A stretch of DNA of 64,000 bases from Tardiphaga sp. 709 (GTDB lineage Bacteria > Pseudomonadota > Alphaproteobacteria > Rhizobiales > Xanthobacteraceae). Shown here one piece after another: positions 1 through 64,000 of the stretch. Below the pieces are notes generated by a model. The model had not been told where the DNA came from. It saw only the letters and a program-made list of their open reading frames with translations, and ran no database searches. The first letter of the stretch is position 1; every line of letters starts with the position of its first letter. Location of the stretch: contig NZ_CP135529.1 in the NCBI RefSeq assembly GCF_032401055.1, forward strand, positions 3,594,501 to 3,658,500. Reading direction: 5' to 3'. A program made the translations under genes and the position numbers.

Positions 1-214
1 AACGTTCGAGACGAACTTTATTGGTCTGTGATTTTCTCAGACAGTGAGATGCTAGCACAAATGTCGCAGCTGAAAAGCGCAACTAACGCTCGCGCAAACG
101 AAAGACGTCGCCGTCACGACGACATCCTGAAAAGAAATTTTGAGAGTTAGTTCCAGTAGCATGATGCAATTGGCGCATCGCACCGCATCATCGCACGATC
201 ACTGCTACGTTTTT

Positions 215-664
215 TTAAAGGCTGCCCTTGGTGAGATAGCGCCAGGCAACGGCCAGCAAGATCAACCCGATGAAGATCAGCGCGACCGGCAGCTTCTTCT
301 TTTCGCGCGGGGGCGGTGGCGTGTTGGGCTTGATCCGGCGAAAAGGCGTGACGTTGTTATTGTTGTCGTCGGGCATTGGTCTTGATCTCGAAGCCGTCTT
401 GATGATGGGCGCGATGCCGGTGCCGCCCATGCGGGAATAATAGCTGCGGTAGACAGTCTGGATGGTGGCTTCGGCCGCGGCTGGCTCGGATTGTTTGCCA
501 CGCGCCAGCAGCGCGAGATAGCCCGCGTAGAATGTCTGGGCTTCCTGCGGCAGCGCGTCGAGGCTTTTCAGCTTCGCCATCATCACCCAGGTCGCAAAAT
601 CCGCCCGCGCCTCGTCATTGGCACGCTTGGCAATTTCCAGATTGGAATCAGTGGTCGACGGCAT
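215..664 (-). CDS. hypothetical protein, C-terminal membrane anchor
   Basis: The product is about 149 residues and I do not recognise its family. The N-terminal half is alpha-helical and rich in Ala, Asp and Glu. The middle is a polar linker (DDNNNN, then NTPPPPREKKK). The C-terminus is a single hydrophobic segment, LPVALIFIGLILLAVAWRYL, followed by four residues. This is the layout of a tail-anchored protein, soluble part in the cytoplasm. An upstream in-frame ATG would add 15 residues; I chose the ATG at 664 because the sequence MPSTTDSN looks like a natural start. It is followed on the same strand by no clear partner. Function unknown. Confidence 0.6.
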   Translation of the reverse strand: MPSTTDSNLEIAKRANDEARADFATWVMMAKLKSLDALPQEAQTFYAGYLALLARGKQSEPAAAEATIQTVYRSYYSRMGGTGIAPIIKTASRSRPMPDDNNNNVTPFRRIKPNTPPPPREKKKLPVALIFIGLILLAVAWRYLTKGSL

Positions 665-765
665 CGTCAGTCTCGTACCCGCTTCGCCCGTGGATTGTCT
701 GCCCAACGCCCGATGATTTCAAGCGATGCGGGGCGGATCTGCATGCCTGCGGATCACAAACGACA

Positions 766-785
766 AGGCCGCCTGACGGCGGCCT
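766..785 (-). terminator. stem-loop downstream of tRNA-Gly
   Basis: AGGCCGCC and GGCGGCCT form a perfect 8-bp stem with a four-base loop, about 40 bp downstream of the tRNA on its strand. The transcript then reads TTGTCGTTTG, which is only moderately U-rich. A rho-independent terminator for the tRNA is likely but not certain. Confidence 0.55.
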
Positions 786-823
786 GCGATCGATAAAACT
801 GATGCCAAAAACCAGGAAAATTC

Positions 824-898
<75 letters not shown>

Positions 899-911
899 AT
901 CCGAGAAGACA

Positions 912-931
912 GGCGGCGATTGCTCGCCGCC
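912..931. repeat. GC-rich inverted repeat beside tRNA-Gly
   Basis: GGCGGCGA, loop TTGC, TCGCCGCC is a perfect 8-bp hairpin 14 bp upstream of the tRNA 5' end. No T-run follows on either strand. It could sit in the tRNA leader or be chance. The rest of 899-1196 shows nothing else I can support. Confidence 0.4.
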
Positions 932-1196
932 GACGCGCAGACCTATGCCAAATGCCGGTGGCGAATGCAACAGTTAGACTGCATCTCGGATCGCGGCGAG
1001 TTAATCGCGGTTTATGGCCCTTTGAGCCCGATTTTGCCCAGAAAACGGGTCAAAACAACCAAATGTCGCCTCCGGGGTCGAATCGGCCCCTGCCGGACCT
1101 ATTTCACCGGATTGCAAATTACTGTCACGAACGCCATTTAATCGCTCAGGCCATGCTAGAAGCAGCCAAATTTTTCAGACATCGAGCGAGGTTCAC

Positions 1197-2117
1197 GTGA
1201 CCATCATGGAACAGGGCGGCGCCGCGACGCCGCAGGCAGCAACCGCTCTCATCAAGGACACGACCACCCGCACATTCGTGCAGGACGTCATCGAGGAATC
1301 CAAGCGCCAGCCGGTCCTGATCGACTTCTGGGCGCCTTGGTGTGGTCCGTGCCGTCAGCTGACTCCTGTCATCGAAAAAGCCGTGACCGCCGCCAAGGGC
1401 AAGGTGAAGCTGGTCAAGATGAACATCGATGAGAATCCGGAGATTCCCGGCCAGATGGGCATCCAGTCGATCCCCGCCGTCATCGCCTTCGTCAACGGCC
1501 AGCCGGCCGATGGCTTCATGGGTGCGGTTCCAGAGAGCCAGGTCAATGCGTTCATCGACAAGCTGACAGCTGGCATGCCCGGCGCCGAGCCCACGGCAGC
1601 GGAATTGCTTCAGGAGGCTGAAGCGATTCTGGCTGAAGGCGATCCGGCGACCGCCGCCTCGATCTATGGCGAGGTGATTGCCGCCGATGCCGGCAATATC
1701 GCCGCCATTGCTGGCCTTGCCCGCTGTTACGTCGAGACCGGCGCCATCGAGCAGGCCAAGCAGACCCTTGAGCTCGTCCCGGCCGCGAAGCGTGAGGACG
1801 CTGCGGTCAAGGCCGTGCAGGCCAAGATCGATTTGGTCGAACAGGCCAGCGCGCTCGGTCCGGTCACCGAACTTGAACAGAAGGTCGCCGCGAATCCACT
1901 CGACCATCAGGCCCGCTTCGACCTTGCGATCGCGCTCAATGGCGCCAATCAACGCAGTGAAGCCACGGGTCACCTGCTCGAAATCGTCAAGCGCGACCGC
2001 AAATGGGATGACGACGGCGCCCGCAAGCAATTGATCCAGTTCTTCGACGCCTGGGGACCGACGGACGAGGCCACCGTTGACGGTCGCAGGCGGTTATCGA
2101 CTATCCTGTTCTCGTAA
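1197..2117 (+). CDS. cnoX: CnoX/YbbN-type thioredoxin-TPR co-chaperone
   Basis: The 306-residue protein has an N-terminal thioredoxin fold (about residues 20-130) with the active site WAPWCGPC, Cys49 and Cys52. The rest is helical TPR-like repeats (about 140-300). This architecture is that of CnoX/YbbN, which protects unfolded proteins from oxidation and hands them to GroEL and DnaK. E. coli YbbN lacks the CxxC pair; here it is intact, so a redox role is possible. I chose GTG 1197 because GCGAGG lies five bases upstream; the ATG at 1206 is poorly spaced. It heads a run of three co-oriented genes with the LON-domain and Trm112 proteins, consistent with protein quality control. Confidence 0.88.
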   Translation: MTIMEQGGAATPQAATALIKDTTTRTFVQDVIEESKRQPVLIDFWAPWCGPCRQLTPVIEKAVTAAKGKVKLVKMNIDENPEIPGQMGIQSIPAVIAFVNGQPADGFMGAVPESQVNAFIDKLTAGMPGAEPTAAELLQEAEAILAEGDPATAASIYGEVIAADAGNIAAIAGLARCYVETGAIEQAKQTLELVPAAKREDAAVKAVQAKIDLVEQASALGPVTELEQKVAANPLDHQARFDLAIALNGANQRSEATGHLLEIVKRDRKWDDDGARKQLIQFFDAWGPTDEATVDGRRRLSTILFS

Positions 2118-2147
2118 TTCTTCTCGCGTGACGAATCGGAACCGGAC

Positions 2148-2822
2148 ATGCCCATCAATGCCGACTATCGCGGGCCTGCCGAACTTCCCGAGGTGATCCC
2201 GGTCTTTCCGCTGCCGGGCGCGCTGCTGCTGCCGCGCGGCCAGATGCCGCTGAACATTTTCGAGCAGCGCTACCTCGCGATGATCGACGATTCGCTTCGC
2301 GACGGGCACCGGCTGATTGGCATGATCCAGCCCGATGCGGCGCATTCGCCGGATGAGGCCAAGCCGGTACTGTTCAAAGTCGGCTGTGTCGGGCGCATCA
2401 CCCAGCTCGCCGAATCCGGTGACGGCCGCTACATCCTCGAACTGACCGGCGTTTCCCGTTTCGAGGTGGTGCAGGAACTCTCGGTGCTGACCGCGTACAG
2501 GCAGTGCAAGGTCGACTACTTCCCCTTCATCGACGATTTCACGGCACGCAAGGGCGAAGATGATGTCGATCGGGCTGCGCTGCTCGCGGTGCTCACCGAC
2601 TTCCTCAAGGCCAACAACCTGAAAGTGGATTGGGAAGGCATCGACAAGGCTCCCAACGAGGCCCTGGTGAACGCGCTGGCGATGATGTCGCCCTATGGTC
2701 CCCCTGAGAAGCAGGCGATGCTCGAAGCCCCTGACCTTAAGACCCGCGCCGAGATCCTGATCGCTATCACTGAAATGGATCTGGCCAAGAAACGCACCAG
2801 CGGCGACCCACCGCTGCAGTAA
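2148..2822 (+). CDS. LON peptidase substrate-binding domain protein
   Basis: At 224 residues this is a stand-alone LON N-terminal domain, without the ATPase or protease parts of Lon. The family signature [20 protein letters not shown] is followed by IFEQRYLAM near the N-terminus, and [15 protein letters not shown] matches the second conserved block. Such proteins are common next to YbbN in alphaproteobacteria. They are thought to bind unfolded or degradable polypeptides, but the exact role is not established. The gene starts 30 bp after cnoX and is probably cotranscribed with it. Confidence 0.88.
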
Positions 2823-2869
2823 TTCTGATAAATAACCATGATCAACGACCGCATCACCGGAGCGCACCC

Positions 2870-3070
2870 ATGACCACACCGCCAATCGAGCGCGCCGAAA
2901 GCACCGTCGACGCCAAGCTGCTCGAGATTCTGGTCTGCCCGCTGACCAAGGGCCAACTCGAATTCGATGCCGCCCGTCAGGAGCTGATCTCGCGCCAGGC
3001 CAAGCTTGCTTATCCGATCCGTGATGGCATTCCGATCATGCTGCCGGAAGAAGCGCGGAAGATCGACTGA
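2870..3070 (+). CDS. Trm112 family protein (UPF0434)
   Basis: This 66-residue protein shows the Trm112/YcaR fold: [17 protein letters not shown], then [20 protein letters not shown]. Only one of the zinc-ligand cysteines of the eukaryotic family remains (VCPLT), as is usual for the bacterial short form. In other organisms Trm112 activates methyltransferases; in bacteria the partner is unclear. It ends the cnoX operon 47 bp after the LON-domain gene. Confidence 0.85.
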
Positions 3071-3087
3071 ATTTCTGCTCTGGCAGC

Positions 3088-3417
3088 TCATGCCGGCGCA
3101 AATCTCAGGGCGACGATGCCCGCGACGATGAGGGCGACCCCGCCGCCGCGCAGCAGAGTCATCGACTCGCCAAACAGCACGCTTCCGAACAGGACCGTCC
3201 CGGCTGCACCGATCCCGACCCACACCGCGTAGGCGGATCCCACCGGCAGAACTTCCAGAACCCGACCGAGCAGATAGACGAACGCGGCGAGGAAAGTCAG
3301 CGACACGATGGTCCAGCCTGGTCGGGTATAGCCCGTGGCATATTTCATCGAGATCGCCCACCCCACATCCAGAAGCCCGGCCACGATCAGTAGCAGCCAT
3401 GCGACACCCTGGCTCAT
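3088..3417 (-). CDS. small multidrug resistance (SMR) transporter, SugE/Gdx-like
   Basis: The protein is about 109 residues with four hydrophobic helices. SugE/Gdx-type landmarks are GWAISMKYATGYTRP in helix 1 and loop, LPVGSAYAVWVGIGAAG in helix 3, and FGESMTLLRGGGVALIVAGI at the end. The family exports guanidinium or quaternary ammonium compounds in exchange for protons. The essential membrane Glu of helix 1 is replaced by Asp17 (GLLDVGW instead of GLLEVxW; codon GAT). I chose the ATG at 3417 because MSQGVAWLLL begins the first helix; a longer start adds 19 polar residues. It follows two glutathione transferase genes on the same strand, seven bases after the second. Confidence 0.85.
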   Translation of the reverse strand: MSQGVAWLLLIVAGLLDVGWAISMKYATGYTRPGWTIVSLTFLAAFVYLLGRVLEVLPVGSAYAVWVGIGAAGTVLFGSVLFGESMTLLRGGGVALIVAGIVALRFAPA

Positions 3418-3424
3418 GGCTGCC

Positions 3425-4123
3425 TCATGCTGCGATCTTGAGAAGATGTGCGTCGCGCTCAGCGAGGAATGCACGCAGCCGCTCGGCGTAGTCGGCCGTG
3501 ACGGCGTTCGCTACGCTCGGACGCCCGCGTAACGCTGCGCGCCATGCCCGAACCTTGGGTGTTTGGACGAAGACTTCCGTGTCAGCGATGGTATCGAACA
3601 CATCGAAGTAGCGGAAGATCGGCGCGTAAACCGCATCGACCATACTGAAGTGCTCCCCCGCGAAAAACGGCGCTGCGGTTAGCACGTTCTCGATACGACC
3701 GAATTTTCCGGCCAACATCTTCCGCTTCGCTTCATAGCCGTTCGCTTCGGTGGCCGTCTCGAATCCCCACAAATCCGCGAGGATCGACGAGCCGAACTCG
3801 ATCCAGCCACGGTGCGCGGCTCGTTCGAGCGGATCGGATGGGTGAAGCCGTACGCCCATCTGCGTTTCTTCGAGATATTCGCAGATCACCGCACTCTCGA
3901 AGAGCGCGGCAGCGTCATTGCCGTCGCGCCGGACAAGCAGAAGCGGAACCTTGCCCAGCGGCGAGACCGCATGGAACCAATCCGGCTTGTGCGCAAGATC
4001 GATATAGCACCGCTCGAAACGGGCGCCCTTTTCGGCAAGCACGATGGCCGCTCGCTGCACGTAAGGGCAGAGATGATGACTGACGAGCGTCAGTGCTGGC
4101 GCGCCTGGCTGATCCACGGTCAT
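3425..4123 (-). CDS. glutathione S-transferase family protein
   Basis: This 232-residue protein has an N-terminal thioredoxin-like domain, LVSHHLCPYVQRAAIVLAEK, where the CPYVQ motif is typical of Omega/GSTO-like or Zeta-type enzymes with a catalytic Cys. GKVPLLLV carries the cis-Pro that binds glutathione, and ALFESAVICEYLEE is the SNAIL-like motif. The C-terminal half is the helical domain. The start ATG overlaps the stop of the preceding transferase gene by four bases (ATGA), so the two are translationally coupled. The substrate is not apparent. Confidence 0.88.
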   Translation of the reverse strand: MTVDQPGAPALTLVSHHLCPYVQRAAIVLAEKGARFERCYIDLAHKPDWFHAVSPLGKVPLLLVRRDGNDAAALFESAVICEYLEETQMGVRLHPSDPLERAAHRGWIEFGSSILADLWGFETATEANGYEAKRKMLAGKFGRIENVLTAAPFFAGEHFSMVDAVYAPIFRYFDVFDTIADTEVFVQTPKVRAWRAALRGRPSVANAVTADYAERLRAFLAERDAHLLKIAA

Positions 4124-4746
4124 GCGCTCACCTTTATTCTCTCGGCGCGCATGGCCTGCTGCACAGCGGGCCGCGCTTCGACGCGGGCCATGAAGTCGCG
4201 CAGATGCGGAAAGTTGGACAGATCCACCTTGGTGAAGTTGGACCACCCGACGATCGTGAACAGATAGGCGTCGGCCACTGTGAAGCTTTCTCCGAGCAGG
4301 AACGGCCGGCCCGCCGCCAGATGGCGTTCGACGGACGCCAGCCGCTCTGCGATCTTTGCGCGTGCAACATCTCCCGCCTGCGCGCCATATTCGGGGTGAA
4401 ACAGCCACGGGCTGAACATCTTGTGGAGTTCGGTAGCAATGAAGTTGAGCCAGGATTGCAGCTCAACGCGTTGCGGTGTGCCGGCAGGCGGCGCCAGCCC
4501 GCTTTCGGGTTTGAGGTCCGCAAGGTATTGAACGATCGCGGTGCCCTCGGTCAGCACTGTGCCGTCATCGAGCGCCAGCGCCGGCACATAACCGTTCGGG
4601 TTCACCGCCGAATAGTCGCTACCCGCCTCGGTGACATGGGGCGACTTCCGGATATCCACCCGCACGAGTTCAAACGGAATACCGGCTTCGTTCGCAGCAA
4701 TGTGCGGCGAGAGCGAGCAGGTACCGGTGGCGTAATAGAGTTTCAT
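4120..4746 (-). CDS. glutathione S-transferase, GstA/Beta-like
   Basis: The 208-residue protein begins MKLYYATGTCSLSPHIAANE, the classic start of Beta-class bacterial enzymes with the Cys-Ser catalytic pair. NPNGYVPALALDDGTVLTEG holds the cis-Pro and glutathione-binding region. The C-terminal helical domain contains the conserved block ESFTVADAYLFTIVGW. An in-frame ATG 15 bases upstream is possible, but MKLYY is the family norm. It heads a minus-strand operon with the next transferase and the SMR transporter. It faces a LysR-type regulator across 138 bp, which may control it. Confidence 0.9.
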   Translation of the reverse strand: MKLYYATGTCSLSPHIAANEAGIPFELVRVDIRKSPHVTEAGSDYSAVNPNGYVPALALDDGTVLTEGTAIVQYLADLKPESGLAPPAGTPQRVELQSWLNFIATELHKMFSPWLFHPEYGAQAGDVARAKIAERLASVERHLAAGRPFLLGESFTVADAYLFTIVGWSNFTKVDLSNFPHLRDFMARVEARPAVQQAMRAERIKVSA

Positions 4747-4884
4747 GGCTGGATCTTTCATTGCATCCGTCGTGGGTTCGCTATCGCACGAGCAAGGTAG
4801 CGTCCGCGCAGGCGCAAGTCCCATTGGCATTTCGCCAGCGAGGCTTGCGTGACTGCAAGCAAACCCACTGCTATCTTCGTCAAC

Positions 4885-5826
4885 ATGGATGATTGGAACG
4901 AACTTCGGCTGGCGCTCGCCATCCAACGCGTGGGCAGTCTGACAGCGGCGGCGATCACACTCGGCGTAGATCACTCCACGGCCTTCCGCCGCCTGAAAGC
5001 GTTGGAGGGCAAGGTTGGCGTGCGCCTATTCGAACGACTTCCAGGCGGCGCCTACCAGGCGACCGAGGCCGGTGCGCGGATGGCTGCCGGCGCGGAGCGC
5101 ATGGAAGACGAGGCGCTGGCGCTCGATCGCGACATATCCGGTCGCGATCATCGTTTGTCGGGCCGCCTGACGGTCACGTCGTCGGAAACGCTGGCCTATA
5201 GCCGGCTGACGCCGCTTCTCGCCGCGTTCCAGCGGGCTCACCCCGGCATCGTCGTGGAGCTGGTGATCGAAAACCGTGTGCTGAGCCTGTCGCGCCGCGA
5301 AGCCGACATCGCATTGCGCCCTATCCGTCCGAAGGAAGGCGATCTTTGGGGACGCAGACTGTCGGCCATCGCGTGGGGGCTCTATGCCGCCCCTGCCTAT
5401 CTCGAGGCAATTGGCGGCCCGTTATCGAATCCATCCGAGATCGATCGCCATTCCTTGATCGGCTGGGACGAAACAACATCAGGCATCGCGGCTGCCGACT
5501 GGCTGTCACGCGCCGCGCCATCGAAGGCCTTCGTCTATCGGACGAACAGTCTGGTCAACCAGCTCGTCGCAGCGAAAGCCGGCATCGGGCTCGCGCTGAT
5601 GCCGTGCTATCTCGCGGATCACGACGCCGGGGTGGCGAGAGCACTGTCTGAGCCCCTCAAGGAACTCGAGGGTGAACTCTGGATCGTGACTCATGCGGAT
5701 TTGAAGAATACGGCGCGCGTCAGGGCCTTCTTCGATCTCGTCGGCGAAGGATTGATCCGCGAGCGCCCGCTGTTCGAAGGCGAGAAGAATCAGAAACCTT
5801 CCACGTTGAGCGGCGTAACCGCATGA
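4885..5826 (+). CDS. LysR-family transcriptional regulator
   Basis: The 313-residue protein starts with a winged helix-turn-helix (about residues 4-62; GSLTAAAITLGVDHSTAFRR and LEGKVGVRLFERLPGGAYQ). A LysR substrate-binding domain follows, from LSGRLTVTSSETLAYSRLTP to the C-terminus. Position and orientation suggest autoregulation and control of the divergent glutathione transferase operon in response to a small ligand; this is inference. I chose the ATG giving MDDWNELRLALA because the LysR helix begins there; a GTG 36 bases earlier is less likely. It ends eight bases before the stop of the convergent monooxygenase gene. Confidence 0.9.
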   Translation: MDDWNELRLALAIQRVGSLTAAAITLGVDHSTAFRRLKALEGKVGVRLFERLPGGAYQATEAGARMAAGAERMEDEALALDRDISGRDHRLSGRLTVTSSETLAYSRLTPLLAAFQRAHPGIVVELVIENRVLSLSRREADIALRPIRPKEGDLWGRRLSAIAWGLYAAPAYLEAIGGPLSNPSEIDRHSLIGWDETTSGIAAADWLSRAAPSKAFVYRTNSLVNQLVAAKAGIGLALMPCYLADHDAGVARALSEPLKELEGELWIVTHADLKNTARVRAFFDLVGEGLIRERPLFEGEKNQKPSTLSGVTA

Positions 5827-5834
5827 CGTGCTGA

Positions 5835-7055
5835 CTACAGCGCCTCGCCCTTCAATAGCCTTGGCACATCGCCTGACAATCCCGCCGCCTGCTTGATGAA
5901 CGCGCCCTTCAGCGGCGGCAGGCGATCGACGATGCCGAGACCGATGTCGCGGATGCTGCGCACGAAGGGCAGATCGTTCGAGAACAGGACGTTCAGCACG
6001 TTGGTGGCGACACCCATCGTCATGGTGTCGAAGCGGCGCCAGCGCTGGTAGCGCTCCAGCACATCGCTCTGGCCGAAATCCATGCCGAGCCTTGCAGCAT
6101 CGACGATGGTCTCTGCCAATGCCGCCACGTCCTTGAGACCCATATTGAGTCCCTGCCCCGCGATCGGATGGATCACATGTGCGGCGTCGCCGATCAGCGC
6201 TAACCGTTCGCCGATGAAGGAGCGCGCGACGAAGTAGCCGAGTGGAAATGCCCGCGGCTTATCGAGTGCTTTGACCTCGCCAAGGTGCAGGCCGAAGCGC
6301 TTCTCAAGCTCGGCATGGAATTCATCGTCCGGCAACGCAACGATGCGTGCGGCTTCCGTGCGCTTCTCGGTCCACACCAGCGACGAACGCTTGCCAGTCA
6401 AAGGCAGAATTGCAAACGGCCCGGCGGGCAGGAAGTGTTCTTCGGCACGTCCGTCATGATCGCGCTCATGACCGACGGTGACGACGATACCGGACTGGTC
6501 ATAGTCCCAGCCATGGGTCGCGATGCCCGCACGCTCACGTAGCTTCGAGCGCGCGCCATCGGCGGCGACAAGAAGTGCTGCTTCAATCACGCTGCCATCA
6601 CCGAGCGTGACGCTGACACCGTCGGCCCGTGAATCGAATGTCGTCACCGCAGTCGCACGCAGGTCGACGCCCGCCGCTTCGGCGCGGATCACCAGTTCGT
6701 CGATCAGCCGGCGATTTTCGACCATATGTGCGAACGGCTCGCCCGGCTCCACATGGCCGCCGAAGGTCAGGAAGGTCGGACGGGTGGCGTCTTCCAGCTT
6801 GGAATCGGTGACGACCATGTCGAGGATCGGCTGGCTTTCGGCAGCCACAGCATCCCAGACACCGAGAGCATCGAACAGCCGCCGACAGGCAGCAACGATG
6901 GCCGTGGCGCGCGGATCGCGGCTCGGCCTGGCCGCCAGCGCGGGATCGGCAACAATAATCGGCAGATCGGGGCCAAGCCCCTGCCGCAACGCCAGCGCCA
7001 ATGCCAGCCCGGCAAACGCTCCGCCGCCGATGACAATGCCTCGTTGTGCCGCCAT
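5835..7055 (-). CDS. FAD-dependent monooxygenase, UbiH/COQ6 type
   Basis: At 406 residues it is a typical group A flavin monooxygenase. The N-terminal Rossmann motif is IVIGGGAFAGLALALAL. The second FAD motif is LIGDAAHVIHPIAGQGLN followed by MGLKD, characteristic of ubiquinone-biosynthesis hydroxylases of the UbiH/UbiF/UbiL family. The middle DG-type motif appears as VAADGARSKLRE. The probable role is aromatic ring hydroxylation in ubiquinone synthesis. Which ring position cannot be told from the sequence. The ATG at 7055 places the Rossmann strand at residue 5, as expected. It is divergent from tesB. Confidence 0.88.
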   Translation of the reverse strand: MAAQRGIVIGGGAFAGLALALALRQGLGPDLPIIVADPALAARPSRDPRATAIVAACRRLFDALGVWDAVAAESQPILDMVVTDSKLEDATRPTFLTFGGHVEPGEPFAHMVENRRLIDELVIRAEAAGVDLRATAVTTFDSRADGVSVTLGDGSVIEAALLVAADGARSKLRERAGIATHGWDYDQSGIVVTVGHERDHDGRAEEHFLPAGPFAILPLTGKRSSLVWTEKRTEAARIVALPDDEFHAELEKRFGLHLGEVKALDKPRAFPLGYFVARSFIGERLALIGDAAHVIHPIAGQGLNMGLKDVAALAETIVDAARLGMDFGQSDVLERYQRWRRFDTMTMGVATNVLNVLFSNDLPFVRSIRDIGLGIVDRLPPLKGAFIKQAAGLSGDVPRLLKGEAL

Positions 7056-7197
7056 GATATCCGTTCTCGCTGTTGCCACGCGCTTATAGCTGGGCGAAAC
7101 AGGATCGCGAAACAAGGGCGGCAATGGGACCAGGGCCTCCACGGCCAAGGTCTTGGTAAACCTCCCTTAATATTGCCGCTGAGCGAAAGATGCCGAC

Positions 7198-8073
7198 ATG
7201 TCCAAGAGCCTGATCGATCTGATCGATATCCTCGATCTCGAGACCATCGAGGTGAACATGTTCCGCGGTCGCAGCCCGAAAACGCGCTGGCAGCGGGTGT
7301 TCGGCGGCCAGGTGATCGGCCAGGCCATGGTGGCTTCGTGCCGCACCGTCGAAAACCGCATGCCGCATTCGCTGCATTGTTATTTCATCCTGCCCGGCGA
7401 CCCGCAGATTCCGATCGTCTACGAGGTCGAGCGGCTGCGCGACGGCAAGAGCTATTCGACCCGGCGTGTCACCGCGATCCAGCATGGCCACGCGATCTTC
7501 TCGATGATGGTGTCGTTTCACGCCGAGGAGGAGGACTCGTTCAACCACCAGGATCCTATGCCGGACGTGCCACCGCCGGACAAACTCACTGCGGAAGAGC
7601 TCTCGAAACATCCGATTATCGAGAAGATGCCCGATTTCATCCGCCGTTATTACGAGTCCGACCGGCCGATCGAGCTACGTCCGGTCGAATTCCAGCGTTA
7701 TGCCGGCGAGAAGATTCCGGAGGGGCGGATTAATTTCTGGATTCGTACCGCCGCGAAGCTGCCGGACGATCCGGCACTCCATATGTGCGCGCTGGCCTAC
7801 GCGTCGGACTTTTCACTGCTCGATTCCATCATGGCCCGCTATGGCCGCACTTTGTTCGACGGGCAGGCAATGGCGGCCAGTCTTGACCACGCCATGTGGT
7901 TTCACCGCCCGTTCCGCGCCGACGAATGGCTGCTCTACAGCCAGGATTCGCCGAGCGCCCAGAACGGCCGTGGCCTCGCGCGCGGCCTGATCTTCAAGCC
8001 CGACGGCACGCTGGTGGCGACCGTGGCGCAGGAAGGCTCAGTACGCGAGCGACGCGAGAAGCCAGCGACGTAA
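7198..8073 (+). CDS. tesB: acyl-CoA thioesterase II
   Basis: The 291-residue protein is a double hotdog thioesterase. The first hotdog carries RVFGGQVIGQAMVASCRTV, and the second carries ALAYASDFSLLDSIM and LDHAMWFHRPFRADEWLLY. These are the conserved blocks of TesB, which hydrolyses medium- and long-chain acyl-CoA in the cytoplasm. Its length matches the family. It stands alone between the divergent monooxygenase and the first glnK. Confidence 0.93.
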   Translation: MSKSLIDLIDILDLETIEVNMFRGRSPKTRWQRVFGGQVIGQAMVASCRTVENRMPHSLHCYFILPGDPQIPIVYEVERLRDGKSYSTRRVTAIQHGHAIFSMMVSFHAEEEDSFNHQDPMPDVPPPDKLTAEELSKHPIIEKMPDFIRRYYESDRPIELRPVEFQRYAGEKIPEGRINFWIRTAAKLPDDPALHMCALAYASDFSLLDSIMARYGRTLFDGQAMAASLDHAMWFHRPFRADEWLLYSQDSPSAQNGRGLARGLIFKPDGTLVATVAQEGSVRERREKPAT

Positions 8074-8112
8074 GTCGCTTCGCTTCCAGTCCGGAATTAC
8101 TGCTTGCCGTCC

Positions 8113-8127
8113 TGGCGTGCAGTTGGC
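8113..8127 (+). promoter_or_regulatory. weak sigma-54-like -24/-12 element before first glnK
   Basis: TGGCGTGCAGTTGGC keeps the invariant GG and GC dinucleotides with ten bases between them but has three mismatches to TGGCAC-N5-TTGC. It lies about 115 bp upstream of the first glnK. Nitrogen control by RpoN/NtrC is normal for this gene family, which is the main reason to list it. Confidence 0.25.
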
Positions 8128-8241
8128 CCGCCCGAAGGCAGCGCCGGCGCCCAATTTCCACGCGTCGTGCCAACAGGGATGGCATAAAGTTGCGCGATTG
8201 CGTAAGCAGTGTCGTACACCGCCCCGAAGAGGAAGCCCTGC

Positions 8242-8580
8242 ATGAAGCTCGTGGTCGCGATCATCAAACCCTTCAAGCTCGATGAAGTGCGTCAGGCTTT
8301 GACGGCTATCGGCGTCCACGGCATGACGGTGACCGAAGTGAAAGGCTATGGCCGGCAGAAGGGCCATACCGAGATGTATCGCGGCGCCGAGTATATCGTG
8401 AATTTCCTACCCAAGCTGCGGCTCGAAATCGCTGTGGCATCCGATCTCGTAGCCAAGGCGGTCGAGGTCATCTCCACCGGAGCCCGGACCGGCCAGATCG
8501 GCGATGGCAAGATCTTCGTGACCCCGATCGACCACGCCCTGCGTATCCGCACCGGCGAGACCGACAGCGACGCGCTTTAG
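8242..8580 (+). CDS. glnK: PII nitrogen regulatory protein, first copy (GlnK/GlnB family)
   Basis: The 112-residue protein is a complete PII. The T-loop segment [15 protein letters not shown] carries the uridylylation Tyr51. The B-loop [10 protein letters not shown] (around residues 83-92) binds ATP, and the C-terminal RIRTGE is present. PII trimers sense 2-oxoglutarate, ATP and ADP and control ammonium uptake and assimilation. It is about 80 percent alike to the second copy by eye. Unlike that copy, no amtB follows: 469 bp of gene-free DNA lies before the next glnK. The ATG at 8242 is the family start. Confidence 0.93.
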
Positions 8581-8928
8581 GCAATAAGCCAGCGCCCACT
8601 GGGCTTTCAGCCAGAGCTGCTCTCACAGTCCGCTCGAATACGCCCGAAGGGCTCTACTGCCTTGCCCGGTTGAACCATGTCAATTCTACGCGCGCCAGTT
8701 GGAAGGCCTGCAGATTAGACAATTTCGAGTTTTTTGCCTCGGATTGACGTATTTGGACACCTCTGGGCTGCCCGCCGCCTAAGCAGGAATATGTCGAGAG
8801 CCTGTCATGCTTCCCTTTTGGGCAGGATTGACTAGAGTTTGGGCGCGACGGAATAGCGCACTCTGTCTCATCACGTGAGAAACGCGAAAAGCTGGGGATT
8901 CATAAACCGTTAGAGAATTCCGCCGATC

Positions 8929-8943
8929 TGGCACGGCATTTGA
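8929..8943 (+). promoter_or_regulatory. candidate sigma-54 promoter of glnK-amtB
   Basis: TGGCAC-GGCAT-TTGA matches the sigma-54 consensus TGGCAC-N5-TTGC at every position but the last, where the usual C of the -12 GC is A. It lies 106 bp upstream of the second glnK, a plausible distance. I found no convincing NtrC enhancer site. The rest of the 8581-9049 interval shows no gene. Confidence 0.4.
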
Positions 8944-8992
8944 TTCTATCTGGTCTGGCTGTGCCCGCGTAGTGAACTTCTCCGCGTGGTGA

Positions 8993-9388
<396 letters not shown>

Positions 9389-9442
9389 GTCGAATTCCTC
9401 GGATTTCGCGCTCACCCATTCTTCAATCAGGAGTCAAACACA

Positions 9443-10882
9443 ATGACGTTTAAGCGTCCCTCTGGCGCGGGATTGGCGGCACTCGCCGTTGGCCTGTTCG
9501 CCGCAACTGCGGCTTACGCCGATCCGACGGTCAACAAGGGCGATAACGCCTGGATGATGACCTCGACGGTGCTGGTTCTGTTGATGACAGTCCCGGGCCT
9601 CGCCCTGTTCTACGGCGGCCTCGTTCGTTCCAAGAACATGCTCTCTGTGTTGATGCAGGTCCTCTACACCGCTTGCATCGTGATGGTGATCTGGGCTCTC
9701 TACGGCTACAGCATCACGTTCACTGGCGGTTCGGCCTATATCGGTGGTTTCTCCAAGGCGTTCCTCGCCGGCGTGACGCCTGACTCGATGGCTGCTTCGT
9801 TCACCGCAGACGCCAACATCTCGGAACTCGTCTACTTCTGCTTCCAGATGACCTTTGCCGCCATTACCCCCGGCCTGATCGTCGGCGCCTTCGCAGAACG
9901 CACCAAGTTCGCCGCGATTGCACTGTTCATCCCGCTCTGGGTGACGTTGATCTACTTCCCGATCGCGCACATGGTTTGGTACTGGGCCGGTCCGGACGCC
10001 ATTGTCGCAGCCGCCAAGGCTGTTGCGGCTGCGGCTCCCGATGCGAAGGCTGCGGCTCAGGCCAAGCTTGACGAAGTCATGGCCGATGCCGGCCAGGTGT
10101 TCCTGTGGGGCGCTCTCGACTTCGCCGGCGGCACCGTCGTTCACATCAACGCCGGCATTGCTGGTCTCGTGGGTTGCCTGATCATCGGCAAGCGCACCGG
10201 CTACGGCAAGGAACTGATGGCTCCGCACTCGCTGACCATGACCATGATCGGCGCGTCTCTGCTGTGGGTTGGCTGGTTCGGCTTCAACGTCGGTTCGAAC
10301 CTCGAAGCCTCGGGCACTGCCGCTCTCGCGATGACCAACACCTTCCTCGCAACTGCGGTTGCGGCGATGGCCTGGATGTTCGCGGAGTGGATGACCAAGG
10401 GTCACCCGTCGCTGCTCGGTGCAGCATCGGGCGCGGTTGCCGGCCTCGTCGCCGTCACCCCGGCTTGCGGCTTCTCGGGCCCGATGGGCGCGATGGTTCT
10501 CGGTCTGGTCGCAGGCGTCGTCTGCCTGTTCTTCTGCACCGTCGTGAAGAACTCGCTTGGCTATGACGACTCGCTCGATGTGTTCGGCGTCCATTGCGTC
10601 GGCGGCATCATCGGCGCGCTCGGCACCGGCATCCTGGTCAACCCGGCCCTCGGCGGCACGGGCGTCATGGACTACGTCGCCGGCAAGATTGGCGACTACG
10701 ACATGGTCACCCAGATGATCGCGCAGTGTAAGGCTGTCGCGACCACGCTGGTGTGGTCGGGCGTCGGTTCGGCGATCCTGTTCAAGGTCGTCGATGTGAT
10801 CGTCGGTCTCCGCGTCAATGTTGAAGTCGAGCGCGAAGGCCTCGACGTCACCGAGCACACCGAACGCGCCTACAACATGTAA
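9443..10882 (+). CDS. amtB: ammonium transporter AmtB
   Basis: The 479-residue protein begins with a cleavable signal-like segment ending near AAYA. It then has about eleven membrane helices. The pore twin histidines sit in FAGGTVVHINAG and DVFGVHCVGGIIG. Between helices 5 and 6 there is an Ala-rich extramembrane insertion of about 30 residues (AAAKAVAAAAPDAKAAAQAK), seen in several alphaproteobacterial AmtB proteins. It conducts ammonium across the inner membrane and is blocked by GlnK, encoded just upstream. Two hairpins after the stop end the transcript. Confidence 0.96.
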   Translation: MTFKRPSGAGLAALAVGLFAATAAYADPTVNKGDNAWMMTSTVLVLLMTVPGLALFYGGLVRSKNMLSVLMQVLYTACIVMVIWALYGYSITFTGGSAYIGGFSKAFLAGVTPDSMAASFTADANISELVYFCFQMTFAAITPGLIVGAFAERTKFAAIALFIPLWVTLIYFPIAHMVWYWAGPDAIVAAAKAVAAAAPDAKAAAQAKLDEVMADAGQVFLWGALDFAGGTVVHINAGIAGLVGCLIIGKRTGYGKELMAPHSLTMTMIGASLLWVGWFGFNVGSNLEASGTAALAMTNTFLATAVAAMAWMFAEWMTKGHPSLLGAASGAVAGLVAVTPACGFSGPMGAMVLGLVAGVVCLFFCTVVKNSLGYDDSLDVFGVHCVGGIIGALGTGILVNPALGGTGVMDYVAGKIGDYDMVTQMIAQCKAVATTLVWSGVGSAILFKVVDVIVGLRVNVEVEREGLDVTEHTERAYNM

Positions 10883-10893
10883 GCGTCACGAGT

Positions 10894-10916
10894 ATCCCGG
10901 ATCATCGGTCCGGGAT
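10894..10916 (+). terminator. hairpin after amtB
   Basis: ATCCCGGA, a seven-base loop, TCCGGGAT is a perfect 8-bp stem 12 bp after the amtB stop. No T-run follows, so it may be a processing or stabilising hairpin ahead of the stronger terminator downstream. Confidence 0.45.
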
Positions 10917-10969
10917 GCTCACAAAGGGATCGGTTGGGGCACTACCCGGCAATGTCCCAACCGTCGAAG

Positions 10970-11002
10970 GGCTCCAGCGCAAGCTGGAGCCTTTCACTTT
11001 TT
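10970..11002 (+). terminator. rho-independent terminator of glnK-amtB
   Basis: GGCTCCAGC, loop GCAA, GCTGGAGCC is a perfect 9-bp stem with a tetraloop, followed by TTTCACTTTTT. This is a textbook intrinsic terminator for the plus-strand glnK-amtB operon. The remaining bases to 11176 hold the promoter region of the next gene and no other recognisable element. Confidence 0.88.
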
Positions 11003-11176
11003 GGGCGGCCATTCTGATCTCCGCGCAGGCCTGGACGGCCGCCGAACACGTGATAGCAAGGCCGGCCCCTCGATGGTTAATCGCGTCTTAACCTCGCCGT
11101 ATCTATGGTGGTTTGATCTCGTTTCGGCCGATCTCATGGGGCGATCGGCTGCCTTGAAAGTACTGGCGTTTTCCTG

Positions 11177-12406
11177 ATGGCACTCACCGCTCCTCCTTCC
11201 GCGGCGCAAGGCGCTGGCAGCCGGACCTCGGCTGGGCCCAATGGCGAGCGTTCACCGTTTGCGCGGCTGACGGAATTGCTGGCGCCATATCAGCCCGGCC
11301 AACCGCTGATCACACTGTCATTGGGCGAGCCGCAGCACCCGGTGCCGGATTTCGTCGGACCGGTCCTCGCCAAACACACTGCCGATTTCGGCCGCTATCC
11401 GATCGCCAAGGGCATTGAGCCGTTCCGCCGCGCCGCCGCTACGTGGATGGGTACGCGCTTCAATCTCCCGCGCGCCCTCGATCCGGAAACCGAAATACTG
11501 GTGCTGAATGGCAGCCGCGAAGGCCTGTTCTTCGCCGCGATCACGGCCGCGCGCTTTGTCGGCCCGCGCAAAGGCACGCCGGCGATCCTGCTGCCAAATC
11601 CGTTCTATCCAGCCTACGGCGCCGGTGCGCGTGCCGCGGGTTGCGAACCGATCTTCATGCCGACCACGGTGGCCAACGGCTTCCTTCCCGATCTCGACGC
11701 ACTCGATGAGGCCACGCTGGCGCGCACGGTGGCGATGTACGTCGCATCGCCGGCAAACCCGCAAGGCGCCGTCGCGACGCCCGCTTACTTCAAGAAGCTG
11801 CACGACCTCGCGTTGCGCTACGGTTTCATCGTGCTGTCCGACGAATGCTATTCGGAAATCTACACACAGGCCGCGCCCGGCAGCATGCTGGCATCAGCCG
11901 GACCCGACTATGCCAATGTCGTTGCGTTCCAGTCGCTGTCTAAGCGTTCGAATCTGCCAGGCATGCGCGTCGGCTTCGTCGCGGGCGACAAGAAGTTCCT
12001 GAGCGCGTTTCACGAATTGCGCAACGTCGCCGCGCCGCAGGTGCCGGTACCGCTGCAGCAGGTCGCGGTTGCCGCCTATAGCGACGAAGCGCATGTGGAA
12101 GAGAATCGTAGGCTCTACCGCTTGAAGTTCGATCTTGCGGATCAGATCCTCGGCAATCGCTACGGCTACAAGCGACCGGCCGGCGGCTTCTGTCTGTGGC
12201 TCGATGTCTCCGCATATGGCGGTGACGAAGAGGCAACCGTGAGACTGTATCGCGATGGCGGCGTGCGCGTGGTGCCCGGAAGTTATCTGGCGCGCCCGCA
12301 GGCCGACGGCAGCAATCCCGGCGCCGGCTATATTCGTTTGGCCATGGTGCAGGACAGTGAAACGACAGCCGAGGCTTTGCATCGGCTGGTGAAAATTTTG
12401 AATTGA
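11177..12406 (+). CDS. class I/II PLP aminotransferase, DapC-like
   Basis: At 409 residues this is a fold-type I aminotransferase. LGEPQHPVP is the substrate-binding region, NGSREGLFFA the cofactor phosphate loop, SPANPQGAVA the Asn that contacts PLP, SDECYSEIY the Asp/Tyr pair, and FQSLSKRSNLPGMRVGF the PLP Lys motif. The SLSKRSNLPGMRVGF block is typical of succinyldiaminopimelate aminotransferase (DapC) in alphaproteobacteria. A role in lysine and peptidoglycan precursor synthesis is therefore likely, though other substrates cannot be excluded. Its neighbour ftsK begins 38 bp downstream. Confidence 0.85.
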   Translation: MALTAPPSAAQGAGSRTSAGPNGERSPFARLTELLAPYQPGQPLITLSLGEPQHPVPDFVGPVLAKHTADFGRYPIAKGIEPFRRAAATWMGTRFNLPRALDPETEILVLNGSREGLFFAAITAARFVGPRKGTPAILLPNPFYPAYGAGARAAGCEPIFMPTTVANGFLPDLDALDEATLARTVAMYVASPANPQGAVATPAYFKKLHDLALRYGFIVLSDECYSEIYTQAAPGSMLASAGPDYANVVAFQSLSKRSNLPGMRVGFVAGDKKFLSAFHELRNVAAPQVPVPLQQVAVAAYSDEAHVEENRRLYRLKFDLADQILGNRYGYKRPAGGFCLWLDVSAYGGDEEATVRLYRDGGVRVVPGSYLARPQADGSNPGAGYIRLAMVQDSETTAEALHRLVKILN

Positions 12407-12444
12407 AGATCCTGGATTAATGCAGGGCGCATGAGCACTCCGGT

Positions 12445-14931
12445 ATGAGCACCACGATCGAACGCGTCATTCCTCTCGTCGGCCATCTGCCCGCGTCAAT
12501 TCGCGAGATGCTGGGACGACGGCTGCGTGAACTGGCAGGCTTTGGCCTGGTCTGCGCCGCAGGTGTCGCGGCGGCAGCGATGATGACGTGGTCCGTACAG
12601 GACCCGAGCCTGAGCCATGCCACCTCGCGTGCGATCCGCAATGTCGCCGGTTATCCCGGCGCGATCGGCGCCGATCTGTTGATGCAGATCCTCGGCCTCG
12701 GCGCGATCATGATGATTCTCACCATCGCCGTCTGGGGCTGGCGGATGATGACGCATCGGCATTTCGATCGCGAAGCACTGCGTATCGGTTGCTGGGTCCT
12801 TTGCACCATCATCGCATCAGGCTTTGCCAGCTGCTGGCAGCATGGCGGGTCGTGGCCCCTGCCGACCGGCGTCGGTGGCGTGGTCGGCGACGCGCTGTTT
12901 CGCGCGCCCGCGGTCGTATTTGGCCCCGTCGGCTTCATCTATCGATTCGTACTCGGCTTTATTCTCTGCGCGGCGATGATCGTGACCTTCTTCATCGCCT
13001 GCGGCTATGGCGCGCAGGCGAAGGAAGAGTTTGCCGAGATCGACATCGAGGAAGACGACGAGCCATTCGAGGAAGACGAAACCCGCGATCGCAGCTCAAT
13101 TTCGGTTTCGCTGGGCTGGGCCGCGCATGCCGTGATGAGCGCGAAGGCGCGTCTCGGCCGGTTGCTCTCGGTGATCTATGGCAAGATGGTTGCGAGCGAA
13201 CCCAAGGCGCGCGCGGCATCCTTCGAACGTCAGGAACCGAACCTCGGCGCTCGTCGCAATAGTCCGTCAATTGCGCCGCATGACGAAGACGTGGTCGATC
13301 ACGACGAAGACGAAGAGCACGACTACGAGGAAGAAGAAGAGGAAGAGGAGCCCGCCCCGAAGGCGCGCAAGAAATCCTCGGCCAAGGAGCCGGTGCGGAA
13401 ATCCAACGGCAAGTTCGAACTGCCCTCCGTCGGCATGCTCACCGCGCCGAAGGCCGCCGATCGCAAGCCGCTCAGCAAAGCCGAACTCGAAGCCAATTCG
13501 CGCGCGCTGGAAGGCGTGCTGCAGGACTTCGGCGTGCGCGGCGAGATCGTCAAAGCCAATCCCGGCCCCGTCGTCACGCTGTACGAACTCGAACCCGCAC
13601 CGGGTATCAAGTCGTCGCGCGTGATCGGCCTTGCCGACGACATCGCACGCTCCATGAGCGCGCTGTCCGCCCGCGTCGCCGTCGTTCCCGGTCGCAACGC
13701 CATCGGCATCGAGCTGCCGAACGCCCATCGCGAAAACGTCTACTTGCGCGAACTGCTGACCGTGCAGGACACCAATGACGGCAGCATCAAGCTGCCGCTC
13801 TGCCTCGGCAAGAATATCGGCGGCGAGTCGATCATCATCGATCTTGCGCGCACGCCGCATATGCTGATCGCCGGTACCACCGGTTCGGGCAAGTCGGTCG
13901 CTATCAACACCATGATTCTCAGCCTGGTCTACCGGCTGCGGCCGGATCAGTGCCGCCTGATCATGGTCGACCCGAAGATGCTCGAACTGTCGGTCTATGA
14001 CGGCATCCCGCATCTGCTGACGCCGGTCGTGACCGATCCGAAGAAGGCCGTGGTCGCCCTGAAATGGGCCGTGCGCGAGATGGAAGAGCGCTACAAGCGC
14101 ATGGCCAAGCTCGGCGTGCGTAACATCGACGGCTATAATGCGCGCCTCGTGGAAGCCAAGGCCAAGGGCGAGGAGCTCTCGCGCACCGTTCACACCGGCT
14201 TCGACAAGGAGACCGGCAAGGCGATCTACGAGGAAGAGAAACTCGATCTCGCGCCGCTGCCCTATATCGTCATCATTGTCGACGAAATGGCCGACCTGAT
14301 GATGGTTGCCGGCAAGGACATCGAAGGCCTGGTGCAGCGCCTCGCGCAGATGGCACGTGCCGCCGGTCTGCACGTCGTCCTCGCGACGCAGCGACCGTCG
14401 GTGGACGTCATCACCGGCACGATCAAGGCGAACTTCCCGACGCGTATCTCCTTCCAGGTCACGTCGAAGATCGACAGCCGCACCATCCTGGGTGAGATGG
14501 GCGCCGAGCAACTGCTCGGCCGCGGCGACATGCTCTATATGGCTGGCGGCGGCCGCATCTCGCGCGTACACGGTCCTTTCGTGTCGGACGAGGAAGTCGA
14601 GAAGGTGGTGCGCCACCTGAAGATGCAGGGCGAGCCAGAATATCTCGAGGCGGTCACCGCCGAAGAACCGGAAGAAGGCGAGGACGGCGCGGTATTCGAT
14701 TCGACCGGCATGGGTGCCGATGGCGGTGGTGGCGATCTGTTCCAGCAAGCCGTTGCCATCGTCAAGCGCGACCGGAAGGCGTCGACCAGCTACATCCAGC
14801 GCCGGCTGCAGATCGGTTACAATCGCGCAGCGTCGCTGATCGAGCGCATGGAAAATGAAGGCATCGTCGGTCAGCCAAACCATGCCGGTAAACGCGAAAT
14901 TCTGATCGAAGAAGAAGAAAGCGGGTTCTGA
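12445..14931 (+). CDS. ftsK: DNA translocase FtsK
   Basis: The 828-residue protein has an N-terminal membrane domain with about four helices (residues 25-200). A strongly acidic linker follows (a run of Glu and Asp around 205-310). The motor has Walker [13 protein letters not shown], Walker [11 protein letters not shown] and the RecA-like block [14 protein letters not shown]. The C-terminal winged-helix gamma domain ([14 protein letters not shown] to the end) reads KOPS sequences. FtsK coordinates chromosome segregation, dimer resolution at dif and septation. The form is full length for alphaproteobacteria with the shorter linker. Confidence 0.96.
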
Positions 14932-15124
14932 GAGTTTGACCCTGTCGATGGACAATCCCGCTTTCGAGTCGCGAAATCGCCACAGCTCCGGGTTAGCGCC
15001 TGCGCTGGTGGCGTCAGCCGCGACGGAGGCGCAAGAGACCACCGCCCGGACCGCAAAACCGGTACCCATTCTGACGCAAAGCGCGGTAAAATGCGCCGAA
15101 CCCGCCGAGCAGGACGACGCCTTG

Positions 15125-15979
15125 ATGAGACGCCCGACCCATCACGCCGCAGACCGGTCTTTCCTGCGCATCGGCGCAGCCGGCCTCGTCGCGACGTTTG
15201 TCGCCGCTAGTGTGGCGCCGTCGGCCTATGCCCAGTCGATCCCCTTGCCGCGACCTGCACCGCAAGCGCGCAGCAATGGCAGTTTCCAGATGTCGGCCTC
15301 CGAGCCCCAGGCCGTTCGGCCGCCAGTTGCAATCGCACCCAAGACATCGACGACGTCATCCACGCCGCCGAATCCAATCATTCCGGATCCGCGCCGCAAC
15401 GTTCCCGCCAGCATTTTCATGAGCTTCGACGCCAATCAGAAGGCGCAGGCGAGCAAAGTCAGCAGCTATCTGTCATCGCTCAGCAATCTGAGCGGTAACT
15501 TTGTTCAGGTGGGCCCGGACGGCAGCCGCACCACCGGTGATTTCTTCATCCAGAAGCCCGGCAAGGTCCGTTTCGAATATGATGCGCCGACGACCATCGC
15601 CATGGTGTCCGACGGCCAGTCGCTCGCCGTCCGCGATTCCAAGCTGGCAACCCAGGACATCTACCCGCTGTCGCAGACACCGTTGCGCTATCTGCTGTCC
15701 GATCGCATCGATCTGATGAAGGACACCAATGTGGTCGCCGTCACCGCTGACGACCTCTATACGTCGGTGACCATCGAGGAAAAGAACGCGCTGGTCGGCA
15801 CCTCGCGCCTGATGCTGATGGTCGGCACCAAGGATGGCCAGCTCAAGCAGTGGACCGTCACCGACCCGCAGGGCTATGACACCACGGTCGCGATCTACAA
15901 TCTCGATACCGCGAAAAAGCCCGACCCGGGGCTGTTCAAGATCGACTTCACCAAGTATCCCACCAGCGGCGCGAATTAG
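15125..15979 (+). CDS. LolA-like outer-membrane lipoprotein carrier protein
   Basis: The 284-residue protein starts with a signal peptide (FLRIGAAGLVATFVAASVAP, cleavage after SAYA). A Pro/Ser/Thr-rich stretch of about 60 residues comes next, then the LolA fold: SSLSNLSGNFVQVGPDGSRT, GDFFIQKPGKVRFEYDAP, LAVRDSKLATQDIYPLSQTP. LolA shuttles lipoproteins through the periplasm. This form is longer than E. coli LolA because of the linker and matches the alphaproteobacterial version found after ftsK. I chose ATG 15125 because the signal peptide follows directly; a TTG at 14936 or ATG at 14948 would add about 60 residues before it. Confidence 0.82.
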   Translation: MRRPTHHAADRSFLRIGAAGLVATFVAASVAPSAYAQSIPLPRPAPQARSNGSFQMSASEPQAVRPPVAIAPKTSTTSSTPPNPIIPDPRRNVPASIFMSFDANQKAQASKVSSYLSSLSNLSGNFVQVGPDGSRTTGDFFIQKPGKVRFEYDAPTTIAMVSDGQSLAVRDSKLATQDIYPLSQTPLRYLLSDRIDLMKDTNVVAVTADDLYTSVTIEEKNALVGTSRLMLMVGTKDGQLKQWTVTDPQGYDTTVAIYNLDTAKKPDPGLFKIDFTKYPTSGAN

Positions 15980-16045
15980 TTTTCGCTGCAGGTGATGCCC
16001 TCATGATGAGCAGGCGCGCTTGCGCCGTCTCACCATCGGATTTCC

Positions 16046-16861
16046 ATGCGTTTTTCCCTGACCACCTGGAATATCAATTCGGTGCGATTGCGCATCGACC
16101 TTGTCGCCAAGTTTCTCGAAGAGATGCAGCCGGATGTGCTGTGTCTGCAGGAAACCAAGTGCCCGGACGATGCCTTTCCGCTCAAGCGCTTCAAACAGCT
16201 CGGCTATGACCATGTCGTGCTGAACGGGCAGAAGGGCTATCACGGCGTCGCCATCGTTTCGAAACTTCCGTTCGAGAGCAGCGACATCCGCGTGTTCTGC
16301 AACAATCTGGACTCACGCCACATCTCGGTATCGTTCGGCGAAAAGGCCGGCATGACCGTGCCGCTGATCGTGCATGATTTCTATGTGCCTGCCGGCGGTG
16401 ACGTCCCGGATCCGGACGTGAACGCGAAGTTCGCGCACAAGCTCTCGTTCCTCGACGAGATGAAGACCTGCGAGCCGCTGCATCCGCGCGGTGATGCGCG
16501 TCACATCCTGGTCGGCGATCTCAACGTGGCACCGCATGAGAATGACGTGTGGTCGCACAAGCAGATGCTGAAGATCGTGTCGCATACGCCGATCGAGTGC
16601 GAAAAGCTGCTCGCCGTGCAGAGCGAAGGCAACTGGATCGACGTCGCGCGCGAACGCATTCCACTGTCCGAAAAGATCTACACGTGGTGGAGCTACCGCG
16701 CTGCCGACTGGGCGGCGTCGAATCGCGGCCGCCGCCTCGATCACATCTGGGTGTCGTCAGCGCTGAAAGATTCGATCCGCGACTTCACCGTGACCGGTGA
16801 TGCACGCGGATGGGAGCGGCCATCGGACCACGTCCCGGTCACGACGGTGCTGGAGCTTTGA
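16046..16861 (+). CDS. xth: exodeoxyribonuclease III
   Basis: This 271-residue enzyme of the exonuclease-endonuclease-phosphatase fold carries the ExoIII/APE landmarks: LTTWNINSVRLR, CLQETKCPDD (metal-binding Glu), HGVAIVSK, VGDLNVAPHENDVW (catalytic Asp/Asn), RRLDHIWVS and the terminal SDHVPV (catalytic His). It incises abasic sites and removes 3' blocks in base-excision repair. It ends seven bases before the stop of the convergent cNMP-binding gene. Confidence 0.94.
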   Translation: MRFSLTTWNINSVRLRIDLVAKFLEEMQPDVLCLQETKCPDDAFPLKRFKQLGYDHVVLNGQKGYHGVAIVSKLPFESSDIRVFCNNLDSRHISVSFGEKAGMTVPLIVHDFYVPAGGDVPDPDVNAKFAHKLSFLDEMKTCEPLHPRGDARHILVGDLNVAPHENDVWSHKQMLKIVSHTPIECEKLLAVQSEGNWIDVARERIPLSEKIYTWWSYRAADWAASNRGRRLDHIWVSSALKDSIRDFTVTGDARGWERPSDHVPVTTVLEL

Positions 16862-16867
16862 TATCAG

Positions 16868-17317
16868 TTACTGGCTGAGCTTGGCGCCGATCAGCGTCAC
16901 GTCGCTGGCGAGCTGGCTGACGCGGGTCGCCATGTCGTCACGCAGACGGCGCGCGGCTGCCGGATCGCTGTCGAGCACGCGCTGAAACAGGCTGCGTGTG
17001 ATCCGGATCGTACTGGAATATTCCGTGGCGACCGCCGTCGAGGGCCGCTGCATTGCCACCAGTAGTGCAAGTTCGCCCATCAATGTGCCAGGACCTGCGA
17101 TCACTTCATGATCGCTGCCGTTGTCGAGACTAATGCGGAATGCGCCGGTCTGGACGACGTAGCCGCAATCGGCATCGTCGCCCTGCCGGAACAGCACGGA
17201 GCCCCGTGCAAATTCCTGCTGTTCGGAGCCGATCGCGATCACGCGCAAAGCGGCGATACCCAACAGGCGCAATGTCGGGACGCGCTCAAGCAGGGCTACA
17301 TCATCATCGATCGACAT
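16868..17317 (-). CDS. stand-alone cyclic nucleotide-binding domain protein
   Basis: The 149-residue protein is essentially one cNMP-binding (CRP-like) domain: FARGSVLFRQGDDADCGYVV, then GPGTLMGELALLVAMQRPSTA, the phosphate-binding cassette with Gly-Glu and Arg-Pro-Ser-Thr-Ala. There is no DNA-binding helix-turn-helix, so it is not a CRP transcription factor. It may act through protein contacts. The response-regulator gene lies 72 bp upstream on the same strand. No target is visible from context. Confidence 0.8.
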   Translation of the reverse strand: MSIDDDVALLERVPTLRLLGIAALRVIAIGSEQQEFARGSVLFRQGDDADCGYVVQTGAFRISLDNGSDHEVIAGPGTLMGELALLVAMQRPSTAVATEYSSTIRITRSLFQRVLDSDPAAARRLRDDMATRVSQLASDVTLIGAKLSQ

Positions 17318-17389
17318 GTAGAACCGTGTGATCGGGACGCGCGAAGGAGGGCACCGAACAGCTAATGGCGAATCGGCTCCCCAATCGTA

Positions 17390-18076
17390 TCACGGCACCA
17401 ACTTGTAGCCACCGGCTTCCGTCACCAGGATTTCAGGATTGGCGGCGTCCTTCTCGATCTTCTGACGCAGCCGATAGATATGCGTTTCCAGCGTGTGTGT
17501 GGTGACGCCGGAATTGTAGCCCCAGACTTCCTGCAGCAGCGTCTCGCGCGACACCGGCAACTGGCCGGCGCGATACAGGAAGCGCAGGATCGCGGTTTCC
17601 TTCTCGGTCAGGCGGACCTTCTTGGCATTGGCGCCGGTAAGCATCTTGGAGCCAGGTCGGAAACTATAGGGACCGACGGTGAAAACAGCGTCTTCGCTGG
17701 CTTCATGCTGACGGAGCTGCGCACGAATGCGCGCCAGCAGCACAGCAAAGCGGAATGGCTTGGCGACATAATCATTGGCGCCGGACTCCAGACCGAGAAT
17801 GGTATCGGAATCGGTGTCGTGTCCCGTCAGCATGATGATCGGCGCCTTGAAGCCACCCTTGCGCAGGCTGCGCACGACTTCGCGACCGTCCGTGTCGGGC
17901 AGGCCGACATCCATCAGCACCAGATCGGGGGAATTGGCCTTGGCTGCAGTAGCGCCCTTGGCGCCGGTGTCGACAGCGGAGGCCTCGAACTCTTCGTGCA
18001 GCGACAGCTGCTCGACCAGCGCCTCGCGCAAATCAGTATCGTCATCCACGATCAGGATCTTGCGGGCATTGGGCAT
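17390..18076 (-). CDS. cenR: OmpR-family response regulator, CenR-like
   Basis: The 228-residue protein has a receiver domain (KILIVDDDTDLREALVEQL; phospho-acceptor Asp56 in LVLMDVGLPDTDGRE; Lys in DYVAKPFRFAVLLARI). A winged-helix output domain follows (VRLTEKETAILRFLYRAG, then TLETHIYRLRQKIE). FAVLLARIRAQLRQHEASED and VWGYNSGVTTHTLETH closely recall CenR, the essential cell-envelope regulator of Caulobacter, so I use that name with reserve. No histidine kinase gene is adjacent; CenR partners are usually encoded elsewhere. Confidence 0.8.
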   Translation of the reverse strand: MPNARKILIVDDDTDLREALVEQLSLHEEFEASAVDTGAKGATAAKANSPDLVLMDVGLPDTDGREVVRSLRKGGFKAPIIMLTGHDTDSDTILGLESGANDYVAKPFRFAVLLARIRAQLRQHEASEDAVFTVGPYSFRPGSKMLTGANAKKVRLTEKETAILRFLYRAGQLPVSRETLLQEVWGYNSGVTTHTLETHIYRLRQKIEKDAANPEILVTEAGGYKLVP

Positions 18077-18325
18077 TGCGACAATCCTTTGAACGGCTGC
18101 GGCGGAGCGTTGTTCGCCGCGCTGAAACAGTGGGCCAGAAATCGTGACAGGCTTCGCCGTTAACGCATATTCTAGCGCAAAATCAGCGACATTCCCGGCG
18201 AATGTACTGCTGCAGCGCGAAATAGAACATTTGCGGTAAATAGCAAGGTGGAGTTCGCGATTCGGATGGGAAGTCTCGTTATTTCAGACACTTATCGAAC
18301 AAGCTTACGTGATCGACCGCTAACT

Positions 18326-18835
18326 ATGGTTCACATTCGCGCGTCAGCCGGAGACAGACTCCGTGGATGGCTGACGACCGATCACACAACCATACCCGTC
18401 GCGCTCGGTCGCGGCGGAATCAAGGCGAACAAACGCGAAGGCGATGGCGGAACGCCGCGTGGGACGTTTCGCCCCATCCGGCTGTGGTGGCGAGCCGACC
18501 GTAATCCACGTCCGCGTAGCTTTCTGCCGATCCGCCCCATCACGCCAATGGATGGCTGGTGCGAGGATCCATCTGACCGGCACTACAATCGGCCTGTGCG
18601 GCTCGATCGTGGAAATGACGGCGACCGACTGGCCCGCGAGGATCATCTCTACGATTTCATCATCGAGATCGACCAGAACACCCGGCCGCGGATCGCCGGA
18701 CGGGGAAGCGCAGTGTTCCTGCATCTGGCCCGCCCGAAATTCGCGCCGACCGCGGGCTGTGTGGCGATGACCAAGCCGGCCATGCTGCGGCTGCTGGCCC
18801 GGATCGGGCCGAAGACGAAGATTGTCATCGGCTAG
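18326..18835 (+). CDS. L,D-transpeptidase (YkuD) family protein
   Basis: The 169-residue protein is a YkuD catalytic domain. GGIKANKREGDGGTPRG is the conserved entry region, and FLHLARPKFAPTAGCVAMT holds the catalytic His and Cys. YkuD enzymes cross-link peptidoglycan or attach lipoproteins to it. No signal peptide is visible from ATG 18326, and the 26-residue extension from an upstream ATG is not one either. Export, or a cytoplasmic role, is therefore an open question. The stop codon lies inside a palindrome shared with the convergent yggS gene. Confidence 0.8.
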   Translation: MVHIRASAGDRLRGWLTTDHTTIPVALGRGGIKANKREGDGGTPRGTFRPIRLWWRADRNPRPRSFLPIRPITPMDGWCEDPSDRHYNRPVRLDRGNDGDRLAREDHLYDFIIEIDQNTRPRIAGRGSAVFLHLARPKFAPTAGCVAMTKPAMLRLLARIGPKTKIVIG

Positions 18836-18849
18836 GCCTCTGGCCTAGC
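18831..18849. terminator. palindrome spanning both convergent stop codons
   Basis: GCTAGGCC, loop TCT, GGCCTAGC is a perfect 8-bp stem. It contains the TAG stop of the YkuD gene and, on the other strand, the TAG stop of yggS. A bidirectional terminator is plausible, though no T-run is present. Confidence 0.5.
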
Positions 18850-19573
18850 GACGTCCGAAAATCGCCGAGCCGACGCGCACATGAGTCGCGCCGAACTGGA
18901 TGGCGATGGCAAAGTCGGCACTCATGCCCATCGATAACTTAGTCAGTCCATTGCGAGCCGCGATCTTGGCCGTCAGCGCGAAATGCGGCGCCGGTGCATC
19001 GTCAACCGGCGGAATGCACATTAGTCCCGAAATCGTCAGCCCGTATGTATCGCGACAGCGGGCCAGGAAATCATCGGCCTCGCCCGGCGCGATGCCGGCC
19101 TTTTGCGGCTCCTCTCCAGTGTTGAGCTGTACGAAGAGCTGTGGCGTCCGCTGCTGCGCCTTCATCTCCTTGCTTAACGCTTCGCAAATGCTCGGGCGAT
19201 CGACCGAGTGGATTGCATCGAACAAGGCGACCGCTTCCTTGGCCTTATTGGACTGCAAAGGCCCTATCAGATGCAGCGCAATCGCGGGTTGAGTGGCGAT
19301 CAGCGCCGGCCACTTGGATTTTGCCTCCTGGACGCGATTTTCGCCGAACACACGCTGACCGGCCTGGATCACGGGCGCAATTGCGTCAGCCTCGAAGGTC
19401 TTCGAGACCGCGATCAATGTCACAGAACTGCGATCCCGCCGCGCTTCGTTACACGCGCGAAAGATATCGTACTCGACCGATGCGAGTCCGTCGGTTGGTA
19501 AAGAAGGCGTTACGCCTGACGACTCTTGCACGGATTTATTTTCAACCAAGGCGCGAACTTTCTTGAGATCCAT
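18845..19573 (-). CDS. yggS: YggS family PLP homeostasis protein
   Basis: The 242-residue protein has the alanine-racemase-like TIM barrel of YggS/PLPBP. The PLP Lys sits in TLIAVSKTFEADAI, followed by GQRVFGENRVQEAKSK, HLIGPLQSNKAKEA, FVQLNTGEEPQKAG and LSMGMSADFAIAI. The family binds PLP without catalytic activity and buffers the vitamin B6 pool. The first 35 residues before the barrel are unusual, and the true start may lie further in. Confidence 0.92.
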   Translation of the reverse strand: MDLKKVRALVENKSVQESSGVTPSLPTDGLASVEYDIFRACNEARRDRSSVTLIAVSKTFEADAIAPVIQAGQRVFGENRVQEAKSKWPALIATQPAIALHLIGPLQSNKAKEAVALFDAIHSVDRPSICEALSKEMKAQQRTPQLFVQLNTGEEPQKAGIAPGEADDFLARCRDTYGLTISGLMCIPPVDDAPAPHFALTAKIAARNGLTKLSMGMSADFAIAIQFGATHVRVGSAIFGRR

Positions 19574-19648
19574 TGCAGTTTAACGAATCCGGGAAAGGCT
19601 TTTTGAAGGCTTTAGAGTACCTATGTCCGCGGGGCTTAGGGATCGAAG

Positions 19649-21346
19649 ATGTCACGCATCGGTATTAACCGCAATAAAGCGAGGCTCAGGGGAGCTCTCG
19701 GTATTCGCGCTCGACTGGTCCTGTTGGCCCTCATTCTGGTGGGGCCATTAATGGCGGAGCGAATTCGCTCACTCGATGCGACGCGTACCCACCAGATCAC
19801 GACGGCCGCGCGTGATTTCGCTGGTGTCGCCCAGCACAGCGCCGATGCACAGCGCGAAGTCTTCGCCTCTATCGAGGCCGTGCTGAAATCATCCGCCTAC
19901 ATCTATACGTCGGCCGCTCAGGTGAACCGGAGCTGCGCCATTATGCGGGCGAGCCTCCGCGGCGATATGCCGTGGCTGCGCAGCCTGACAGTGGCCGGCG
20001 CGGATGGCATCGCCATGTGCTCAACCTGGCCGGAAGTCATCGAGCAGAGATTCGATTTCAGCGATCGCCCCTATTTCAAGAAGGCGATAGCGACCGGTGA
20101 GTTTGTCGTCAGCGATTATCTGTTCAGCCGCCTGACGAACCAGCCGACGGTGATGGCTGCCTATCTCGCACCGGGCCTGACCAAGGACGACGATGCCGTG
20201 GTTCTGGCGGCGGTGAATCTCGACTGGATGTCGAAGATCATGGGCAATCTCGGCGACCGGCCCGGCGTCACGACACTGCTGGTCGATCATGCCGGCACCG
20301 TGCTTGCTGCGCCGCCGACAAACACCAGCGCGATCGGTCGGCCGATGGAAGACCTTGCTCTATTGCCGATGATCGAAGCGCATCTGCGCAATACAGATAA
20401 GCAGACCGGTTCGCTGTCATTCAGCGCCAGTGACGGTTCACAGCGCGCCGTATCATTCGCGACAATCCCCGGTACCGGCGCGCAATTGATTGTCAGCATC
20501 GACGAGGCCCGAGTCTCGGCGGTTGCCGATCGCGAGATCCGCACCGCTTATTTGCAGCTCGCCTTCGTCTGTCTTTTTGTTCTGCTTGGCGCGCTGGTGG
20601 TTGCAGAGCGACTGATCATCAAACCGATCCAAATGATGGAAACCATGGCGCAGAGGTTTGGCCGCGGTGACTGGTCGGCGCGCGTTGCTCGCAACACGCT
20701 GCCGGCTGAGTTCGTGCCGCTGGCCCGTGCATTTTACGGCATGGCCGCACAGTTGCGCGGTCGCGAGCGTGAATTGCGCGCCAGCAACGAGCAGCTCACG
20801 GTGCTGGCGTCGGTGGACATGCTGTCCGGCCTAGCGAATCGGCGAGGCTTCCAGAGCCGCCTCGACTTCGAGTGGCTGAAAGCCCAGCAGTCCGGCGACC
20901 ATCTGACGCTGATGATGATCGACGTCGATCACTTCAAACTCTTCAACGACACCTATGGCCATCCCGAAGGCGATGCCTGCCTGGCGCGCGTCGGCGAAGC
21001 GCTCTCGAATCTGGCCGATCGCAGCTCCGGCTTTGCCGGACGCTATGGCGGCGAGGAATTCTGCCTGCTGCTGCCGGGCACCGAGGTCGCCCGCGGCGTC
21101 CAGATCGGCGAAATGGTGCGTGCCGCCATCTGGAATCTGTCAGTCCCCCATGCCACCAGCGCGCATCAGCGGGTCACCGTCAGTGTCGGCGTGGCCTCAG
21201 CGACACCCGCCACACTGGAGACCGCCAGGGACCTGATCGAGGCGGCCGATGCCTCGCTCTACGCCGCCAAACGGCGTGGCCGTAACACCGTGGTTGAGCA
21301 CGGCTTTGTCCGAGCCTACGGCACGGCCGTGTCGCTGGCGGGGTGA
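19649..21346 (+). CDS. membrane diguanylate cyclase with Cache sensor and HAMP
   Basis: The 565-residue protein has a first membrane helix (about 20-36), a periplasmic Cache-type sensor (about 40-300; RPYFKKAIATGEFVVSDYLF is characteristic), a second helix (about 303-322), a HAMP-like linker and a C-terminal GGDEF domain. The active-site loop is RYGGEEF, and IDVDHFKLFNDTYGHPEGD is the metal and substrate motif. It should make cyclic di-GMP in response to an extracytoplasmic ligand. I see no RxxD inhibitory site before the loop. Confidence 0.9.
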   Translation: MSRIGINRNKARLRGALGIRARLVLLALILVGPLMAERIRSLDATRTHQITTAARDFAGVAQHSADAQREVFASIEAVLKSSAYIYTSAAQVNRSCAIMRASLRGDMPWLRSLTVAGADGIAMCSTWPEVIEQRFDFSDRPYFKKAIATGEFVVSDYLFSRLTNQPTVMAAYLAPGLTKDDDAVVLAAVNLDWMSKIMGNLGDRPGVTTLLVDHAGTVLAAPPTNTSAIGRPMEDLALLPMIEAHLRNTDKQTGSLSFSASDGSQRAVSFATIPGTGAQLIVSIDEARVSAVADREIRTAYLQLAFVCLFVLLGALVVAERLIIKPIQMMETMAQRFGRGDWSARVARNTLPAEFVPLARAFYGMAAQLRGRERELRASNEQLTVLASVDMLSGLANRRGFQSRLDFEWLKAQQSGDHLTLMMIDVDHFKLFNDTYGHPEGDACLARVGEALSNLADRSSGFAGRYGGEEFCLLLPGTEVARGVQIGEMVRAAIWNLSVPHATSAHQRVTVSVGVASATPATLETARDLIEAADASLYAAKRRGRNTVVEHGFVRAYGTAVSLAG

Positions 21347-21528
21347 GGCGACAGAGACCCACTCTTGGCCCGTTTTTCGTCTTAAACCATTGACCTAACG
21401 CGGCCTTTTATGGCCTAGTCCCCGGCCTCAAGCGCGAATTCAGCCCGAGCAAGCACCGGTTTGCGACCTCGTTCGCGCGTCCATGATCTGAGAAGCGCTC
21501 GAACCGGCCGGCGGATTTCAAAAGCACC

Positions 21529-24138
21529 ATGAGCAACGAACGTTACAACGCCCGCGAGACCGAACCGCGCTGGCAGCGCGTCTGGGACGACAAGGCGATC
21601 TTCGCCACCAAGAACGACGATCCGCGCGAGAAGTATTACGTGCTCGAGATGTTCCCCTATCCGTCGGGGCGCATCCATATGGGCCATGTCCGCAACTACA
21701 CCATGGGCGACGTGGTTGCGCGCTTCCAGCGCGCGCAGGGCAAGAACGTGCTGCATCCGATGGGCTGGGATGCGTTCGGCCTGCCCGCCGAGAACGCCGC
21801 GATCGAGCGCAAGGTCGCTCCGAAGGCGTGGACCTACGAGAATATCGCGTCGATGAAGAAGCAGCTGCAGACCATGGGTCTGTCGCTGGATTGGTCGCGC
21901 GAATTCGCGACCTGCGACCCCACCTACTACAAGCATCAGCAGAAGATGTTTCTCGATTTCATGCGTGCCGGCCTCGCCGAGCGCAAGAAGTCCAAGGTGA
22001 ACTGGGATCCGGTCGACCATACCGTGCTGGCCAATGAGCAGGTGATCGACGGCCGCGGCTGGCGCTCAGGGGCGCTGGTCGAGCAGCGCGAGCTGACCCA
22101 GTGGTTCTTCAAGATCAGTAAATATTCCGACGAGCTGCTGTCTGCACTGGATACGCTAGACCGCTGGCCCGACAAGGTGCGCCTGATGCAGCGCAACTGG
22201 ATCGGCAAGTCGGAAGGCCTGCATTTCCAGTTCGGACTGATCGGCGCCCCCACCGGCTTCGACAAACTGCCGGTGTTCACGACACGCCCGGACACCATGT
22301 ATGGCCCGACTTTCGCTGCGATCTCGCCGGATCATCCACTGGCGAAAGCGCTGGCAGAAAAGGACCCAAAGGTTGTCGCCTTCATCGAGGAATGCCGTCG
22401 CATGGGCACCTCGCAGGCCGAGATCGACACAGCCGAGAAGCTCGGCTTCGACACCGGCATCAAGGTCACGCATCCCGCCGACGCGTCATGGACACTGCCA
22501 CTCTACATCGCGAACTTCGTGCTGATGGATTACGGCACCGGCGCCATCATCGGCTGCCCGGCACACGATCAGCGCGACCTGGATTTCGCGCGCAAGTACG
22601 ATCTGCCGGTGCTCGACGTGTTTGTGCCCGTCGGCAGCGATGAGCGCGTTGGTAACATCGCTTTCGCTCCGGCGAAAAGTGAGACTGTGCAGTATGTCCG
22701 TTGGGTGGGTGAACCCGGCGTGATGACCTGCGAAGAAGCGATGAAGAAGTCGCTCGAGATTTTCGAGAAGGACGGCTGGGGCAAGCGCGAGATCAATTTC
22801 CGCCTACGCGACTGGGGCATCTCACGTCAGCGCTATTGGGGTTGCCCGATCCCGATCATCCACTGCCCGAGCTGCGATATCGTGCCGGTGCCGGACAAGG
22901 ATCTGCCGGTCGTGCTGCCGGAGGACGTTTCCTTCGACAAGCCGGGCAATGCGCTTGATCATCATCCGACGTGGAAGCATGTGAAGTGCCCAAACTGCGG
23001 CGCGGATGCGCGGCGCGAAACCGATACCATGGACACCTTCGTGGATTCGTCTTGGTACTTCACGCGCTTCACCGATCCGTGGAACACGACGGCACCTACG
23101 ACGACTGCTGTCGCCAACCGCATGATGCCGGTCGATCAGTATATCGGCGGCGTCGAACACGCGATCCTGCATCTGCTCTATAGTCGCTTCTTCACTCGCG
23201 CGATGAAGGCGACGGGTCACGTCAATTTCGACGAACCATTTGCCGGCATGTTCACGCAGGGCATGGTGGTTCACGAGACCTACAAGAAGCAGGACGGCAC
23301 CTTCGCCTCACCGGCCGAGATCAACATCGAGATCGGCGGTAACGGCCAACGCGCTACGCTGATCGCCACTGGCGAAGACATCACCATCGGCCCGATCGAA
23401 AAGATGTCGAAGTCGAAGCGCAACACAGTCGATCCCGACGACATCATGGGCACCTACGGCGCCGATACCGCCCGCTGGTTCATGCTGTCGGATTCGCCGC
23501 CCGACCGCGACGTGATCTGGAGCGAAGAAGGCGTCAAGGGCGCCTCGCGTTTCGTGCAGCGCCTGTGGCGTCAGATCAACGAATCAGCCGCACATGGCAA
23601 ATCTGCGCCGGCAGCCCGTCCCGCTGAATTTGGCCCCGATGCCTTGGCGATCCGCAAGGCTGCCCATGGCGCGCTCAGCAAGGTCTCGACCGAGATCGAA
23701 AAGCTGCACTTCAATGTCTGCCTGGCCCATATCCGCGAATTTTCCAATGTGTTGGGCGAAGCTTTGGCACGCCCGGGAACCCCGGCTCCGGATGTCTGCT
23801 GGGCGCTCCACGAGGCCTCGGTCATCCTTGTCCAACTGTTTGCGCCGATGATGCCGCATCTGGCCGAGGAATGCTGGGGTGTGCTGGGGCAACCGGGCAT
23901 GATCTCGGAAGCCCGTTGGCCGCAAATCGAGCCCAATCTGCTGGTTGAAGACACCATGACCCTGCCGGTGCAGGTCAATGGCAAAAAGCGCGGAGAAGTC
24001 ACAGTGGCCCGGGAAGCGACGAACCCGGAAATTGAGGCTGCCGCTCTGGCACTCGATGCTGTAAAACAGGCGCTGGACGGCAAGCCCGTCAAGAAGGTCA
24101 TCGTCGTCGCCCAGAGGATCGTGAATGTTGTCGGCTAA
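21529..24138 (+). CDS. leuS: leucyl-tRNA synthetase
   Basis: At 869 residues this is a full-length class I synthetase. The HIGH motif appears as [15 protein letters not shown], the KMSKS loop as [15 protein letters not shown], and the CP1 editing domain includes [13 protein letters not shown] CxxC pair in IHCPSCDIV and another in KCPNCGA mark the zinc module. The C-terminal domain ends [15 protein letters not shown]. It charges tRNA-Leu. Its last 14 bases overlap the start of lptE, and holA follows, so the three form an operon. Confidence 0.97.
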
Positions 24139-24676
24139 ATCCCGCATTGCCGCCCGGCTCATGGTCGTCGCCACCTTGGCGGCGCTGACAGCCGGCTGCT
24201 TCCAGCCGATGTATGCCGAGCGCAATGATGGCAAGCCCGGCCTGCGCGAGAAGCTGCAGGGCGTCGAAGTTCCGCCATTGGAATATCCCAATGCATCACC
24301 GCAGGCCCGCGTCGGTGTGGCGATCCGCAACGCGCTGATGTTCAAGATGTATGGCAGTGCCACCGGCCTGCCGCCGACCTATCAGCTGAAGATCCGCTTC
24401 AATCCGAGCCGGACCTCGCTGATCGTCGATCCGAATACCGCGCTGCCGACCAGCGAGAATTACGGTATCGACGCGACCTATGGTCTGATCGAGATCGCCA
24501 CCGGCAAGCAGGTCCTGACCGGCAGCACCTTCTCCCGCGTCACCTACGACATCCCCGGCCAGCTGCAGCGCTTTGCCCGCGCCCGCGCCTATCGGGACGC
24601 TGAAGACCGCGCCGCGGCCGAGATCGCCGACAACATCAATACCCGGCTGGCGTCGTTCTTCTACGCCGGCACCTAA
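24125..24676 (+). CDS. lptE: LPS-assembly lipoprotein LptE
   Basis: The 183-residue protein begins with a lipoprotein signal peptide and lipobox LTAGC (Cys near residue 24). The body shows the LptE/RlpB pattern, including [17 protein letters not shown] and [14 protein letters not shown] followed by [20 protein letters not shown]. LptE plugs the LptD barrel and helps insert lipopolysaccharide in the outer membrane. The gene sits between leuS and holA, as in many proteobacteria. Confidence 0.9.
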
Positions 24677-24685
24677 GCACGCCGC

Positions 24686-25714
24686 GTGGTTGCGCTTCGC
24701 GGAAAAGATATCGACACGTTCCTGGCCAGGCCGGATGCCGGCCGGCCCATTATCCTGCTTTACGGAGCTGATGCCGGACTCGTGCGCGAACGCGCCGACG
24801 CGCTGATGAAATCCGCGGTCGACGATCCCAACGATCCATTTTCGCTGGTTCGCATGGACGGCGACGATCTCGCTGCCGAACCGTCCCGGCTCGTCGAAGA
24901 GGCGATGACAGTGCCATTGTTCGGCGGGCGCCGCGCGATCCGAGTCCGCGCGGGCTCGAAGAATTTTTCCAGCGGCGTCGATACGCTCGCCGACTCCGAC
25001 ATCAAGGACTGCCGCATCGTCATCGAGGCCGGCGAGCTCAGGCCGGAATCGCCTTTGCGGAAAGTTTGCGAGAAGGCCAGGACAGCGGTGGCCATCGCCT
25101 GTTACCCGGACACCGAGCGCGATCTCGCAAAGCTTATCGACGAAGAACTCCGCGTCTCCAATCTCCGCATGGCGCCGGATGCGCGCGCGACACTGATGTC
25201 GCTGCTTGGCGGTGATCGGCAAGCGTCGCGTAATGAACTCCGCAAGCTGACGCTCTATGCGCATGGCACCGGCGAAGTCACGCTCGACGATGTGATGGCC
25301 GTCGTTGCCGACGCGTCCGAACTGAAGATCGATCCGATCGTCGATGGCGCCTTTGCCGGAAATCCCGCCGCGGTGGAGGTCGAGTTCAACAAGGCGATGA
25401 TCGCCGGGACTTACCCGGGCATGATCATGATGGCTGCGCAGCGCCAGGCCGCACTGCTGCACAAAGCCAGCCTGCTGGTAGAGGCCGGCAGCTCTGCGTC
25501 ATCCGCTGTCGAGAGCGGATTTCCGCGGCTGCATTTCTCACGCAAGGGAACGGTGGAAGCGGCGCTGCGCAATTTCTCAGCGCAGCGACTGGTGACTATT
25601 ATCGACCAGCTCGCGGTCGCCGCGCTCGATGTCCGCAAACAAAACGCCCTCGGCGCGGTGATCGCACAGAGGGCGTTGATGTCGATTGCCGTGAATGCAA
25701 GGCGGCGCGGTTAG
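24686..25714 (+). CDS. holA: DNA polymerase III subunit delta
   Basis: The 342-residue protein matches HolA: PIILLYGADAGLVRERADAL near the start, DDPFSLVRMDGDDL-like text around residue 50 (here DPNDPFSLVRMDGDDLA), ELRKLTLYAHGTGEVTLDDV in the middle and the C-terminal helical collar. It is the clamp-loader subunit that opens the beta clamp. The start is GTG 24686, nine bases after the lptE stop. Its stop overlaps that of parB, encoded on the other strand. Confidence 0.93.
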   Translation: MVALRGKDIDTFLARPDAGRPIILLYGADAGLVRERADALMKSAVDDPNDPFSLVRMDGDDLAAEPSRLVEEAMTVPLFGGRRAIRVRAGSKNFSSGVDTLADSDIKDCRIVIEAGELRPESPLRKVCEKARTAVAIACYPDTERDLAKLIDEELRVSNLRMAPDARATLMSLLGGDRQASRNELRKLTLYAHGTGEVTLDDVMAVVADASELKIDPIVDGAFAGNPAAVEVEFNKAMIAGTYPGMIMMAAQRQAALLHKASLLVEAGSSASSAVESGFPRLHFSRKGTVEAALRNFSAQRLVTIIDQLAVAALDVRKQNALGAVIAQRALMSIAVNARRRG

Positions 25715-26601
25715 CTTTCCGAATCCAGCCGCTTCAGAATTTCGTCGAGCTGATCGAGATCACGATACTTGATGATCACGGTGCCGCCGGGATCGCGGTG
25801 ATCCACCGACACCTTCAGCCCGAGCACGTCGCTGACCCGCTTTTCGAGCGCGATCGTGTCTGCATCTTTCGCCGCCTTGGGAGACGACGTACGCGGCTTC
25901 TGCGGCGCGCGTTCCGGCACGCCCTCTTCATGCGCGAGTGCTTCGGTCTGACGAACGTTCAGTCCCTCGGCGATGATCCGCTTCGCGGCGCTCGACGCAT
26001 CCGGCAGGTTGATCAGCGCGCGGGCGTGACCGTTGGACAACTGACCCGACGCGATCAGGCCCTGCACGTCCTCCGGCAGCTTGGTGAGACGCATCATGTT
26101 GGCTACATGGCTGCGGCTCTTGCCGACGATCTTCGCGATTTCATCCTGACTGTGTTTGTAGGTCTCGGCGAGTGCGTGATAGCCCTGTGCCTCTTCCATC
26201 GCATTGAGATCTTCGCGCTGGACGTTCTCGATGATCGCGATTTCCATCGCGGCCGAATCCGTCACGTCGAGCGGCACGATCGGCACTTCATGCAGACCGG
26301 CGATCTGCGACGCACGCCAACGGCGCTCACCGGCGATGATCTCGAAGCGATCGTTCGAGCCCTTCACCGGCCGCACCACGATCGGCTGGATCACACCATG
26401 CTGCTTGATCGATGCCGCAAGTTCGCTGAGCTCCGCATCCGCAAAGGCCCGCCGCGGGTTGCGCGGATTGGCCTTGAGAAATTCGATAGGCACCTTGCGT
26501 TGATTGCGCGAAGGACGCTCGACATGCGCGGCTTCGCCGCCGACATCGCCGATCAGACTTGCAAGACCGCGGCCTAACCGCGAACGCGCTTCATCGGCCA
26601 T
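25711..26601 (-). CDS. parB: chromosome partitioning protein ParB
   Basis: The 296-residue protein opens with the ParA-activating peptide RLGRGLASLIGD. The CTPase domain follows with PNPRNPRRAF-like text (here ANPRNPRRAFADAE) and the GERRWRAS box, which contacts CTP. Next is the helix-turn-helix (KSRSHVANMMRLTKLPEDVQ). A Lys/Pro-rich linker leads to the dimerisation domain at the C-terminus. ParB loads at parS, four candidate copies of which lie 1.6-4.6 kb upstream. ATG 26601 fits the family; an ATG 21 bases further up is possible. Confidence 0.95.
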   Translation of the reverse strand: MADEARSRLGRGLASLIGDVGGEAAHVERPSRNQRKVPIEFLKANPRNPRRAFADAELSELAASIKQHGVIQPIVVRPVKGSNDRFEIIAGERRWRASQIAGLHEVPIVPLDVTDSAAMEIAIIENVQREDLNAMEEAQGYHALAETYKHSQDEIAKIVGKSRSHVANMMRLTKLPEDVQGLIASGQLSNGHARALINLPDASSAAKRIIAEGLNVRQTEALAHEEGVPERAPQKPRTSSPKAAKDADTIALEKRVSDVLGLKVSVDHRDPGGTVIIKYRDLDQLDEILKRLDSES

Positions 26602-26712
26602 CGCCAATCCCTTCGAACTCATGCGGGTTACTCCGTACTCAAACTAGAAATTCAGACCGCAGGATCGGTGGCGCAAAGCTCACCGCATCCCGAAAACTAT
26701 CGACGCAAGATT

Positions 26713-27579
26713 TCAGTGAGCAGTACGCAGATCGCGCTCGCGCTGGATCACTTCGGTCGCGAGCCGCAAGTAGGCTTCGGAGCCCGAACACTTCAGATCA
26801 TAGACGAGCACTGGCTTACCGTAGGACGGTGCTTCCGAAATGCGGACGTTGCGCGGGATCATGGTCTCGTAAACCTTGCTGCCCATGAACTCGCGCACGT
26901 CGGCAACGACCTGGTTCGACAGGTTGTTGCGTGCGTCGAACATGGTCATCACGATGCCATGGATCGACAGGTTCGGATTCAGCGTCGAGCGCACCTGCTC
27001 CACCGTCTGCAGCAGCTGTGACAAACCTTCGAGCGCGAAGAACTCACACTGCAGGGGAACGAGGATCGCATCCGACGCAGCCATCGCATTGACCGTGAGA
27101 AGATTGAGCGACGGCGGACAATCGATCAGCACATAAGTGTAGTCGGAGCCCGGCGAGACATTGTTGTTCAATTCGCCAATCGCATCGCGCAGCCGGAAGG
27201 CGCGGTCGCGGGCCGAACCAAGTTCGAGCTCAAGGCCCGAGAGATCCATGGTCGAGGCAGCGATATGCAGACGCGGCACGGCGGTGACCACAACGGCATC
27301 GCGCAGCGGCGCTTCGCCGATCAGGACGTCATAGGTCGAGCAGTTGCGATTGCGACGATCGATGCCGAGACCGGTGGACGCATTGCCTTGCGGATCGAGA
27401 TCGACGATCAGCACGCGCTCGCCGATTGCGGCAAGTGCGGTGCCGAGATTAATCGCAGTCGTGGTCTTGCCGACGCCGCCCTTCTGGTTAGCCAGCGCCA
27501 GGATGCGCGGGTGTCCAGGCACCGTATTTGACGCATGCTCTTGATATTCCTGATCAATTACGGTCATTGGCGTGGCCAT
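26713..27579 (-). CDS. parA: chromosome partitioning ATPase ParA/Soj
   Basis: The 288-residue protein carries the deviant Walker A KGGVGKTTTAINLG, switch I DLDPQGNAST and Walker B YVLIDCPPSLNLLTVNAM. PRNVRISEAPSYGKPVLVYD is the conserved C-terminal block. A short N-terminal tail of about 24 residues precedes the Walker strand. It moves ParB-parS complexes during origin segregation. Its first 26 bases overlap the end of rsmG, and parB follows 111 bp downstream. Confidence 0.96.
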   Translation of the reverse strand: MATPMTVIDQEYQEHASNTVPGHPRILALANQKGGVGKTTTAINLGTALAAIGERVLIVDLDPQGNASTGLGIDRRNRNCSTYDVLIGEAPLRDAVVVTAVPRLHIAASTMDLSGLELELGSARDRAFRLRDAIGELNNNVSPGSDYTYVLIDCPPSLNLLTVNAMAASDAILVPLQCEFFALEGLSQLLQTVEQVRSTLNPNLSIHGIVMTMFDARNNLSNQVVADVREFMGSKVYETMIPRNVRISEAPSYGKPVLVYDLKCSGSEAYLRLATEVIQRERDLRTAH

Positions 27580-28267
27580 TTTGGTTTGCGGACGGGGTCA
27601 ATCGCTCGATCCGGTCGAGTTCGACGATCCAGCCTTGTCCGCCGGTCAGGCTGGCATGCAGGCGCGGGCTTATATTCCAATATCTAGTAGCTTCGGTCAA
27701 TTCCGATTCTACATCTTGACCCTTGAGAAATAAGGCTTTTGTGCCTGGCTTCTTCATTAGGGGCTCGGCGAAACCGATAACGATATGTAACGACGCAACG
27801 GCACGCGCGGTGATGCAATCGACATGCTCGGGAAATCTATCCACATTATCCCCGATGTCAGCGAGGTGAACTGTACCCGGGGCTTGTGTCACCCGTAGCG
27901 CTTCGCGCAGGAACGCCGCCTTCTTGGCGTTGCGCTCGACGAGATGAACATGCCCACTTCCGACGTCACCCATGGCACAGGCCAGAACGACACCGGGAAA
28001 GCCTCCGCCGCTGCCGAAGTCGAGCCAGATCTTTGCATCCGGCGCGAGGTTCAGAAGCTGCAGCGAATCCGAGATATGGCGCGTCCAGAGATTTGGAAGC
28101 GTGGCCGGCGAAATCAGATTTGTCTTGGCCTGCCACTGCAGCAACAGGTCAACATAGCGATCGAGCCTGTCTTCCGTTTCACGTGAAACAGGTGTCAACC
28201 GCAGGGCCACAGCCTTGTCGGCATCGAGCCGGGGTACGGGAGCAGCTTGCTGGGATCGTTGGGCCAT
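27554..28267 (-). CDS. rsmG: 16S rRNA (guanine527-N7)-methyltransferase
   Basis: The 237-residue protein has the RsmG/GidB SAM-binding core: WLDFGSGGGFPGVVLAC, HLVERNAKKAAFLREALR, CITARAVASLHIVIGFAEPL and LFLKGQD. It methylates G527 of 16S rRNA. An alternative ATG 30 bases upstream (28297) is possible. A parS site, CGTTTCACGTGAAACA, is embedded in the coding sequence at 28175-28190, encoding the PVSRETE segment. Confidence 0.93.
   Translation of the reverse strand: MAQRSQQAAPVPRLDADKAVALRLTPVSRETEDRLDRYVDLLLQWQAKTNLISPATLPNLWTRHISDSLQLLNLAPDAKIWLDFGSGGGFPGVVLACAMGDVGSGHVHLVERNAKKAAFLREALRVTQAPGTVHLADIGDNVDRFPEHVDCITARAVASLHIVIGFAEPLMKKPGTKALFLKGQDVESELTEATRYWNISPRLHASLTGGQGWIVELDRIERLTPSANQNGHANDRN
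28175..28190. promoter_or_regulatory. parS site 1, inside rsmG
   Basis: CGTTTCACGTGAAACA matches the near-universal parS consensus TGTTTCACGTGAAACA at 15 of 16 positions, with only the outer T changed. It lies within rsmG, 1.6 kb from parB. It is a strong ParB-loading candidate. Confidence 0.92.
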
Positions 28268-28369
28268 TAGATTGTCTGAAAAGCTGTTGGGACCCATCCA
28301 TACTCTGAGTCCATTGCTGCCGCTATCAAATTGCCGGATCGAGGCGACGAATCCGGGCCGGAATTGCCG

Positions 28370-28902
28370 ATGAATGAGCGACTGACCTATCAGGAGGCCC
28401 TTCGACGCACCGGCCTGCTCGGCATCCTCGAGCCGTTCGACCCGCGTATGATCGGCACGCTGCCGCTCGGCGTCGCCCGGCCCGATAGTGACATCGATAT
28501 CGTCTGTTGCGCCGCCGACCTGTCCACGGCTGTCGGACTTGTCTGGAGCACTTCGGCGAGTCCGAGAGCTTTGCCATTTATCAATGGTCGGCCAAAGGCC
28601 GACCGGTGATCGCGACATTCGAGGCGTATGGATGGCCGTTCGAGATCTTTGTCAGCTCGACTCCCGTACAGGATCAAACTGGCTGGCGGCACTTCGAGGT
28701 CGAGAAGCGACTGCTGACCCTGGGTGGACCCACCTTCCACACCGCCATCTGCGCGTTACGGGCCGAGGGAGTGAAGACAGAGCCTGCTTTTGCGCGTGCT
28801 CTCAAGCTTGAACGTGATCCTTATACTGCCCTGTACAACTTGTTCAGCACCTCTGATGACCAGCTGAATGCAGTCCTGAGGGCGCAAGGCTTTGCAGTCT
28901 AG
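28370..28902 (+). pseudogene. DUF4269 protein gene with a one-base frameshift
   Basis: Two frames together give one DUF4269 protein of about 177 residues. The first frame gives MIGTLPLGVARPDSDIDIVC, and the next frame resumes at EHFGESESFAIYQWSAKG and runs through WPFEIFVSSTPVQDQTGWRH and GVKTEPAFARALKLERDPY. The join lies at the GG of 28545-28546 (TCTGGAGCAC). Restoring a third G yields VWEHFGESESF, which reads through smoothly. The family resembles nucleotidyltransferases (the DSDID motif), but its role is unknown. Either the gene is broken or the base count is wrong. It is a plus-strand insertion between rsmG and mnmG. Confidence 0.8.
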
Positions 28903-28987
28903 AGGATTCAGGACAGTGAGTTGACCAGGATCAATGCGAGCGGGACGAGTCCTGCCTCCAATGAATCATCGTTGGAGGCAGATGACC

Positions 28988-29176
28988 ATGAGTGCGATCG
29001 TACGGCTTTTCCTGATGCTGGCAGCGCCCATCGCTGCGCTATTCGTCTCGCGTGACGCACTCAATTTTGACGTGGTCCAGACAATCGTTGCTGTAATTCT
29101 TTTTACAGTGGCCGTCGCAGCTGTTGCTTTCTGGCCCCGCCGTCCAGCGAAGCCACCTTCAACAGAGCCGCGCTGA
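28988..29176 (+). CDS. small two-helix membrane protein
   Basis: The predicted 62-residue protein has two hydrophobic segments, VRLFLMLAAPIAALFVS and TIVAVILFTVAVAAVAFW, and ends in a basic, Pro-rich tail. GGAGG lies nine bases before the ATG at 28988, a good ribosome-binding site. I do not recognise the family. The stop is 11 bp before parS site 2, between the DUF4269 gene and the convergent end of mnmG. Confidence 0.6.
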   Translation: MSAIVRLFLMLAAPIAALFVSRDALNFDVVQTIVAVILFTVAVAAVAFWPRRPAKPPSTEPR

Positions 29177-29187
29177 TTTCGGCTTCC

Positions 29188-29203
29188 TGTTTCACGTGAA
29201 ACA
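29188..29203. promoter_or_regulatory. parS site 2, between small ORF and mnmG
   Basis: TGTTTCACGTGAAACA is an exact, fully palindromic parS consensus. It lies in the gap between the convergent stop codons of the small membrane protein and mnmG. Confidence 0.96.
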
Positions 29204-29208
29204 ACCAA

Positions 29209-31079
29209 CTAGGCCAAAGCAGCCTTCGGCTTACGTGCTTCGCGGCGGAGATAGGCCGCGAGAATGGCCAGGGCGGCCGGGGTCATACCATCCAGACGTC
29301 CGGCCTGCCCCACTGTGTGCGGAAGCGCGGCTTTAAGCTTCGCCCGGGCCTCATTGGACAGTCCGGGGACCACATCATAGTCGACATCCACCAGCGAGAG
29401 ACCCTCGTCACGGCGAAAAGCCTCCACATCCGCGGTCTGACGCTTCAGATAGACATCATATTTGGCGTCGATCTCGATATGGGTGCCGATCGCTGGGTCA
29501 ATGGCCGACAATTCTGGCCAGATCCCGGTCACGGTGGCCCATTCGGTCTCGGGGTAGGACAGGAGATCGAAGGCGGAGCGGCGCTGACCGTCATGATTGA
29601 GCGCCAGACCGTGCTTAGCCGCCCCGTTAGGAGTGATCGAGAGCGCCTGGGTCAGGGCCTTACCGGCAGTGAGGGCTTCCATCTTGGCGCCATGGCGGAC
29701 CGAACGGGCGCTGCCGACACATCCCAGGCTGATACCTTTATCGGTCAGGCGCTGATCGGCGTTGTCGGCACGCAGCGTAAGCCGGTATTCCGCCCGTGAC
29801 GTGAACATCCGATAGGGCTCGGTAATCCCGCGAGTGACCAGATCGTCGATCATCACGCCCAGATAGCCGTCAGCTCGATCGAACACGATCAACTGGCTAC
29901 CGCTCGCGGCCAGGGCCGCATTCAGACCGGCGACGAGACCTGGGCGGCGGCTTCTTCGTATCCGGTGGTGCCATTGATCTGCCCGGCCAGAAACAGGCCG
30001 GGGACGCGCTTGGTCTGCAGGGTCGGATCGAGTTCGCGGGGATCGACATGGTCATATTCGATCGCATAGCCCGGGCGGACCATTCGGACCCGCTCGAGAC
30101 CGGGGATCGAGGACAGGATCGCAGCCTGAACGTCCTCGGGCAGTGAGGTAGAGATACCGTTGGGATAGACCGTGGAGTCATCGAGGCCTTCCGGCTCCAG
30201 GAAGATCTGGTGGCCATCGCGATCGCCGAAACGGACGATCTTGTCCTCGATGGACGGGCAATAGCGCGGCCCCGAGCTCTTGATCTGGCCGGAATACATC
30301 GGCGAGCGATGCACATTGGCCCGGATCACCTCATGGGTCGCCGGTGTGGTGCGCGTGATGCCGCACTGAATCTGCGGATTGGTGATCCGATCGGTCATCA
30401 CCGAAAACGGCTCCGGCGGATCGTCGGCGGACTGCATCTCAACGGCGGCCCAGTCTATGGTGGTCCCATCGAGCCGCGGTGGCGTGCCGGTCTTGAGCCG
30501 TCCGAGGGTAAAGCCGACGCGCTCGAACGCCTTGGACAGGCCGAGTGCGGGAGCTTCATCGATCCGGCCAGCGGGCCAGTTCTTCTCGCCGAGATGGATC
30601 AGGCCGCGCAGAAAGGTCCCAGTGGTGATGACCACCGATCCGGCGGAGAGTTCGCGGCCATCGGCCAGACGGATGCCGGTGACCCGGCCATTTGACATCA
30701 GCAGGTCGTCGGCCTCGCCTTCAACCACACTCAGATTCTCGGTCGCCACGATCGCCGCCTGCATCGCTGCAGCGTAAAGCTTGCGGTCCGCCTGGGTACG
30801 CGGGCCACGAACGGCCGGACCCTTCCTGCGGTTGAGCATGCGGAACTGGATCCCGCTGGCATCAGCGACGCGTCCCATCAACCCGTCCAGCGCATCCACC
30901 TCGCGAACGAGATGGCCCTTACCGAGACCGCCGATGGCTGGGTTGCAGGACATCGCGCCAACGGTCGCAAACTGATGCGTGACCAATGCCGTCCGCGCGC
31001 CCATGCGCGCAGCACCAGCCGCGGCCTCGCAGCCGGCATGGCCTCCCCCGATTACGATGACGTCAAACTTGTCCTGCAT
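29209..31079 (-). pseudogene. mnmG: tRNA uridine-5-carboxymethylaminomethyl(34) synthesis enzyme MnmG, frameshifted
   Basis: The N-terminal part (from ATG 31079) has the FAD motif [20 protein letters not shown] and continues to [18 protein letters not shown]. It then runs into VSSPV and a stop. The next frame supplies [20 protein letters not shown] and the whole C-terminal domain to the natural end. One base is missing: CAGGTCTC should be CAGGGTCTC, at plus-strand position 29939-29940. With it, a normal protein of about 623 residues results. MnmG works with MnmE, encoded upstream, on wobble uridines. Its loss is normally deleterious, so a sequence error is a serious possibility. An earlier ATG at 31127 adds 16 residues. 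Confidence 0.9.
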
Positions 31080-31132
31080 GGCCGCAGCTTCTAGCGCGGG
31101 TGCCGCTGGGATTGAAGAGAAATCCACAGACA

Positions 31133-31148
31133 GTGTTCACGTGAAACA
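31133..31148. promoter_or_regulatory. degenerate parS-like site 3
   Basis: GTGTTCACGTGAAACA keeps the right half and the core of parS but has three changes in the outer left half. It lies 54 bp upstream of the mnmG start and 34 bp from exact site 4. It may be a weak ParB site or a decayed copy. Confidence 0.5.
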
Positions 31149-31182
31149 ACAGACGTCCTTTAAGAGGATCAGAGAGCCGGAC

Positions 31183-31198
31183 TGTTTCACGTGAAACA
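31183..31198. promoter_or_regulatory. parS site 4, mnmG-mnmE interval
   Basis: TGTTTCACGTGAAACA is an exact parS palindrome, about 100 bp upstream of the mnmG start. Further up, at 31335-31344, TGTTCCACGT matches one parS half with no partner half. The interval from about 31310 to the end of mnmE is conspicuously AT-rich for this genome. Confidence 0.95.
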
Positions 31199-31390
31199 CA
31201 CTCTTGTTTAGCCGCGATGGCGCGGAGCATCTTACAACAAAGCAGTCCAGTCGAGCCAGCCGCCCGCAAACCTAGCCTTTGGATTGCATCGCTCCGCTCG
31301 TAATGACAGCTGAAATTTCTACGCTTTTGCCGAGTGTTCCACGTTATATTGATTTTATATTCACTTCATTAAATAATGAACAAAGAAATA

Positions 31391-32725
31391 TTACTTACCT
31401 ATACAAAAATCTCGAAAGATGCTATCAAGGACATCTTCCACATCGACACGTCCCAGCAACCGCCCCAATTGCTGCGCTGCAGCACGCATATCTTCGGCAA
31501 CGAATTCTTCGCCTTGCCCAGCCGATGTTGCAGCATGCTGCAGCAAATCCGACGTGCTGCGCAGCAAAAGACGCTGCCGCTCCCGGGTAATCAGCCCAGC
31601 CTCACCGCTCCCGAAGTATCGACCGGCAAAATCGACAAGCAGGGCTAACAGCTGTGCGAGGCCATCACCGCGCTCTGCAGAGATGGCGATCAACAGATCT
31701 GGCCCGGCCGACGCAGTCTGGACCAGATCGACCTTGTTCCGGACCACCCAGACCGGCGTCTCAGATTCCGTCAGCCATTGTTCTGGATTGGACGCCTCCG
31801 CGCTGGAGTCGACCAGCCACAGCACCAGATCCGCTTCGGCCGCCCGAGCCCGCGCCCGGCGCACCCCCTCCTCCTCTACCGGATCGGCCGTCTCGCGAAT
31901 GCCGGCGGTGTCGATGATAGTTACCGGATAACCGTCGAGGTCGAGCTGCACCTCGATGACGTCCCGGGTGGTGCCGGCATGCGGTGAAACAATTGCCACG
32001 TCGCGCCGGGCGAGCTGATTCATCAGCGTCGATTTGCCGACATTGGGCTGGCCCGCGATCGCCACCAACAGACCGTCGCGCAACCGCTCGCTTCGACCCT
32101 GCGCCGCCAGCACTCCCTCGATCTCTCGATGCAGCGCCGATGCTTTCGCCAAAGCCGGCGCCAGCAATTCGGCGGATACGTCGCCCTCGTCGGAAAAATC
32201 GATACCGACTTCGACCAGAGCCAGCGCCTCGATGATCTGCTGTCGCCAGTTGCGCGCCTTGTCGCCGACTAGTCCCTTGAGCTGCCGCAGCGCCTGGCGC
32301 CGCTGCCGGTCGGTATCGGCATGGATCAGATCATCAAGGCCTTCCGCCTCGGTCAGGTCGAGCTTGCCGTTCTCGAACGCACGGCGCGTAAATTCGCCGG
32401 GCTCCGCCGGCCGCAAGCCGTCGATAGCGCCCAGCGCCACGAACAAGGAGGCCAGTACCGCGCGCCCGCCGTGGATATGAAATTCGGCGACATCTTCCCC
32501 AGTCACGCTGGCCGGTCCCGGAAACCACAGCACCACCGCATCGTCGATCGGGCCGAGCTTCTCGTCTGACAACAGAACATGGGTCGCCAACCGCGGCGCC
32601 GGCAGTCTCTTCGCCAGACGCGTCAGCGCCTCACCTGCCTGGGGACCTGACACGCGGACAATCGCAATCGCCGTCGGCGGGCGGCCGGAGGACAAGGCGT
32701 AGATCGTCTGGTCGCGCGGATGCAT
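31391..32725 (-). CDS. mnmE: tRNA modification GTPase MnmE (TrmE)
   Basis: The 444-residue protein begins with the formyl-THF-binding domain ([20 protein letters not shown], then [20 protein letters not shown]). The G domain has G1 [13 protein letters not shown]3 DTAGIRET and G4 NKVD. It ends with the C-terminal CIGK motif carrying the functional Cys. MnmE and MnmG form the complex that modifies wobble U34 of certain tRNAs. The gene is intact, in contrast to mnmG. Confidence 0.95.
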
Positions 32726-32791
32726 CGCCTATTTGCCGATGGGGGTGGCGGGATGCAATGGGGATTCTGACTCAGAAATCCCACCCACACC

Positions 32792-32840
32792 GTCATTCTG
32801 GGCCGAGCGAAGCGCTTGATGCAACCGAACCCAGAACGAC
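32792..32840. repeat. dispersed imperfect palindrome, copy 1
   Basis: GTCATTCTGGG at the left and CCCAGAACGAC at the right pair along 11 bp with one G-T. In between, AGCGAAGCGCT forms a smaller inner repeat. The ends resemble those of the element at 42231-42375 (GTCATTCCGGG / GGGGAACGAC), suggesting one intergenic repeat family. Confidence 0.55.
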
Positions 32841-32860
32841 AGTAAGTGACGGCGCACCAA

Positions 32861-32898
32861 ACAAAAAGAGCGCCGATGCTTTCGCTACGGCGCTCTTT
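32861..32898 (-). terminator. rho-independent terminator of rho
   Basis: On the minus strand AAAGAGCGCCG and CGGCGCTCTTT form an 11-bp stem with a 12-base loop, followed by TTGTTTGG. It lies 37 bp after the rho stop. The A-rich side also gives a T-run on the plus strand, so it could work both ways. Confidence 0.85.
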
Positions 32899-32935
32899 GA
32901 AATCCTGAAGCTGCTCGCTCGAACAGCCCTGAAAC

Positions 32936-34201
32936 TTACGTATTCATTGAATCGAAGAATTCCGAGTTGTTCTTCGTGTTGCGGAGCTTGTCGAGCAGGA
33001 AGTCGATGGCGTCCATCGTACCCATCGGATTGAGGATCCGGCGGAGCACATACATCTTCTTGAGAAGCTGCGGATCGGTGATGAGCTCTTCCTTGCGGGT
33101 GCCCGAGCGCGAGATATCGATCGCCGGGAAGGTCCGCTTGTCCGAGACCTTGCGGTCCAGGATGAGTTCGGAGTTACCGGTGCCCTTGAATTCTTCGAAG
33201 ATGACTTCGTCCATGCGGCTGCCAGTATCGACCAGCGCGGTGGCGATGATAGTCAGCGAACCGCCTTCTTCCACATTACGGGCGGCACCGAAGAAGCGCT
33301 TCGGCCGCTGCAGCGCGTTGGCGTCAACGCCGCCGGTCAGCACCTTGCCGGACGACGGGACGACGGTGTTGTACGCGCGGCCGAGGCGGGTGATCGAATC
33401 CAGGAGGATGACCACATCGCGGCCGTGCTCGACCAGGCGCTTTGCCTTCTCGATCACCATTTCGGCGACCTGCACGTGACGCACAGCCGGCTCGTCGAAG
33501 GTCGAAGAGACGACTTCACCCTTCACCGAACGCTGCATGTCCGTGACTTCTTCCGGACGTTCGTCGATCAGAAGAACGATCAGATAGCATTCCGGATGAT
33601 TGGCCGTGATCGAATGCGCGATATTCTGCATCAGCACGGTCTTACCCGTGCGCGGCGGCGCTACGATCAGTGCGCGCTGGCCCTTGCCAATCGGCGCGAC
33701 GATGTCGATAACGCGCGCCGAGAGATCGCGGCGGGTCGAATCTTCCAGCTCGAGGCGGAAGCGCTGATCCGGGAATAGCGGGGTGAGATTGTCGAAATTG
33801 ACCTTGTGCTTCGACTTCTCCGGATCTTCGAAATTGAGCGTATTGACCTTCAGCAGAGCGAAATAGCGTTCGCCTTCCTTCGGGCTGCGAATATGGCCTT
33901 CGACCGTATCGCCAGTGCGCAGGCCAAAACGGCGAATCTGCGAGGGCGAGACGTAAATATCGTCCGGACCCGGCAGGTAGTTCGCATCGGGTGACCGCAA
34001 GAAGCCGAAACCGTCGGAGAGAACCTCGACGACGCCTTCGCCGATGATGTCGGTTTCCTTGATCGCCAGCTGCTTCAAGCTCGCGAACATCAGCTCCTGC
34101 TTGCGCATGGTGCTGGCATTTTCGACCCCGAGCTCTTCCGCAAACGAGACAAGCTCGGCTGGCGTCTTGGCCTTGAGGTCCTGGAGTTTCATTTCCCGCA
34201 T
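32936..34201 (-). CDS. rho: transcription termination factor Rho
   Basis: At 421 residues it is a full-length Rho. The N-terminal RNA-binding part has [20 protein letters not shown] and [20 protein letters not shown]. The RecA-type motor has Walker A APPRTGKT, followed by the Q-loop ([20 protein letters not shown]) and Walker [17 protein letters not shown], then [21 protein letters not shown] 274-bp leader separates it from hemJ, which could allow the autogenous control known for rho in other bacteria. CCGGTT/AACCGG at 34352-34373 is a small inverted repeat in that leader. Confidence 0.97.
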
Positions 34202-34475
34202 TGGGAGGGATCCTGTGGAAAGTCGGGGAGGGAGCGCGAGGTAGCCAAGACGGATGCGGACGCTGGAAAAGATCAGGAAAGTCCGCAGGTCTCTGGCCAG
34301 GAAGTCTTGAGCGAGGAAGGTGCTGAAGGAGCTTCAAACCTGATGCGGTGGCCGGTTCAAAAAGCGAAACCGGTACAAACCACATCCGCCTGCGTGGGGT
34401 GGGATGACGCGAATATAGAAAATCGCAGGGTGTCGCGCAAGGAGCCGAAACGGCGGTTGTGATGACAAATTTGGC

Positions 34476-34898
34476 CTAGAACGGCTTCACGATCACCAAA
34501 ATGACGATCAGGATCATCAAAATTGTCGGTACCTCGTTGATAATTCGATAGAATTTCGAAGTCCGCGTATTATTGTCCTGAGCAAAATCACGCACCCGGG
34601 CACTCAGGAAGCCGTGAACGCCAGACATCAGCAGCACCAGCGTCAGTTTGGCGTGAAACCAGCCCGAGCTGAACCAGTGACCGGCCCAGGCGAGATACAG
34701 GCCGAGGATCCAGGTGGCGATCATCGCCGGATTGATGATCGCCTTGAGCAGGCGACGCTCCATCACTTTGAAGGTTTCGGATTGCTTCGAGCCGATCTCT
34801 GCGTCGCAGTGATAGACGAACAGTCTCGGCAGATAGAGCATGCCCGCCATCCACGAGATGACGGCGATCACATGCAGCGCCTTGGCCCATTCATACAT
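34476..34898 (-). CDS. hemJ: protoporphyrinogen oxidase HemJ
   Basis: The 140-residue protein has four hydrophobic helices and the HemJ signature: KALHVIAVISWMAGMLYLPR with the conserved His near residue 9, then MERRLLKAIINPAMIATWIL and FHAKLTLVLLMSGVHGFL. HemJ makes protoporphyrin IX in the inner membrane. The gene is the last on the minus strand before the proposed replication origin. A hemE gene, which commonly accompanies hemJ here in relatives, is not present. Confidence 0.92.
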   Translation of the reverse strand: MYEWAKALHVIAVISWMAGMLYLPRLFVYHCDAEIGSKQSETFKVMERRLLKAIINPAMIATWILGLYLAWAGHWFSSGWFHAKLTLVLLMSGVHGFLSARVRDFAQDNNTRTSKFYRIINEVPTILMILIVILVIVKPF

Positions 34899-35367
34899 TC
34901 GAAAGTTCTTTCCAGCATCACTGCGTCACATCGCACGTGCCGAGACCGGAACACTTCACCGGAAAGCCGCGTTGCAGGACACGCCGATACAGAGCGGATC
35001 ACCGCACTATCCGCAAGCCATCCTTCTCTTAAATAATATTTATAGAATCTTAGGTTTGAGTCTAAGTGACAGTGGATTTCAGCCGCCCAAAACAATCCCA
35101 GAACTGTCCCACGCTTATGCACATCGCCGCGTGATTTTCCGACAGCCGCTCGCATGCAAGTTCGATATGCAGCGCAAAGGCTTACCGTCGCTGTGCACTG
35201 GATTATCCCAAGACAAACCTAGATAACCCCATTATCATTCCAGATAGCCTCAGAGTTTTTCCTTTTCATGAGGCCTGTGAAGAAAAAACCGAGTTATCCC
35301 GGGTCCGCCGAGGCGGTGGTCGATATCCCGGAAAAGCTCCACAGCGATTCACAGGACATACACGATC
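34899..35367. other. putative chromosomal replication origin oriC
   Basis: This 469-bp interval has no gene. It holds an AT-rich stretch at about 35027-35052 (TTAAATAATATTTATAG). There is a perfect DnaA box TTATGCACA at 35115-35123 and TTATCCC at 35203 and 35294. GANTC (CcrM) sites lie at 35045, 35058 and 35346, and TTAA-N7-TTAT at 35029-35043 is one base from a CtrA box. CTTAG/CTAAG at 35049-35066 forms a hairpin. The genes to the left (rho, hemJ, mnmE, mnmG, rsmG, parA, parB) point left and those to the right (ppsR, maf, coaE, dnaQ) point right. The same neighbourhood contains oriC in Caulobacter and rhizobia. The boundaries are those of the interval. Confidence 0.75.
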
Positions 35368-36210
35368 ATGGTGCCCACCACCGGCAGCTATTTTCATCTC
35401 CATCTGGTTTCCGATTCGACCGGTGAGACGCTGATCACGGTGGCCCGCGCCGTCGCGGCGCAATACGCGAATGTCACGCCGGTCGAGCATGTCTACCCGC
35501 TTGTGCGGAGTCAGAAGCAGCTTGATCGGGTGCTTTCCGAGATCGAGGAAGCGCCGGGCATCGTTCTCTTTACGCTGCTGGAAAAAGATCTGGTCGGCCG
35601 ACTGGAAGCCAAGTGCCAGGAGATCAACAGCCCGAGCCTGTCGATCATCGGGCCGGTGATGCAACTCTTTCAGGCCTATCTCGGTGCGTCGACCACCGGC
35701 CGTGTCGGCGCACAACACACGTTGAACGCCGAATACTTCAAGCGCATCGATGCGCTGAATTATTCGATGATGCATGACGACGGCCAGCATGTGGAAGGCC
35801 TCGAAGAAGCGGACGTGGTTCTGGTCGGCGTGTCGCGCACATCGAAGACGCCAACATCGATCTATCTTGCCAATCGTGGTGTGCGCACGGCCAATGTGCC
35901 GCTCGTCCCCGGCATCCCCATTCCCCATCAGCTTGAGACGTTGAAAAATCCGCTAGTGGTCAGCCTGCACGCGACGCCGGAGCGCTTGATTCAGATCCGC
36001 CAGAACCGGCTTCTCAGCATTGGCAGCGATACGGCCAATGACGATTATATCGATCGCCAGTCGGTCACGGACGAAGTCACCTATGCGCGCAAGCTTAGCG
36101 CCAAATACGGCTGGGCTTTGTTGGAAGTGACACGTCGCTCCATCGAAGAAACCGCGGCAGCCATTATGAAACTGCTTGCCGATCGCCAGCGTCAGAGGAT
36201 GTCCGAATGA
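35368..36210 (+). CDS. ppsR: pyruvate, phosphate dikinase regulatory protein (DUF299)
   Basis: The 280-residue protein has the DUF299/PPSR layout: [20 protein letters not shown] at the start, [20 protein letters not shown], the P-loop-like [16 protein letters not shown] and a C-terminal [13 protein letters not shown]. The family is a bifunctional kinase and pyrophosphorylase that switches PEP synthase or pyruvate phosphate dikinase off and on, using ADP and phosphate. It is the first gene to the right of the proposed origin and overlaps maf by four bases. Confidence 0.93.
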
Positions 36211-36815
36211 CCATTTGGCGCGGCGTGCAACCGCTGATCCTGGCGTCGCAGAGTTTGGCGCGTCGTGAGTTGCTGGCGAATGCTGGCATTACGTTTGATG
36301 CGATGCCTGCAGATATCGACGAGCGCGGCATCCAGCAGAAATCCGGGTTGAAGGCGCCGGGCGAGATCGCAGCCTTGCTCGCCGAGCGGAAGGCGGCCTT
36401 TATCTCGCTGCGTCATCCCGGCCGCTATGTTCTTGGCGCCGATCAAACCCTGGCACTGGGCGATCGGATGTTCAGCAAACCCGCCGGACGCGAACAGGCG
36501 GCCGAACAACTTGCGATCCTCGCCGGCCGGACCCACGAATTGCATTCAGCGCTTGCCGTCGTTTGCGATGGTGCGACGTTGTTCTCCAATGTCTCCGTGG
36601 CGCATATGACCATGCGCAAGCTGGATGATGTGGCGATCAATGCCTATCTGGACGCTGTGGGCGACAAGGTGACGACGAGTGTCGGCGCCTATCAGCTTGA
36701 GGGGGTGGGTGTGCATCTGTTCGAGCTGATCGAAGGCGATCACTTCACCATTCTCGGTCTGCCACTACTGCCGCTGCTGAGTTTCCTGCGCGGCGAAGAG
36801 ATGATCGCGATCTGA
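36207..36815 (+). CDS. maf: Maf-like nucleotide pyrophosphatase
   Basis: The 202-residue protein has the Maf fold: [40 protein letters not shown] with the catalytic Asp, and [20 protein letters not shown]. The family removes modified or non-canonical nucleotides; subfamily cannot be fixed, though YceF-like is likely. It overlaps ppsR in ATGA. In several alphaproteobacteria aroE sits between maf and coaE; here coaE follows after 16 bp. Confidence 0.9.
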
Positions 36816-36831
36816 TTTTGATGAGGACTTG

Positions 36832-37431
36832 ATGCGCGTATTGGGGCTGACCGGTTCGATCGGAATGGGGAAATCCACCACGGCGAAGTTGTTCATGGAA
36901 GCCGGCGTGCCGGTCTATGACGCTGACGCCACCGTGCACATGATCTATGAGGGCGAAGCTGCACCGCTGATCGAGGCGGCGTTTCCCGGAACCACGGTGA
37001 ATGGCAAGGTCGATCGCGCGAAGCTATCGCCGCTGGTCGTGCACGATGCCGCCGCGATGAAGAAGCTCGAGCAGATCGTGCATCCGCTGCTCGGCGCCTA
37101 TCACAGAAAATTCCTGGATGATGCAGAGAAGTCGGGTGCGCCGGTGGCAGTGGTCGATGTGCCCCTGCTCTATGAAACCGGCGGAGAAAAGCGGGTCGAT
37201 GCGGTGGTCGTCGTGTCCACCAATCCCGAGCAGCAGCGCGAGCGCATCCTGGCGCGCGAGGGTATGACGGCCGAGAAACTCGACGCCATTCTGGCGCGGC
37301 AGCTGCCTGATGCCGAAAAGCGCAAGCGCGCCGACTTCGTGGTGGATACATCGAACGGATTGGACCCCGTGCGGGAGCGGATCCGTGAAATTCTCTCCGA
37401 GGCTGTTAAGATGCCACAACGGCGGCCCTGA
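36832..37431 (+). CDS. coaE: dephospho-CoA kinase
   Basis: The 199-residue protein starts [20 protein letters not shown], whose P-loop GSIGMGKST is diagnostic. [20 protein letters not shown] and [20 protein letters not shown] are the other conserved blocks. It performs the last step of coenzyme A synthesis. ATG 36832 is the natural start; a TTG just upstream is unlikely. Confidence 0.95.
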
Positions 37432-37463
37432 CCGTCCCCTGATTCGACAACCGGCTTAGTTTG

Positions 37464-38165
37464 ATGCGTGAAATCGTCATGGATACCGAAACCACGGGCC
37501 TCGATCCCCTCCGGGGCGATCGGCTGGTGGAAATCGGTTGCCTCGAAATCTTCAACCGGATGCCGACCGGCCAGACTTTCCATGTCTACGTTAATCCCGA
37601 GCGCGACATGCCTCAGGAAGCGTTCAACGTGCACGGGCTGTCGGCCGAGTTCCTGTCGACCAAGCCGCTGTTTCACGAAGTGGTCGACGACTTTATGGCT
37701 TTCATCGGCGATTCGCCGTTGGTGATTCACAACGGCATGTTCGACCTCGGCTTCATCAATGCCGAACTCGATCGCATCAAGCGCCCGCCGGTGCCGCGCG
37801 AGCGTCTCGTTGACACGCTGCTGCTGGCGCGGCGCAAGCATCCCGGTGTGTCGAACAAGCTCGACGATCTCTGCGCCCGCTATGCGATCGACAATTCCCG
37901 CCGTACCAAGCACGGCGCGCTGCTCGACTCTGAATTGCTGGCGGAAGTCTATATCGACCTCATTGGCGCCCGGCAGTCGCAACTGATCCTGGCGGACGAA
38001 GCGCCTGCGCAGCGCACCGGCAGCATCAATGACGCCCCGCGCCGCCAGCGCGAGATCGCACTTGCGCCGCGCGTGACCGAAGCTGATCGCGCCGAGCACC
38101 GCGCCTTTGTCGCAACGATGGGCGAGAAGGCAATCTGGAACGAATTTCTGGGAGCGCCGTCGTAA
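37464..38165 (+). CDS. dnaQ: DNA polymerase III subunit epsilon
   Basis: The 233-residue proofreading exonuclease shows the DEDDh motifs. ExoI is VMDTETTGLDPLRGD, ExoII is VIHNGMFDLGFINAEL, and ExoIII is KHGALLDSELLAEVYI with the general-base His and the last Asp. The C-terminal tail should hold the polymerase-binding region. It proofreads replication errors as part of the core polymerase. The gene lies 3 kb from the proposed origin, between coaE and the convergent secB. Confidence 0.95.
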   Translation: MREIVMDTETTGLDPLRGDRLVEIGCLEIFNRMPTGQTFHVYVNPERDMPQEAFNVHGLSAEFLSTKPLFHEVVDDFMAFIGDSPLVIHNGMFDLGFINAELDRIKRPPVPRERLVDTLLLARRKHPGVSNKLDDLCARYAIDNSRRTKHGALLDSELLAEVYIDLIGARQSQLILADEAPAQRTGSINDAPRRQREIALAPRVTEADRAEHRAFVATMGEKAIWNEFLGAPS

Positions 38166-38172
38166 AACGACA

Positions 38173-38195
38173 ATGGCCGGGACAAGCCCGGCCAT
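38173..38195. terminator. palindrome between convergent dnaQ and secB
   Basis: ATGGCCGGG, loop ACAAG, CCCGGCCAT is a perfect 9-bp stem eight bases after the dnaQ stop. This ATGGCCGGGACAAGCCCGGC text is a common dispersed intergenic palindrome in Bradyrhizobium-like genomes. It can end transcription from both sides. Confidence 0.6.
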
Positions 38196-38226
38196 GACGT
38201 AAGCTTATTGTTTGGAGCACCCGAAC

Positions 38227-38705
38227 TTAGTTTGCCGGACCAGCGTCGGCCTGAGCCTGGCGTTCCAGGTTCTGCCGGTACAGACCGACGAAATCCACGG
38301 GATCGAGCATCAGCGGCGGGAAGCCGCCATCGCGCACCGCGGTAGCGATGATTTCGCGCGCGAACGGGAACAGCAGGCGCGGGCATTCGATCATGACCAG
38401 CGGGTGCAGGTTTTCCTGCGGCACGTTGACGATGCGGAATACGCCGGCATAGGCCAGTTCGAACGAGAACAGCACCGAGCCGGCGTTCTCGGCCTTGCCC
38501 TCGACCGACAGCGTCACTTCATATTCGCTCTCGGAGAGATTGTTGGCGCCGACATTGATCTGGATATTGATGTTCGGCTGCTGGGCCTGCGGTGCCAGCG
38601 AGGCTGGAGCGTTCGGGTTTTCGAACGACAGGTCTTTGGTGTACTGCGCCAGTACATTGAGCTGGGGGGTGACTGCTCCGGAGGGGTGCCGTTGCCGTTT
38701 GCCAT
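38227..38705 (-). pseudogene. secB: protein-export chaperone SecB, frameshifted near the N-terminus
   Basis: From ATG 38705 the reading [13 protein letters not shown] is the normal SecB beginning, but it then continues into nonsense. The neighbouring frame carries [40 protein letters not shown], the central [15 protein letters not shown] and the C-terminal [12 protein letters not shown]. The two join at a run of six G (plus strand 38664-38669). A seventh would give the expected reading [10 protein letters not shown] and a protein of about 159 residues, the family length. SecB keeps preproteins unfolded for SecA. A homopolymer error is likely, but true loss is possible. Confidence 0.88.
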
Positions 38706-39208
38706 CGAAAATTCTCCTGAAGCGCTGCCGGGCGGGTGGAACCGGTTCGTCGCGGGTATCCGCGCGAACGGTCGAATGAGGTGATCGCGGCGAGTGGCTA
38801 TCATAGGCCTGCGGCACTCGACAAGGATGCCACGCCGCAACCTGGACGCTAGAAAATCGCTGGTTTGACCCACCGCTTGGGCATCCAGGTGCAAAACCGG
38901 TCATATTCGCCCCGAATTCACGTTAAATGACTGAAAGTGCGGGTTTTCCTCGTTCGATCCGATTTCCTCTGACGGACAAACGCGCTAGAATTTATCGAAA
39001 CGGTTGCGGTCGAGGCTGCCGGTGCGAAGGCCGCTTTGCCGCAGCCGGACACGATGGCGCGCCATTGGCTGGGCTTAGTTTCATGTCTACATGGAGCAGG
39101 TTCGCCCATGACGCGATCTCCCGACCCTCTGGGAGCCGATTTCAGACCGCGATGGGCGGCATAGTCTTCCGCCGGGCATGCCCGGCACCGATCAGAAAGC
39201 AATAAGAC
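38706..39208. other. gene-free interval between secB and the Tim44-like gene
   Basis: This 503-bp interval separates the divergent starts of secB and the Tim44-like gene. I find no protein with family resemblance, RNA gene or repeat in it. It should hold the promoters of both genes. GTG 39209 has no strong ribosome-binding site close by; AATAAGA precedes it. Confidence 0.5.
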
Positions 39209-39904
39209 GTGGACATTTACACCATCATCTTCCTGGCACTGGCGGTCTTCATTTTCATCCGCCTGCGCAACGTGCTCGGACAGCGCACCGGCGAAGAGCG
39301 TCCGCCCTTCGACCGTGCCGCGCGTGATGCTCTGCCGCCCGAAGGCAATGTCGTGCCGATGCCTGGCGGTCCCATCGATCAGGCTGCGCCGGCACCGGCC
39401 GCCGACGTCTCTCCCGCCGAGCGCTGGAAGGGCATCACCGAACCGGGCACGCCGCTCGCCGCCGGTCTCGATGCCATCGTCGACCAGGATTCGTCGTTCG
39501 ATCCGCGCCATTTCATCACCGGCGCGAAGGGCGCCTATGAGATGATCGTGTTGGCCTTTGCCAATGGCGATCGTCGGTCGCTGAAGGATCTGCTGTCATC
39601 GGAAGTGTTCGACTCGTTCGACGCCGTCATCAAGGACCGCGAGAAGAACGAGCAGAAGACCGAGACCCGTTTCGTTTCGATCGACAAGGCCGAACTCGTC
39701 GGCGCTGAGGTGCGCGATCGCGCGGCGCAGCTCACCGTGCGTTTCGTGTCGCAGATGATCTCGGTGACGCGCGACAAGACCGGCGCTGTGGTCGACGGCA
39801 ATGCCGACAAGGTCAGCGACATCACCGACGTGTGGACCTTTGCCCGCGACATCACTTCGCGCGATCCGAATTGGAAGCTGGTTGGCACCGGCAGCGTGCA
39901 ATAA
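39209..39904 (+). CDS. Tim44/TimA domain protein
   Basis: The 231-residue protein has an N-terminal hydrophobic helix (IYTIIFLALAVFIFIRL), an acidic Pro/Ala linker, and a C-terminal Tim44-like domain (GAKGAYEMIVLAFANGDRRS to the end; EVRDRAAQLTVRFVSQMISV, DVWTFARDITSRDPNWKLVG). Alphaproteobacterial Tim44-like proteins (TimA) are inner-membrane relatives of the mitochondrial import motor anchor; their bacterial role is only partly known. The start is GTG 39209. It precedes mltA and smr, a conserved set. Confidence 0.9.
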   Translation: MDIYTIIFLALAVFIFIRLRNVLGQRTGEERPPFDRAARDALPPEGNVVPMPGGPIDQAAPAPAADVSPAERWKGITEPGTPLAAGLDAIVDQDSSFDPRHFITGAKGAYEMIVLAFANGDRRSLKDLLSSEVFDSFDAVIKDREKNEQKTETRFVSIDKAELVGAEVRDRAAQLTVRFVSQMISVTRDKTGAVVDGNADKVSDITDVWTFARDITSRDPNWKLVGTGSVQ

Positions 39905-41633
39905 CGCTGCCAGGCTCGGCCGGCTTGCCGCGCTGTGCGTGATTGCTGCTGCGTTGGTTCCTGCCCCTGCAGACGCACGGGTCCGGCGTCACGCCAAGCA
40001 CGTCAAGAATGAACCCGCACAATTTGTCTATGTCCCGCGGCACAATCCGCCGCGGGAATGGCCGTTCGAATTCACAGGCAGCCAGTACGAGCCTGTCGCT
40101 TGGGCCAATATCGCCGGCTGGAGCGAAGACGATCACCTCCTCGCCTTCCAGGCTTTTCGCACCAGCTGCAAACCGATTGTAGCTCAACGCAAGGCACCAC
40201 CAGATTCCAAGGCGCTCGGCACCACGCTCCGCGATCCCTGCCGGGCTGCGAGAACTGCCGAGATTTCCGATGGCGCCAAGGCCCGCGCCTTCTTTGAAGA
40301 CCATTTTCAGCCGCTGCGTATCTCACGGCTCGGCGAACCCGAAGGTTTCGTCACCGGCTACTATGAGCCGGTGATCGACGGTTCGCGCACGAAGACTGAC
40401 GTTTACACCGTGCCGGTCTATCGCCGCCCGTCGAATCTGTTTGTGCGCGGCTATCGTCAGTCATCCGCAAGCATGCCGAATGGCGGCGATGTGTTCCGCA
40501 AGATTGGCCGTCGCAAACTCGTGCCTTATTATGATCGTGGTGAGATCGAAGACGGCGCCATCGCCGGGCGCGGGCTCGAAATCGTCTGGCTGAAGAGTCA
40601 GACCGATCTGCTGTTCACGCAGATCCAGGGCTCGGCGCGCGTCCGCCTCGAAGACGGCGGCACGGTGCGGATCAATTACGATGCACATAATGGCTATCGC
40701 TACACGCCGGTCGGCCGCGTGCTGATCGATCGCGGCATCATCCCGCGTGAACAGATGTCGATGCAGCGCATCCGTCAATATATGGATGAGAATCCCGATG
40801 CGGCGAGCGAACTGCGTCGGCAGAACCGCTCTTACGTGTTCTTCCGCGAGGTGCAGCTCTCCGACAAGGACGAAGCCGTCGGTGCGCAAGGCGTACCGTT
40901 GACGCCGGGCCGCTCCATCGCCGTCGACAAGTCGCTGCATGTCTATGGCACGCCGTTCTTCATCGAAGGCGATCTGCCTGTCGACTCGGATACGGCAAAG
41001 ACGCCGTTCCGTCGCCTGATGGTGGCGCAGGACACCGGCTCGGCCATTATCGGCCCTGCCCGCGCCGATCTGTATTTTGGCGCCGGCGCAGAAGCTGGCC
41101 GAGTCGCCGGCCGGATGCGCCATCCTGCGCGCTTCGTGATGCTGGTGCCGAAGAGTCTCGATCCCTCTGCGCGCGGCCATCACATGCCGCTGCCCGATGC
41201 GCGGCCGTCGGAGCGAATCGCAAAACTGCTTCCGCAGACGGAGCCTGCGGAAGCATCGAAGGTCGAAAATTCCGCGACCGATAACAAGGCTGCAGCAAAG
41301 CCCGATACGTCCAAGTCTGATACATCGGTCGCGTCGAAACCCGTAGCGCCAACGGTGACAGCGACGCCGCCATTGCCAGTTGCAAAACCGGCTGTGGCTA
41401 CAGTCGCTCCCGCCCCGACATCGTCTCCATCCGTGGCTACGACAGTGCCATTGCCTGAGGCTCGGCCTGCGGTCGCGCCTCAGGTCGCAGCCGAGGGGAA
41501 GTCACAGAAAAAACCCGAAGTAAAACCTGAAGTGAAGCGGGAAGTTAAACCGAACCGTGCCAAAGCCAGGCACCGCGTGTATCGTCGCGCAGCGAAGCAG
41601 CCGCAATCCTTCTTCCGTTTCCCCTGGCAATGA
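39882..41633 (+). CDS. mltA: membrane-bound lytic murein transglycosylase MltA family
   Basis: About 583 residues from TTG 39882. A signal peptide (GRLAALCVIAAALVPAP, cleavage after ADA) leads to the MltA domain: FVTGYYEPVIDGSRTKTD, LVPYYDRGEIEDGAIAGRG and FTQIQGSARVRLEDG. The 3D domain follows with VAQDTGSAIIGPARADLYFG and the catalytic Asp. A low-complexity tail of about 200 residues rich in Pro, Ala, Lys and Val ends the protein. It cleaves peptidoglycan to anhydromuropeptides. I prefer TTG 39882 because GGAAG lies close upstream and the signal peptide then begins properly; ATG 39801 would overlap the upstream gene by 104 bp. Confidence 0.85.
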   Translation: MAPAACNNAARLGRLAALCVIAAALVPAPADARVRRHAKHVKNEPAQFVYVPRHNPPREWPFEFTGSQYEPVAWANIAGWSEDDHLLAFQAFRTSCKPIVAQRKAPPDSKALGTTLRDPCRAARTAEISDGAKARAFFEDHFQPLRISRLGEPEGFVTGYYEPVIDGSRTKTDVYTVPVYRRPSNLFVRGYRQSSASMPNGGDVFRKIGRRKLVPYYDRGEIEDGAIAGRGLEIVWLKSQTDLLFTQIQGSARVRLEDGGTVRINYDAHNGYRYTPVGRVLIDRGIIPREQMSMQRIRQYMDENPDAASELRRQNRSYVFFREVQLSDKDEAVGAQGVPLTPGRSIAVDKSLHVYGTPFFIEGDLPVDSDTAKTPFRRLMVAQDTGSAIIGPARADLYFGAGAEAGRVAGRMRHPARFVMLVPKSLDPSARGHHMPLPDARPSERIAKLLPQTEPAEASKVENSATDNKAAAKPDTSKSDTSVASKPVAPTVTATPPLPVAKPAVATVAPAPTSSPSVATTVPLPEARPAVAPQVAAEGKSQKKPEVKPEVKREVKPNRAKARHRVYRRAAKQPQSFFRFPWQ

Positions 41634-42223
41634 AGCGTTCACGTCCACCGCAACTCATCGATCCCGTGGCGCCGCGCCGTCGCCGCGTGCTGAGCGAAGA
41701 GGAGCGCGCGCTGTGGGAACTGGTCGCCAAACAGGTCAAGCCGCTGCGCAAGAAGCGCGTGGTGAAGCCGGAGCCTGCGGAAGACGCGCCAACGCTTCTG
41801 AAAGTCGCGGCGCCCAAGAAGATGACCTCGGCACCGCCGGGAGTCCTCAAAACCGCAAAGCCTGCGCCGCCGCCCGTGCCGCCTCTGGCGCCGCTCGGCC
41901 GTCGCGAACGTTCGCAGCTCTCGCGCGGTCGCAAAGAGATCGATGCTCGGATCGATCTGCACGGGATGACGCAGACGCGCGCGCATCACGCGCTGTCCGC
42001 CTTCCTGCACCGCGCCAGCCATGACGGCATGACTTTCGTGCTGGTCATCACCGGCAAGGGCCGCACGACCGGCCCGGAATCCGAGCGCGGCGTCCTGCGC
42101 CGCCAGGTACCGCTTTGGCTGGGCCTGCCGGAATTTCGGTCGCTGGTGGTGGGATTCGAGGAAGCGCATATCGGGCACGGCGGCGCCGGTGCGCTGTATG
42201 TGCGGATCAGGCGGGCGCGGTAG
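41630..42223 (+). CDS. Smr/MutS2-domain protein
   Basis: The 197-residue protein has a basic, Pro-rich N-terminal half and a C-terminal Smr domain: ARIDLHGMTQTRAHHALSAF, FVLVITGKGRTT and EAHIGHGGAGALYVRIRR. The LDHG-type and GKG motifs are those of the Smr nuclease family, which acts on nucleic acids including collided-ribosome mRNA. The exact substrate here is unknown. The start ATG overlaps the mltA stop by four bases. Confidence 0.9.
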   Translation: MKRSRPPQLIDPVAPRRRRVLSEEERALWELVAKQVKPLRKKRVVKPEPAEDAPTLLKVAAPKKMTSAPPGVLKTAKPAPPPVPPLAPLGRRERSQLSRGRKEIDARIDLHGMTQTRAHHALSAFLHRASHDGMTFVLVITGKGRTTGPESERGVLRRQVPLWLGLPEFRSLVVGFEEAHIGHGGAGALYVRIRRAR

Positions 42224-42230
42224 GCCCAAA

Positions 42231-42375
42231 CTCGTCATTCCGGGATGCACGCAAGTCGGCGAAGCCGGCTGCAGTGCAGACCCGAAATCTTGCAGTGATA
42301 GGGCCGCACGAGGTTCCGGGTTCGCGCATGAGCGCGCCCTCAGCCACTCCAATCGGAGTGGCGGGGAACGACGAG
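42231..42375. repeat. dispersed imperfect palindrome, copy 3
   Basis: CTCGTCATTCCGGG at the left end and CGGGGAACGACGAG at the right end pair over 14 bp with two mismatches. Inside are smaller repeats such as CACTCCAATCGGAGTG (42345-42360). It fills the gap between convergent smr and hslU. The motif CGTCATTCCGGG is a frequent intergenic repeat in these genomes; copy number here is unknown. Confidence 0.55.
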
Positions 42376-42384
42376 GTTGGCGAA

Positions 42385-43686
42385 CTACAAAATAAACCGG
42401 CTCAGATCCGAATTCTTCGCCAGATCCCCCACATGCTTCTGCACATAGGCGGCATCGATTCGGATGGTCTCGCCGTTGCGATCGGGCGCAGCGAAGGAAA
42501 TCTCGTCGAGCACCCTCTCCATCACCGTCTGCAAACGTCGTGCTCCGATATTCTCGACGGTTGAATTCACGGCAACGGCGACATCGGCCAGTGCATCGAT
42601 GGCATCATCTGCAAATTCGAGCATCACGCCTTCGGTCTGCAGCAGCGCGACATACTGCTTGATCAGCGAAGCCTCGGGCTCGGTGAGAATGCGGCGCATG
42701 TCATCGCGGGTCAGCGCGTTGAGCTCGACGCGGATAGGCAGACGGCCCTGCAATTCCGGCAGGAGATCGCTCGGCTTGGCAATATGGAATGCACCGGATG
42801 CGATGAACAAGATGTGGTCGGTCTTCACCGCGCCGTGCTTGGTCGAGACGGTGGTGCCTTCAATCAGCGGCAGCAGGTCGCGTTGCACGCCTTCGCGCGA
42901 GACTTCGCCGCCGCTGCGCCCATCGCGCACGCAGATCTTGTCGATCTCGTCGAGAAACACGATGCCGTTATTCTCGACCACTGAAATCGCTTCCTGCACA
43001 AGTGCGTCGCTGTCGAGCAACTTGTCGGCTTCCTCATTCACCAGCGGCTCATGTGCGTCTTCCACGCGCAGACGGCGCGTCTTGGTGCCCTTGCCCATCT
43101 TGCCGAAGATATCGCCAATCGAGATCGCGCCCATCTGCGCGCCGGGCATTCCCGGGATTTCGAACATCGACGGGCTGCCGGACGACTGCACCTCGATCTC
43201 GATTTCCTTGTCGTTGAGCTCGCCGGTGCGGAGCTTCTTGCGGAACGACTCTTTCGTTGCCGCGCTTGCGGTGGCGCCGACCAGTGCATCGACCACGCGA
43301 TCCTCGGCGGCGAGCTGTGCGCGTGCCTGGACGTCCTTGCGCTTGCGCTCGCGGGTCAGCGAGATCGCGACCTCGACGAGGTCCCTGATGATCTGCTCGA
43401 CATCACGGCCGACATAACCGACTTCGGTGAACTTGGTGGCCTCGACCTTGATGAAAGGAGCGCCGGCGAGCTTCGCCAGCCGGCGTGCGATCTCGGTCTT
43501 GCCGACGCCGGTGGGCCCGATCATCAGAATATTCTTAGGCAGCACTTCCTCGCGGAGCGATCCGGTCAGTTGCAGGCGCCGCCAGCGATTGCGCAGCGCG
43601 ATGGACACTGCGCGTTTGGCGTCGTGCTGGCCGACGATAAAGCGGTCGAGTTCGCTAACGATTTCGCGGGGGGAAAAGTCGGTCAT
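42385..43686 (-). CDS. hslU: ATP-dependent protease ATPase subunit HslU
   Basis: The 433-residue AAA+ unfoldase shows [20 protein letters not shown] at the N-terminus, Walker [20 protein letters not shown], pore-loop and I-domain features ([14 protein letters not shown]), Walker [13 protein letters not shown] and the conserved C-terminal RFIL that docks in HslV. With HslV it forms a proteasome-like protease. It lies downstream of hslV, separated by a DUF2585 gene. Confidence 0.97.
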
Positions 43687-43727
43687 GTCGCTCTACGTAG
43701 GTTGAGAAGGGCGTTGGGACAAGCGGA

Positions 43728-44339
43728 TCAGATGATGGGTGGCCCGGCCTGCCAGGTTCGGATCGCTTCGAATGGATGAATCAGCATGATCACGTTCAAA
43801 GTGAGATTGTCGCGAATGTGCAGGCCGACCAGAATCTCGAACAGAAGCGCGATCGCGACGGTAGCGGCGACCGGCAGCTTCCGCGCCAGGATGAAGCCCG
43901 TGATCATCGACAGCGTGTCAGCCAGCGAATTGACGATGCTGTCGCCGAAATAATCCAGCGACATCGTTCCGGCGCGATAGCGCTCGATGATCCAGCTCGA
44001 ATTTTCCAGCAGCTCCCAGCCGCCTTCCACGAGCATCGCTACGATCAGCCGCGCGATCCAGGACAGCCGCGGAAACAGCAGCCAGGTGGCGGCGTAGAAC
44101 AAGAAGCCATGGATGATGTGGGAAAAGGTGTACCAGTCGGTGAGGTGCTGTGAATTCTCCGAACTCAGCACCACGCCATGCCAGAGCTTCACGTAGCCAC
44201 AGGCGCAGATCGGCAGCCGTCCCATCGCATAGAGAAGTGTTGCCTGCAGCGCGAGCAGACCGAGCGCGATCGCGACGCCCTGCGTGACCGAGAGGCCGGT
44301 GACGGAAGACGCGCGGGTATCGTGACCCGCGGCGGTCAT
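43728..44339 (-). CDS. DUF2585 membrane protein (UPF0314)
   Basis: The 203-residue protein has about five hydrophobic helices. Conserved blocks visible are [50 protein letters not shown] and [19 protein letters not shown]. The family (UPF0314) is restricted largely to alphaproteobacteria and has no known function. It overlaps the hslV stop by four bases and precedes hslU by 42 bp, so it is cotranscribed and translated with the HslVU protease. Confidence 0.85.
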
Positions 44340-44908
44340 GCCTCCAGCATTTCCAGCGTCACGTTCCGGTTGGTGTAGACGCAGATATCGGCGGCGATAT
44401 CGAGCGACTTGCGCACGATGGTCTCGGCATCCTGGTCGGTATCGACCAGCGCCCGCGCCGCTGCCAGTGCGTAATTGCCGCCGGAGCCGATGGCCATTAC
44501 GCCGGCTTCCGGTTCCAGCACGTCGCCGGTACCGGTGAGCACCAACGAAACGTCCTTGTCGGCGACGATCATCATGGCTTCCAGCCGGCGCAGATACCGG
44601 TCTGTGCGCCAGTCCTTGGCGAGCTCGACCGCGGCCCGGGTCAATTGGCCGGGATACTGTTCCAATTTGGCCTCCAGCCGCTCGAACAAGGTGAAGGCGT
44701 CCGCCGTGGCGCCGGCAAAGCCGCCGATCACGTCGCCCTTGCCCAGCTTACGGACCTTTTTGGCGTTGGATTTGATGACCGTCTGGCCGATCGAGACCTG
44801 GCCGTCGCCGCCGATCACGACTTTACCGCCCTTGCGGACGGTCAGGATGGTGGTGCCGTGCCAGACCGGAGACGATCCATCATGGGAAGCCGAATAAGAT
44901 GCGTTCAT
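44336..44908 (-). CDS. hslV: ATP-dependent protease subunit HslV
   Basis: The 190-residue protein is a proteasome-beta-like peptidase. A propeptide of 18 residues precedes the catalytic Thr19 of [34 protein letters not shown] and the C-terminal half are typical. It forms the two hexameric rings of HslVU. ATG 44908 gives the expected short propeptide; earlier in-frame codons would make an implausible extension. The his operon starts divergently 200 bp away. Confidence 0.95.
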
Positions 44909-45108
44909 GGAAACCTCTTGAGCGCCTGATCTAGGCACGGATACCGGCCGTTGCAAATCCGGTGAGGAAGCATAGGCCAGCGGCCGATGCGCGCGGATTC
45001 CGGTCACCATAGGCGCAAAGATCGATCCGGAATCGGCTCTCCCGCGGTAGCGAAGGTGTCATCTCCCTGTTAAAAGGGCGCGTTTTCAGCAGGCGGAGAG
45101 GCGTTTTC

Positions 45109-45702
45109 ATGCGCACGGCGACGATCAAGCGCAAGACCAAGGAAACCGACATCGAGGTCTCCGTGAACCTCGACGGTACCGGCGTATCCAAATCGACCAC
45201 CGGAATCGGCTTCTTCGACCATATGCTCGATCTGCTCGCCCGCCATTCCCGCATCGACGTCACCGTGAAGGCGGTCGGCGACCTTCATGTCGATTTCCAT
45301 CACACGGTGGAGGATGTCGGCATCGCGCTCGGCCAGGCGGTCAAGCAGGCGCTCGGCGACATGGCAGGGATCACCCGCTATGCCTCGGTCTATATGCCGA
45401 TGGACGAGACCCTGACCCGAGTGGCGCTGGATATTTCCGGCCGGCCGGTGCTGGTGTTCAAGTCCACCTTCCCGACCCACAAGATCGGCGAATTCGACAC
45501 CGAACTGGTGCGCGAGTGGTTTAATGCCTTTGCCGGCAATGCGGGCGTGACTTTGCACGTCGAAACCCTATATGGCGAGAACAGCCATCACATTGCCGAA
45601 TCCTGCTTCAAGGGTCTGGCGCGGGCGCTGCGGACGGCTGTTGCGATCGATCCGCGCAATGCCGGCGAAGTGCCATCCACCAAGGGTCAGCTCGGCGGCT
45701 GA
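45109..45702 (+). CDS. hisB: imidazoleglycerol-phosphate dehydratase
   Basis: The 197-residue protein has the paired metal-binding motifs [13 protein letters not shown] and [14 protein letters not shown] (first half), and [20 protein letters not shown] with [17 protein letters not shown] (second half). It is the single-function HisB of most bacteria, catalysing the sixth step of histidine synthesis. It heads the hisB-DUF2628-hisH-hisA-hisF-hisE-coaA cluster. Confidence 0.97.
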
Positions 45703-45733
45703 TCGGCCTTTACGGTTTCGGGCGGAGTTTGCC

Positions 45734-46264
45734 ATGCCGGTCTACACAGTTCATGCGCCTCGCGGTGCTGGCCCTGAGCCGTTTGCGGCAACGGACAAGT
45801 TCGAGTTCGTGCGCGATGGATTCCATTTCTGGGCCTTCGTCGCCGGCCTCATCTGGCTGATCTATCATCGGCTGTGGTGGGCGTCGCTCGGCTATGTCGT
45901 GCTGTCGATCGCGGGCGAAGTCGCGCTGTCGCTGTTGAAGGTCGATATCGGCGCCCGTTTCGTCGTGATGCTGCTGTTTGCGCTGCTGATGGGCTTCGAG
46001 GGCGCCAGCCTGCGCCGCTGGACCCTGTCGCGCGGCAAGTGGCGTCAGCTCGATGTGGTCGTCGCCAATAACAAGGATGCCGCCGAGCGTCGCTTCTTCG
46101 ATCGCTGGACCGCCCAACACAACGCCGTCAACGATCAGTGGGCGAGCGATCGCGGCGGTCCGCCGCCGACCCGTCACGTTCCCAGCCAGTCTTTCTCACG
46201 TCCGCCGTCTCCGGCGCAACACGACATCATCGGGTTATTCCCGCAACCGGGAGTGACACGGTGA
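45734..46264 (+). CDS. DUF2628 membrane protein
   Basis: The 176-residue protein has a conserved N-terminal MPVYTVHAP, three hydrophobic helices ([34 protein letters not shown] and [16 protein letters not shown]) and a soluble Pro-rich tail. DUF2628 proteins in rhizobia are often encoded inside the his operon, but no function is known. The gene stop overlaps the GTG start of hisH (GTGA), so translation is coupled. Confidence 0.85.
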
Positions 46265-46911
46265 GCGTTGCCATTATCGATTACGGCTCCGGCAATCTGC
46301 ACTCCGCAGCGAAAGCGTTCGAGCGCGCCGCGCGCAGCATGGATGTGCCGGAGAAAATCATCGTCACGCGCGATCCCGAAGCGGTGTTCCGCGCCGATCG
46401 CATCGTGCTGCCCGGCGTCGGCGCCTTTGCGGATTGCCGCAAGGGACTGGATTCGCTGGATGGCATGGTCGAGGCGATGACCGAAGCGGTGCGCGACAAG
46501 GCGCGGCCTTTCTTCGGTATCTGCGTCGGCATGCAGCTGATGGCGACCAAGGGCAAGGAACACGTCACGACCGATGGGCTCAACTGGATTGCCGGCGATG
46601 TCGAGAAGATCCAGCCGCGCGAAGAGAATCTGAAGATCCCCCATATGGGCTGGAACACGCTCGATATGGTGCGTGAGCACGCCGTGCTGGAGCGCTTGCC
46701 CCTCGGGCCGAAGGGTCGCCATGCTTACTTCGTGCACTCCTATCACCTGAACGCGGTCAACGAGGCCGATGTATTGGCGCGCGCCGATTACGGTGGTCCC
46801 ATTACCGCTATCGTCGGCAAGGACACCGCGATCGGTACGCAATTTCATCCCGAAAAGAGCCAGCGTTTCGGGCTGGCCCTGATTTCGAATTTTCTGAAGT
46901 GGAAGCCGTGA
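46261..46911 (+). CDS. hisH: imidazole glycerol phosphate synthase subunit HisH
   Basis: The 216-residue glutaminase begins [20 protein letters not shown]. It has the oxyanion loop [11 protein letters not shown], nucleophile Cys in [11 protein letters not shown], and the His/Glu pair in [12 protein letters not shown]. It supplies ammonia to HisF. The start is GTG 46261, overlapping the DUF2628 stop by four bases. Its own stop overlaps the GTG start of hisA. Confidence 0.96.
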
Positions 46912-47639
46912 TTCTCTTTCCCGCCATCGATCTGAAAAACGGCCAGTGCGTTCGCCTCGAGCAGGGCGACATGGCGCGTGCCACTGTGTTCAACCTCGAT
47001 CCCGCCGCACAGGCACGCGACTTCGAAACCCAGGGCTTCGAATATCTTCATGTCGTCGATCTCGACGGCGCCTTTGCCGGCAAGCCGGTGAACGCGCAGG
47101 CTGTGGAGTCGATGCTCGCTACCATCAAGATGCCAGTGCAGCTCGGCGGCGGCATTCGCGATCTCAAGACGGTCGAAGCCTGGCTGGCCAAGGGCATCGC
47201 CCGCGTCATCATCGGCACGGCTGCGGTGCGCGATCCCGCGCTCGTAAAGGAAGCCGCGAAGAAATTCCCCGGCAAGGTGGCCGTTGGCCTCGATGCGCGC
47301 GACGGCAAGGTTGCCGTCGAAGGCTGGGCCGAGACCTCGACTGTCACCGCACTCGAAATCGCACAGCGTTTTGAAGATGCCGGCGTCGCCGCGATTATCT
47401 TCACCGACATCGCGCGCGATGGCTTGCTCAAGGGTATCAATTGGGATGCGACGATTGCGCTGGCCGATTCGATTTCAATTCCGGTGATCGCCTCGGGCGG
47501 CCTTGCCTCCATCGATGATATCAAGGCCATGCTTGAGCCACGCGCTGCGAAGCTCGAAGGCGCGATCTCCGGCCGTGCGCTGTATGACGGGCGGATTGAT
47601 CCGGCCGAGGCGCTGAAGCTCATCAAGCAGGCGGCATAA
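46908..47639 (+). CDS. hisA: phosphoribosylformimino-5-aminoimidazole carboxamide ribotide isomerase
   Basis: The 243-residue TIM-barrel protein has catalytic Asp in [15 protein letters not shown] and [12 protein letters not shown], plus phosphate-binding LGGGIRDL and [11 protein letters not shown]. It isomerises ProFAR in histidine synthesis. I chose GTG 46908 (GTGA overlap with hisH), which gives the family start ILFPAIDL; a GTG nine bases earlier is also in frame. Confidence 0.95.
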
Positions 47640-47649
47640 GGACCGAGCC

Positions 47650-48411
47650 ATGTTCAAAGTCCGCGTCATCCCCTGCCTCGACGTCAAGGATGGACGCGTG
47701 GTGAAGGGCGTCAATTTCGTCGACCTGCGCGATGCCGGCGATCCCGTAGAGGCTGCGATCGCCTATGACGCCGCTGGCGCCGACGAGCTCACTTTCCTCG
47801 ATATCAACGCCACCCACGAAAACCGCGGCACCATGATGGACGTGGTGCGCCGCACCGCTGAAGCCTGCTTCATGCCGCTGACGGTCGGCGGCGGCGTGCG
47901 TACGGTGGACGATATCAAGACGCTGCTGCGCGCCGGTGCCGACAAGGTCTCGATCAATTCGGCCGCGGTGGCCAATCGCCAGTTCGTCAAGGAAGCCGCC
48001 GAGAAGTTCGGCGACCAGTGCATCGTGGTGGCGATCGACGCCAAACGGTCCGGCTCGCGCTGGGAGATCTTTACCCATGGCGGCCGCAAGTCGACCGGCA
48101 TCGATGCTATCGAATTCGCCCAGGAAGTCGTTTCATTGGGTGCGGGCGAAATCCTGCTCACATCGATGGATCGCGACGGCACCCGCTCCGGCTTCGATAT
48201 CGAATTGACCCGGGCCATCGCCGACAGCGTCGGCGTACCGGTAATCGCCTCGGGCGGCGTCGGTAATCTCGATCATCTGGTCGATGGTATCAGTAACGGC
48301 CACGCCACTGCGGTGCTGGCGGCCTCGATTTTTCACTTCGGGGAATTTACCATTCGCGAGGCCAAGGAGCATATGGTCCGGGCCGGACTGCCGATGCGGC
48401 TCGACCCCTAG
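47650..48411 (+). CDS. hisF: imidazole glycerol phosphate synthase subunit HisF
   Basis: The 253-residue TIM barrel has [20 protein letters not shown] with catalytic Asp11, [30 protein letters not shown] with catalytic Asp in the fifth strand, and [12 protein letters not shown]. It closes the imidazole ring using ammonia from HisH. It lies ten bases after hisA. Confidence 0.97.
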
Positions 48412-48459
48412 GTCAATCTCTGGCAGGAGTTTGCGCTGCCCAGCCAACAAGGCGCCGAA

Positions 48460-48780
48460 ATGGCTTTTACGCTTCATGACCTTGCCGATACCATCGACGC
48501 CCGCGCGGCGGCGGGTGGCGACGCGTCCTATACCCGCAAGCTGCTCGACAAGGGCGCGGAGCATTGCGCCAAGAAATTCGGTGAGGAAGCGGTCGAGACC
48601 GTGATCGCGGCGGTCGAGAACGATCGCACCAATCTGATCAATGAAAGTGCCGACCTGCTGTTTCATCTGCTGGTGCTGCTGAAGGCGCGCGGCGTGACGA
48701 TTCAGGAAGTCGAGGCGGCGCTCGGTCAGCGCACGTCGCAATCCGGACTGCAAGAGAAAGCGTCGCGCAAGAGCGAGTAA
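48460..48780 (+). CDS. hisE: phosphoribosyl-ATP pyrophosphatase
   Basis: The 106-residue protein is a MazG-like all-alpha phosphatase: [36 protein letters not shown] and [19 protein letters not shown]. It converts phosphoribosyl-ATP to phosphoribosyl-AMP. HisI, which would act next, is not encoded here. Confidence 0.95.
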
Positions 48781-48808
48781 CAGCGTCGATCACAACGGGG
48801 ACCGCTTC

Positions 48809-49762
48809 ATGGATATGCGGGCAGACCAACAATACAATCCCTATCGGAATTTCTCGCGGGAGCAGTGGGCCAAGCTGCGCGACGATACGCCGATGACGCT
48901 GGAGGCCGGCGAGATCGCCGCCCTGCGTTCGATGTACGATCGCCTCGACCTGCGCGAGGTCGAAGAGATTTACCTGCCGCTGTCCCGCCTGCTCTCGATC
49001 TATGTCACGGCGACGCAACGTCTGTATTACGCGCAGCGCAAATTCCTCGGCATCGAGGATCGCAAGATGCCCTATATCATCGGTGTCGCCGGATCGGTGG
49101 CTGTCGGCAAGTCGACCACCGCCCGCGTGCTGCAGGCGCTGCTCGCAAGATGGTCGCCGCGGCCCAAGGTCGATCTCGTCACAACGGACGGCTTTCTCTA
49201 TCCGAATGCGGTGCTCGAGCGCGAAGGCATCATGCAGAAGAAGGGCTTTCCCGAAAGCTACGATCTGCCGACGCTGCTGCAGTTTCTCAGCGACATCAAA
49301 GCCGGCCGCAATGCCGTCCGCGCGCCTGTGTATTCGCATCTCACTTATGACGTGGTTCCGAACAAGTGGGTCGAGGTCGATCAACCCGACATCCTGATCG
49401 TCGAAGGCGTCAACGTGCTGCAGACCGGGCGTCTGCCGCGCGACGGCAAGGCCGTGCCCGTGGTCTCCGACTTCTTCGACTTCTCCGTCTATATTGATGC
49501 CGATGAGCCGGTGCTGCGCGACTGGTATGTGAGACGGTTTCTGGCGCTGCGCGACACCGCATTCCACGATCCGCGATCGTATTTCAACCGCTACGCATTG
49601 CTGTCGGATGAAGAAGCCACGGCGACGGCGCTTGCGATCTGGGAGCGCACCAACCTCGCCAATCTCGAAGACAACATCCTGCCGACGCGACCGCGTGCTA
49701 CGCTTATCCTCAAGAAGGGCGCGGATCACGTGGTGGAAAACGTCGCGCTGCGTCGCCTCTAA
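48809..49762 (+). CDS. coaA: type I pantothenate kinase
   Basis: The 317-residue kinase has [14 protein letters not shown] at the start, Walker [44 protein letters not shown] and [20 protein letters not shown]. It phosphorylates pantothenate as the first step of coenzyme A synthesis and is feedback-inhibited by CoA in the family. It is the last gene of the his cluster. Confidence 0.96.
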
Positions 49763-49766
49763 GCGA

Positions 49767-50729
49767 TTACGCCGCGTGGCGTGACGCGTCCGTGCTGAAA
49801 TGCTCGATATAGCGTGCGCCGATCGATGTCACCGGCATCACGATCAGAACGTCGGTGGTGCCGAACTGATGATCGATCACGGCGCCGTCGCCGATCATGG
49901 CGCCGATCCGTAGATAGCCTTTGATCAGCGGCGGTAGCGCACGAAGCGCCGCCTTGGTGTCGATGGCATCCGCGGCCATCCGGTTCATCTCGACATAGCG
50001 CGACGGATGCGCGCGGGCGCGCCAGGCTTCGGGCGCGCGCGCATTGTGGTGCAGAAACGATAGCGGCAATGCCAGACGATCCGGATCGGTGCCTTCAAAA
50101 CTGGCGCAACCGATCATGACGTCGAACTTGTTCTGTCGCACGTAGCTCCAGATGCCCTGCCACAGTAATTCGACGGTGCGCTTGTTGCGGTAGCGCGGAA
50201 GCACGCAGGAGCGACCGAGTTCGAGAAACCGCAGACCCGCATGGCGCTCGATCATCCCCGACAGATCGAATTCGCTGTCGGTATAGAAGCCGCCATTCTG
50301 CATGGCCGCCTCGTGGCGTAGCAGGCGATAGGTGCCGACCACCGGCTGCTTGCCGGATAGCGTGGGCTTGGCGTCGTGATCGACGACGAGAAGGTGATCG
50401 CAGATCTTGTCGAATGCATCCTTGTCGCGGCGTGCCAGCATCGTGGCGGCGTCGGCGATCGCGGTGCCGTTCTTGTAGAATACCTTGTAGCGCAGACGCT
50501 GCGCGCGCTTTACGTCGCGCTTGTCCTGCGCGAGGCGAACTTCGAGCGGACCCATCCGGCCCAGCGAAGTAGTGGCGACTGGAATACCGTTGGCGGGATC
50601 GAGATGCAGCGGCGGCTTGAACCAGGTGATCGCAGTTTGCGCAGCGGCGCTCATGTTCTGGGGCCGCAACATCTGCATGAAACCCTGCTTCGGTCGCACC
50701 AGTTCGTTGCCGTGCATGGCCATCCCCAA
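49767..50729 (-). CDS. GNAT-type acyltransferase, OlsB/hemolysin-like
   Basis: The 320-residue protein belongs to the OlsB-like acyltransferases: LEVRLAQDKRDVKRAQRLRY with YKVFYK, CDHLLVVDHD, VVGTYRLLRHEAA, FYTDSEFDLSGM, FLELGRSCVLPRYRNKRTVE and LWQGIWSYV. This fold, shared with autoinducer synthases, transfers an acyl group from acyl-ACP. The founding members make lyso-ornithine lipid. Which acceptor is used here is not certain. The C-terminal third (PPLIKGYLRIGAMIGDGAVI) matches the longer rhizobial form. An internal ATG at 50717 is an alternative start. Confidence 0.85.
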   Translation of the reverse strand: MGMAMHGNELVRPKQGFMQMLRPQNMSAAAQTAITWFKPPLHLDPANGIPVATTSLGRMGPLEVRLAQDKRDVKRAQRLRYKVFYKNGTAIADAATMLARRDKDAFDKICDHLLVVDHDAKPTLSGKQPVVGTYRLLRHEAAMQNGGFYTDSEFDLSGMIERHAGLRFLELGRSCVLPRYRNKRTVELLWQGIWSYVRQNKFDVMIGCASFEGTDPDRLALPLSFLHHNARAPEAWRARAHPSRYVEMNRMAADAIDTKAALRALPPLIKGYLRIGAMIGDGAVIDHQFGTTDVLIVMPVTSIGARYIEHFSTDASRHAA

Positions 50730-50855
50730 CTCAATCGCCTTGTGCCGCAGGCATCACGCGAATCATCGATGCGGCTTATCCGCACCAGACATCACGGGCG
50801 CTCAACAGCCGTGTGACGGGCGTGTTGCGGGGGTGTGACAGCGAAGGTGGAGCTG

Positions 50856-53102
50856 CTAGGCGGCGACGTGCCGCGTCTTGGCGAGTCCCTTGAGGGCTTC
50901 GGCGAGCTTGTCGCGGTCCAGCGGCTTCATCAGGAAGCCGTCCATGCCGGCCTCGAAACAGGCATAGCGATCTTCGACCAGTGCATTCGCTGTGAGGGCC
51001 AGGATCGGGGTACGCCTGACGCGTTGACCGGCCTCGCGCGCGCGAATGCGTTTGGTGGTCTCGATGCCGTCGAGCTTCGGCATCTGGATATCCATCAGGA
51101 CGAGGTCATAGGGCGTACCTGCGGAGTCGGAGGCGAGCCAAGATTCCAGTGCCTCTTCGCCATTGGTGGTCACGACGGGCTTGTGGCCAAGCCGCGTCAG
51201 CAACGAGCGCATCAGTAGCGCATTGATCTCATTGTCTTCGGCGACCAGGATCGAGAGGCTGGGTGCCATCGCCGCCGTTGGTTCCGGTGTGGCCGGATCA
51301 CGATCCAACGGATCATCGGCGGCGATTGTCGGTGAGTCCGTCTGCAATGTCAGGCGCGCGGCGAGCGAGGTCGCGCGCAGTGGCTTCACCAGATACCCGG
51401 TGAACGCACTCGGCGTTGTGGGCTGCAGCTCATGACGCATCGCCGGCGTGAACAGCACGATCCGTCGCAGCGCGTGCGGAATTGCAGCGTTCGCAAGCTG
51501 CTCGGCAGCGTCAGCACCAAGAGCGCGATCGATCATGACGGCGTGCCATGAACGTTCGGGCAGCAGCGCTTGCGCGACGGCGAGATCGGAGACAGTGCAG
51601 GTCTGCGCGCCCCATCGCCCGAGTCGCAGGGCTGTGAGCGAAGCTTCGATGGTTTGTGGCGCCACCAGCATCACCGAAAGGCCCGTAAGATCCGGCGGCA
51701 CGAAGGTCGCGGTGCCGCTGTCGGACGCGACCATTGGGATCGACACTTCGAAGGTCGAACCGGCGCCGAGTTCGCTTTGCAGCGTGATACGGCCGTTCAT
51801 GCGCTTGACGATACGCTCGCTGATGCTGAGGCCAAGACCCGTTCCGCCATAGTGGCGCGCGGTGCCCTCGTCTGCCTGTTCGAATTCGCGGAAGATACGC
51901 TGCTGCGCATCCGGCGCGATGCCGATGCCGGTGTCGCGCACCAGGAAAGAGATTTCGTTCGGCCAGATGCCGGGTTCGACGATCAGCGCTACGCCGCCGG
52001 TCGCCGTGAACTTGATGGCATTGCCGGCGAGATTGAGCAGCACTTGCCGCAGGCGCGCCGCATCGCCCATCACTGTCAGCGGCAGTCGCTCGTCGACATA
52101 GGCCGCGATTTCGAGATTGCGGGCCTGCGCACGCGGCGCCAGTAATTCGGTGATGTCCTCGATCAATCCGGCTAGTGCAAAGGGGCGATGTTCCAGATCG
52201 ATCTTGCCGGCCTCGATCTTGGAGTAATCCAGCAACTCCTCGATCAGCGACAGCAGCGCATCGCCGGAGGTCTTCACGGCCTTGGCGTAAGTGGTCTGTT
52301 CGGGTGTCAACGGCGTATCGAGCAGCAAGCCGCTCATGCCGAGAATGCCGTTCAGCGGCGTGCGGATTTCATGCGACGCCATCGCAAGGAAACGCGACTT
52401 GGCGCGGTTGGCGGCATTGGCATGGTCGCGCGCTTCACCGAGGGCGCGCTCGGTCTGGGTGCGGTCGGTGACATCGCGACCCACGCATTGCAACTCGGCG
52501 GGCTGGCCCGCATCGATCCGCACCAGACCTTCGCGCCAAGCGATCCAGCGCGGACCGGTCGCCGTGGCGATCTTCTGATCGTGCACGCTGGTGCCGTTGG
52601 GCTCGTTGGCGATATCGCCCTGCTCCAGCAGCGTGAGTTCGAAGCGGCTGCCGATCAATGCTTCGCGCGATTGTTCCGCCAGCGTGCAATAGGCATCGTT
52701 GACGAAGGTGATGCAGCCTTCGCTGTCGCGGATCACAATGAGGTCGCCCTGTGCCTCGAACAGGCTGCGCGCGCGCTCTTCGGCTTCCTTCAATTCCCAG
52801 TTCCGGTCGACCAGGGCTTCGTTGTGCGCAGTCAGCTTGCGCATCCGCTTGCCCATGAAGCGCATGCGAATGCTCATGGTGGCCAGGGCGACGCAGGCCA
52901 GCGCGAACAGGAAGCTGGCGCCGATCGCAAAAGCGTGCGGATCGTAGCCGGAGTCTTTGGAGGTCGAACCAGAGATGAAACCATAGGCGCCACCGAAGGC
53001 AGCCGAGAACATCACGAAGGAGCGAATGACGAAAGCAAGCAACGGAAAACGGCGCGCGAAGCGGCGGAAGTAGACCTTGATCCGGAAAACACCTTTCGCC
53101 AC
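50856..53102 (-). CDS. hybrid sensor histidine kinase with two receiver regions
   Basis: The 748-residue protein has two membrane helices (about 20-42 and 57-78), a PAS domain (about 105-215) and a HisKA motif with His244 in MASHEIRTPLNGIL. The ATPase domain (about 350-470) has GTARHYGGTGLGLSISE. A degenerate receiver region (about 475-600) keeps MLVAPQTIEASLTALRLG but has lost a clear phospho-Asp motif. A complete C-terminal receiver (about 620-745) has LVLMDIQMPKLDG. No HPt domain is encoded. The start is GTG. The signal and partner regulator are unknown. Confidence 0.88.
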   Translation of the reverse strand: MAKGVFRIKVYFRRFARRFPLLAFVIRSFVMFSAAFGGAYGFISGSTSKDSGYDPHAFAIGASFLFALACVALATMSIRMRFMGKRMRKLTAHNEALVDRNWELKEAEERARSLFEAQGDLIVIRDSEGCITFVNDAYCTLAEQSREALIGSRFELTLLEQGDIANEPNGTSVHDQKIATATGPRWIAWREGLVRIDAGQPAELQCVGRDVTDRTQTERALGEARDHANAANRAKSRFLAMASHEIRTPLNGILGMSGLLLDTPLTPEQTTYAKAVKTSGDALLSLIEELLDYSKIEAGKIDLEHRPFALAGLIEDITELLAPRAQARNLEIAAYVDERLPLTVMGDAARLRQVLLNLAGNAIKFTATGGVALIVEPGIWPNEISFLVRDTGIGIAPDAQQRIFREFEQADEGTARHYGGTGLGLSISERIVKRMNGRITLQSELGAGSTFEVSIPMVASDSGTATFVPPDLTGLSVMLVAPQTIEASLTALRLGRWGAQTCTVSDLAVAQALLPERSWHAVMIDRALGADAAEQLANAAIPHALRRIVLFTPAMRHELQPTTPSAFTGYLVKPLRATSLAARLTLQTDSPTIAADDPLDRDPATPEPTAAMAPSLSILVAEDNEINALLMRSLLTRLGHKPVVTTNGEEALESWLASDSAGTPYDLVLMDIQMPKLDGIETTKRIRAREAGQRVRRTPILALTANALVEDRYACFEAGMDGFLMKPLDRDKLAEALKGLAKTRHVAA

Positions 53103-53276
53103 AGATCAGCACTCCGGCTTGGTCACATCATGGCTCGCGCTTGCACGCGACTACAGGCCGCGATCAGGCAATCGCAGATGTCGGAACTATGCGGGTATGT
53201 TGTTGCCAAGTGCTTGCGCGGTGGCAGTTTTGAATTTGCCGGCGCAGACATGGTTGATGAAGCGTTAATGCGCGGC

Positions 53277-53747
53277 CTAGAGGCTGGCCGCCGCCATCCG
53301 CGCCGGGCTGCGGCTGTGGGCGCTGACGATCAGCGCGGCGGCATCGCGTGCCGTGAAGCTGCGAGACTTCACGAAGATCCGGTAGTCGGCGTCACCTTCC
53401 TCCGACAGATAGATGACGGATTCCGAACTCGCGGATGTGTCGGCAATGCGGATGAAGCGCGTCGCAGCGGTGACGGGACAAGCATCCGGTTCCGCGGCAT
53501 CGACGTCATCAAGTACGACGAAGTCGGCGGTGTCAGCACTATCGACGATTTGCACACGGACGGTTGCCTGCAAGGGGTCGCTGGTGAAGCTGACATGCGA
53601 TTGCGCCTGCCAGGGCATGGTGGCGATCTGGATGGTGGTCTCACCGGTGGAGATGCAGGGATGCGTGCCGGCTACGAGATCGCCACGGGCGAGAAATGCC
53701 GCGAGTACCAAAGGAATCGTCGAGGCTAAAATCTTGAAACGCAGCAT
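53277..53747 (-). CDS. hypothetical secreted protein
   Basis: The 156-residue protein has a signal peptide (MLRFKILASTIPLVLAAFLA) and an extracytoplasmic body containing a Cys pair (THPCIS and EPDACPVT) that may be a disulfide. I do not recognise the family. It lies 175 bp upstream of the hybrid kinase on the same strand and downstream of comM, but no functional link is evident. Confidence 0.7.
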   Translation of the reverse strand: MLRFKILASTIPLVLAAFLARGDLVAGTHPCISTGETTIQIATMPWQAQSHVSFTSDPLQATVRVQIVDSADTADFVVLDDVDAAEPDACPVTAATRFIRIADTSASSESVIYLSEEGDADYRIFVKSRSFTARDAAALIVSAHSRSPARMAAASL

Positions 53748-53854
53748 GACACGGTACTCTCCCTGGCCCCGTAACGCGGGGTTATGGTGAGCAGAGCGTA
53801 AACAAAACTCGTTACTATCGCGTTGACGGCCACATCAGCGGCGATGAGGTGACG

Positions 53855-55393
53855 TCAAGCAGCCCGTCGAACGTCCTCCGCCAGCGCGCGGTAAGACAGC
53901 GCCTCGGCCAGATGCAGCCGCCCGATTTTCTCGGCGCCGTCGAGATCCGCCAGCGTCCGCGCCACGCGCAGCACGCGGTGATAGCCGCGCGCGGTCAGTC
54001 GCATCGTTTCGGCGGCATCGCGCAACAATGTCAGTCCCTGCGCATCCGGCTGCGCAACCGTTTCCAGCACGGAGGCGGGCGCGGAAGCATTGGTATGTGT
54101 GCCCGCTAATCCCGCCGCGGCATAACGCATGGTCTGCAGATCGCGCGCGGCGGCGACACGCGCCGCAACTTCGGCGGAACCTTCCGACGGTGGCGGCAGA
54201 ATGAGATCCGCCGCGGTCACCGCGGGCACTTCGATGCGCAGATCGATGCGATCCATCAAGGGGCCGGAGATGCGCGCCTGATAATCCGAGGTGCAGCGAT
54301 CGATGCGGCCGCGCTTGCAGGAGAAGCCCGGCTCGAAAGCGTGACCGCACCGGCATGGATTCATCGCAGCAACAAGCATGAATCGCGCAGGATAGGTGAC
54401 GCGGTGATTGGCGCGCGAGACCGCCACCTCGCCATTCTCGAGCGGTGCGCGCAGCGAATCCAGCACGCGCGGATCGAACTCTGGCAGTTCATCGAGAAAC
54501 AGCACCCCCTGATGCGCCAGCGAAATCTCGCCCGGCCGCGCGCGCAACCCGCCGCCGGTGAGGGCGGCCATGCTGGCGGAATGATGCGGTGCGCGGAACG
54601 GCCGGCGTGAGGTGAGTGCGCCGTCCTTGATCTCGCCGGCCACCGATGCAATCATCGAGACTTCGAGCAGCTCCGCCGGCGACAGCGGCGGCAGGATCGA
54701 CGGCAGCCGTGCCGCCAGCATGGATTTTCCCGATCCGGGACTGCCGGCCATCAGCAGGTGATGGCCGCCTGCCGCAGCGATTTCCAGCGCGCGTTTGGCA
54801 CTTTCCTGTCCCTTGATGTCCCGCAGATCCAGCAGCGTTTCCTCACGCGCATGTATTCTCGGCTGCGGCCGCGACAGAACCTGCGTACCTTTGAAGTGAT
54901 TGGCGATCTGGATCAGCGATGTCGCGGCGATGATCTGAATGTCTGGGCTGGCCCAGGCGGCTTCCGCGCCGCAGGCTGCCGGACAGATCAATCCCTCGTC
55001 GCGCGCGTTGGCGCCGATCGCTGCAGGCAGTACGCCGGCCACGGGAGCGAGCGAACCATCGAGGCCGAGTTCACCGAGTACAGTGAAGCCCGTCAATGCA
55101 TCCGGCGGAATCGCGCCGATCGCAGCCATCAGTCCCAGCGCAATCGGCAGATCGTAATGGCTGCCTTCCTTCGGTAAGTCAGCCGGTGCGAGATTAACGA
55201 TGATGCGTCGCGCCGGCAGCGCCAGACCCGAGGCGACCAGCGCCGCGCGGACCCGTTCGCGGGCCTCGGACACTGCCTTGTCGGGCAGGCCGACGATCAG
55301 GAAATTCGGCAGGCCGGGCACGACCTGAACCTGCACGTCGACCGCGCGGGCCTCGATCCCCTCAAAGGCTACGGTGGAAACGCGTTGAACCAT
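53855..55393 (-). CDS. comM: ComM/YifB family Mg-chelatase-like ATPase
   Basis: The 512-residue protein starts with the Lon-like domain (VQVQVVPGLPNFLIVGLPDK, LNLAPADLPKEGS-like text) and continues into an AAA+ Mg-chelatase module. That module has Walker A MAGSPGSGKSMLAARLP, RPFRAPHHSASMAALTGGG, Walker B GVLFLDELPEF, NPCRCG with the zinc ligands and SGPLMDRIDL. ComM helps branch migration during natural transformation in other bacteria. ATG 55393 gives the family start MVQRVSTVAFEGIEA. It is divergent from a diguanylate cyclase. Confidence 0.93.
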   Translation of the reverse strand: MVQRVSTVAFEGIEARAVDVQVQVVPGLPNFLIVGLPDKAVSEARERVRAALVASGLALPARRIIVNLAPADLPKEGSHYDLPIALGLMAAIGAIPPDALTGFTVLGELGLDGSLAPVAGVLPAAIGANARDEGLICPAACGAEAAWASPDIQIIAATSLIQIANHFKGTQVLSRPQPRIHAREETLLDLRDIKGQESAKRALEIAAAGGHHLLMAGSPGSGKSMLAARLPSILPPLSPAELLEVSMIASVAGEIKDGALTSRRPFRAPHHSASMAALTGGGLRARPGEISLAHQGVLFLDELPEFDPRVLDSLRAPLENGEVAVSRANHRVTYPARFMLVAAMNPCRCGHAFEPGFSCKRGRIDRCTSDYQARISGPLMDRIDLRIEVPAVTAADLILPPPSEGSAEVAARVAAARDLQTMRYAAAGLAGTHTNASAPASVLETVAQPDAQGLTLLRDAAETMRLTARGYHRVLRVARTLADLDGAEKIGRLHLAEALSYRALAEDVRRAA

Positions 55394-55542
55394 GCCGCCC
55401 TCATTCGAGATGAGAGCGTAACCTAAGGTTGCTTCTAATTCAAGAACAATCAGTGAACGAAATGCAGCGGTAAAGTATGCTGGTTTTGGCCGAAGTCGGC
55501 CATTGGCGTAGAGAATCTTAAGCACGTCATGCAAAGCATCCT

Positions 55543-56610
55543 ATGAGCTTCGAGACGAAGACCGGGTGCCCGCAGATGTCAGATCGCTTGCCGATGACGC
55601 CAGACGCTCCGGATGATGCCGATCTGATCGCCGCGCTGAAGGCCCAGATCGAAGCCCAGCAAGCCATCATCGACCAACAGGCTGCTTCGCTGGCGCATAG
55701 CCGGAAGATCTTCGATCGCTCCTCGGCCGCGGCGCGAATCGGCGTCTGGGAATGCGACCTCTCCGATGAATCGCTGGTCTGGACCGATGTTGTCTACGAC
55801 ATCTTCGATCTACCGCGCGGCTCGACGCCGATTCGCGAGGAGGCGCTCGCCTGTTATCCAGAAGAATCCGTCAGGGAACTGACGAAGCGGCGCAGCAAGG
55901 CAATCGAAGATCGAACCGGCTTCAGTCTCGATGCGGAGATCATCACCTTCAAGGGTAACCGGCGCTGGATCAGGATCACGGCCACAGTCGAGTCGGTCGA
56001 TGGCGTTGCCGTCCGCATCTTCGGCATGAAGCAGGACATCACCGAAGAGAAAATTCTGGCGGATCGCAATCGCTATCTCGCCGAGTTCGATACGCTGACC
56101 GGACTCGCCAATCGCAGCCAGTTTCAAACCAAGCTGTCGCTGTTCGATGCGGCGTCGGCCAGCAAGGCAAAGCCGTTCGGCGCGCTGCTGCTGGTCGATC
56201 TCGATGAATTCAAGCCGGTCAATGACTGCTTCGGCCACGCCGCCGGCGATGCCTGCCTGACTGTCGTTGCAAATCGAATCCGCAACATCTGCGCCGGCGC
56301 GGAACTGGTGGCGCGCCTTGGCGGTGATGAGTTTGCCGTTCTGCTGGGGCCTCACGCACAATTCGAGGAAGCCTCTGAGACCGCGCGGGCCATCGTCACG
56401 CAGCTAGGCCTGCCGATCGATCATCGAGGACAACAGTTGCGGGTCGGCGCTTCGGTCGGCATCGCACTGGCCGATAACTGCACGTCATCGCAATTGGCAG
56501 CCATGGCCGACTCGGCGCTCTATGCGGCGAAGGATGCCGGACGCGGCACGTTCCGGATCTACAAACGCGGTGCGGAGCGGCGCGCGCGGGATACGTCATC
56601 GGCGGCGTGA
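55543..56610 (+). CDS. PAS-GGDEF diguanylate cyclase
   Basis: The 355-residue cytoplasmic protein has a short coiled-coil-like N-terminus (IAALKAQIEAQQAIIDQQAA), a PAS domain (about 60-170; RIGVWECDLSDESLVWTD) and a GGDEF domain with LVDLDEFKPVNDCFGHAAGD and the active-site RLGGDEFAVLL. It should make cyclic di-GMP under control of the PAS sensor. No RxxD inhibitory site is visible. Its first ATG is used; another lies 33 bases in. Confidence 0.9.
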   Translation: MSFETKTGCPQMSDRLPMTPDAPDDADLIAALKAQIEAQQAIIDQQAASLAHSRKIFDRSSAAARIGVWECDLSDESLVWTDVVYDIFDLPRGSTPIREEALACYPEESVRELTKRRSKAIEDRTGFSLDAEIITFKGNRRWIRITATVESVDGVAVRIFGMKQDITEEKILADRNRYLAEFDTLTGLANRSQFQTKLSLFDAASASKAKPFGALLLVDLDEFKPVNDCFGHAAGDACLTVVANRIRNICAGAELVARLGGDEFAVLLGPHAQFEEASETARAIVTQLGLPIDHRGQQLRVGASVGIALADNCTSSQLAAMADSALYAAKDAGRGTFRIYKRGAERRARDTSSAA

Positions 56611-56630
56611 GGATAAATTGCTGCAGAATT

Positions 56631-56664
56631 CCTGCGGCGGTCATTGTCTCAAGATCGCCGCAGG
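56631..56664. terminator. inverted repeat between convergent genes
   Basis: CCTGCGGCG and CGCCGCAGG form a 9-bp stem with a 16-base loop, between the ends of the diguanylate cyclase and the metallo-hydrolase. A bidirectional terminator is likely, though there is no clear T-run. Confidence 0.5.
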
Positions 56665-56682
56665 ATTGTCGCAGGATTTCCG

Positions 56683-57663
56683 CTAGAGATTCATCACCAT
56701 CGGCTCGGCGATATAGCGGAAGCCGTCGCCTGATTTGACCACATGGCCATAGCCCGGCCAGGCGAAGTGGTAAGACATCACGGCGGTCTTGTTGGCTACC
56801 AGCATGTCCAGCATCTTCACCCGCGTCGCCGCCGCCATCTTCGGATCGGAATCATAGGCGAACTCCATCCGCGGCTTCTCCAGCAACAGCACTTGATGAT
56901 GGGTAAGATCGCCGAGGAATGCGAAGGACTTTCCGTCCGACTGGATCATGAACATATGGTGGCCAAACGTGTGCCCGGGCGCATGCATCGCGGTGATGCC
57001 CGGCAGGAACTCCTGTCCGTCCTTGAAGAACACCAGGCGATCCTTCACTGGCAGCAGGTTCTTGCGGGCATGGACGATGAAGTCCTTTAGCGGCGAACCG
57101 AGTTTACTTTCGTCGGTCCAGAACTTGAAATCTTCCTCGCTGAGATAGACCTGCGCATTGGGAAACAGCGGCTTGTCATTGGCATCGACGATGCCGCCGA
57201 TATGATCGATATGGGCATGGGAGCACACCACAGCGTCGATATCGCCAGGTTTGATACCGGCCTCGGCCATGCTCTTCTGCAGGCGGCCCGTGGTGTTGCC
57301 GAACAGTTGTGACGTGCCCATGCCGGTGTCGAACAGGATGAGCTTGTCGCCCATGTTGACGATCGGCGCGTTCTGTTCGAGCACGACATTGCTGCTGCTG
57401 AGGAAATTATCCGTCAACATCTTCTGCACGTCTTCCTTGGGCACGCCGACGAATGTGCCGGAGGGATCGCCGAGCGGCAAAGGTCCGTCGGAGACAACGG
57501 TGACTTCCGCACTGCCTAACATGAAACGGTGGAAGTAGGGCGCCTGTGTGCCGAGCTTTGGTGCCTTGGCCGATGCGCTGCCGATGAGGCCGGGAGCGAG
57601 GAGATTAGCGCCCAGCCCTGCGCCGAGCGAGAGCAGGGACCTTCGCGAAACGTCTGAAGTCAT
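56683..57663 (-). CDS. exported MBL-fold metallo-hydrolase
   Basis: The 326-residue protein has a Tat-like signal (SRRSLLSLGAGLGANLLAPG) and a metallo-beta-lactamase fold: LILFDTGMGTSQLF, AVVCSHAHIDHIGGI with the HxHxDH metal motif, MHAPGHTFGHHMFMI, and FLGDLTHHQVLL. The family includes lactonases that open quorum-sensing lactones and other hydrolases, so the substrate is not certain. ATG 57663 gives the signal a twin-arginine start; an earlier ATG adds 12 residues. Confidence 0.85.
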   Translation of the reverse strand: MTSDVSRRSLLSLGAGLGANLLAPGLIGSASAKAPKLGTQAPYFHRFMLGSAEVTVVSDGPLPLGDPSGTFVGVPKEDVQKMLTDNFLSSSNVVLEQNAPIVNMGDKLILFDTGMGTSQLFGNTTGRLQKSMAEAGIKPGDIDAVVCSHAHIDHIGGIVDANDKPLFPNAQVYLSEEDFKFWTDESKLGSPLKDFIVHARKNLLPVKDRLVFFKDGQEFLPGITAMHAPGHTFGHHMFMIQSDGKSFAFLGDLTHHQVLLLEKPRMEFAYDSDPKMAAATRVKMLDMLVANKTAVMSYHFAWPGYGHVVKSGDGFRYIAEPMVMNL

Positions 57664-57855
57664 GCGTTTCTCCACTGATATGCTTTTGCTTGCCGCCAAA
57701 TGTGGCGGGCCGCCCGATTGGTCGGGCGTGCATCAACATGCTGCCCTTGCCCTCAATGACTGGCAAGCAAAAGCAGCGGGTAAAGAATTGCGACGAATGG
57801 AATTTAAACCGCTGCGTCAAGCATTGACGCAGCGCAACGAGTGACGCGAGCGGAG

Positions 57856-58797
57856 TTACTTCCGCTTCGCTTCGATCACGTCCCAGACCCGCGCGGCGAC
57901 ATCCGGTCCGCCAAGCTTGGCGATGGCGCGAATGCCCGTGGGCGACGTCACGTTGATCTCGGTGAGATTGCCATCGATCACATCGATGCCGACGAACAGC
58001 AGACCGAGGTCACGCAGCGCCGGTCCGACACGTTCGCAGATTTCGCGCTCACGCGGCGAGAGTTCGGTGGCCTTGGCGGCGCCGCCACGCACCATGTTGG
58101 AGCGCAAATCGTCTTCAGCCGGCACGCGGTTCACCGCGCCGGCGAATTCACCGTCGATCAGGATGATGCGTTTGTCGCCATGTTTCACTTCGGGAAGGAA
58201 GCGCTGGATCACCCACTGTTCCTTGAATGTCACGGAGAACAGATCGTAGAGCGAACCGAAGTTCATGTCCTGCGGCAGCACGCGAAACACCGCTGCGCCG
58301 CCATGGCCATGCAGCGGCTTCATCACCACCGCGCCATGCTCGGCGCGGAATGCATTGATCTCGTCCTTGTCGCGCGAGATCAGCGTCGGTGGCATCAGGT
58401 CCGAGAAGCCCATCACGAAGATCTTCTCCGGCGCGTTGCGCACGGAAGCAGGATCATTGACCACCAGCGTCTTCGGATGGATGCGCTCCAGAAGATGTGT
58501 CGAGGTAATATAAGCGAGATCGAACGGCGGGTCCTGCCGCAGCAACACCACGTCGAAGGATTCCATGTTGGTGCGGGTGGGATCGCCGAGGGTGAAGTAA
58601 TCGCCTTCGACGTCGCGCACCGACAGCGATTGCACCGGCGCCACCACGTCATTGCCGCGCAGCGAGAGCTTGTCCGGCGTGTAATAGGACAGTTTGTGGC
58701 CACGCTTCTGGGCTTCCAGCAACATCGCGAAGGTCGAATCGCCCTTGTGATTGATGCGCGCAATGGGGTCCATCTGGACGGCGACGTTCAAGGTCAT
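57856..58797 (-). CDS. gshB: glutathione synthetase
   Basis: The 313-residue ATP-grasp ligase has [20 protein letters not shown] at the start, [37 protein letters not shown] (ATP-binding), [20 protein letters not shown] and [20 protein letters not shown]. It joins gamma-glutamylcysteine and glycine. It is the downstream member of a run with yraN and rsmI. Two glutathione transferases are encoded at 3.4-4.7 kb, but not in the same operon. Confidence 0.95.
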
Positions 58798-58835
58798 GCT
58801 GCAAGGTCCGGAATTGTGGTCGGGGAGGCGAAAGC

Positions 58836-59249
58836 TCAGGTCGAGGCGTCGAATGCCGCTAACAGATGGCGTGGCAAATGTCTTGGCGCAATCAGCACGA
58901 CGTCAAAACGAAGGTCGAATTCCGCATGTTCGGGATGTGCCATCAGCCAGCCCTGGGCGGCATCCATGATCCGGGCCTGCTGGCGCGGCGTCACCGCATA
59001 GGCGGCCTCGTTCAGGCTGGCGCGGGCCTTCACCTCGACAAAGGCGATCAGGTTGCGCTTCCTAGCGACGATGTCGATCTCGCCATGCGGGGTACGAAAG
59101 CGGCGGGCGAGGATGCGATAGCCCTTGGCCAGCAATAAAGCAGCGGCACGGCTTTCGGCTGAGAGGCCGGTATTGAACGCGGCGACGCGCTCCGGCGCAG
59201 CCGGTCTGGCTGTGGGCTTCGGTGCGGAGACTTTGTCAGTCTTCGCCAT
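58836..59249 (-). CDS. YraN family nuclease-like protein (UPF0102)
   Basis: The 137-residue protein has an N-terminal basic and Pro-rich tail, then the endonuclease-like core [20 protein letters not shown] with [20 protein letters not shown]. The D-EVK pattern is that of restriction-like nucleases, but the function is not established. The ATG at 59249 overlaps the end of rsmI by 14 bp, so the genes are cotranscribed. Confidence 0.88.
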
Positions 59250-60192
59250 CACCGGAGTCCCTGTGAATCTCCTTCGCCAGTTCCAGCGCGCGGGCATAAA
59301 CGGCGCGGCGCGGCCGGCCGGACAGTTCGACCGCATGCGCCACGGCATCCTTGACGCTATCGCGCTGCAACGAGCTGCGCAGCAGGGCATCGAGATCGTC
59401 CTCGGTCATGGCCTGCGCATCCGCAGCCGGTGGCCCGATGACGAGTACGAATTCACCGCGGGTCTCCAGCCCATCGGCCTCCTTGGCCAGATCGGCAATC
59501 GGCCCGCGATTGACCTCTTCATGCATCTTCGTGAGCTCGCGGCAGATCGCCGCATCGCGGTTGCCCATGATATCGGCGAGATCGACCAGCGTGTCCTGCA
59601 CGCGGTTGCCGGATTCGAACATCACTAGCGTGGCGTCGATGGCAGCCAGCTCCGTGAGGCGTGAGCGGCGTGCCATCTGCCGCGATGGCAGAAAGCCCTC
59701 GAAGAAGAAGCGATCGGTCGGCAGCGCCGACACGGCCAGCGCGGCCAGCACCGAGGATGGCCCCGGCAGCGAGATCACGCTGAAGCCTGCGGCGGTGACC
59801 TCGCGCACCAGCTTGAAGCCGGGGTCGGAAATCAATGGTGTGCCGGCATCCGACACCAGCGCGATGGACGCGCCCTGCGACAGCTTTTCGAGGATCTTCG
59901 GCCGCGCCTGTTCGGCATTGTGCTCGTGATACTGCTTGAGCGTACCGGAGATCCCGTAGCGCTCGGTGAGCCGGCGGGTGATGCGGGTGTCTTCACAGGC
60001 GATGATATCGACCCCCGCCAGGGTTTCCAGCGCGCGTAGGGTGATGTCGCCAAGGTTGCCGATCGGCGTGGCCACAAGATGCAGCCCCGGAACAGCTTTC
60101 GGTGCCATGAGCAGATGGCCGGAGACCGTGAAGGTCCGGGCCGACGGCGCCGCGGCGTCCGCAGGCGATGAGGAAAGGGGTGTTGCGCGCAT
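59236..60192 (-). CDS. rsmI: 16S rRNA (cytidine1402-2'-O)-methyltransferase
   Basis: The 318-residue SAM enzyme has [76 protein letters not shown] and [10 protein letters not shown]. It makes the 2'-O-methyl at C1402 of 16S rRNA with RsmH. The N-terminal 29 residues before [12 protein letters not shown] are unusual; a later start is possible. It is divergent from the LpoA-like lipoprotein gene. Confidence 0.93.
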
Positions 60193-60360
60193 GGCGACAA
60201 TGTAGAGCGAATTGCGCCAAAGGGGGACAGCCGTTTTTCAGACGTTTGGCTGTGGTTCATTCCCATCGTGCTAATCCGGCCGCGGTGATGGGGTATGCCG
60301 GACATAAAGCTTTTGTTTTGGTTAACTTATCGCCGACAATATGTCTGAATCCGCGCCTCA

Positions 60361-60372
60361 CACTATATAGTG
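60361..60372. promoter_or_regulatory. 12-bp palindrome in the divergent rsmI/lipoprotein interval
   Basis: CACTATATAGTG is a perfect 12-bp palindrome 45 bp before the lipoprotein ATG and about 170 bp from the rsmI start. TATAGT could be a -10 element, or the palindrome could be an operator. I do not recognise the protein that would bind it. Confidence 0.35.
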
Positions 60373-60417
60373 GGTGCCGAGGCGGGCCGATCTGATGCGG
60401 CCGAAAGAAGAGAAGTG

Positions 60418-61644
60418 ATGGCGGATCCGTTCGACCCCAAATCCGGGACCAAGGGCGCGACGTCGGGCGCAACACGGCGGACGGCTGTCGGCCTGCTGCT
60501 GGGCGCGCCGCTGCTCGGGGCCTGCGCGGGTGTGCAATCGACGCTGACCAATGCGTTCGGCACCGGACCGGCGGCGCCATCGGGACCGCCTGCCGGACCG
60601 GCGCAGCAGTCACAAGCCATCGGCACCGGCGGCACGAAAGTCGGACTGATCCTGCCGCTGTCGGCTTCGGGCAATGCTGGCGTCGCCGCGCAGTCGATGA
60701 AGAACGCCGCCGAAATGGCGCTCGCCGAATTCCAGAATCCCAGCATTCAACTCCTGATCAAGGACGATAGTGGCAGCGCGCAGGGCGCGCAGCAGGCCGC
60801 CCAGCAGGCGCTCGATGAAGGATCCGAAATCATTCTCGGGCCGCTCTTCGCACTCTCGGTACCGGCAACGGCGCAGCTCACGCGCGCGCGTAACGTCCCG
60901 GTGATCGCGTTCTCGACCGATTCCAGCGTCGCCGGCCGTGGTGTCTATTTGCTCAGCTTCCTACCTGAGTCGGACGTCAATCGCATCGTCGATTACGCCG
61001 CAGGCACGGGCAAACGCTCCTTTGCGGCGATGCTGCCCGAGAATGCCTATGGCAATGTTGTTGAAGTCGCTTTCAAGCAGGCCGTAGCCCGCAAAGGCGG
61101 CCGCATCGTCGCTTTCGAGCGCTATGGCGCGGATCGCTCCAGCGCAGCACGCAACATTGCCGCATCCCTCACCGGCGCCGACGCGTTGTTCATCGCAGAC
61201 GATGGCGACGCGGTGGTCGCAACGGCCGATGCACTGACTGCGGCGGGCGCCAATCTGCGCAACGTGCAATTGCTTGGCACGGGCCTTTGGGACAACCCGC
61301 GGGTCTTCAACAGCGCGGCGTTGCAGGGTGGGCTCTACGCCGCGCCGGATCCTGCAGGGTTCCGTGCCTTCGCCGGTCGCTACCGCGCAAAATATGGCGG
61401 CGACCCCGTGCGTACCGCGACGCTCGCTTACGATGCTGTTGCACTGGTCGCCGCATTGGCGCGCACCCAGGGCGGACAGCGCTTCGCACCTGAAACGCTC
61501 ACCAATCCATCCGGCTTTGCCGGCATCGATGGCCTGTTCCGGTTCCGCAGCGATGGCGGCAACGATCGCGGTTTGGCTGTGATGAAGGTCGCATCAGGTG
61601 GTGGTCAGGCGGTGGCGGGCTCGCCCAAGAGCTTTGGGGCGTAG
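60418..61644 (+). CDS. penicillin-binding protein activator, LpoA-like lipoprotein
   Basis: The 408-residue protein has a twin-arginine-containing signal and lipobox (TRRTAVGLLLGAPLLGAC; lipid Cys near residue 36). A Gly/Pro/Ser/Ala linker leads to a periplasmic-binding-protein fold: VGLILPLSASGNAGVAAQSM, LLIKDDSGSAQGAQQAAQQA, GPLFALSVPATAQL and AFSTDSSVAGRGVYLLSFLP. Homologues are annotated as LpoA-like or branched-chain amino acid binding proteins. In Rhizobiales their link to a penicillin-binding protein is inferred. ATG 60418 lies in agaagtgATG. Confidence 0.82.
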   Translation: MADPFDPKSGTKGATSGATRRTAVGLLLGAPLLGACAGVQSTLTNAFGTGPAAPSGPPAGPAQQSQAIGTGGTKVGLILPLSASGNAGVAAQSMKNAAEMALAEFQNPSIQLLIKDDSGSAQGAQQAAQQALDEGSEIILGPLFALSVPATAQLTRARNVPVIAFSTDSSVAGRGVYLLSFLPESDVNRIVDYAAGTGKRSFAAMLPENAYGNVVEVAFKQAVARKGGRIVAFERYGADRSSAARNIAASLTGADALFIADDGDAVVATADALTAAGANLRNVQLLGTGLWDNPRVFNSAALQGGLYAAPDPAGFRAFAGRYRAKYGGDPVRTATLAYDAVALVAALARTQGGQRFAPETLTNPSGFAGIDGLFRFRSDGGNDRGLAVMKVASGGGQAVAGSPKSFGA

Positions 61645-61647
61645 CGT

Positions 61648-62811
61648 TTAAGCCGCCAGATCTGCCACGACTGCATCGAGCACGGGAAATCCCTCCTGCG
61701 TCACGCGCAGACGGCCATTTGTTTCGACGACGATCGCGCCTTCTTCGAGCAGGATCTGGATGCGCTTCTCATCCAGCGCGCGGCCGGACAGCATCTGATA
61801 GCGCGCGGGATCAATGCCCTCAGCGAGGCGCAGGCCCATCAGCAGATATTCGTCGGCGCGTTCTTCACTGTTGAGCAATTCATCCGATGTCACGCCGTGG
61901 CCGTTGTCTTCCACACGCATGACCCAGGCTTCCGGACGCTTCTCGGTGGCGATGGCATGGCGGACACCGTCGATGTCGAGGCGGCCATGGGCGCCAGGCC
62001 CGATGCCGGCATATTCCTGACCGCGCCAGTAGACGAGGTTGTGTTTGCACTCCGCACCGGGGCGGGCGTGGTTGGAAATCTCGTAGAACGGCAAACCCTG
62101 CTGCGCGCAGACCTCCTGCGTCACGTCATAAAGCGTGCGCGCGAGGCCTTCGTCGGGTGTCTTGAGCTTGCCGGCGGCGTGCAATCCGAAGAACGGCGTG
62201 CCTTCCTCGATAGTCAGCTGATACAGCGACAGATGTTCGGCGGCTTCCGAGATCGCGAGCTTGAGTTCGTCGGTCCACATTTGCGGAGTTTGGTCGGGGC
62301 GCGCATAGATCAGATCGAACGAATAGCGATCGAACGCGCTGCGCGCGATGGCCACGGCATCGAGTGCCTCGCGCGCCGTATGCAAACGTCCCAGTGATTT
62401 CAGCGACGCATCGTCAAGCGCCTGTACGCCGAGCGACACGCGGTTGACGCCGGCCTCGCGATAGCCCCGAAAGCGCGTCGCTTCGACGGAGGTCGGGTTG
62501 GCTTCGAGTGATACTTCGACGTCGGAAGCGACGTTCCAGTATTTACCGATCGAGTCGAGAATAGCGCCGACGGTTTGTGGCTGCATCAGCGACGGCGTAC
62601 CGCCGCCGAGAAAGATCGACGTCACCGTACGGCCGGGCGTGCGCGCTGCGGTGGTTTCGATCTCGCGTGCGAAAGCGCGCGCGAAACGTACTTCATCGAC
62701 AGCGTGATGACGGACATGGCTGTTGAAGTCGCAATAGGGGCACTTCGACAGGCAGAACGGCCAGTGCACATAGACGCCGAAAGCGTCTTGCTGTGCGTCA
62801 GCGGGGTTCAA
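61648..62811 (-). CDS. hemW: heme chaperone HemW (radical SAM)
   Basis: The 387-residue protein begins FGVYVHWPFCLSKCPYCDFN, whose CxxxCxYC binds the iron-sulfur cluster. FLGGGTPSLM, GVNRVSLGVQALDD, FDLIYARPDQT and YQLTIEEGTPFF follow, with the HemW_C domain at the end. It differs from HemN by the shorter N-terminus and the CPYC-DF pattern. It delivers heme to proteins. Its start overlaps rdgB by 14 bp. Confidence 0.93.
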   Translation of the reverse strand: MNPADAQQDAFGVYVHWPFCLSKCPYCDFNSHVRHHAVDEVRFARAFAREIETTAARTPGRTVTSIFLGGGTPSLMQPQTVGAILDSIGKYWNVASDVEVSLEANPTSVEATRFRGYREAGVNRVSLGVQALDDASLKSLGRLHTAREALDAVAIARSAFDRYSFDLIYARPDQTPQMWTDELKLAISEAAEHLSLYQLTIEEGTPFFGLHAAGKLKTPDEGLARTLYDVTQEVCAQQGLPFYEISNHARPGAECKHNLVYWRGQEYAGIGPGAHGRLDIDGVRHAIATEKRPEAWVMRVEDNGHGVTSDELLNSEERADEYLLMGLRLAEGIDPARYQMLSGRALDEKRIQILLEEGAIVVETNGRLRVTQEGFPVLDAVVADLAA

Positions 62812-63433
62812 GGCAGATCTCCGCGAGTTTCACGAATGCCCTGGCGCGATGCGACAAGCCCTCGCCGAGTGGCGGCAACCCGTGCTTCTCAACCGCGGTC
62901 ATTTCGCCATAGGTGCGCGTGTGACCATCGGGCAGGAATGTCGGATCGTAGCCGAAGCCGGCGGTGCCGCGCGGCGGCCAGACCAGCGTGCCATGCGCAT
63001 GCGCTTCGACTTCCTCGAGATGACCGTCGGGCCACGCCACGCAGAGTGCGGAGACGAAATGCGCGGTGCGCTTGTCAGGCGAGGTCGCGCCGCGCTCTTG
63101 CAGCAAACGCTCGATGCGCGTCATTGCGCCGGTGAAGTCCTTGGACTCGCCGGCCCAGCGCGCCGAGAGGATGCCGGGCGCGCCGTCGAGGGCATCGACG
63201 ACGAGGCCGGAATCATCTGCGAAAGCTGGTAATTGTGCGACATTGGCCGCGGCAATCGCCTTGATCGCGGCATTGGCCTTGAAAGTATTGCCGGTCTCGT
63301 CAGGTTCGGCGAGACCGAGCTCGCCTGCTGACACTGCCTCGATGCCGTAGGGGGCCAGGAGATCGCGCATCTCGGCAAGTTTGCCGGGATTGTGGGTGGC
63401 GATGACGAGCTTCCCAGTGATTCGACGATGCAT
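62798..63433 (-). CDS. rdgB: RdgB/HAM1 dITP/XTP pyrophosphatase
   Basis: The 211-residue protein has LVIATHNPGKLAEMRDLLAP, FADDSGLVVDALDGAPGI, SARWAGESKDF, GTAGFGYDPTFLPDG and LSHRARAFVKL. It destroys deaminated purine nucleotides such as dITP and XTP. It lies between rph and hemW, all on the minus strand, a frequent arrangement. Confidence 0.95.
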   Translation of the reverse strand: MHRRITGKLVIATHNPGKLAEMRDLLAPYGIEAVSAGELGLAEPDETGNTFKANAAIKAIAAANVAQLPAFADDSGLVVDALDGAPGILSARWAGESKDFTGAMTRIERLLQERGATSPDKRTAHFVSALCVAWPDGHLEEVEAHAHGTLVWPPRGTAGFGYDPTFLPDGHTRTYGEMTAVEKHGLPPLGEGLSHRARAFVKLAEICLEPR

Positions 63434-63468
63434 GATGGGAGTCTACGCCTGCTTGATGACTTGCGGAA

Positions 63469-64000
63469 TCACGCGATGGCCATTTTCTGCAGTTCGACGA
63501 GGCGTCCGACGCCCTTTTGTGCCAGTGCCATCAACTTCAGGAATTCGTCCTGCGTGAACGGCGTCTTCTCGGCAGTGCCCTGTACCTCGATGATGCGGCC
63601 GTCGCCGGTCATCACGAAATTGGCGTCGGTGTCGGCTTCGGAATCTTCGGCATAGTCGAGATCGAGCACCGGGGTGCCCTGATAGATGCCGCAGGAAATC
63701 GCCGCGATATTGTCGCGCAGCACGTTGCCGCCGCCGTTCTTGAACATGTTGCGGTTCTTCATCCACGAGATGCAGTCGGCCAGCGCAACCCATGCGCCGG
63801 TGATCGACGCTGTGCGGGTGCCACCGTCGGCCTGGATCACGTCGCAGTCGATGGTAATCTGGCGTTCGCCGAGTGCTTCGAGGTCGACGGCAGCGCGGAG
63901 CGAGCGGCCGATCAGGCGCTGGATCTCGACGGTGCGGCCGCCCTGCTTGCCGGATGCGGCTTCGCGGCGGGTGCGTTCCAGCGTGGCACGGGGCAGCATG
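63469..64000 (-). CDS. rph: ribonuclease PH (5' part outside the window)
   Basis: The visible 176 residues cover the central and C-terminal RNase PH fold: [55 protein letters not shown] and [20 protein letters not shown]. The family is about 237 residues, so roughly 60 N-terminal residues lie beyond the right edge. MLPRAT at the edge is internal sequence, not the start. It trims tRNA 3' ends. rdgB follows 35 bp downstream. Confidence 0.93.

Follow-up and report, generated by a model that had tools for sequence, protein, structure and literature searches.

In Escherichia coli, adenine-methylation (Dam) sites lie inside the unwinding region of the chromosomal origin, oriC. The sequence AGATCT in this origin has been described as forming ATP-DnaA boxes (PMC10225481). 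In Caulobacter crescentus, the origin (Cori) has been identified experimentally between hemE and a gene of the DUF299/COG1806 family (PMC1914354), and GANTC sites near it are hemimethylated in about 80% of cells (PMC3973325), so that the state of such sites reports replication. Within the same class, repABC origins are rich in GANTC (PMC6090056, PMC11514494); unlike the locus described below, these are RepC-dependent plasmid or chromid origins, and they are likened to it by description, not by sequence. For the Bradyrhizobiaceae, Ori-Finder (2008) placed the origins of ten sequenced members beside gidA and the GC switch, and those ten origins contain TGTTTCACGTGAAACA, taken as two DnaA boxes (PMC2275245). 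The Oligotropha genome was given an origin with the same box by the same tool (PMC3091675).

The stretch of DNA analysed here (the window; 64,000 nucleotides) covers positions 3594501-3658500 of contig 1 (6,259,763 bp) in the two-contig, 6.36 Mb genome of the soil bacterium Tardiphaga sp. 709. The initial annotation had pointed to a gap of 469 bp between hemJ (minus strand) and ppsR (plus strand) as the probable chromosomal origin, and a gap of that length was indeed found at 34899-35367. It is with high confidence predicted to be the DnaA-dependent origin of the main chromosome. The genes around it are as follows.

25711 to 26622, minus strand: parB, by profile match
26713 to 27579, minus strand: parA, by ParA-type ATPase domains, named also from the adjoining parB
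27554 to 28618, minus strand: rsmG (gidB), by profile match
29209 to 31127, minus strand: mnmG (gidA), its match split between two frames, 29922-31127 and 29209-29892
31391 to 32725, minus strand: mnmE, by profile match
32936 to 34201, minus strand: rho, by profile match
34476 to 34898, minus strand: hemJ, the left flank (TIGR00701, E 2.9e-51)
34899 to 35367, no strand: the hemJ-ppsR gap, 469 bp, putative chromosomal oriC from gene frame, GC skew and conservation
35368 to 36210, plus strand: ppsR, the right flank (NF003742, E 7e-102)
36207 to 36815, plus strand: maf, Maf models being the best matches, below their curated cut-offs
36829 to 37431, plus strand: coaE, by profile match
37461 to 38165, plus strand: dnaQ, by profile match
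38227 to 38904, minus strand: secB, by profile match

The ppsR family is one that we take to be DUF299/COG1806. Genes had been said to point outward from the gap for several kb on both sides; this holds leftward up to parB (25711), whereas on the right the outward run stops at dnaQ (38165), because secB lies on the minus strand. The dnaA gene is 212 kb from the gap. A match to hemE is found about 1 Mb away, at C1:2620696-2621699, and is split over two frames. Frame splits thus occur in both mnmG (29209-31127) and hemE in one assembly, which suggests either indel errors in the assembly or real breaks.

The skew of the whole chromosome, a minimum of which elsewhere would by the initial annotation have spoken against this origin, was sampled in 20 stretches of 20 kb plus two parts of the window (22 pieces), and its sign switch falls inside the window. 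GC skew was negative in 11/11 pieces of a single run from 640 kb to the window's left part, and positive in 11/11 of a second run, which leads from the window's right part round the chromosome to 340 kb; its final piece, at 320 kb, has a value of only +0.003. All 13 stretches from 360 to 620 kb were negative, and the second sign switch lies between about 320 and 360 kb. A terminus exactly opposite, at 0.49 Mb, is ruled out by this second switch. A parS-like palindrome with one central mismatch occurs at G000:C1:491573-491588, a long way from the origin and some 130-170 kb from the skew-defined terminus.

Within 198.5 kb around the gap, the local GC-skew minimum is at window position 32672 (block bootstrap 95% interval 22976-39501), with a near-tied second minimum at 43501. 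The RY curve, with a minimum at 32640, agrees with the GC skew. In this 198.5-kb region, neither the AT curve nor the MK curve turns at the gap; the former has its extremes at window coordinates 60829 (maximum) and 141342 (minimum), and the latter peaks at 42105. The gap therefore lies at the GC-skew minimum at a resolution of about 17 kb; local skew is confounded with gene orientation. The bootstrap interval also holds the gaps beside mnmG, 4-6 kb away, so that skew alone cannot separate these candidates; their box content can.

The gap is richer in AT (49%) than the window (38%) and the 22 sampled chromosome pieces (37-41%), and the AT-rich tract reported within it takes the form of a 60-bp peak of 72% AT. 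The other motifs ascribed to the gap, namely TTATGCACA, two TTATCCC, three GANTC and TTAA-N7-TTAT, are all in place. The features are listed below, with counts from 52 aligned hemJ-ppsR gaps (30/31 Bradyrhizobium and 22 others including our own; locus L010 and loci with hemE on the left were left out), many of which come from closely related genomes, so that the counts are not independent.

35020 to 35079, no strand: AT-rich block (72% AT), a candidate DNA unwinding element from its AT peak and conservation
35029 to 35043, plus strand: TTAA-N7-TTAT, previously labelled a CtrA box, one mismatch to the CtrA consensus
35044 to 35063, plus strand: AGAATCTTAGGTTTGAGTCT, the block of highest conservation, in which two GANTC (CcrM) sites start 13 bp from each other
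35045 to 35049, plus strand: GANTC site 1, in AGANTCT; N is A in 17 and T in 35, other letters 52/52
35058 to 35062, plus strand: GANTC site 2; G, A, G 52/52, T 51/52, C 50/52
35072 to 35078, minus strand: GTGGATT; G, T, G in 52, 51 and 52 of 52; minus-strand AATCCAC, putatively a weak DnaA-box-like site
35115 to 35123, plus strand: predicted DnaA box TTATGCACA, with at most one mismatch at the same place in 47/52 genomes
35203 to 35209, plus strand: TTATCCC motif 1; 35201-35215 conserved at 0.78
35276 to 35284, minus strand: predicted DnaA box TTCTTCACA, in the opposite direction, with at most one mismatch in 50/52 genomes
35294 to 35300, plus strand: TTATCCC motif 2; 35293-35307 conserved at 0.79
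35338 to 35352, plus strand: TCCACAGCGATTCAC, a putative DnaA-box-like pair; second-best 15-bp window (0.87), with the third GANTC at 35346

The box TTATGCACA at 35115 is the sole perfect TTATNCACA of the 64-kb window. Allowing one mismatch, the whole window holds 10 DnaA boxes against 13.9 expected and hence no excess, so that a motif count from one genome proves little and the evidence lies in conservation. The 52 hemJ-ppsR gaps contain 108 boxes with at most one mismatch, compared with 13.6 in mononucleotide shuffles, and a perfect box is present in only 10/52. In gaps between hemE and ppsR, 14 boxes against 2.1 expected were found in the family (n=13), 41 against 4.5 in the order (n=19) and 84 against 10.3 in the class (n=26). 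DnaA boxes beyond chance are thus indicated by conservation and not by their number in our own window. A strict DnaA-trio (three or more [AT]A[AG] triplets no more than 16 bp 3' of a box with at most one or two mismatches) was found in 0/52 genomes, and no perfect parS was found in the 52 gaps. An Rfam search, of interest for a CcnA-like RNA as in Caulobacter-type origins, gave one chance match only, far below its cut-off.

The gene frame is also retained among relatives. The ppsR gene was found in 58/61 genomes (our own included) and in 99/143 genomes of a class sample; the loci read comprised 30 of 59 ppsR places, the long regions of 20 genomes (six outside those 30), the regions of 20 more genomes and 30 class-sample loci. 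In 20/20 relatives, hand-picked from 60 searched, rho and hemJ point to the left, and ppsR, maf, coaE and dnaQ to the right. The left neighbour is hemJ in our own genus, in some other genera of the family and in locus L097 of the order, and hemE in most other relatives, including 28/29 new class-sample loci with the order hemE-gap-ppsR; four loci (L010, L094, L102 and L108) have neither gene on the piece read. The gaps are 288-673 bp long when gene starts are estimated from alignments. In G030, a further genome of the family, the record starts about 420 bp upstream of ppsR.

With ppsR on one side and hemJ in place of hemE on the other, the strict label of a hemE/ppsR-type oriC fails while the position fits. 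Other genera of the same family keep hemE at the gap, so that the hemJ flank reads as a derived loss of one flank, and the locus represents an established type of origin, one flank of which has changed. The chromosomal origin of Sinorhizobium meliloti presumably has the same gene order. Taking ppsR as COG1806, the gap shares with Cori, as far as the available descriptions go, the right flank, an AT-rich stretch and two oppositely directed main DnaA boxes accompanied by weak ones (PMC1914354, PMC10797057, PMC8959179). The two differ in that Cori is flanked by hemE, where Tardiphaga has hemJ. The conserved paired GANTC block of the present gap may be a further difference.

Cori also differs in its five CtrA sites, as no perfect TTAA-N7-TTAA is present in the 52 hemJ-ppsR gaps. 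Matches of the one-mismatch type, TTAA-N7-TTAT, number 5 in the window against 1.6 expected (1/100 shuffles reaches 5). The gaps hold 33 CtrA-like sites with at most one mismatch, in 29/52 genomes, against 5.4 expected from a mononucleotide shuffle that is lenient for AT-rich blocks, and the AT-rich block may explain some of them. The near-match at 35029 is kept in 6/17 Tardiphaga and 0/30 Bradyrhizobium. For S. meliloti, the origin is described as lacking CtrA motifs and as unbound by CtrA (PMC4433202).

An ordinary divergent promoter region could also lie at a skew switch, with the origin elsewhere nearby; the gap does part divergent genes and is AT-rich. Such a region would hardly account for the conservation of the DnaA boxes, nor for the persistence of the gap in a position known experimentally in Caulobacter, and this explanation is considered extremely improbable. 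The proposal that the gap is the chromosomal origin is instead supported by the skew, the gene frame, the conserved DnaA boxes and the conserved AT block.

A second placement of the origin follows the published prediction (PMC2275245), repeated for Oligotropha (PMC3091675), in which it adjoins mnmG (gidA) and TGTTTCACG is a family-specific DnaA box. That spot, in the mnmE-mnmG gap or the mnmG-rsmG gap, is about 4 kb (about 4-6 kb) from the hemJ-ppsR gap and shares its skew switch. The sites concerned are listed below; the parS cluster reported 4-7 kb from the hemJ-ppsR gap was recovered as two perfect copies and one with a single mismatch between 28175 and 31198.

28175 to 28190, no strand: parS with 1 mismatch, by motif search
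29188 to 29203, no strand: perfect parS on the other side of mnmG, by motif search
31128 to 31390, no strand: the mnmE-mnmG gap, with parS and no perfect DnaA box, one of two gaps fitting the Ori-Finder rule
31133 to 31148, no strand: parS-like site with 3 mismatches, by motif search
31183 to 31198, no strand: perfect parS, by motif search

The mnmE-mnmG gap is within the skew interval. The window's AT maximum over 60 bp (83%, 31344-31403) lies at its edge and not in the hemJ-ppsR gap; moreover, one Bradyrhizobium chromosome record starts in the mnmE-mnmG gap. These 60 bp cover the mnmE end of the parS-bearing gap and are weakly conserved there in a 30-genome alignment. The Bradyrhizobium record (G482) starts 236 bp before the end of mnmE, and its first 240 bp (L304; G482:C1:1-240) hold three perfect parS copies. 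The palindrome TGTTTCACGTGAAACA is, however, parS, the site of ParB, and the proposed DnaA box TGTTTCACG is half of it (PMC7022226); parA and parB adjoin. In addition, a fork leaving an origin beside mnmG would meet mnmE, rho and hemJ head-on. In 30 genomes (our own, 13/20 of the long-region loci and 16/20 of another set of loci), the mnmE-mnmG gap has no perfect DnaA box and one with at most one mismatch, against 4.9 in shuffles, and perfect parS in 29/30; the mnmG-rsmG stretch of the same genomes has no perfect box, two with at most one mismatch against 4.5 in shuffles, and perfect parS in 12/30. Among the six best windows of the mnmE-mnmG gap, only two parS copies exceed 0.5 in conservation, and mean column conservation is 0.22 in these 30 genomes; the hemJ-ppsR gap reaches 0.63, though over another and larger set of 52. 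An origin beside mnmG is accordingly judged highly improbable. As the Ori-Finder box is half of parS and the mnmG gaps hold parS without a perfect DnaA box, a centromere was most likely taken for the origin, to judge from these motifs. No published correction of this call was recognised in the available open-access texts, and the available part of Ori-Finder 2022 contains no word beginning "Bradyrhizobi". As far as searched, the case against the gidA-side call is new, as is the conserved CcrM-site element.

That element, a pair of GANTC sites within the AT-rich block, is the best-conserved part of the hemJ-ppsR gap in the 52 genomes, and the best 15-bp window of the alignment is TCTTAGGTTTGAGTC at 35048 (conservation 0.985). 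The block pattern occurs once in our own genome. Its strict GATTC form was found in 9/297 genomes of the order, our own subclade carrying GAATC instead; the corrected pattern was found in at least 120 stretches, and among the 80 matches listed, 60 fall into the hemJ-side gap and the other 20 come from records with neither hemJ nor ppsR on the stretch, so that the pattern by itself is not confined to this gap. Of 24 permuted pentamers, GANTC shows the highest observed/expected ratio in both sets (2.0 and 1.9). Its density is 1.83 per kb in a sample of our own genome, 8.9 in the hemJ-ppsR gap and 1.8-6.8 in other gaps of the loci. The observed/expected ratio of the mnmE-rho gap (1.59) is close to that of the hemJ-ppsR gap (1.70), and our own subclade alone has 15 GANTC in the hemJ-ppsR gap against 11.7 in shuffles. 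GANTC is thus richer in intergenic DNA generally, which makes the bare count weak evidence; the argument is carried by position and by the AGANTCT context.

This context was followed in 58 other Alphaproteobacteria, over stretches reaching 15 bp into hemE and 120 bp outward from its start. AGANTCT was found there 38 times, in 33/58 genomes, against 1.67 expected by mononucleotide shuffle (23-fold), with A at the centre in 17 sites, G in 12, T in 7 and C in 2. AGATCT has 0 sites and AGANNTCT has 3 in the same stretches; among eleven other palindromes with a free centre, TGANTCA, itself a GANTC, ranks first at 2.5-fold. By group, AGANTCT lies beside hemE in 11/13 genomes of the family, 13/19 of the order and 9/26 of the class, and in the 135 bp beside ppsR in 1, 1 and 0, respectively; it is thus common and not universal. 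The same 58 stretches contain AGANNNTCT at 14 sites (6.6-fold) and AGANNNNTCT at 8 (4.1-fold), perhaps as overlapping or tandem GANTC arrangements. On the hemE side of one locus (L067, genome G020), the two GANTC sites together make up a perfect 14-bp palindrome, AGAGTCTAGACTCT.

Our own genome encodes one RAMA-domain methylase like CcrM, and a search for such a CcrM in 14 control genomes gave a match in Caulobacter only. The match is strong in 55/58 genomes, and of the other three (G034, G453 and G469) two are without AGANTCT and one has it, so that CcrM presence varies too little for its absence to be tested against AGANTCT. Methylation by CcrM may control initiation at this origin, and the block could serve either methylation-gated unwinding or a promoter.

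The promoter role would make the GANTC block a CcrM/GcrA-controlled promoter of hemJ (or hemE) inside the origin, and it bears on the function of the block, its odds being counted apart from those of the origin's place. GANTC sites act in GcrA-dependent promoters in Caulobacter (PMC8116508), minus-strand TTAGAC and TATAAA are seen by eye 15 bp apart over the block, and AGANTCT is near hemE in genomes with hemE on the left (median 19 bp). Nevertheless, no sigma-70-like minus-strand match was found in a scan of spacers of 16-18 bp, which would miss one of 15, the block overlaps the AT peak of the gap, and genomes flanked by hemJ keep it at a median of 138.5 bp from that gene. Since the block is kept beside either hemE or hemJ and at differing distances, it has no fixed partner gene or spacing, and the promoter role is regarded as possible though rather doubtful. 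Still more speculative, and unlikely on present evidence, is that AGANTCT is a widespread alphaproteobacterial origin element, the CcrM counterpart of the Dam-site AGATCT boxes of E. coli, at which DnaA or a reader of hemimethylation would act in one methylation state only. The two origins are alike in having adenine-methylation sites within the unwinding region (here a predicted one), and unlike in that Dam acts in E. coli, where CcrM and GANTC would serve here, AGATCT being absent from the 58 hemE-side stretches. No description of an AGANTCT origin element was found in the available open-access texts, which do describe GANTC at repABC origins.

If the hemJ-ppsR gap is the origin, DnaA would bind the conserved pair of inverted boxes at 35115 and 35276, as well as weaker boxes around them. 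Bound DnaA would then open the AT-rich block beside hemJ (35020-35079), and forks would move off both ways. Methylation of the two GANTC sites, full before the fork and half after it until, late in the cycle, CcrM acts, may mark the origin as used, and the parABS cluster on the left would be the centromere that segregates new origins and not the origin itself.

This placement would correct the origin position given by a common tool for the family to which Bradyrhizobium, Rhodopseudomonas and Nitrobacter belong, and would also explain the error, a centromere having been read as DnaA boxes. A sharp, conserved CcrM-site element in the putative unwinding region makes the link between CcrM and initiation testable by single-site changes. 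If AGANTCT is indeed an origin element, CcrM would gate the origin directly, also in orders without CtrA binding at the origin.
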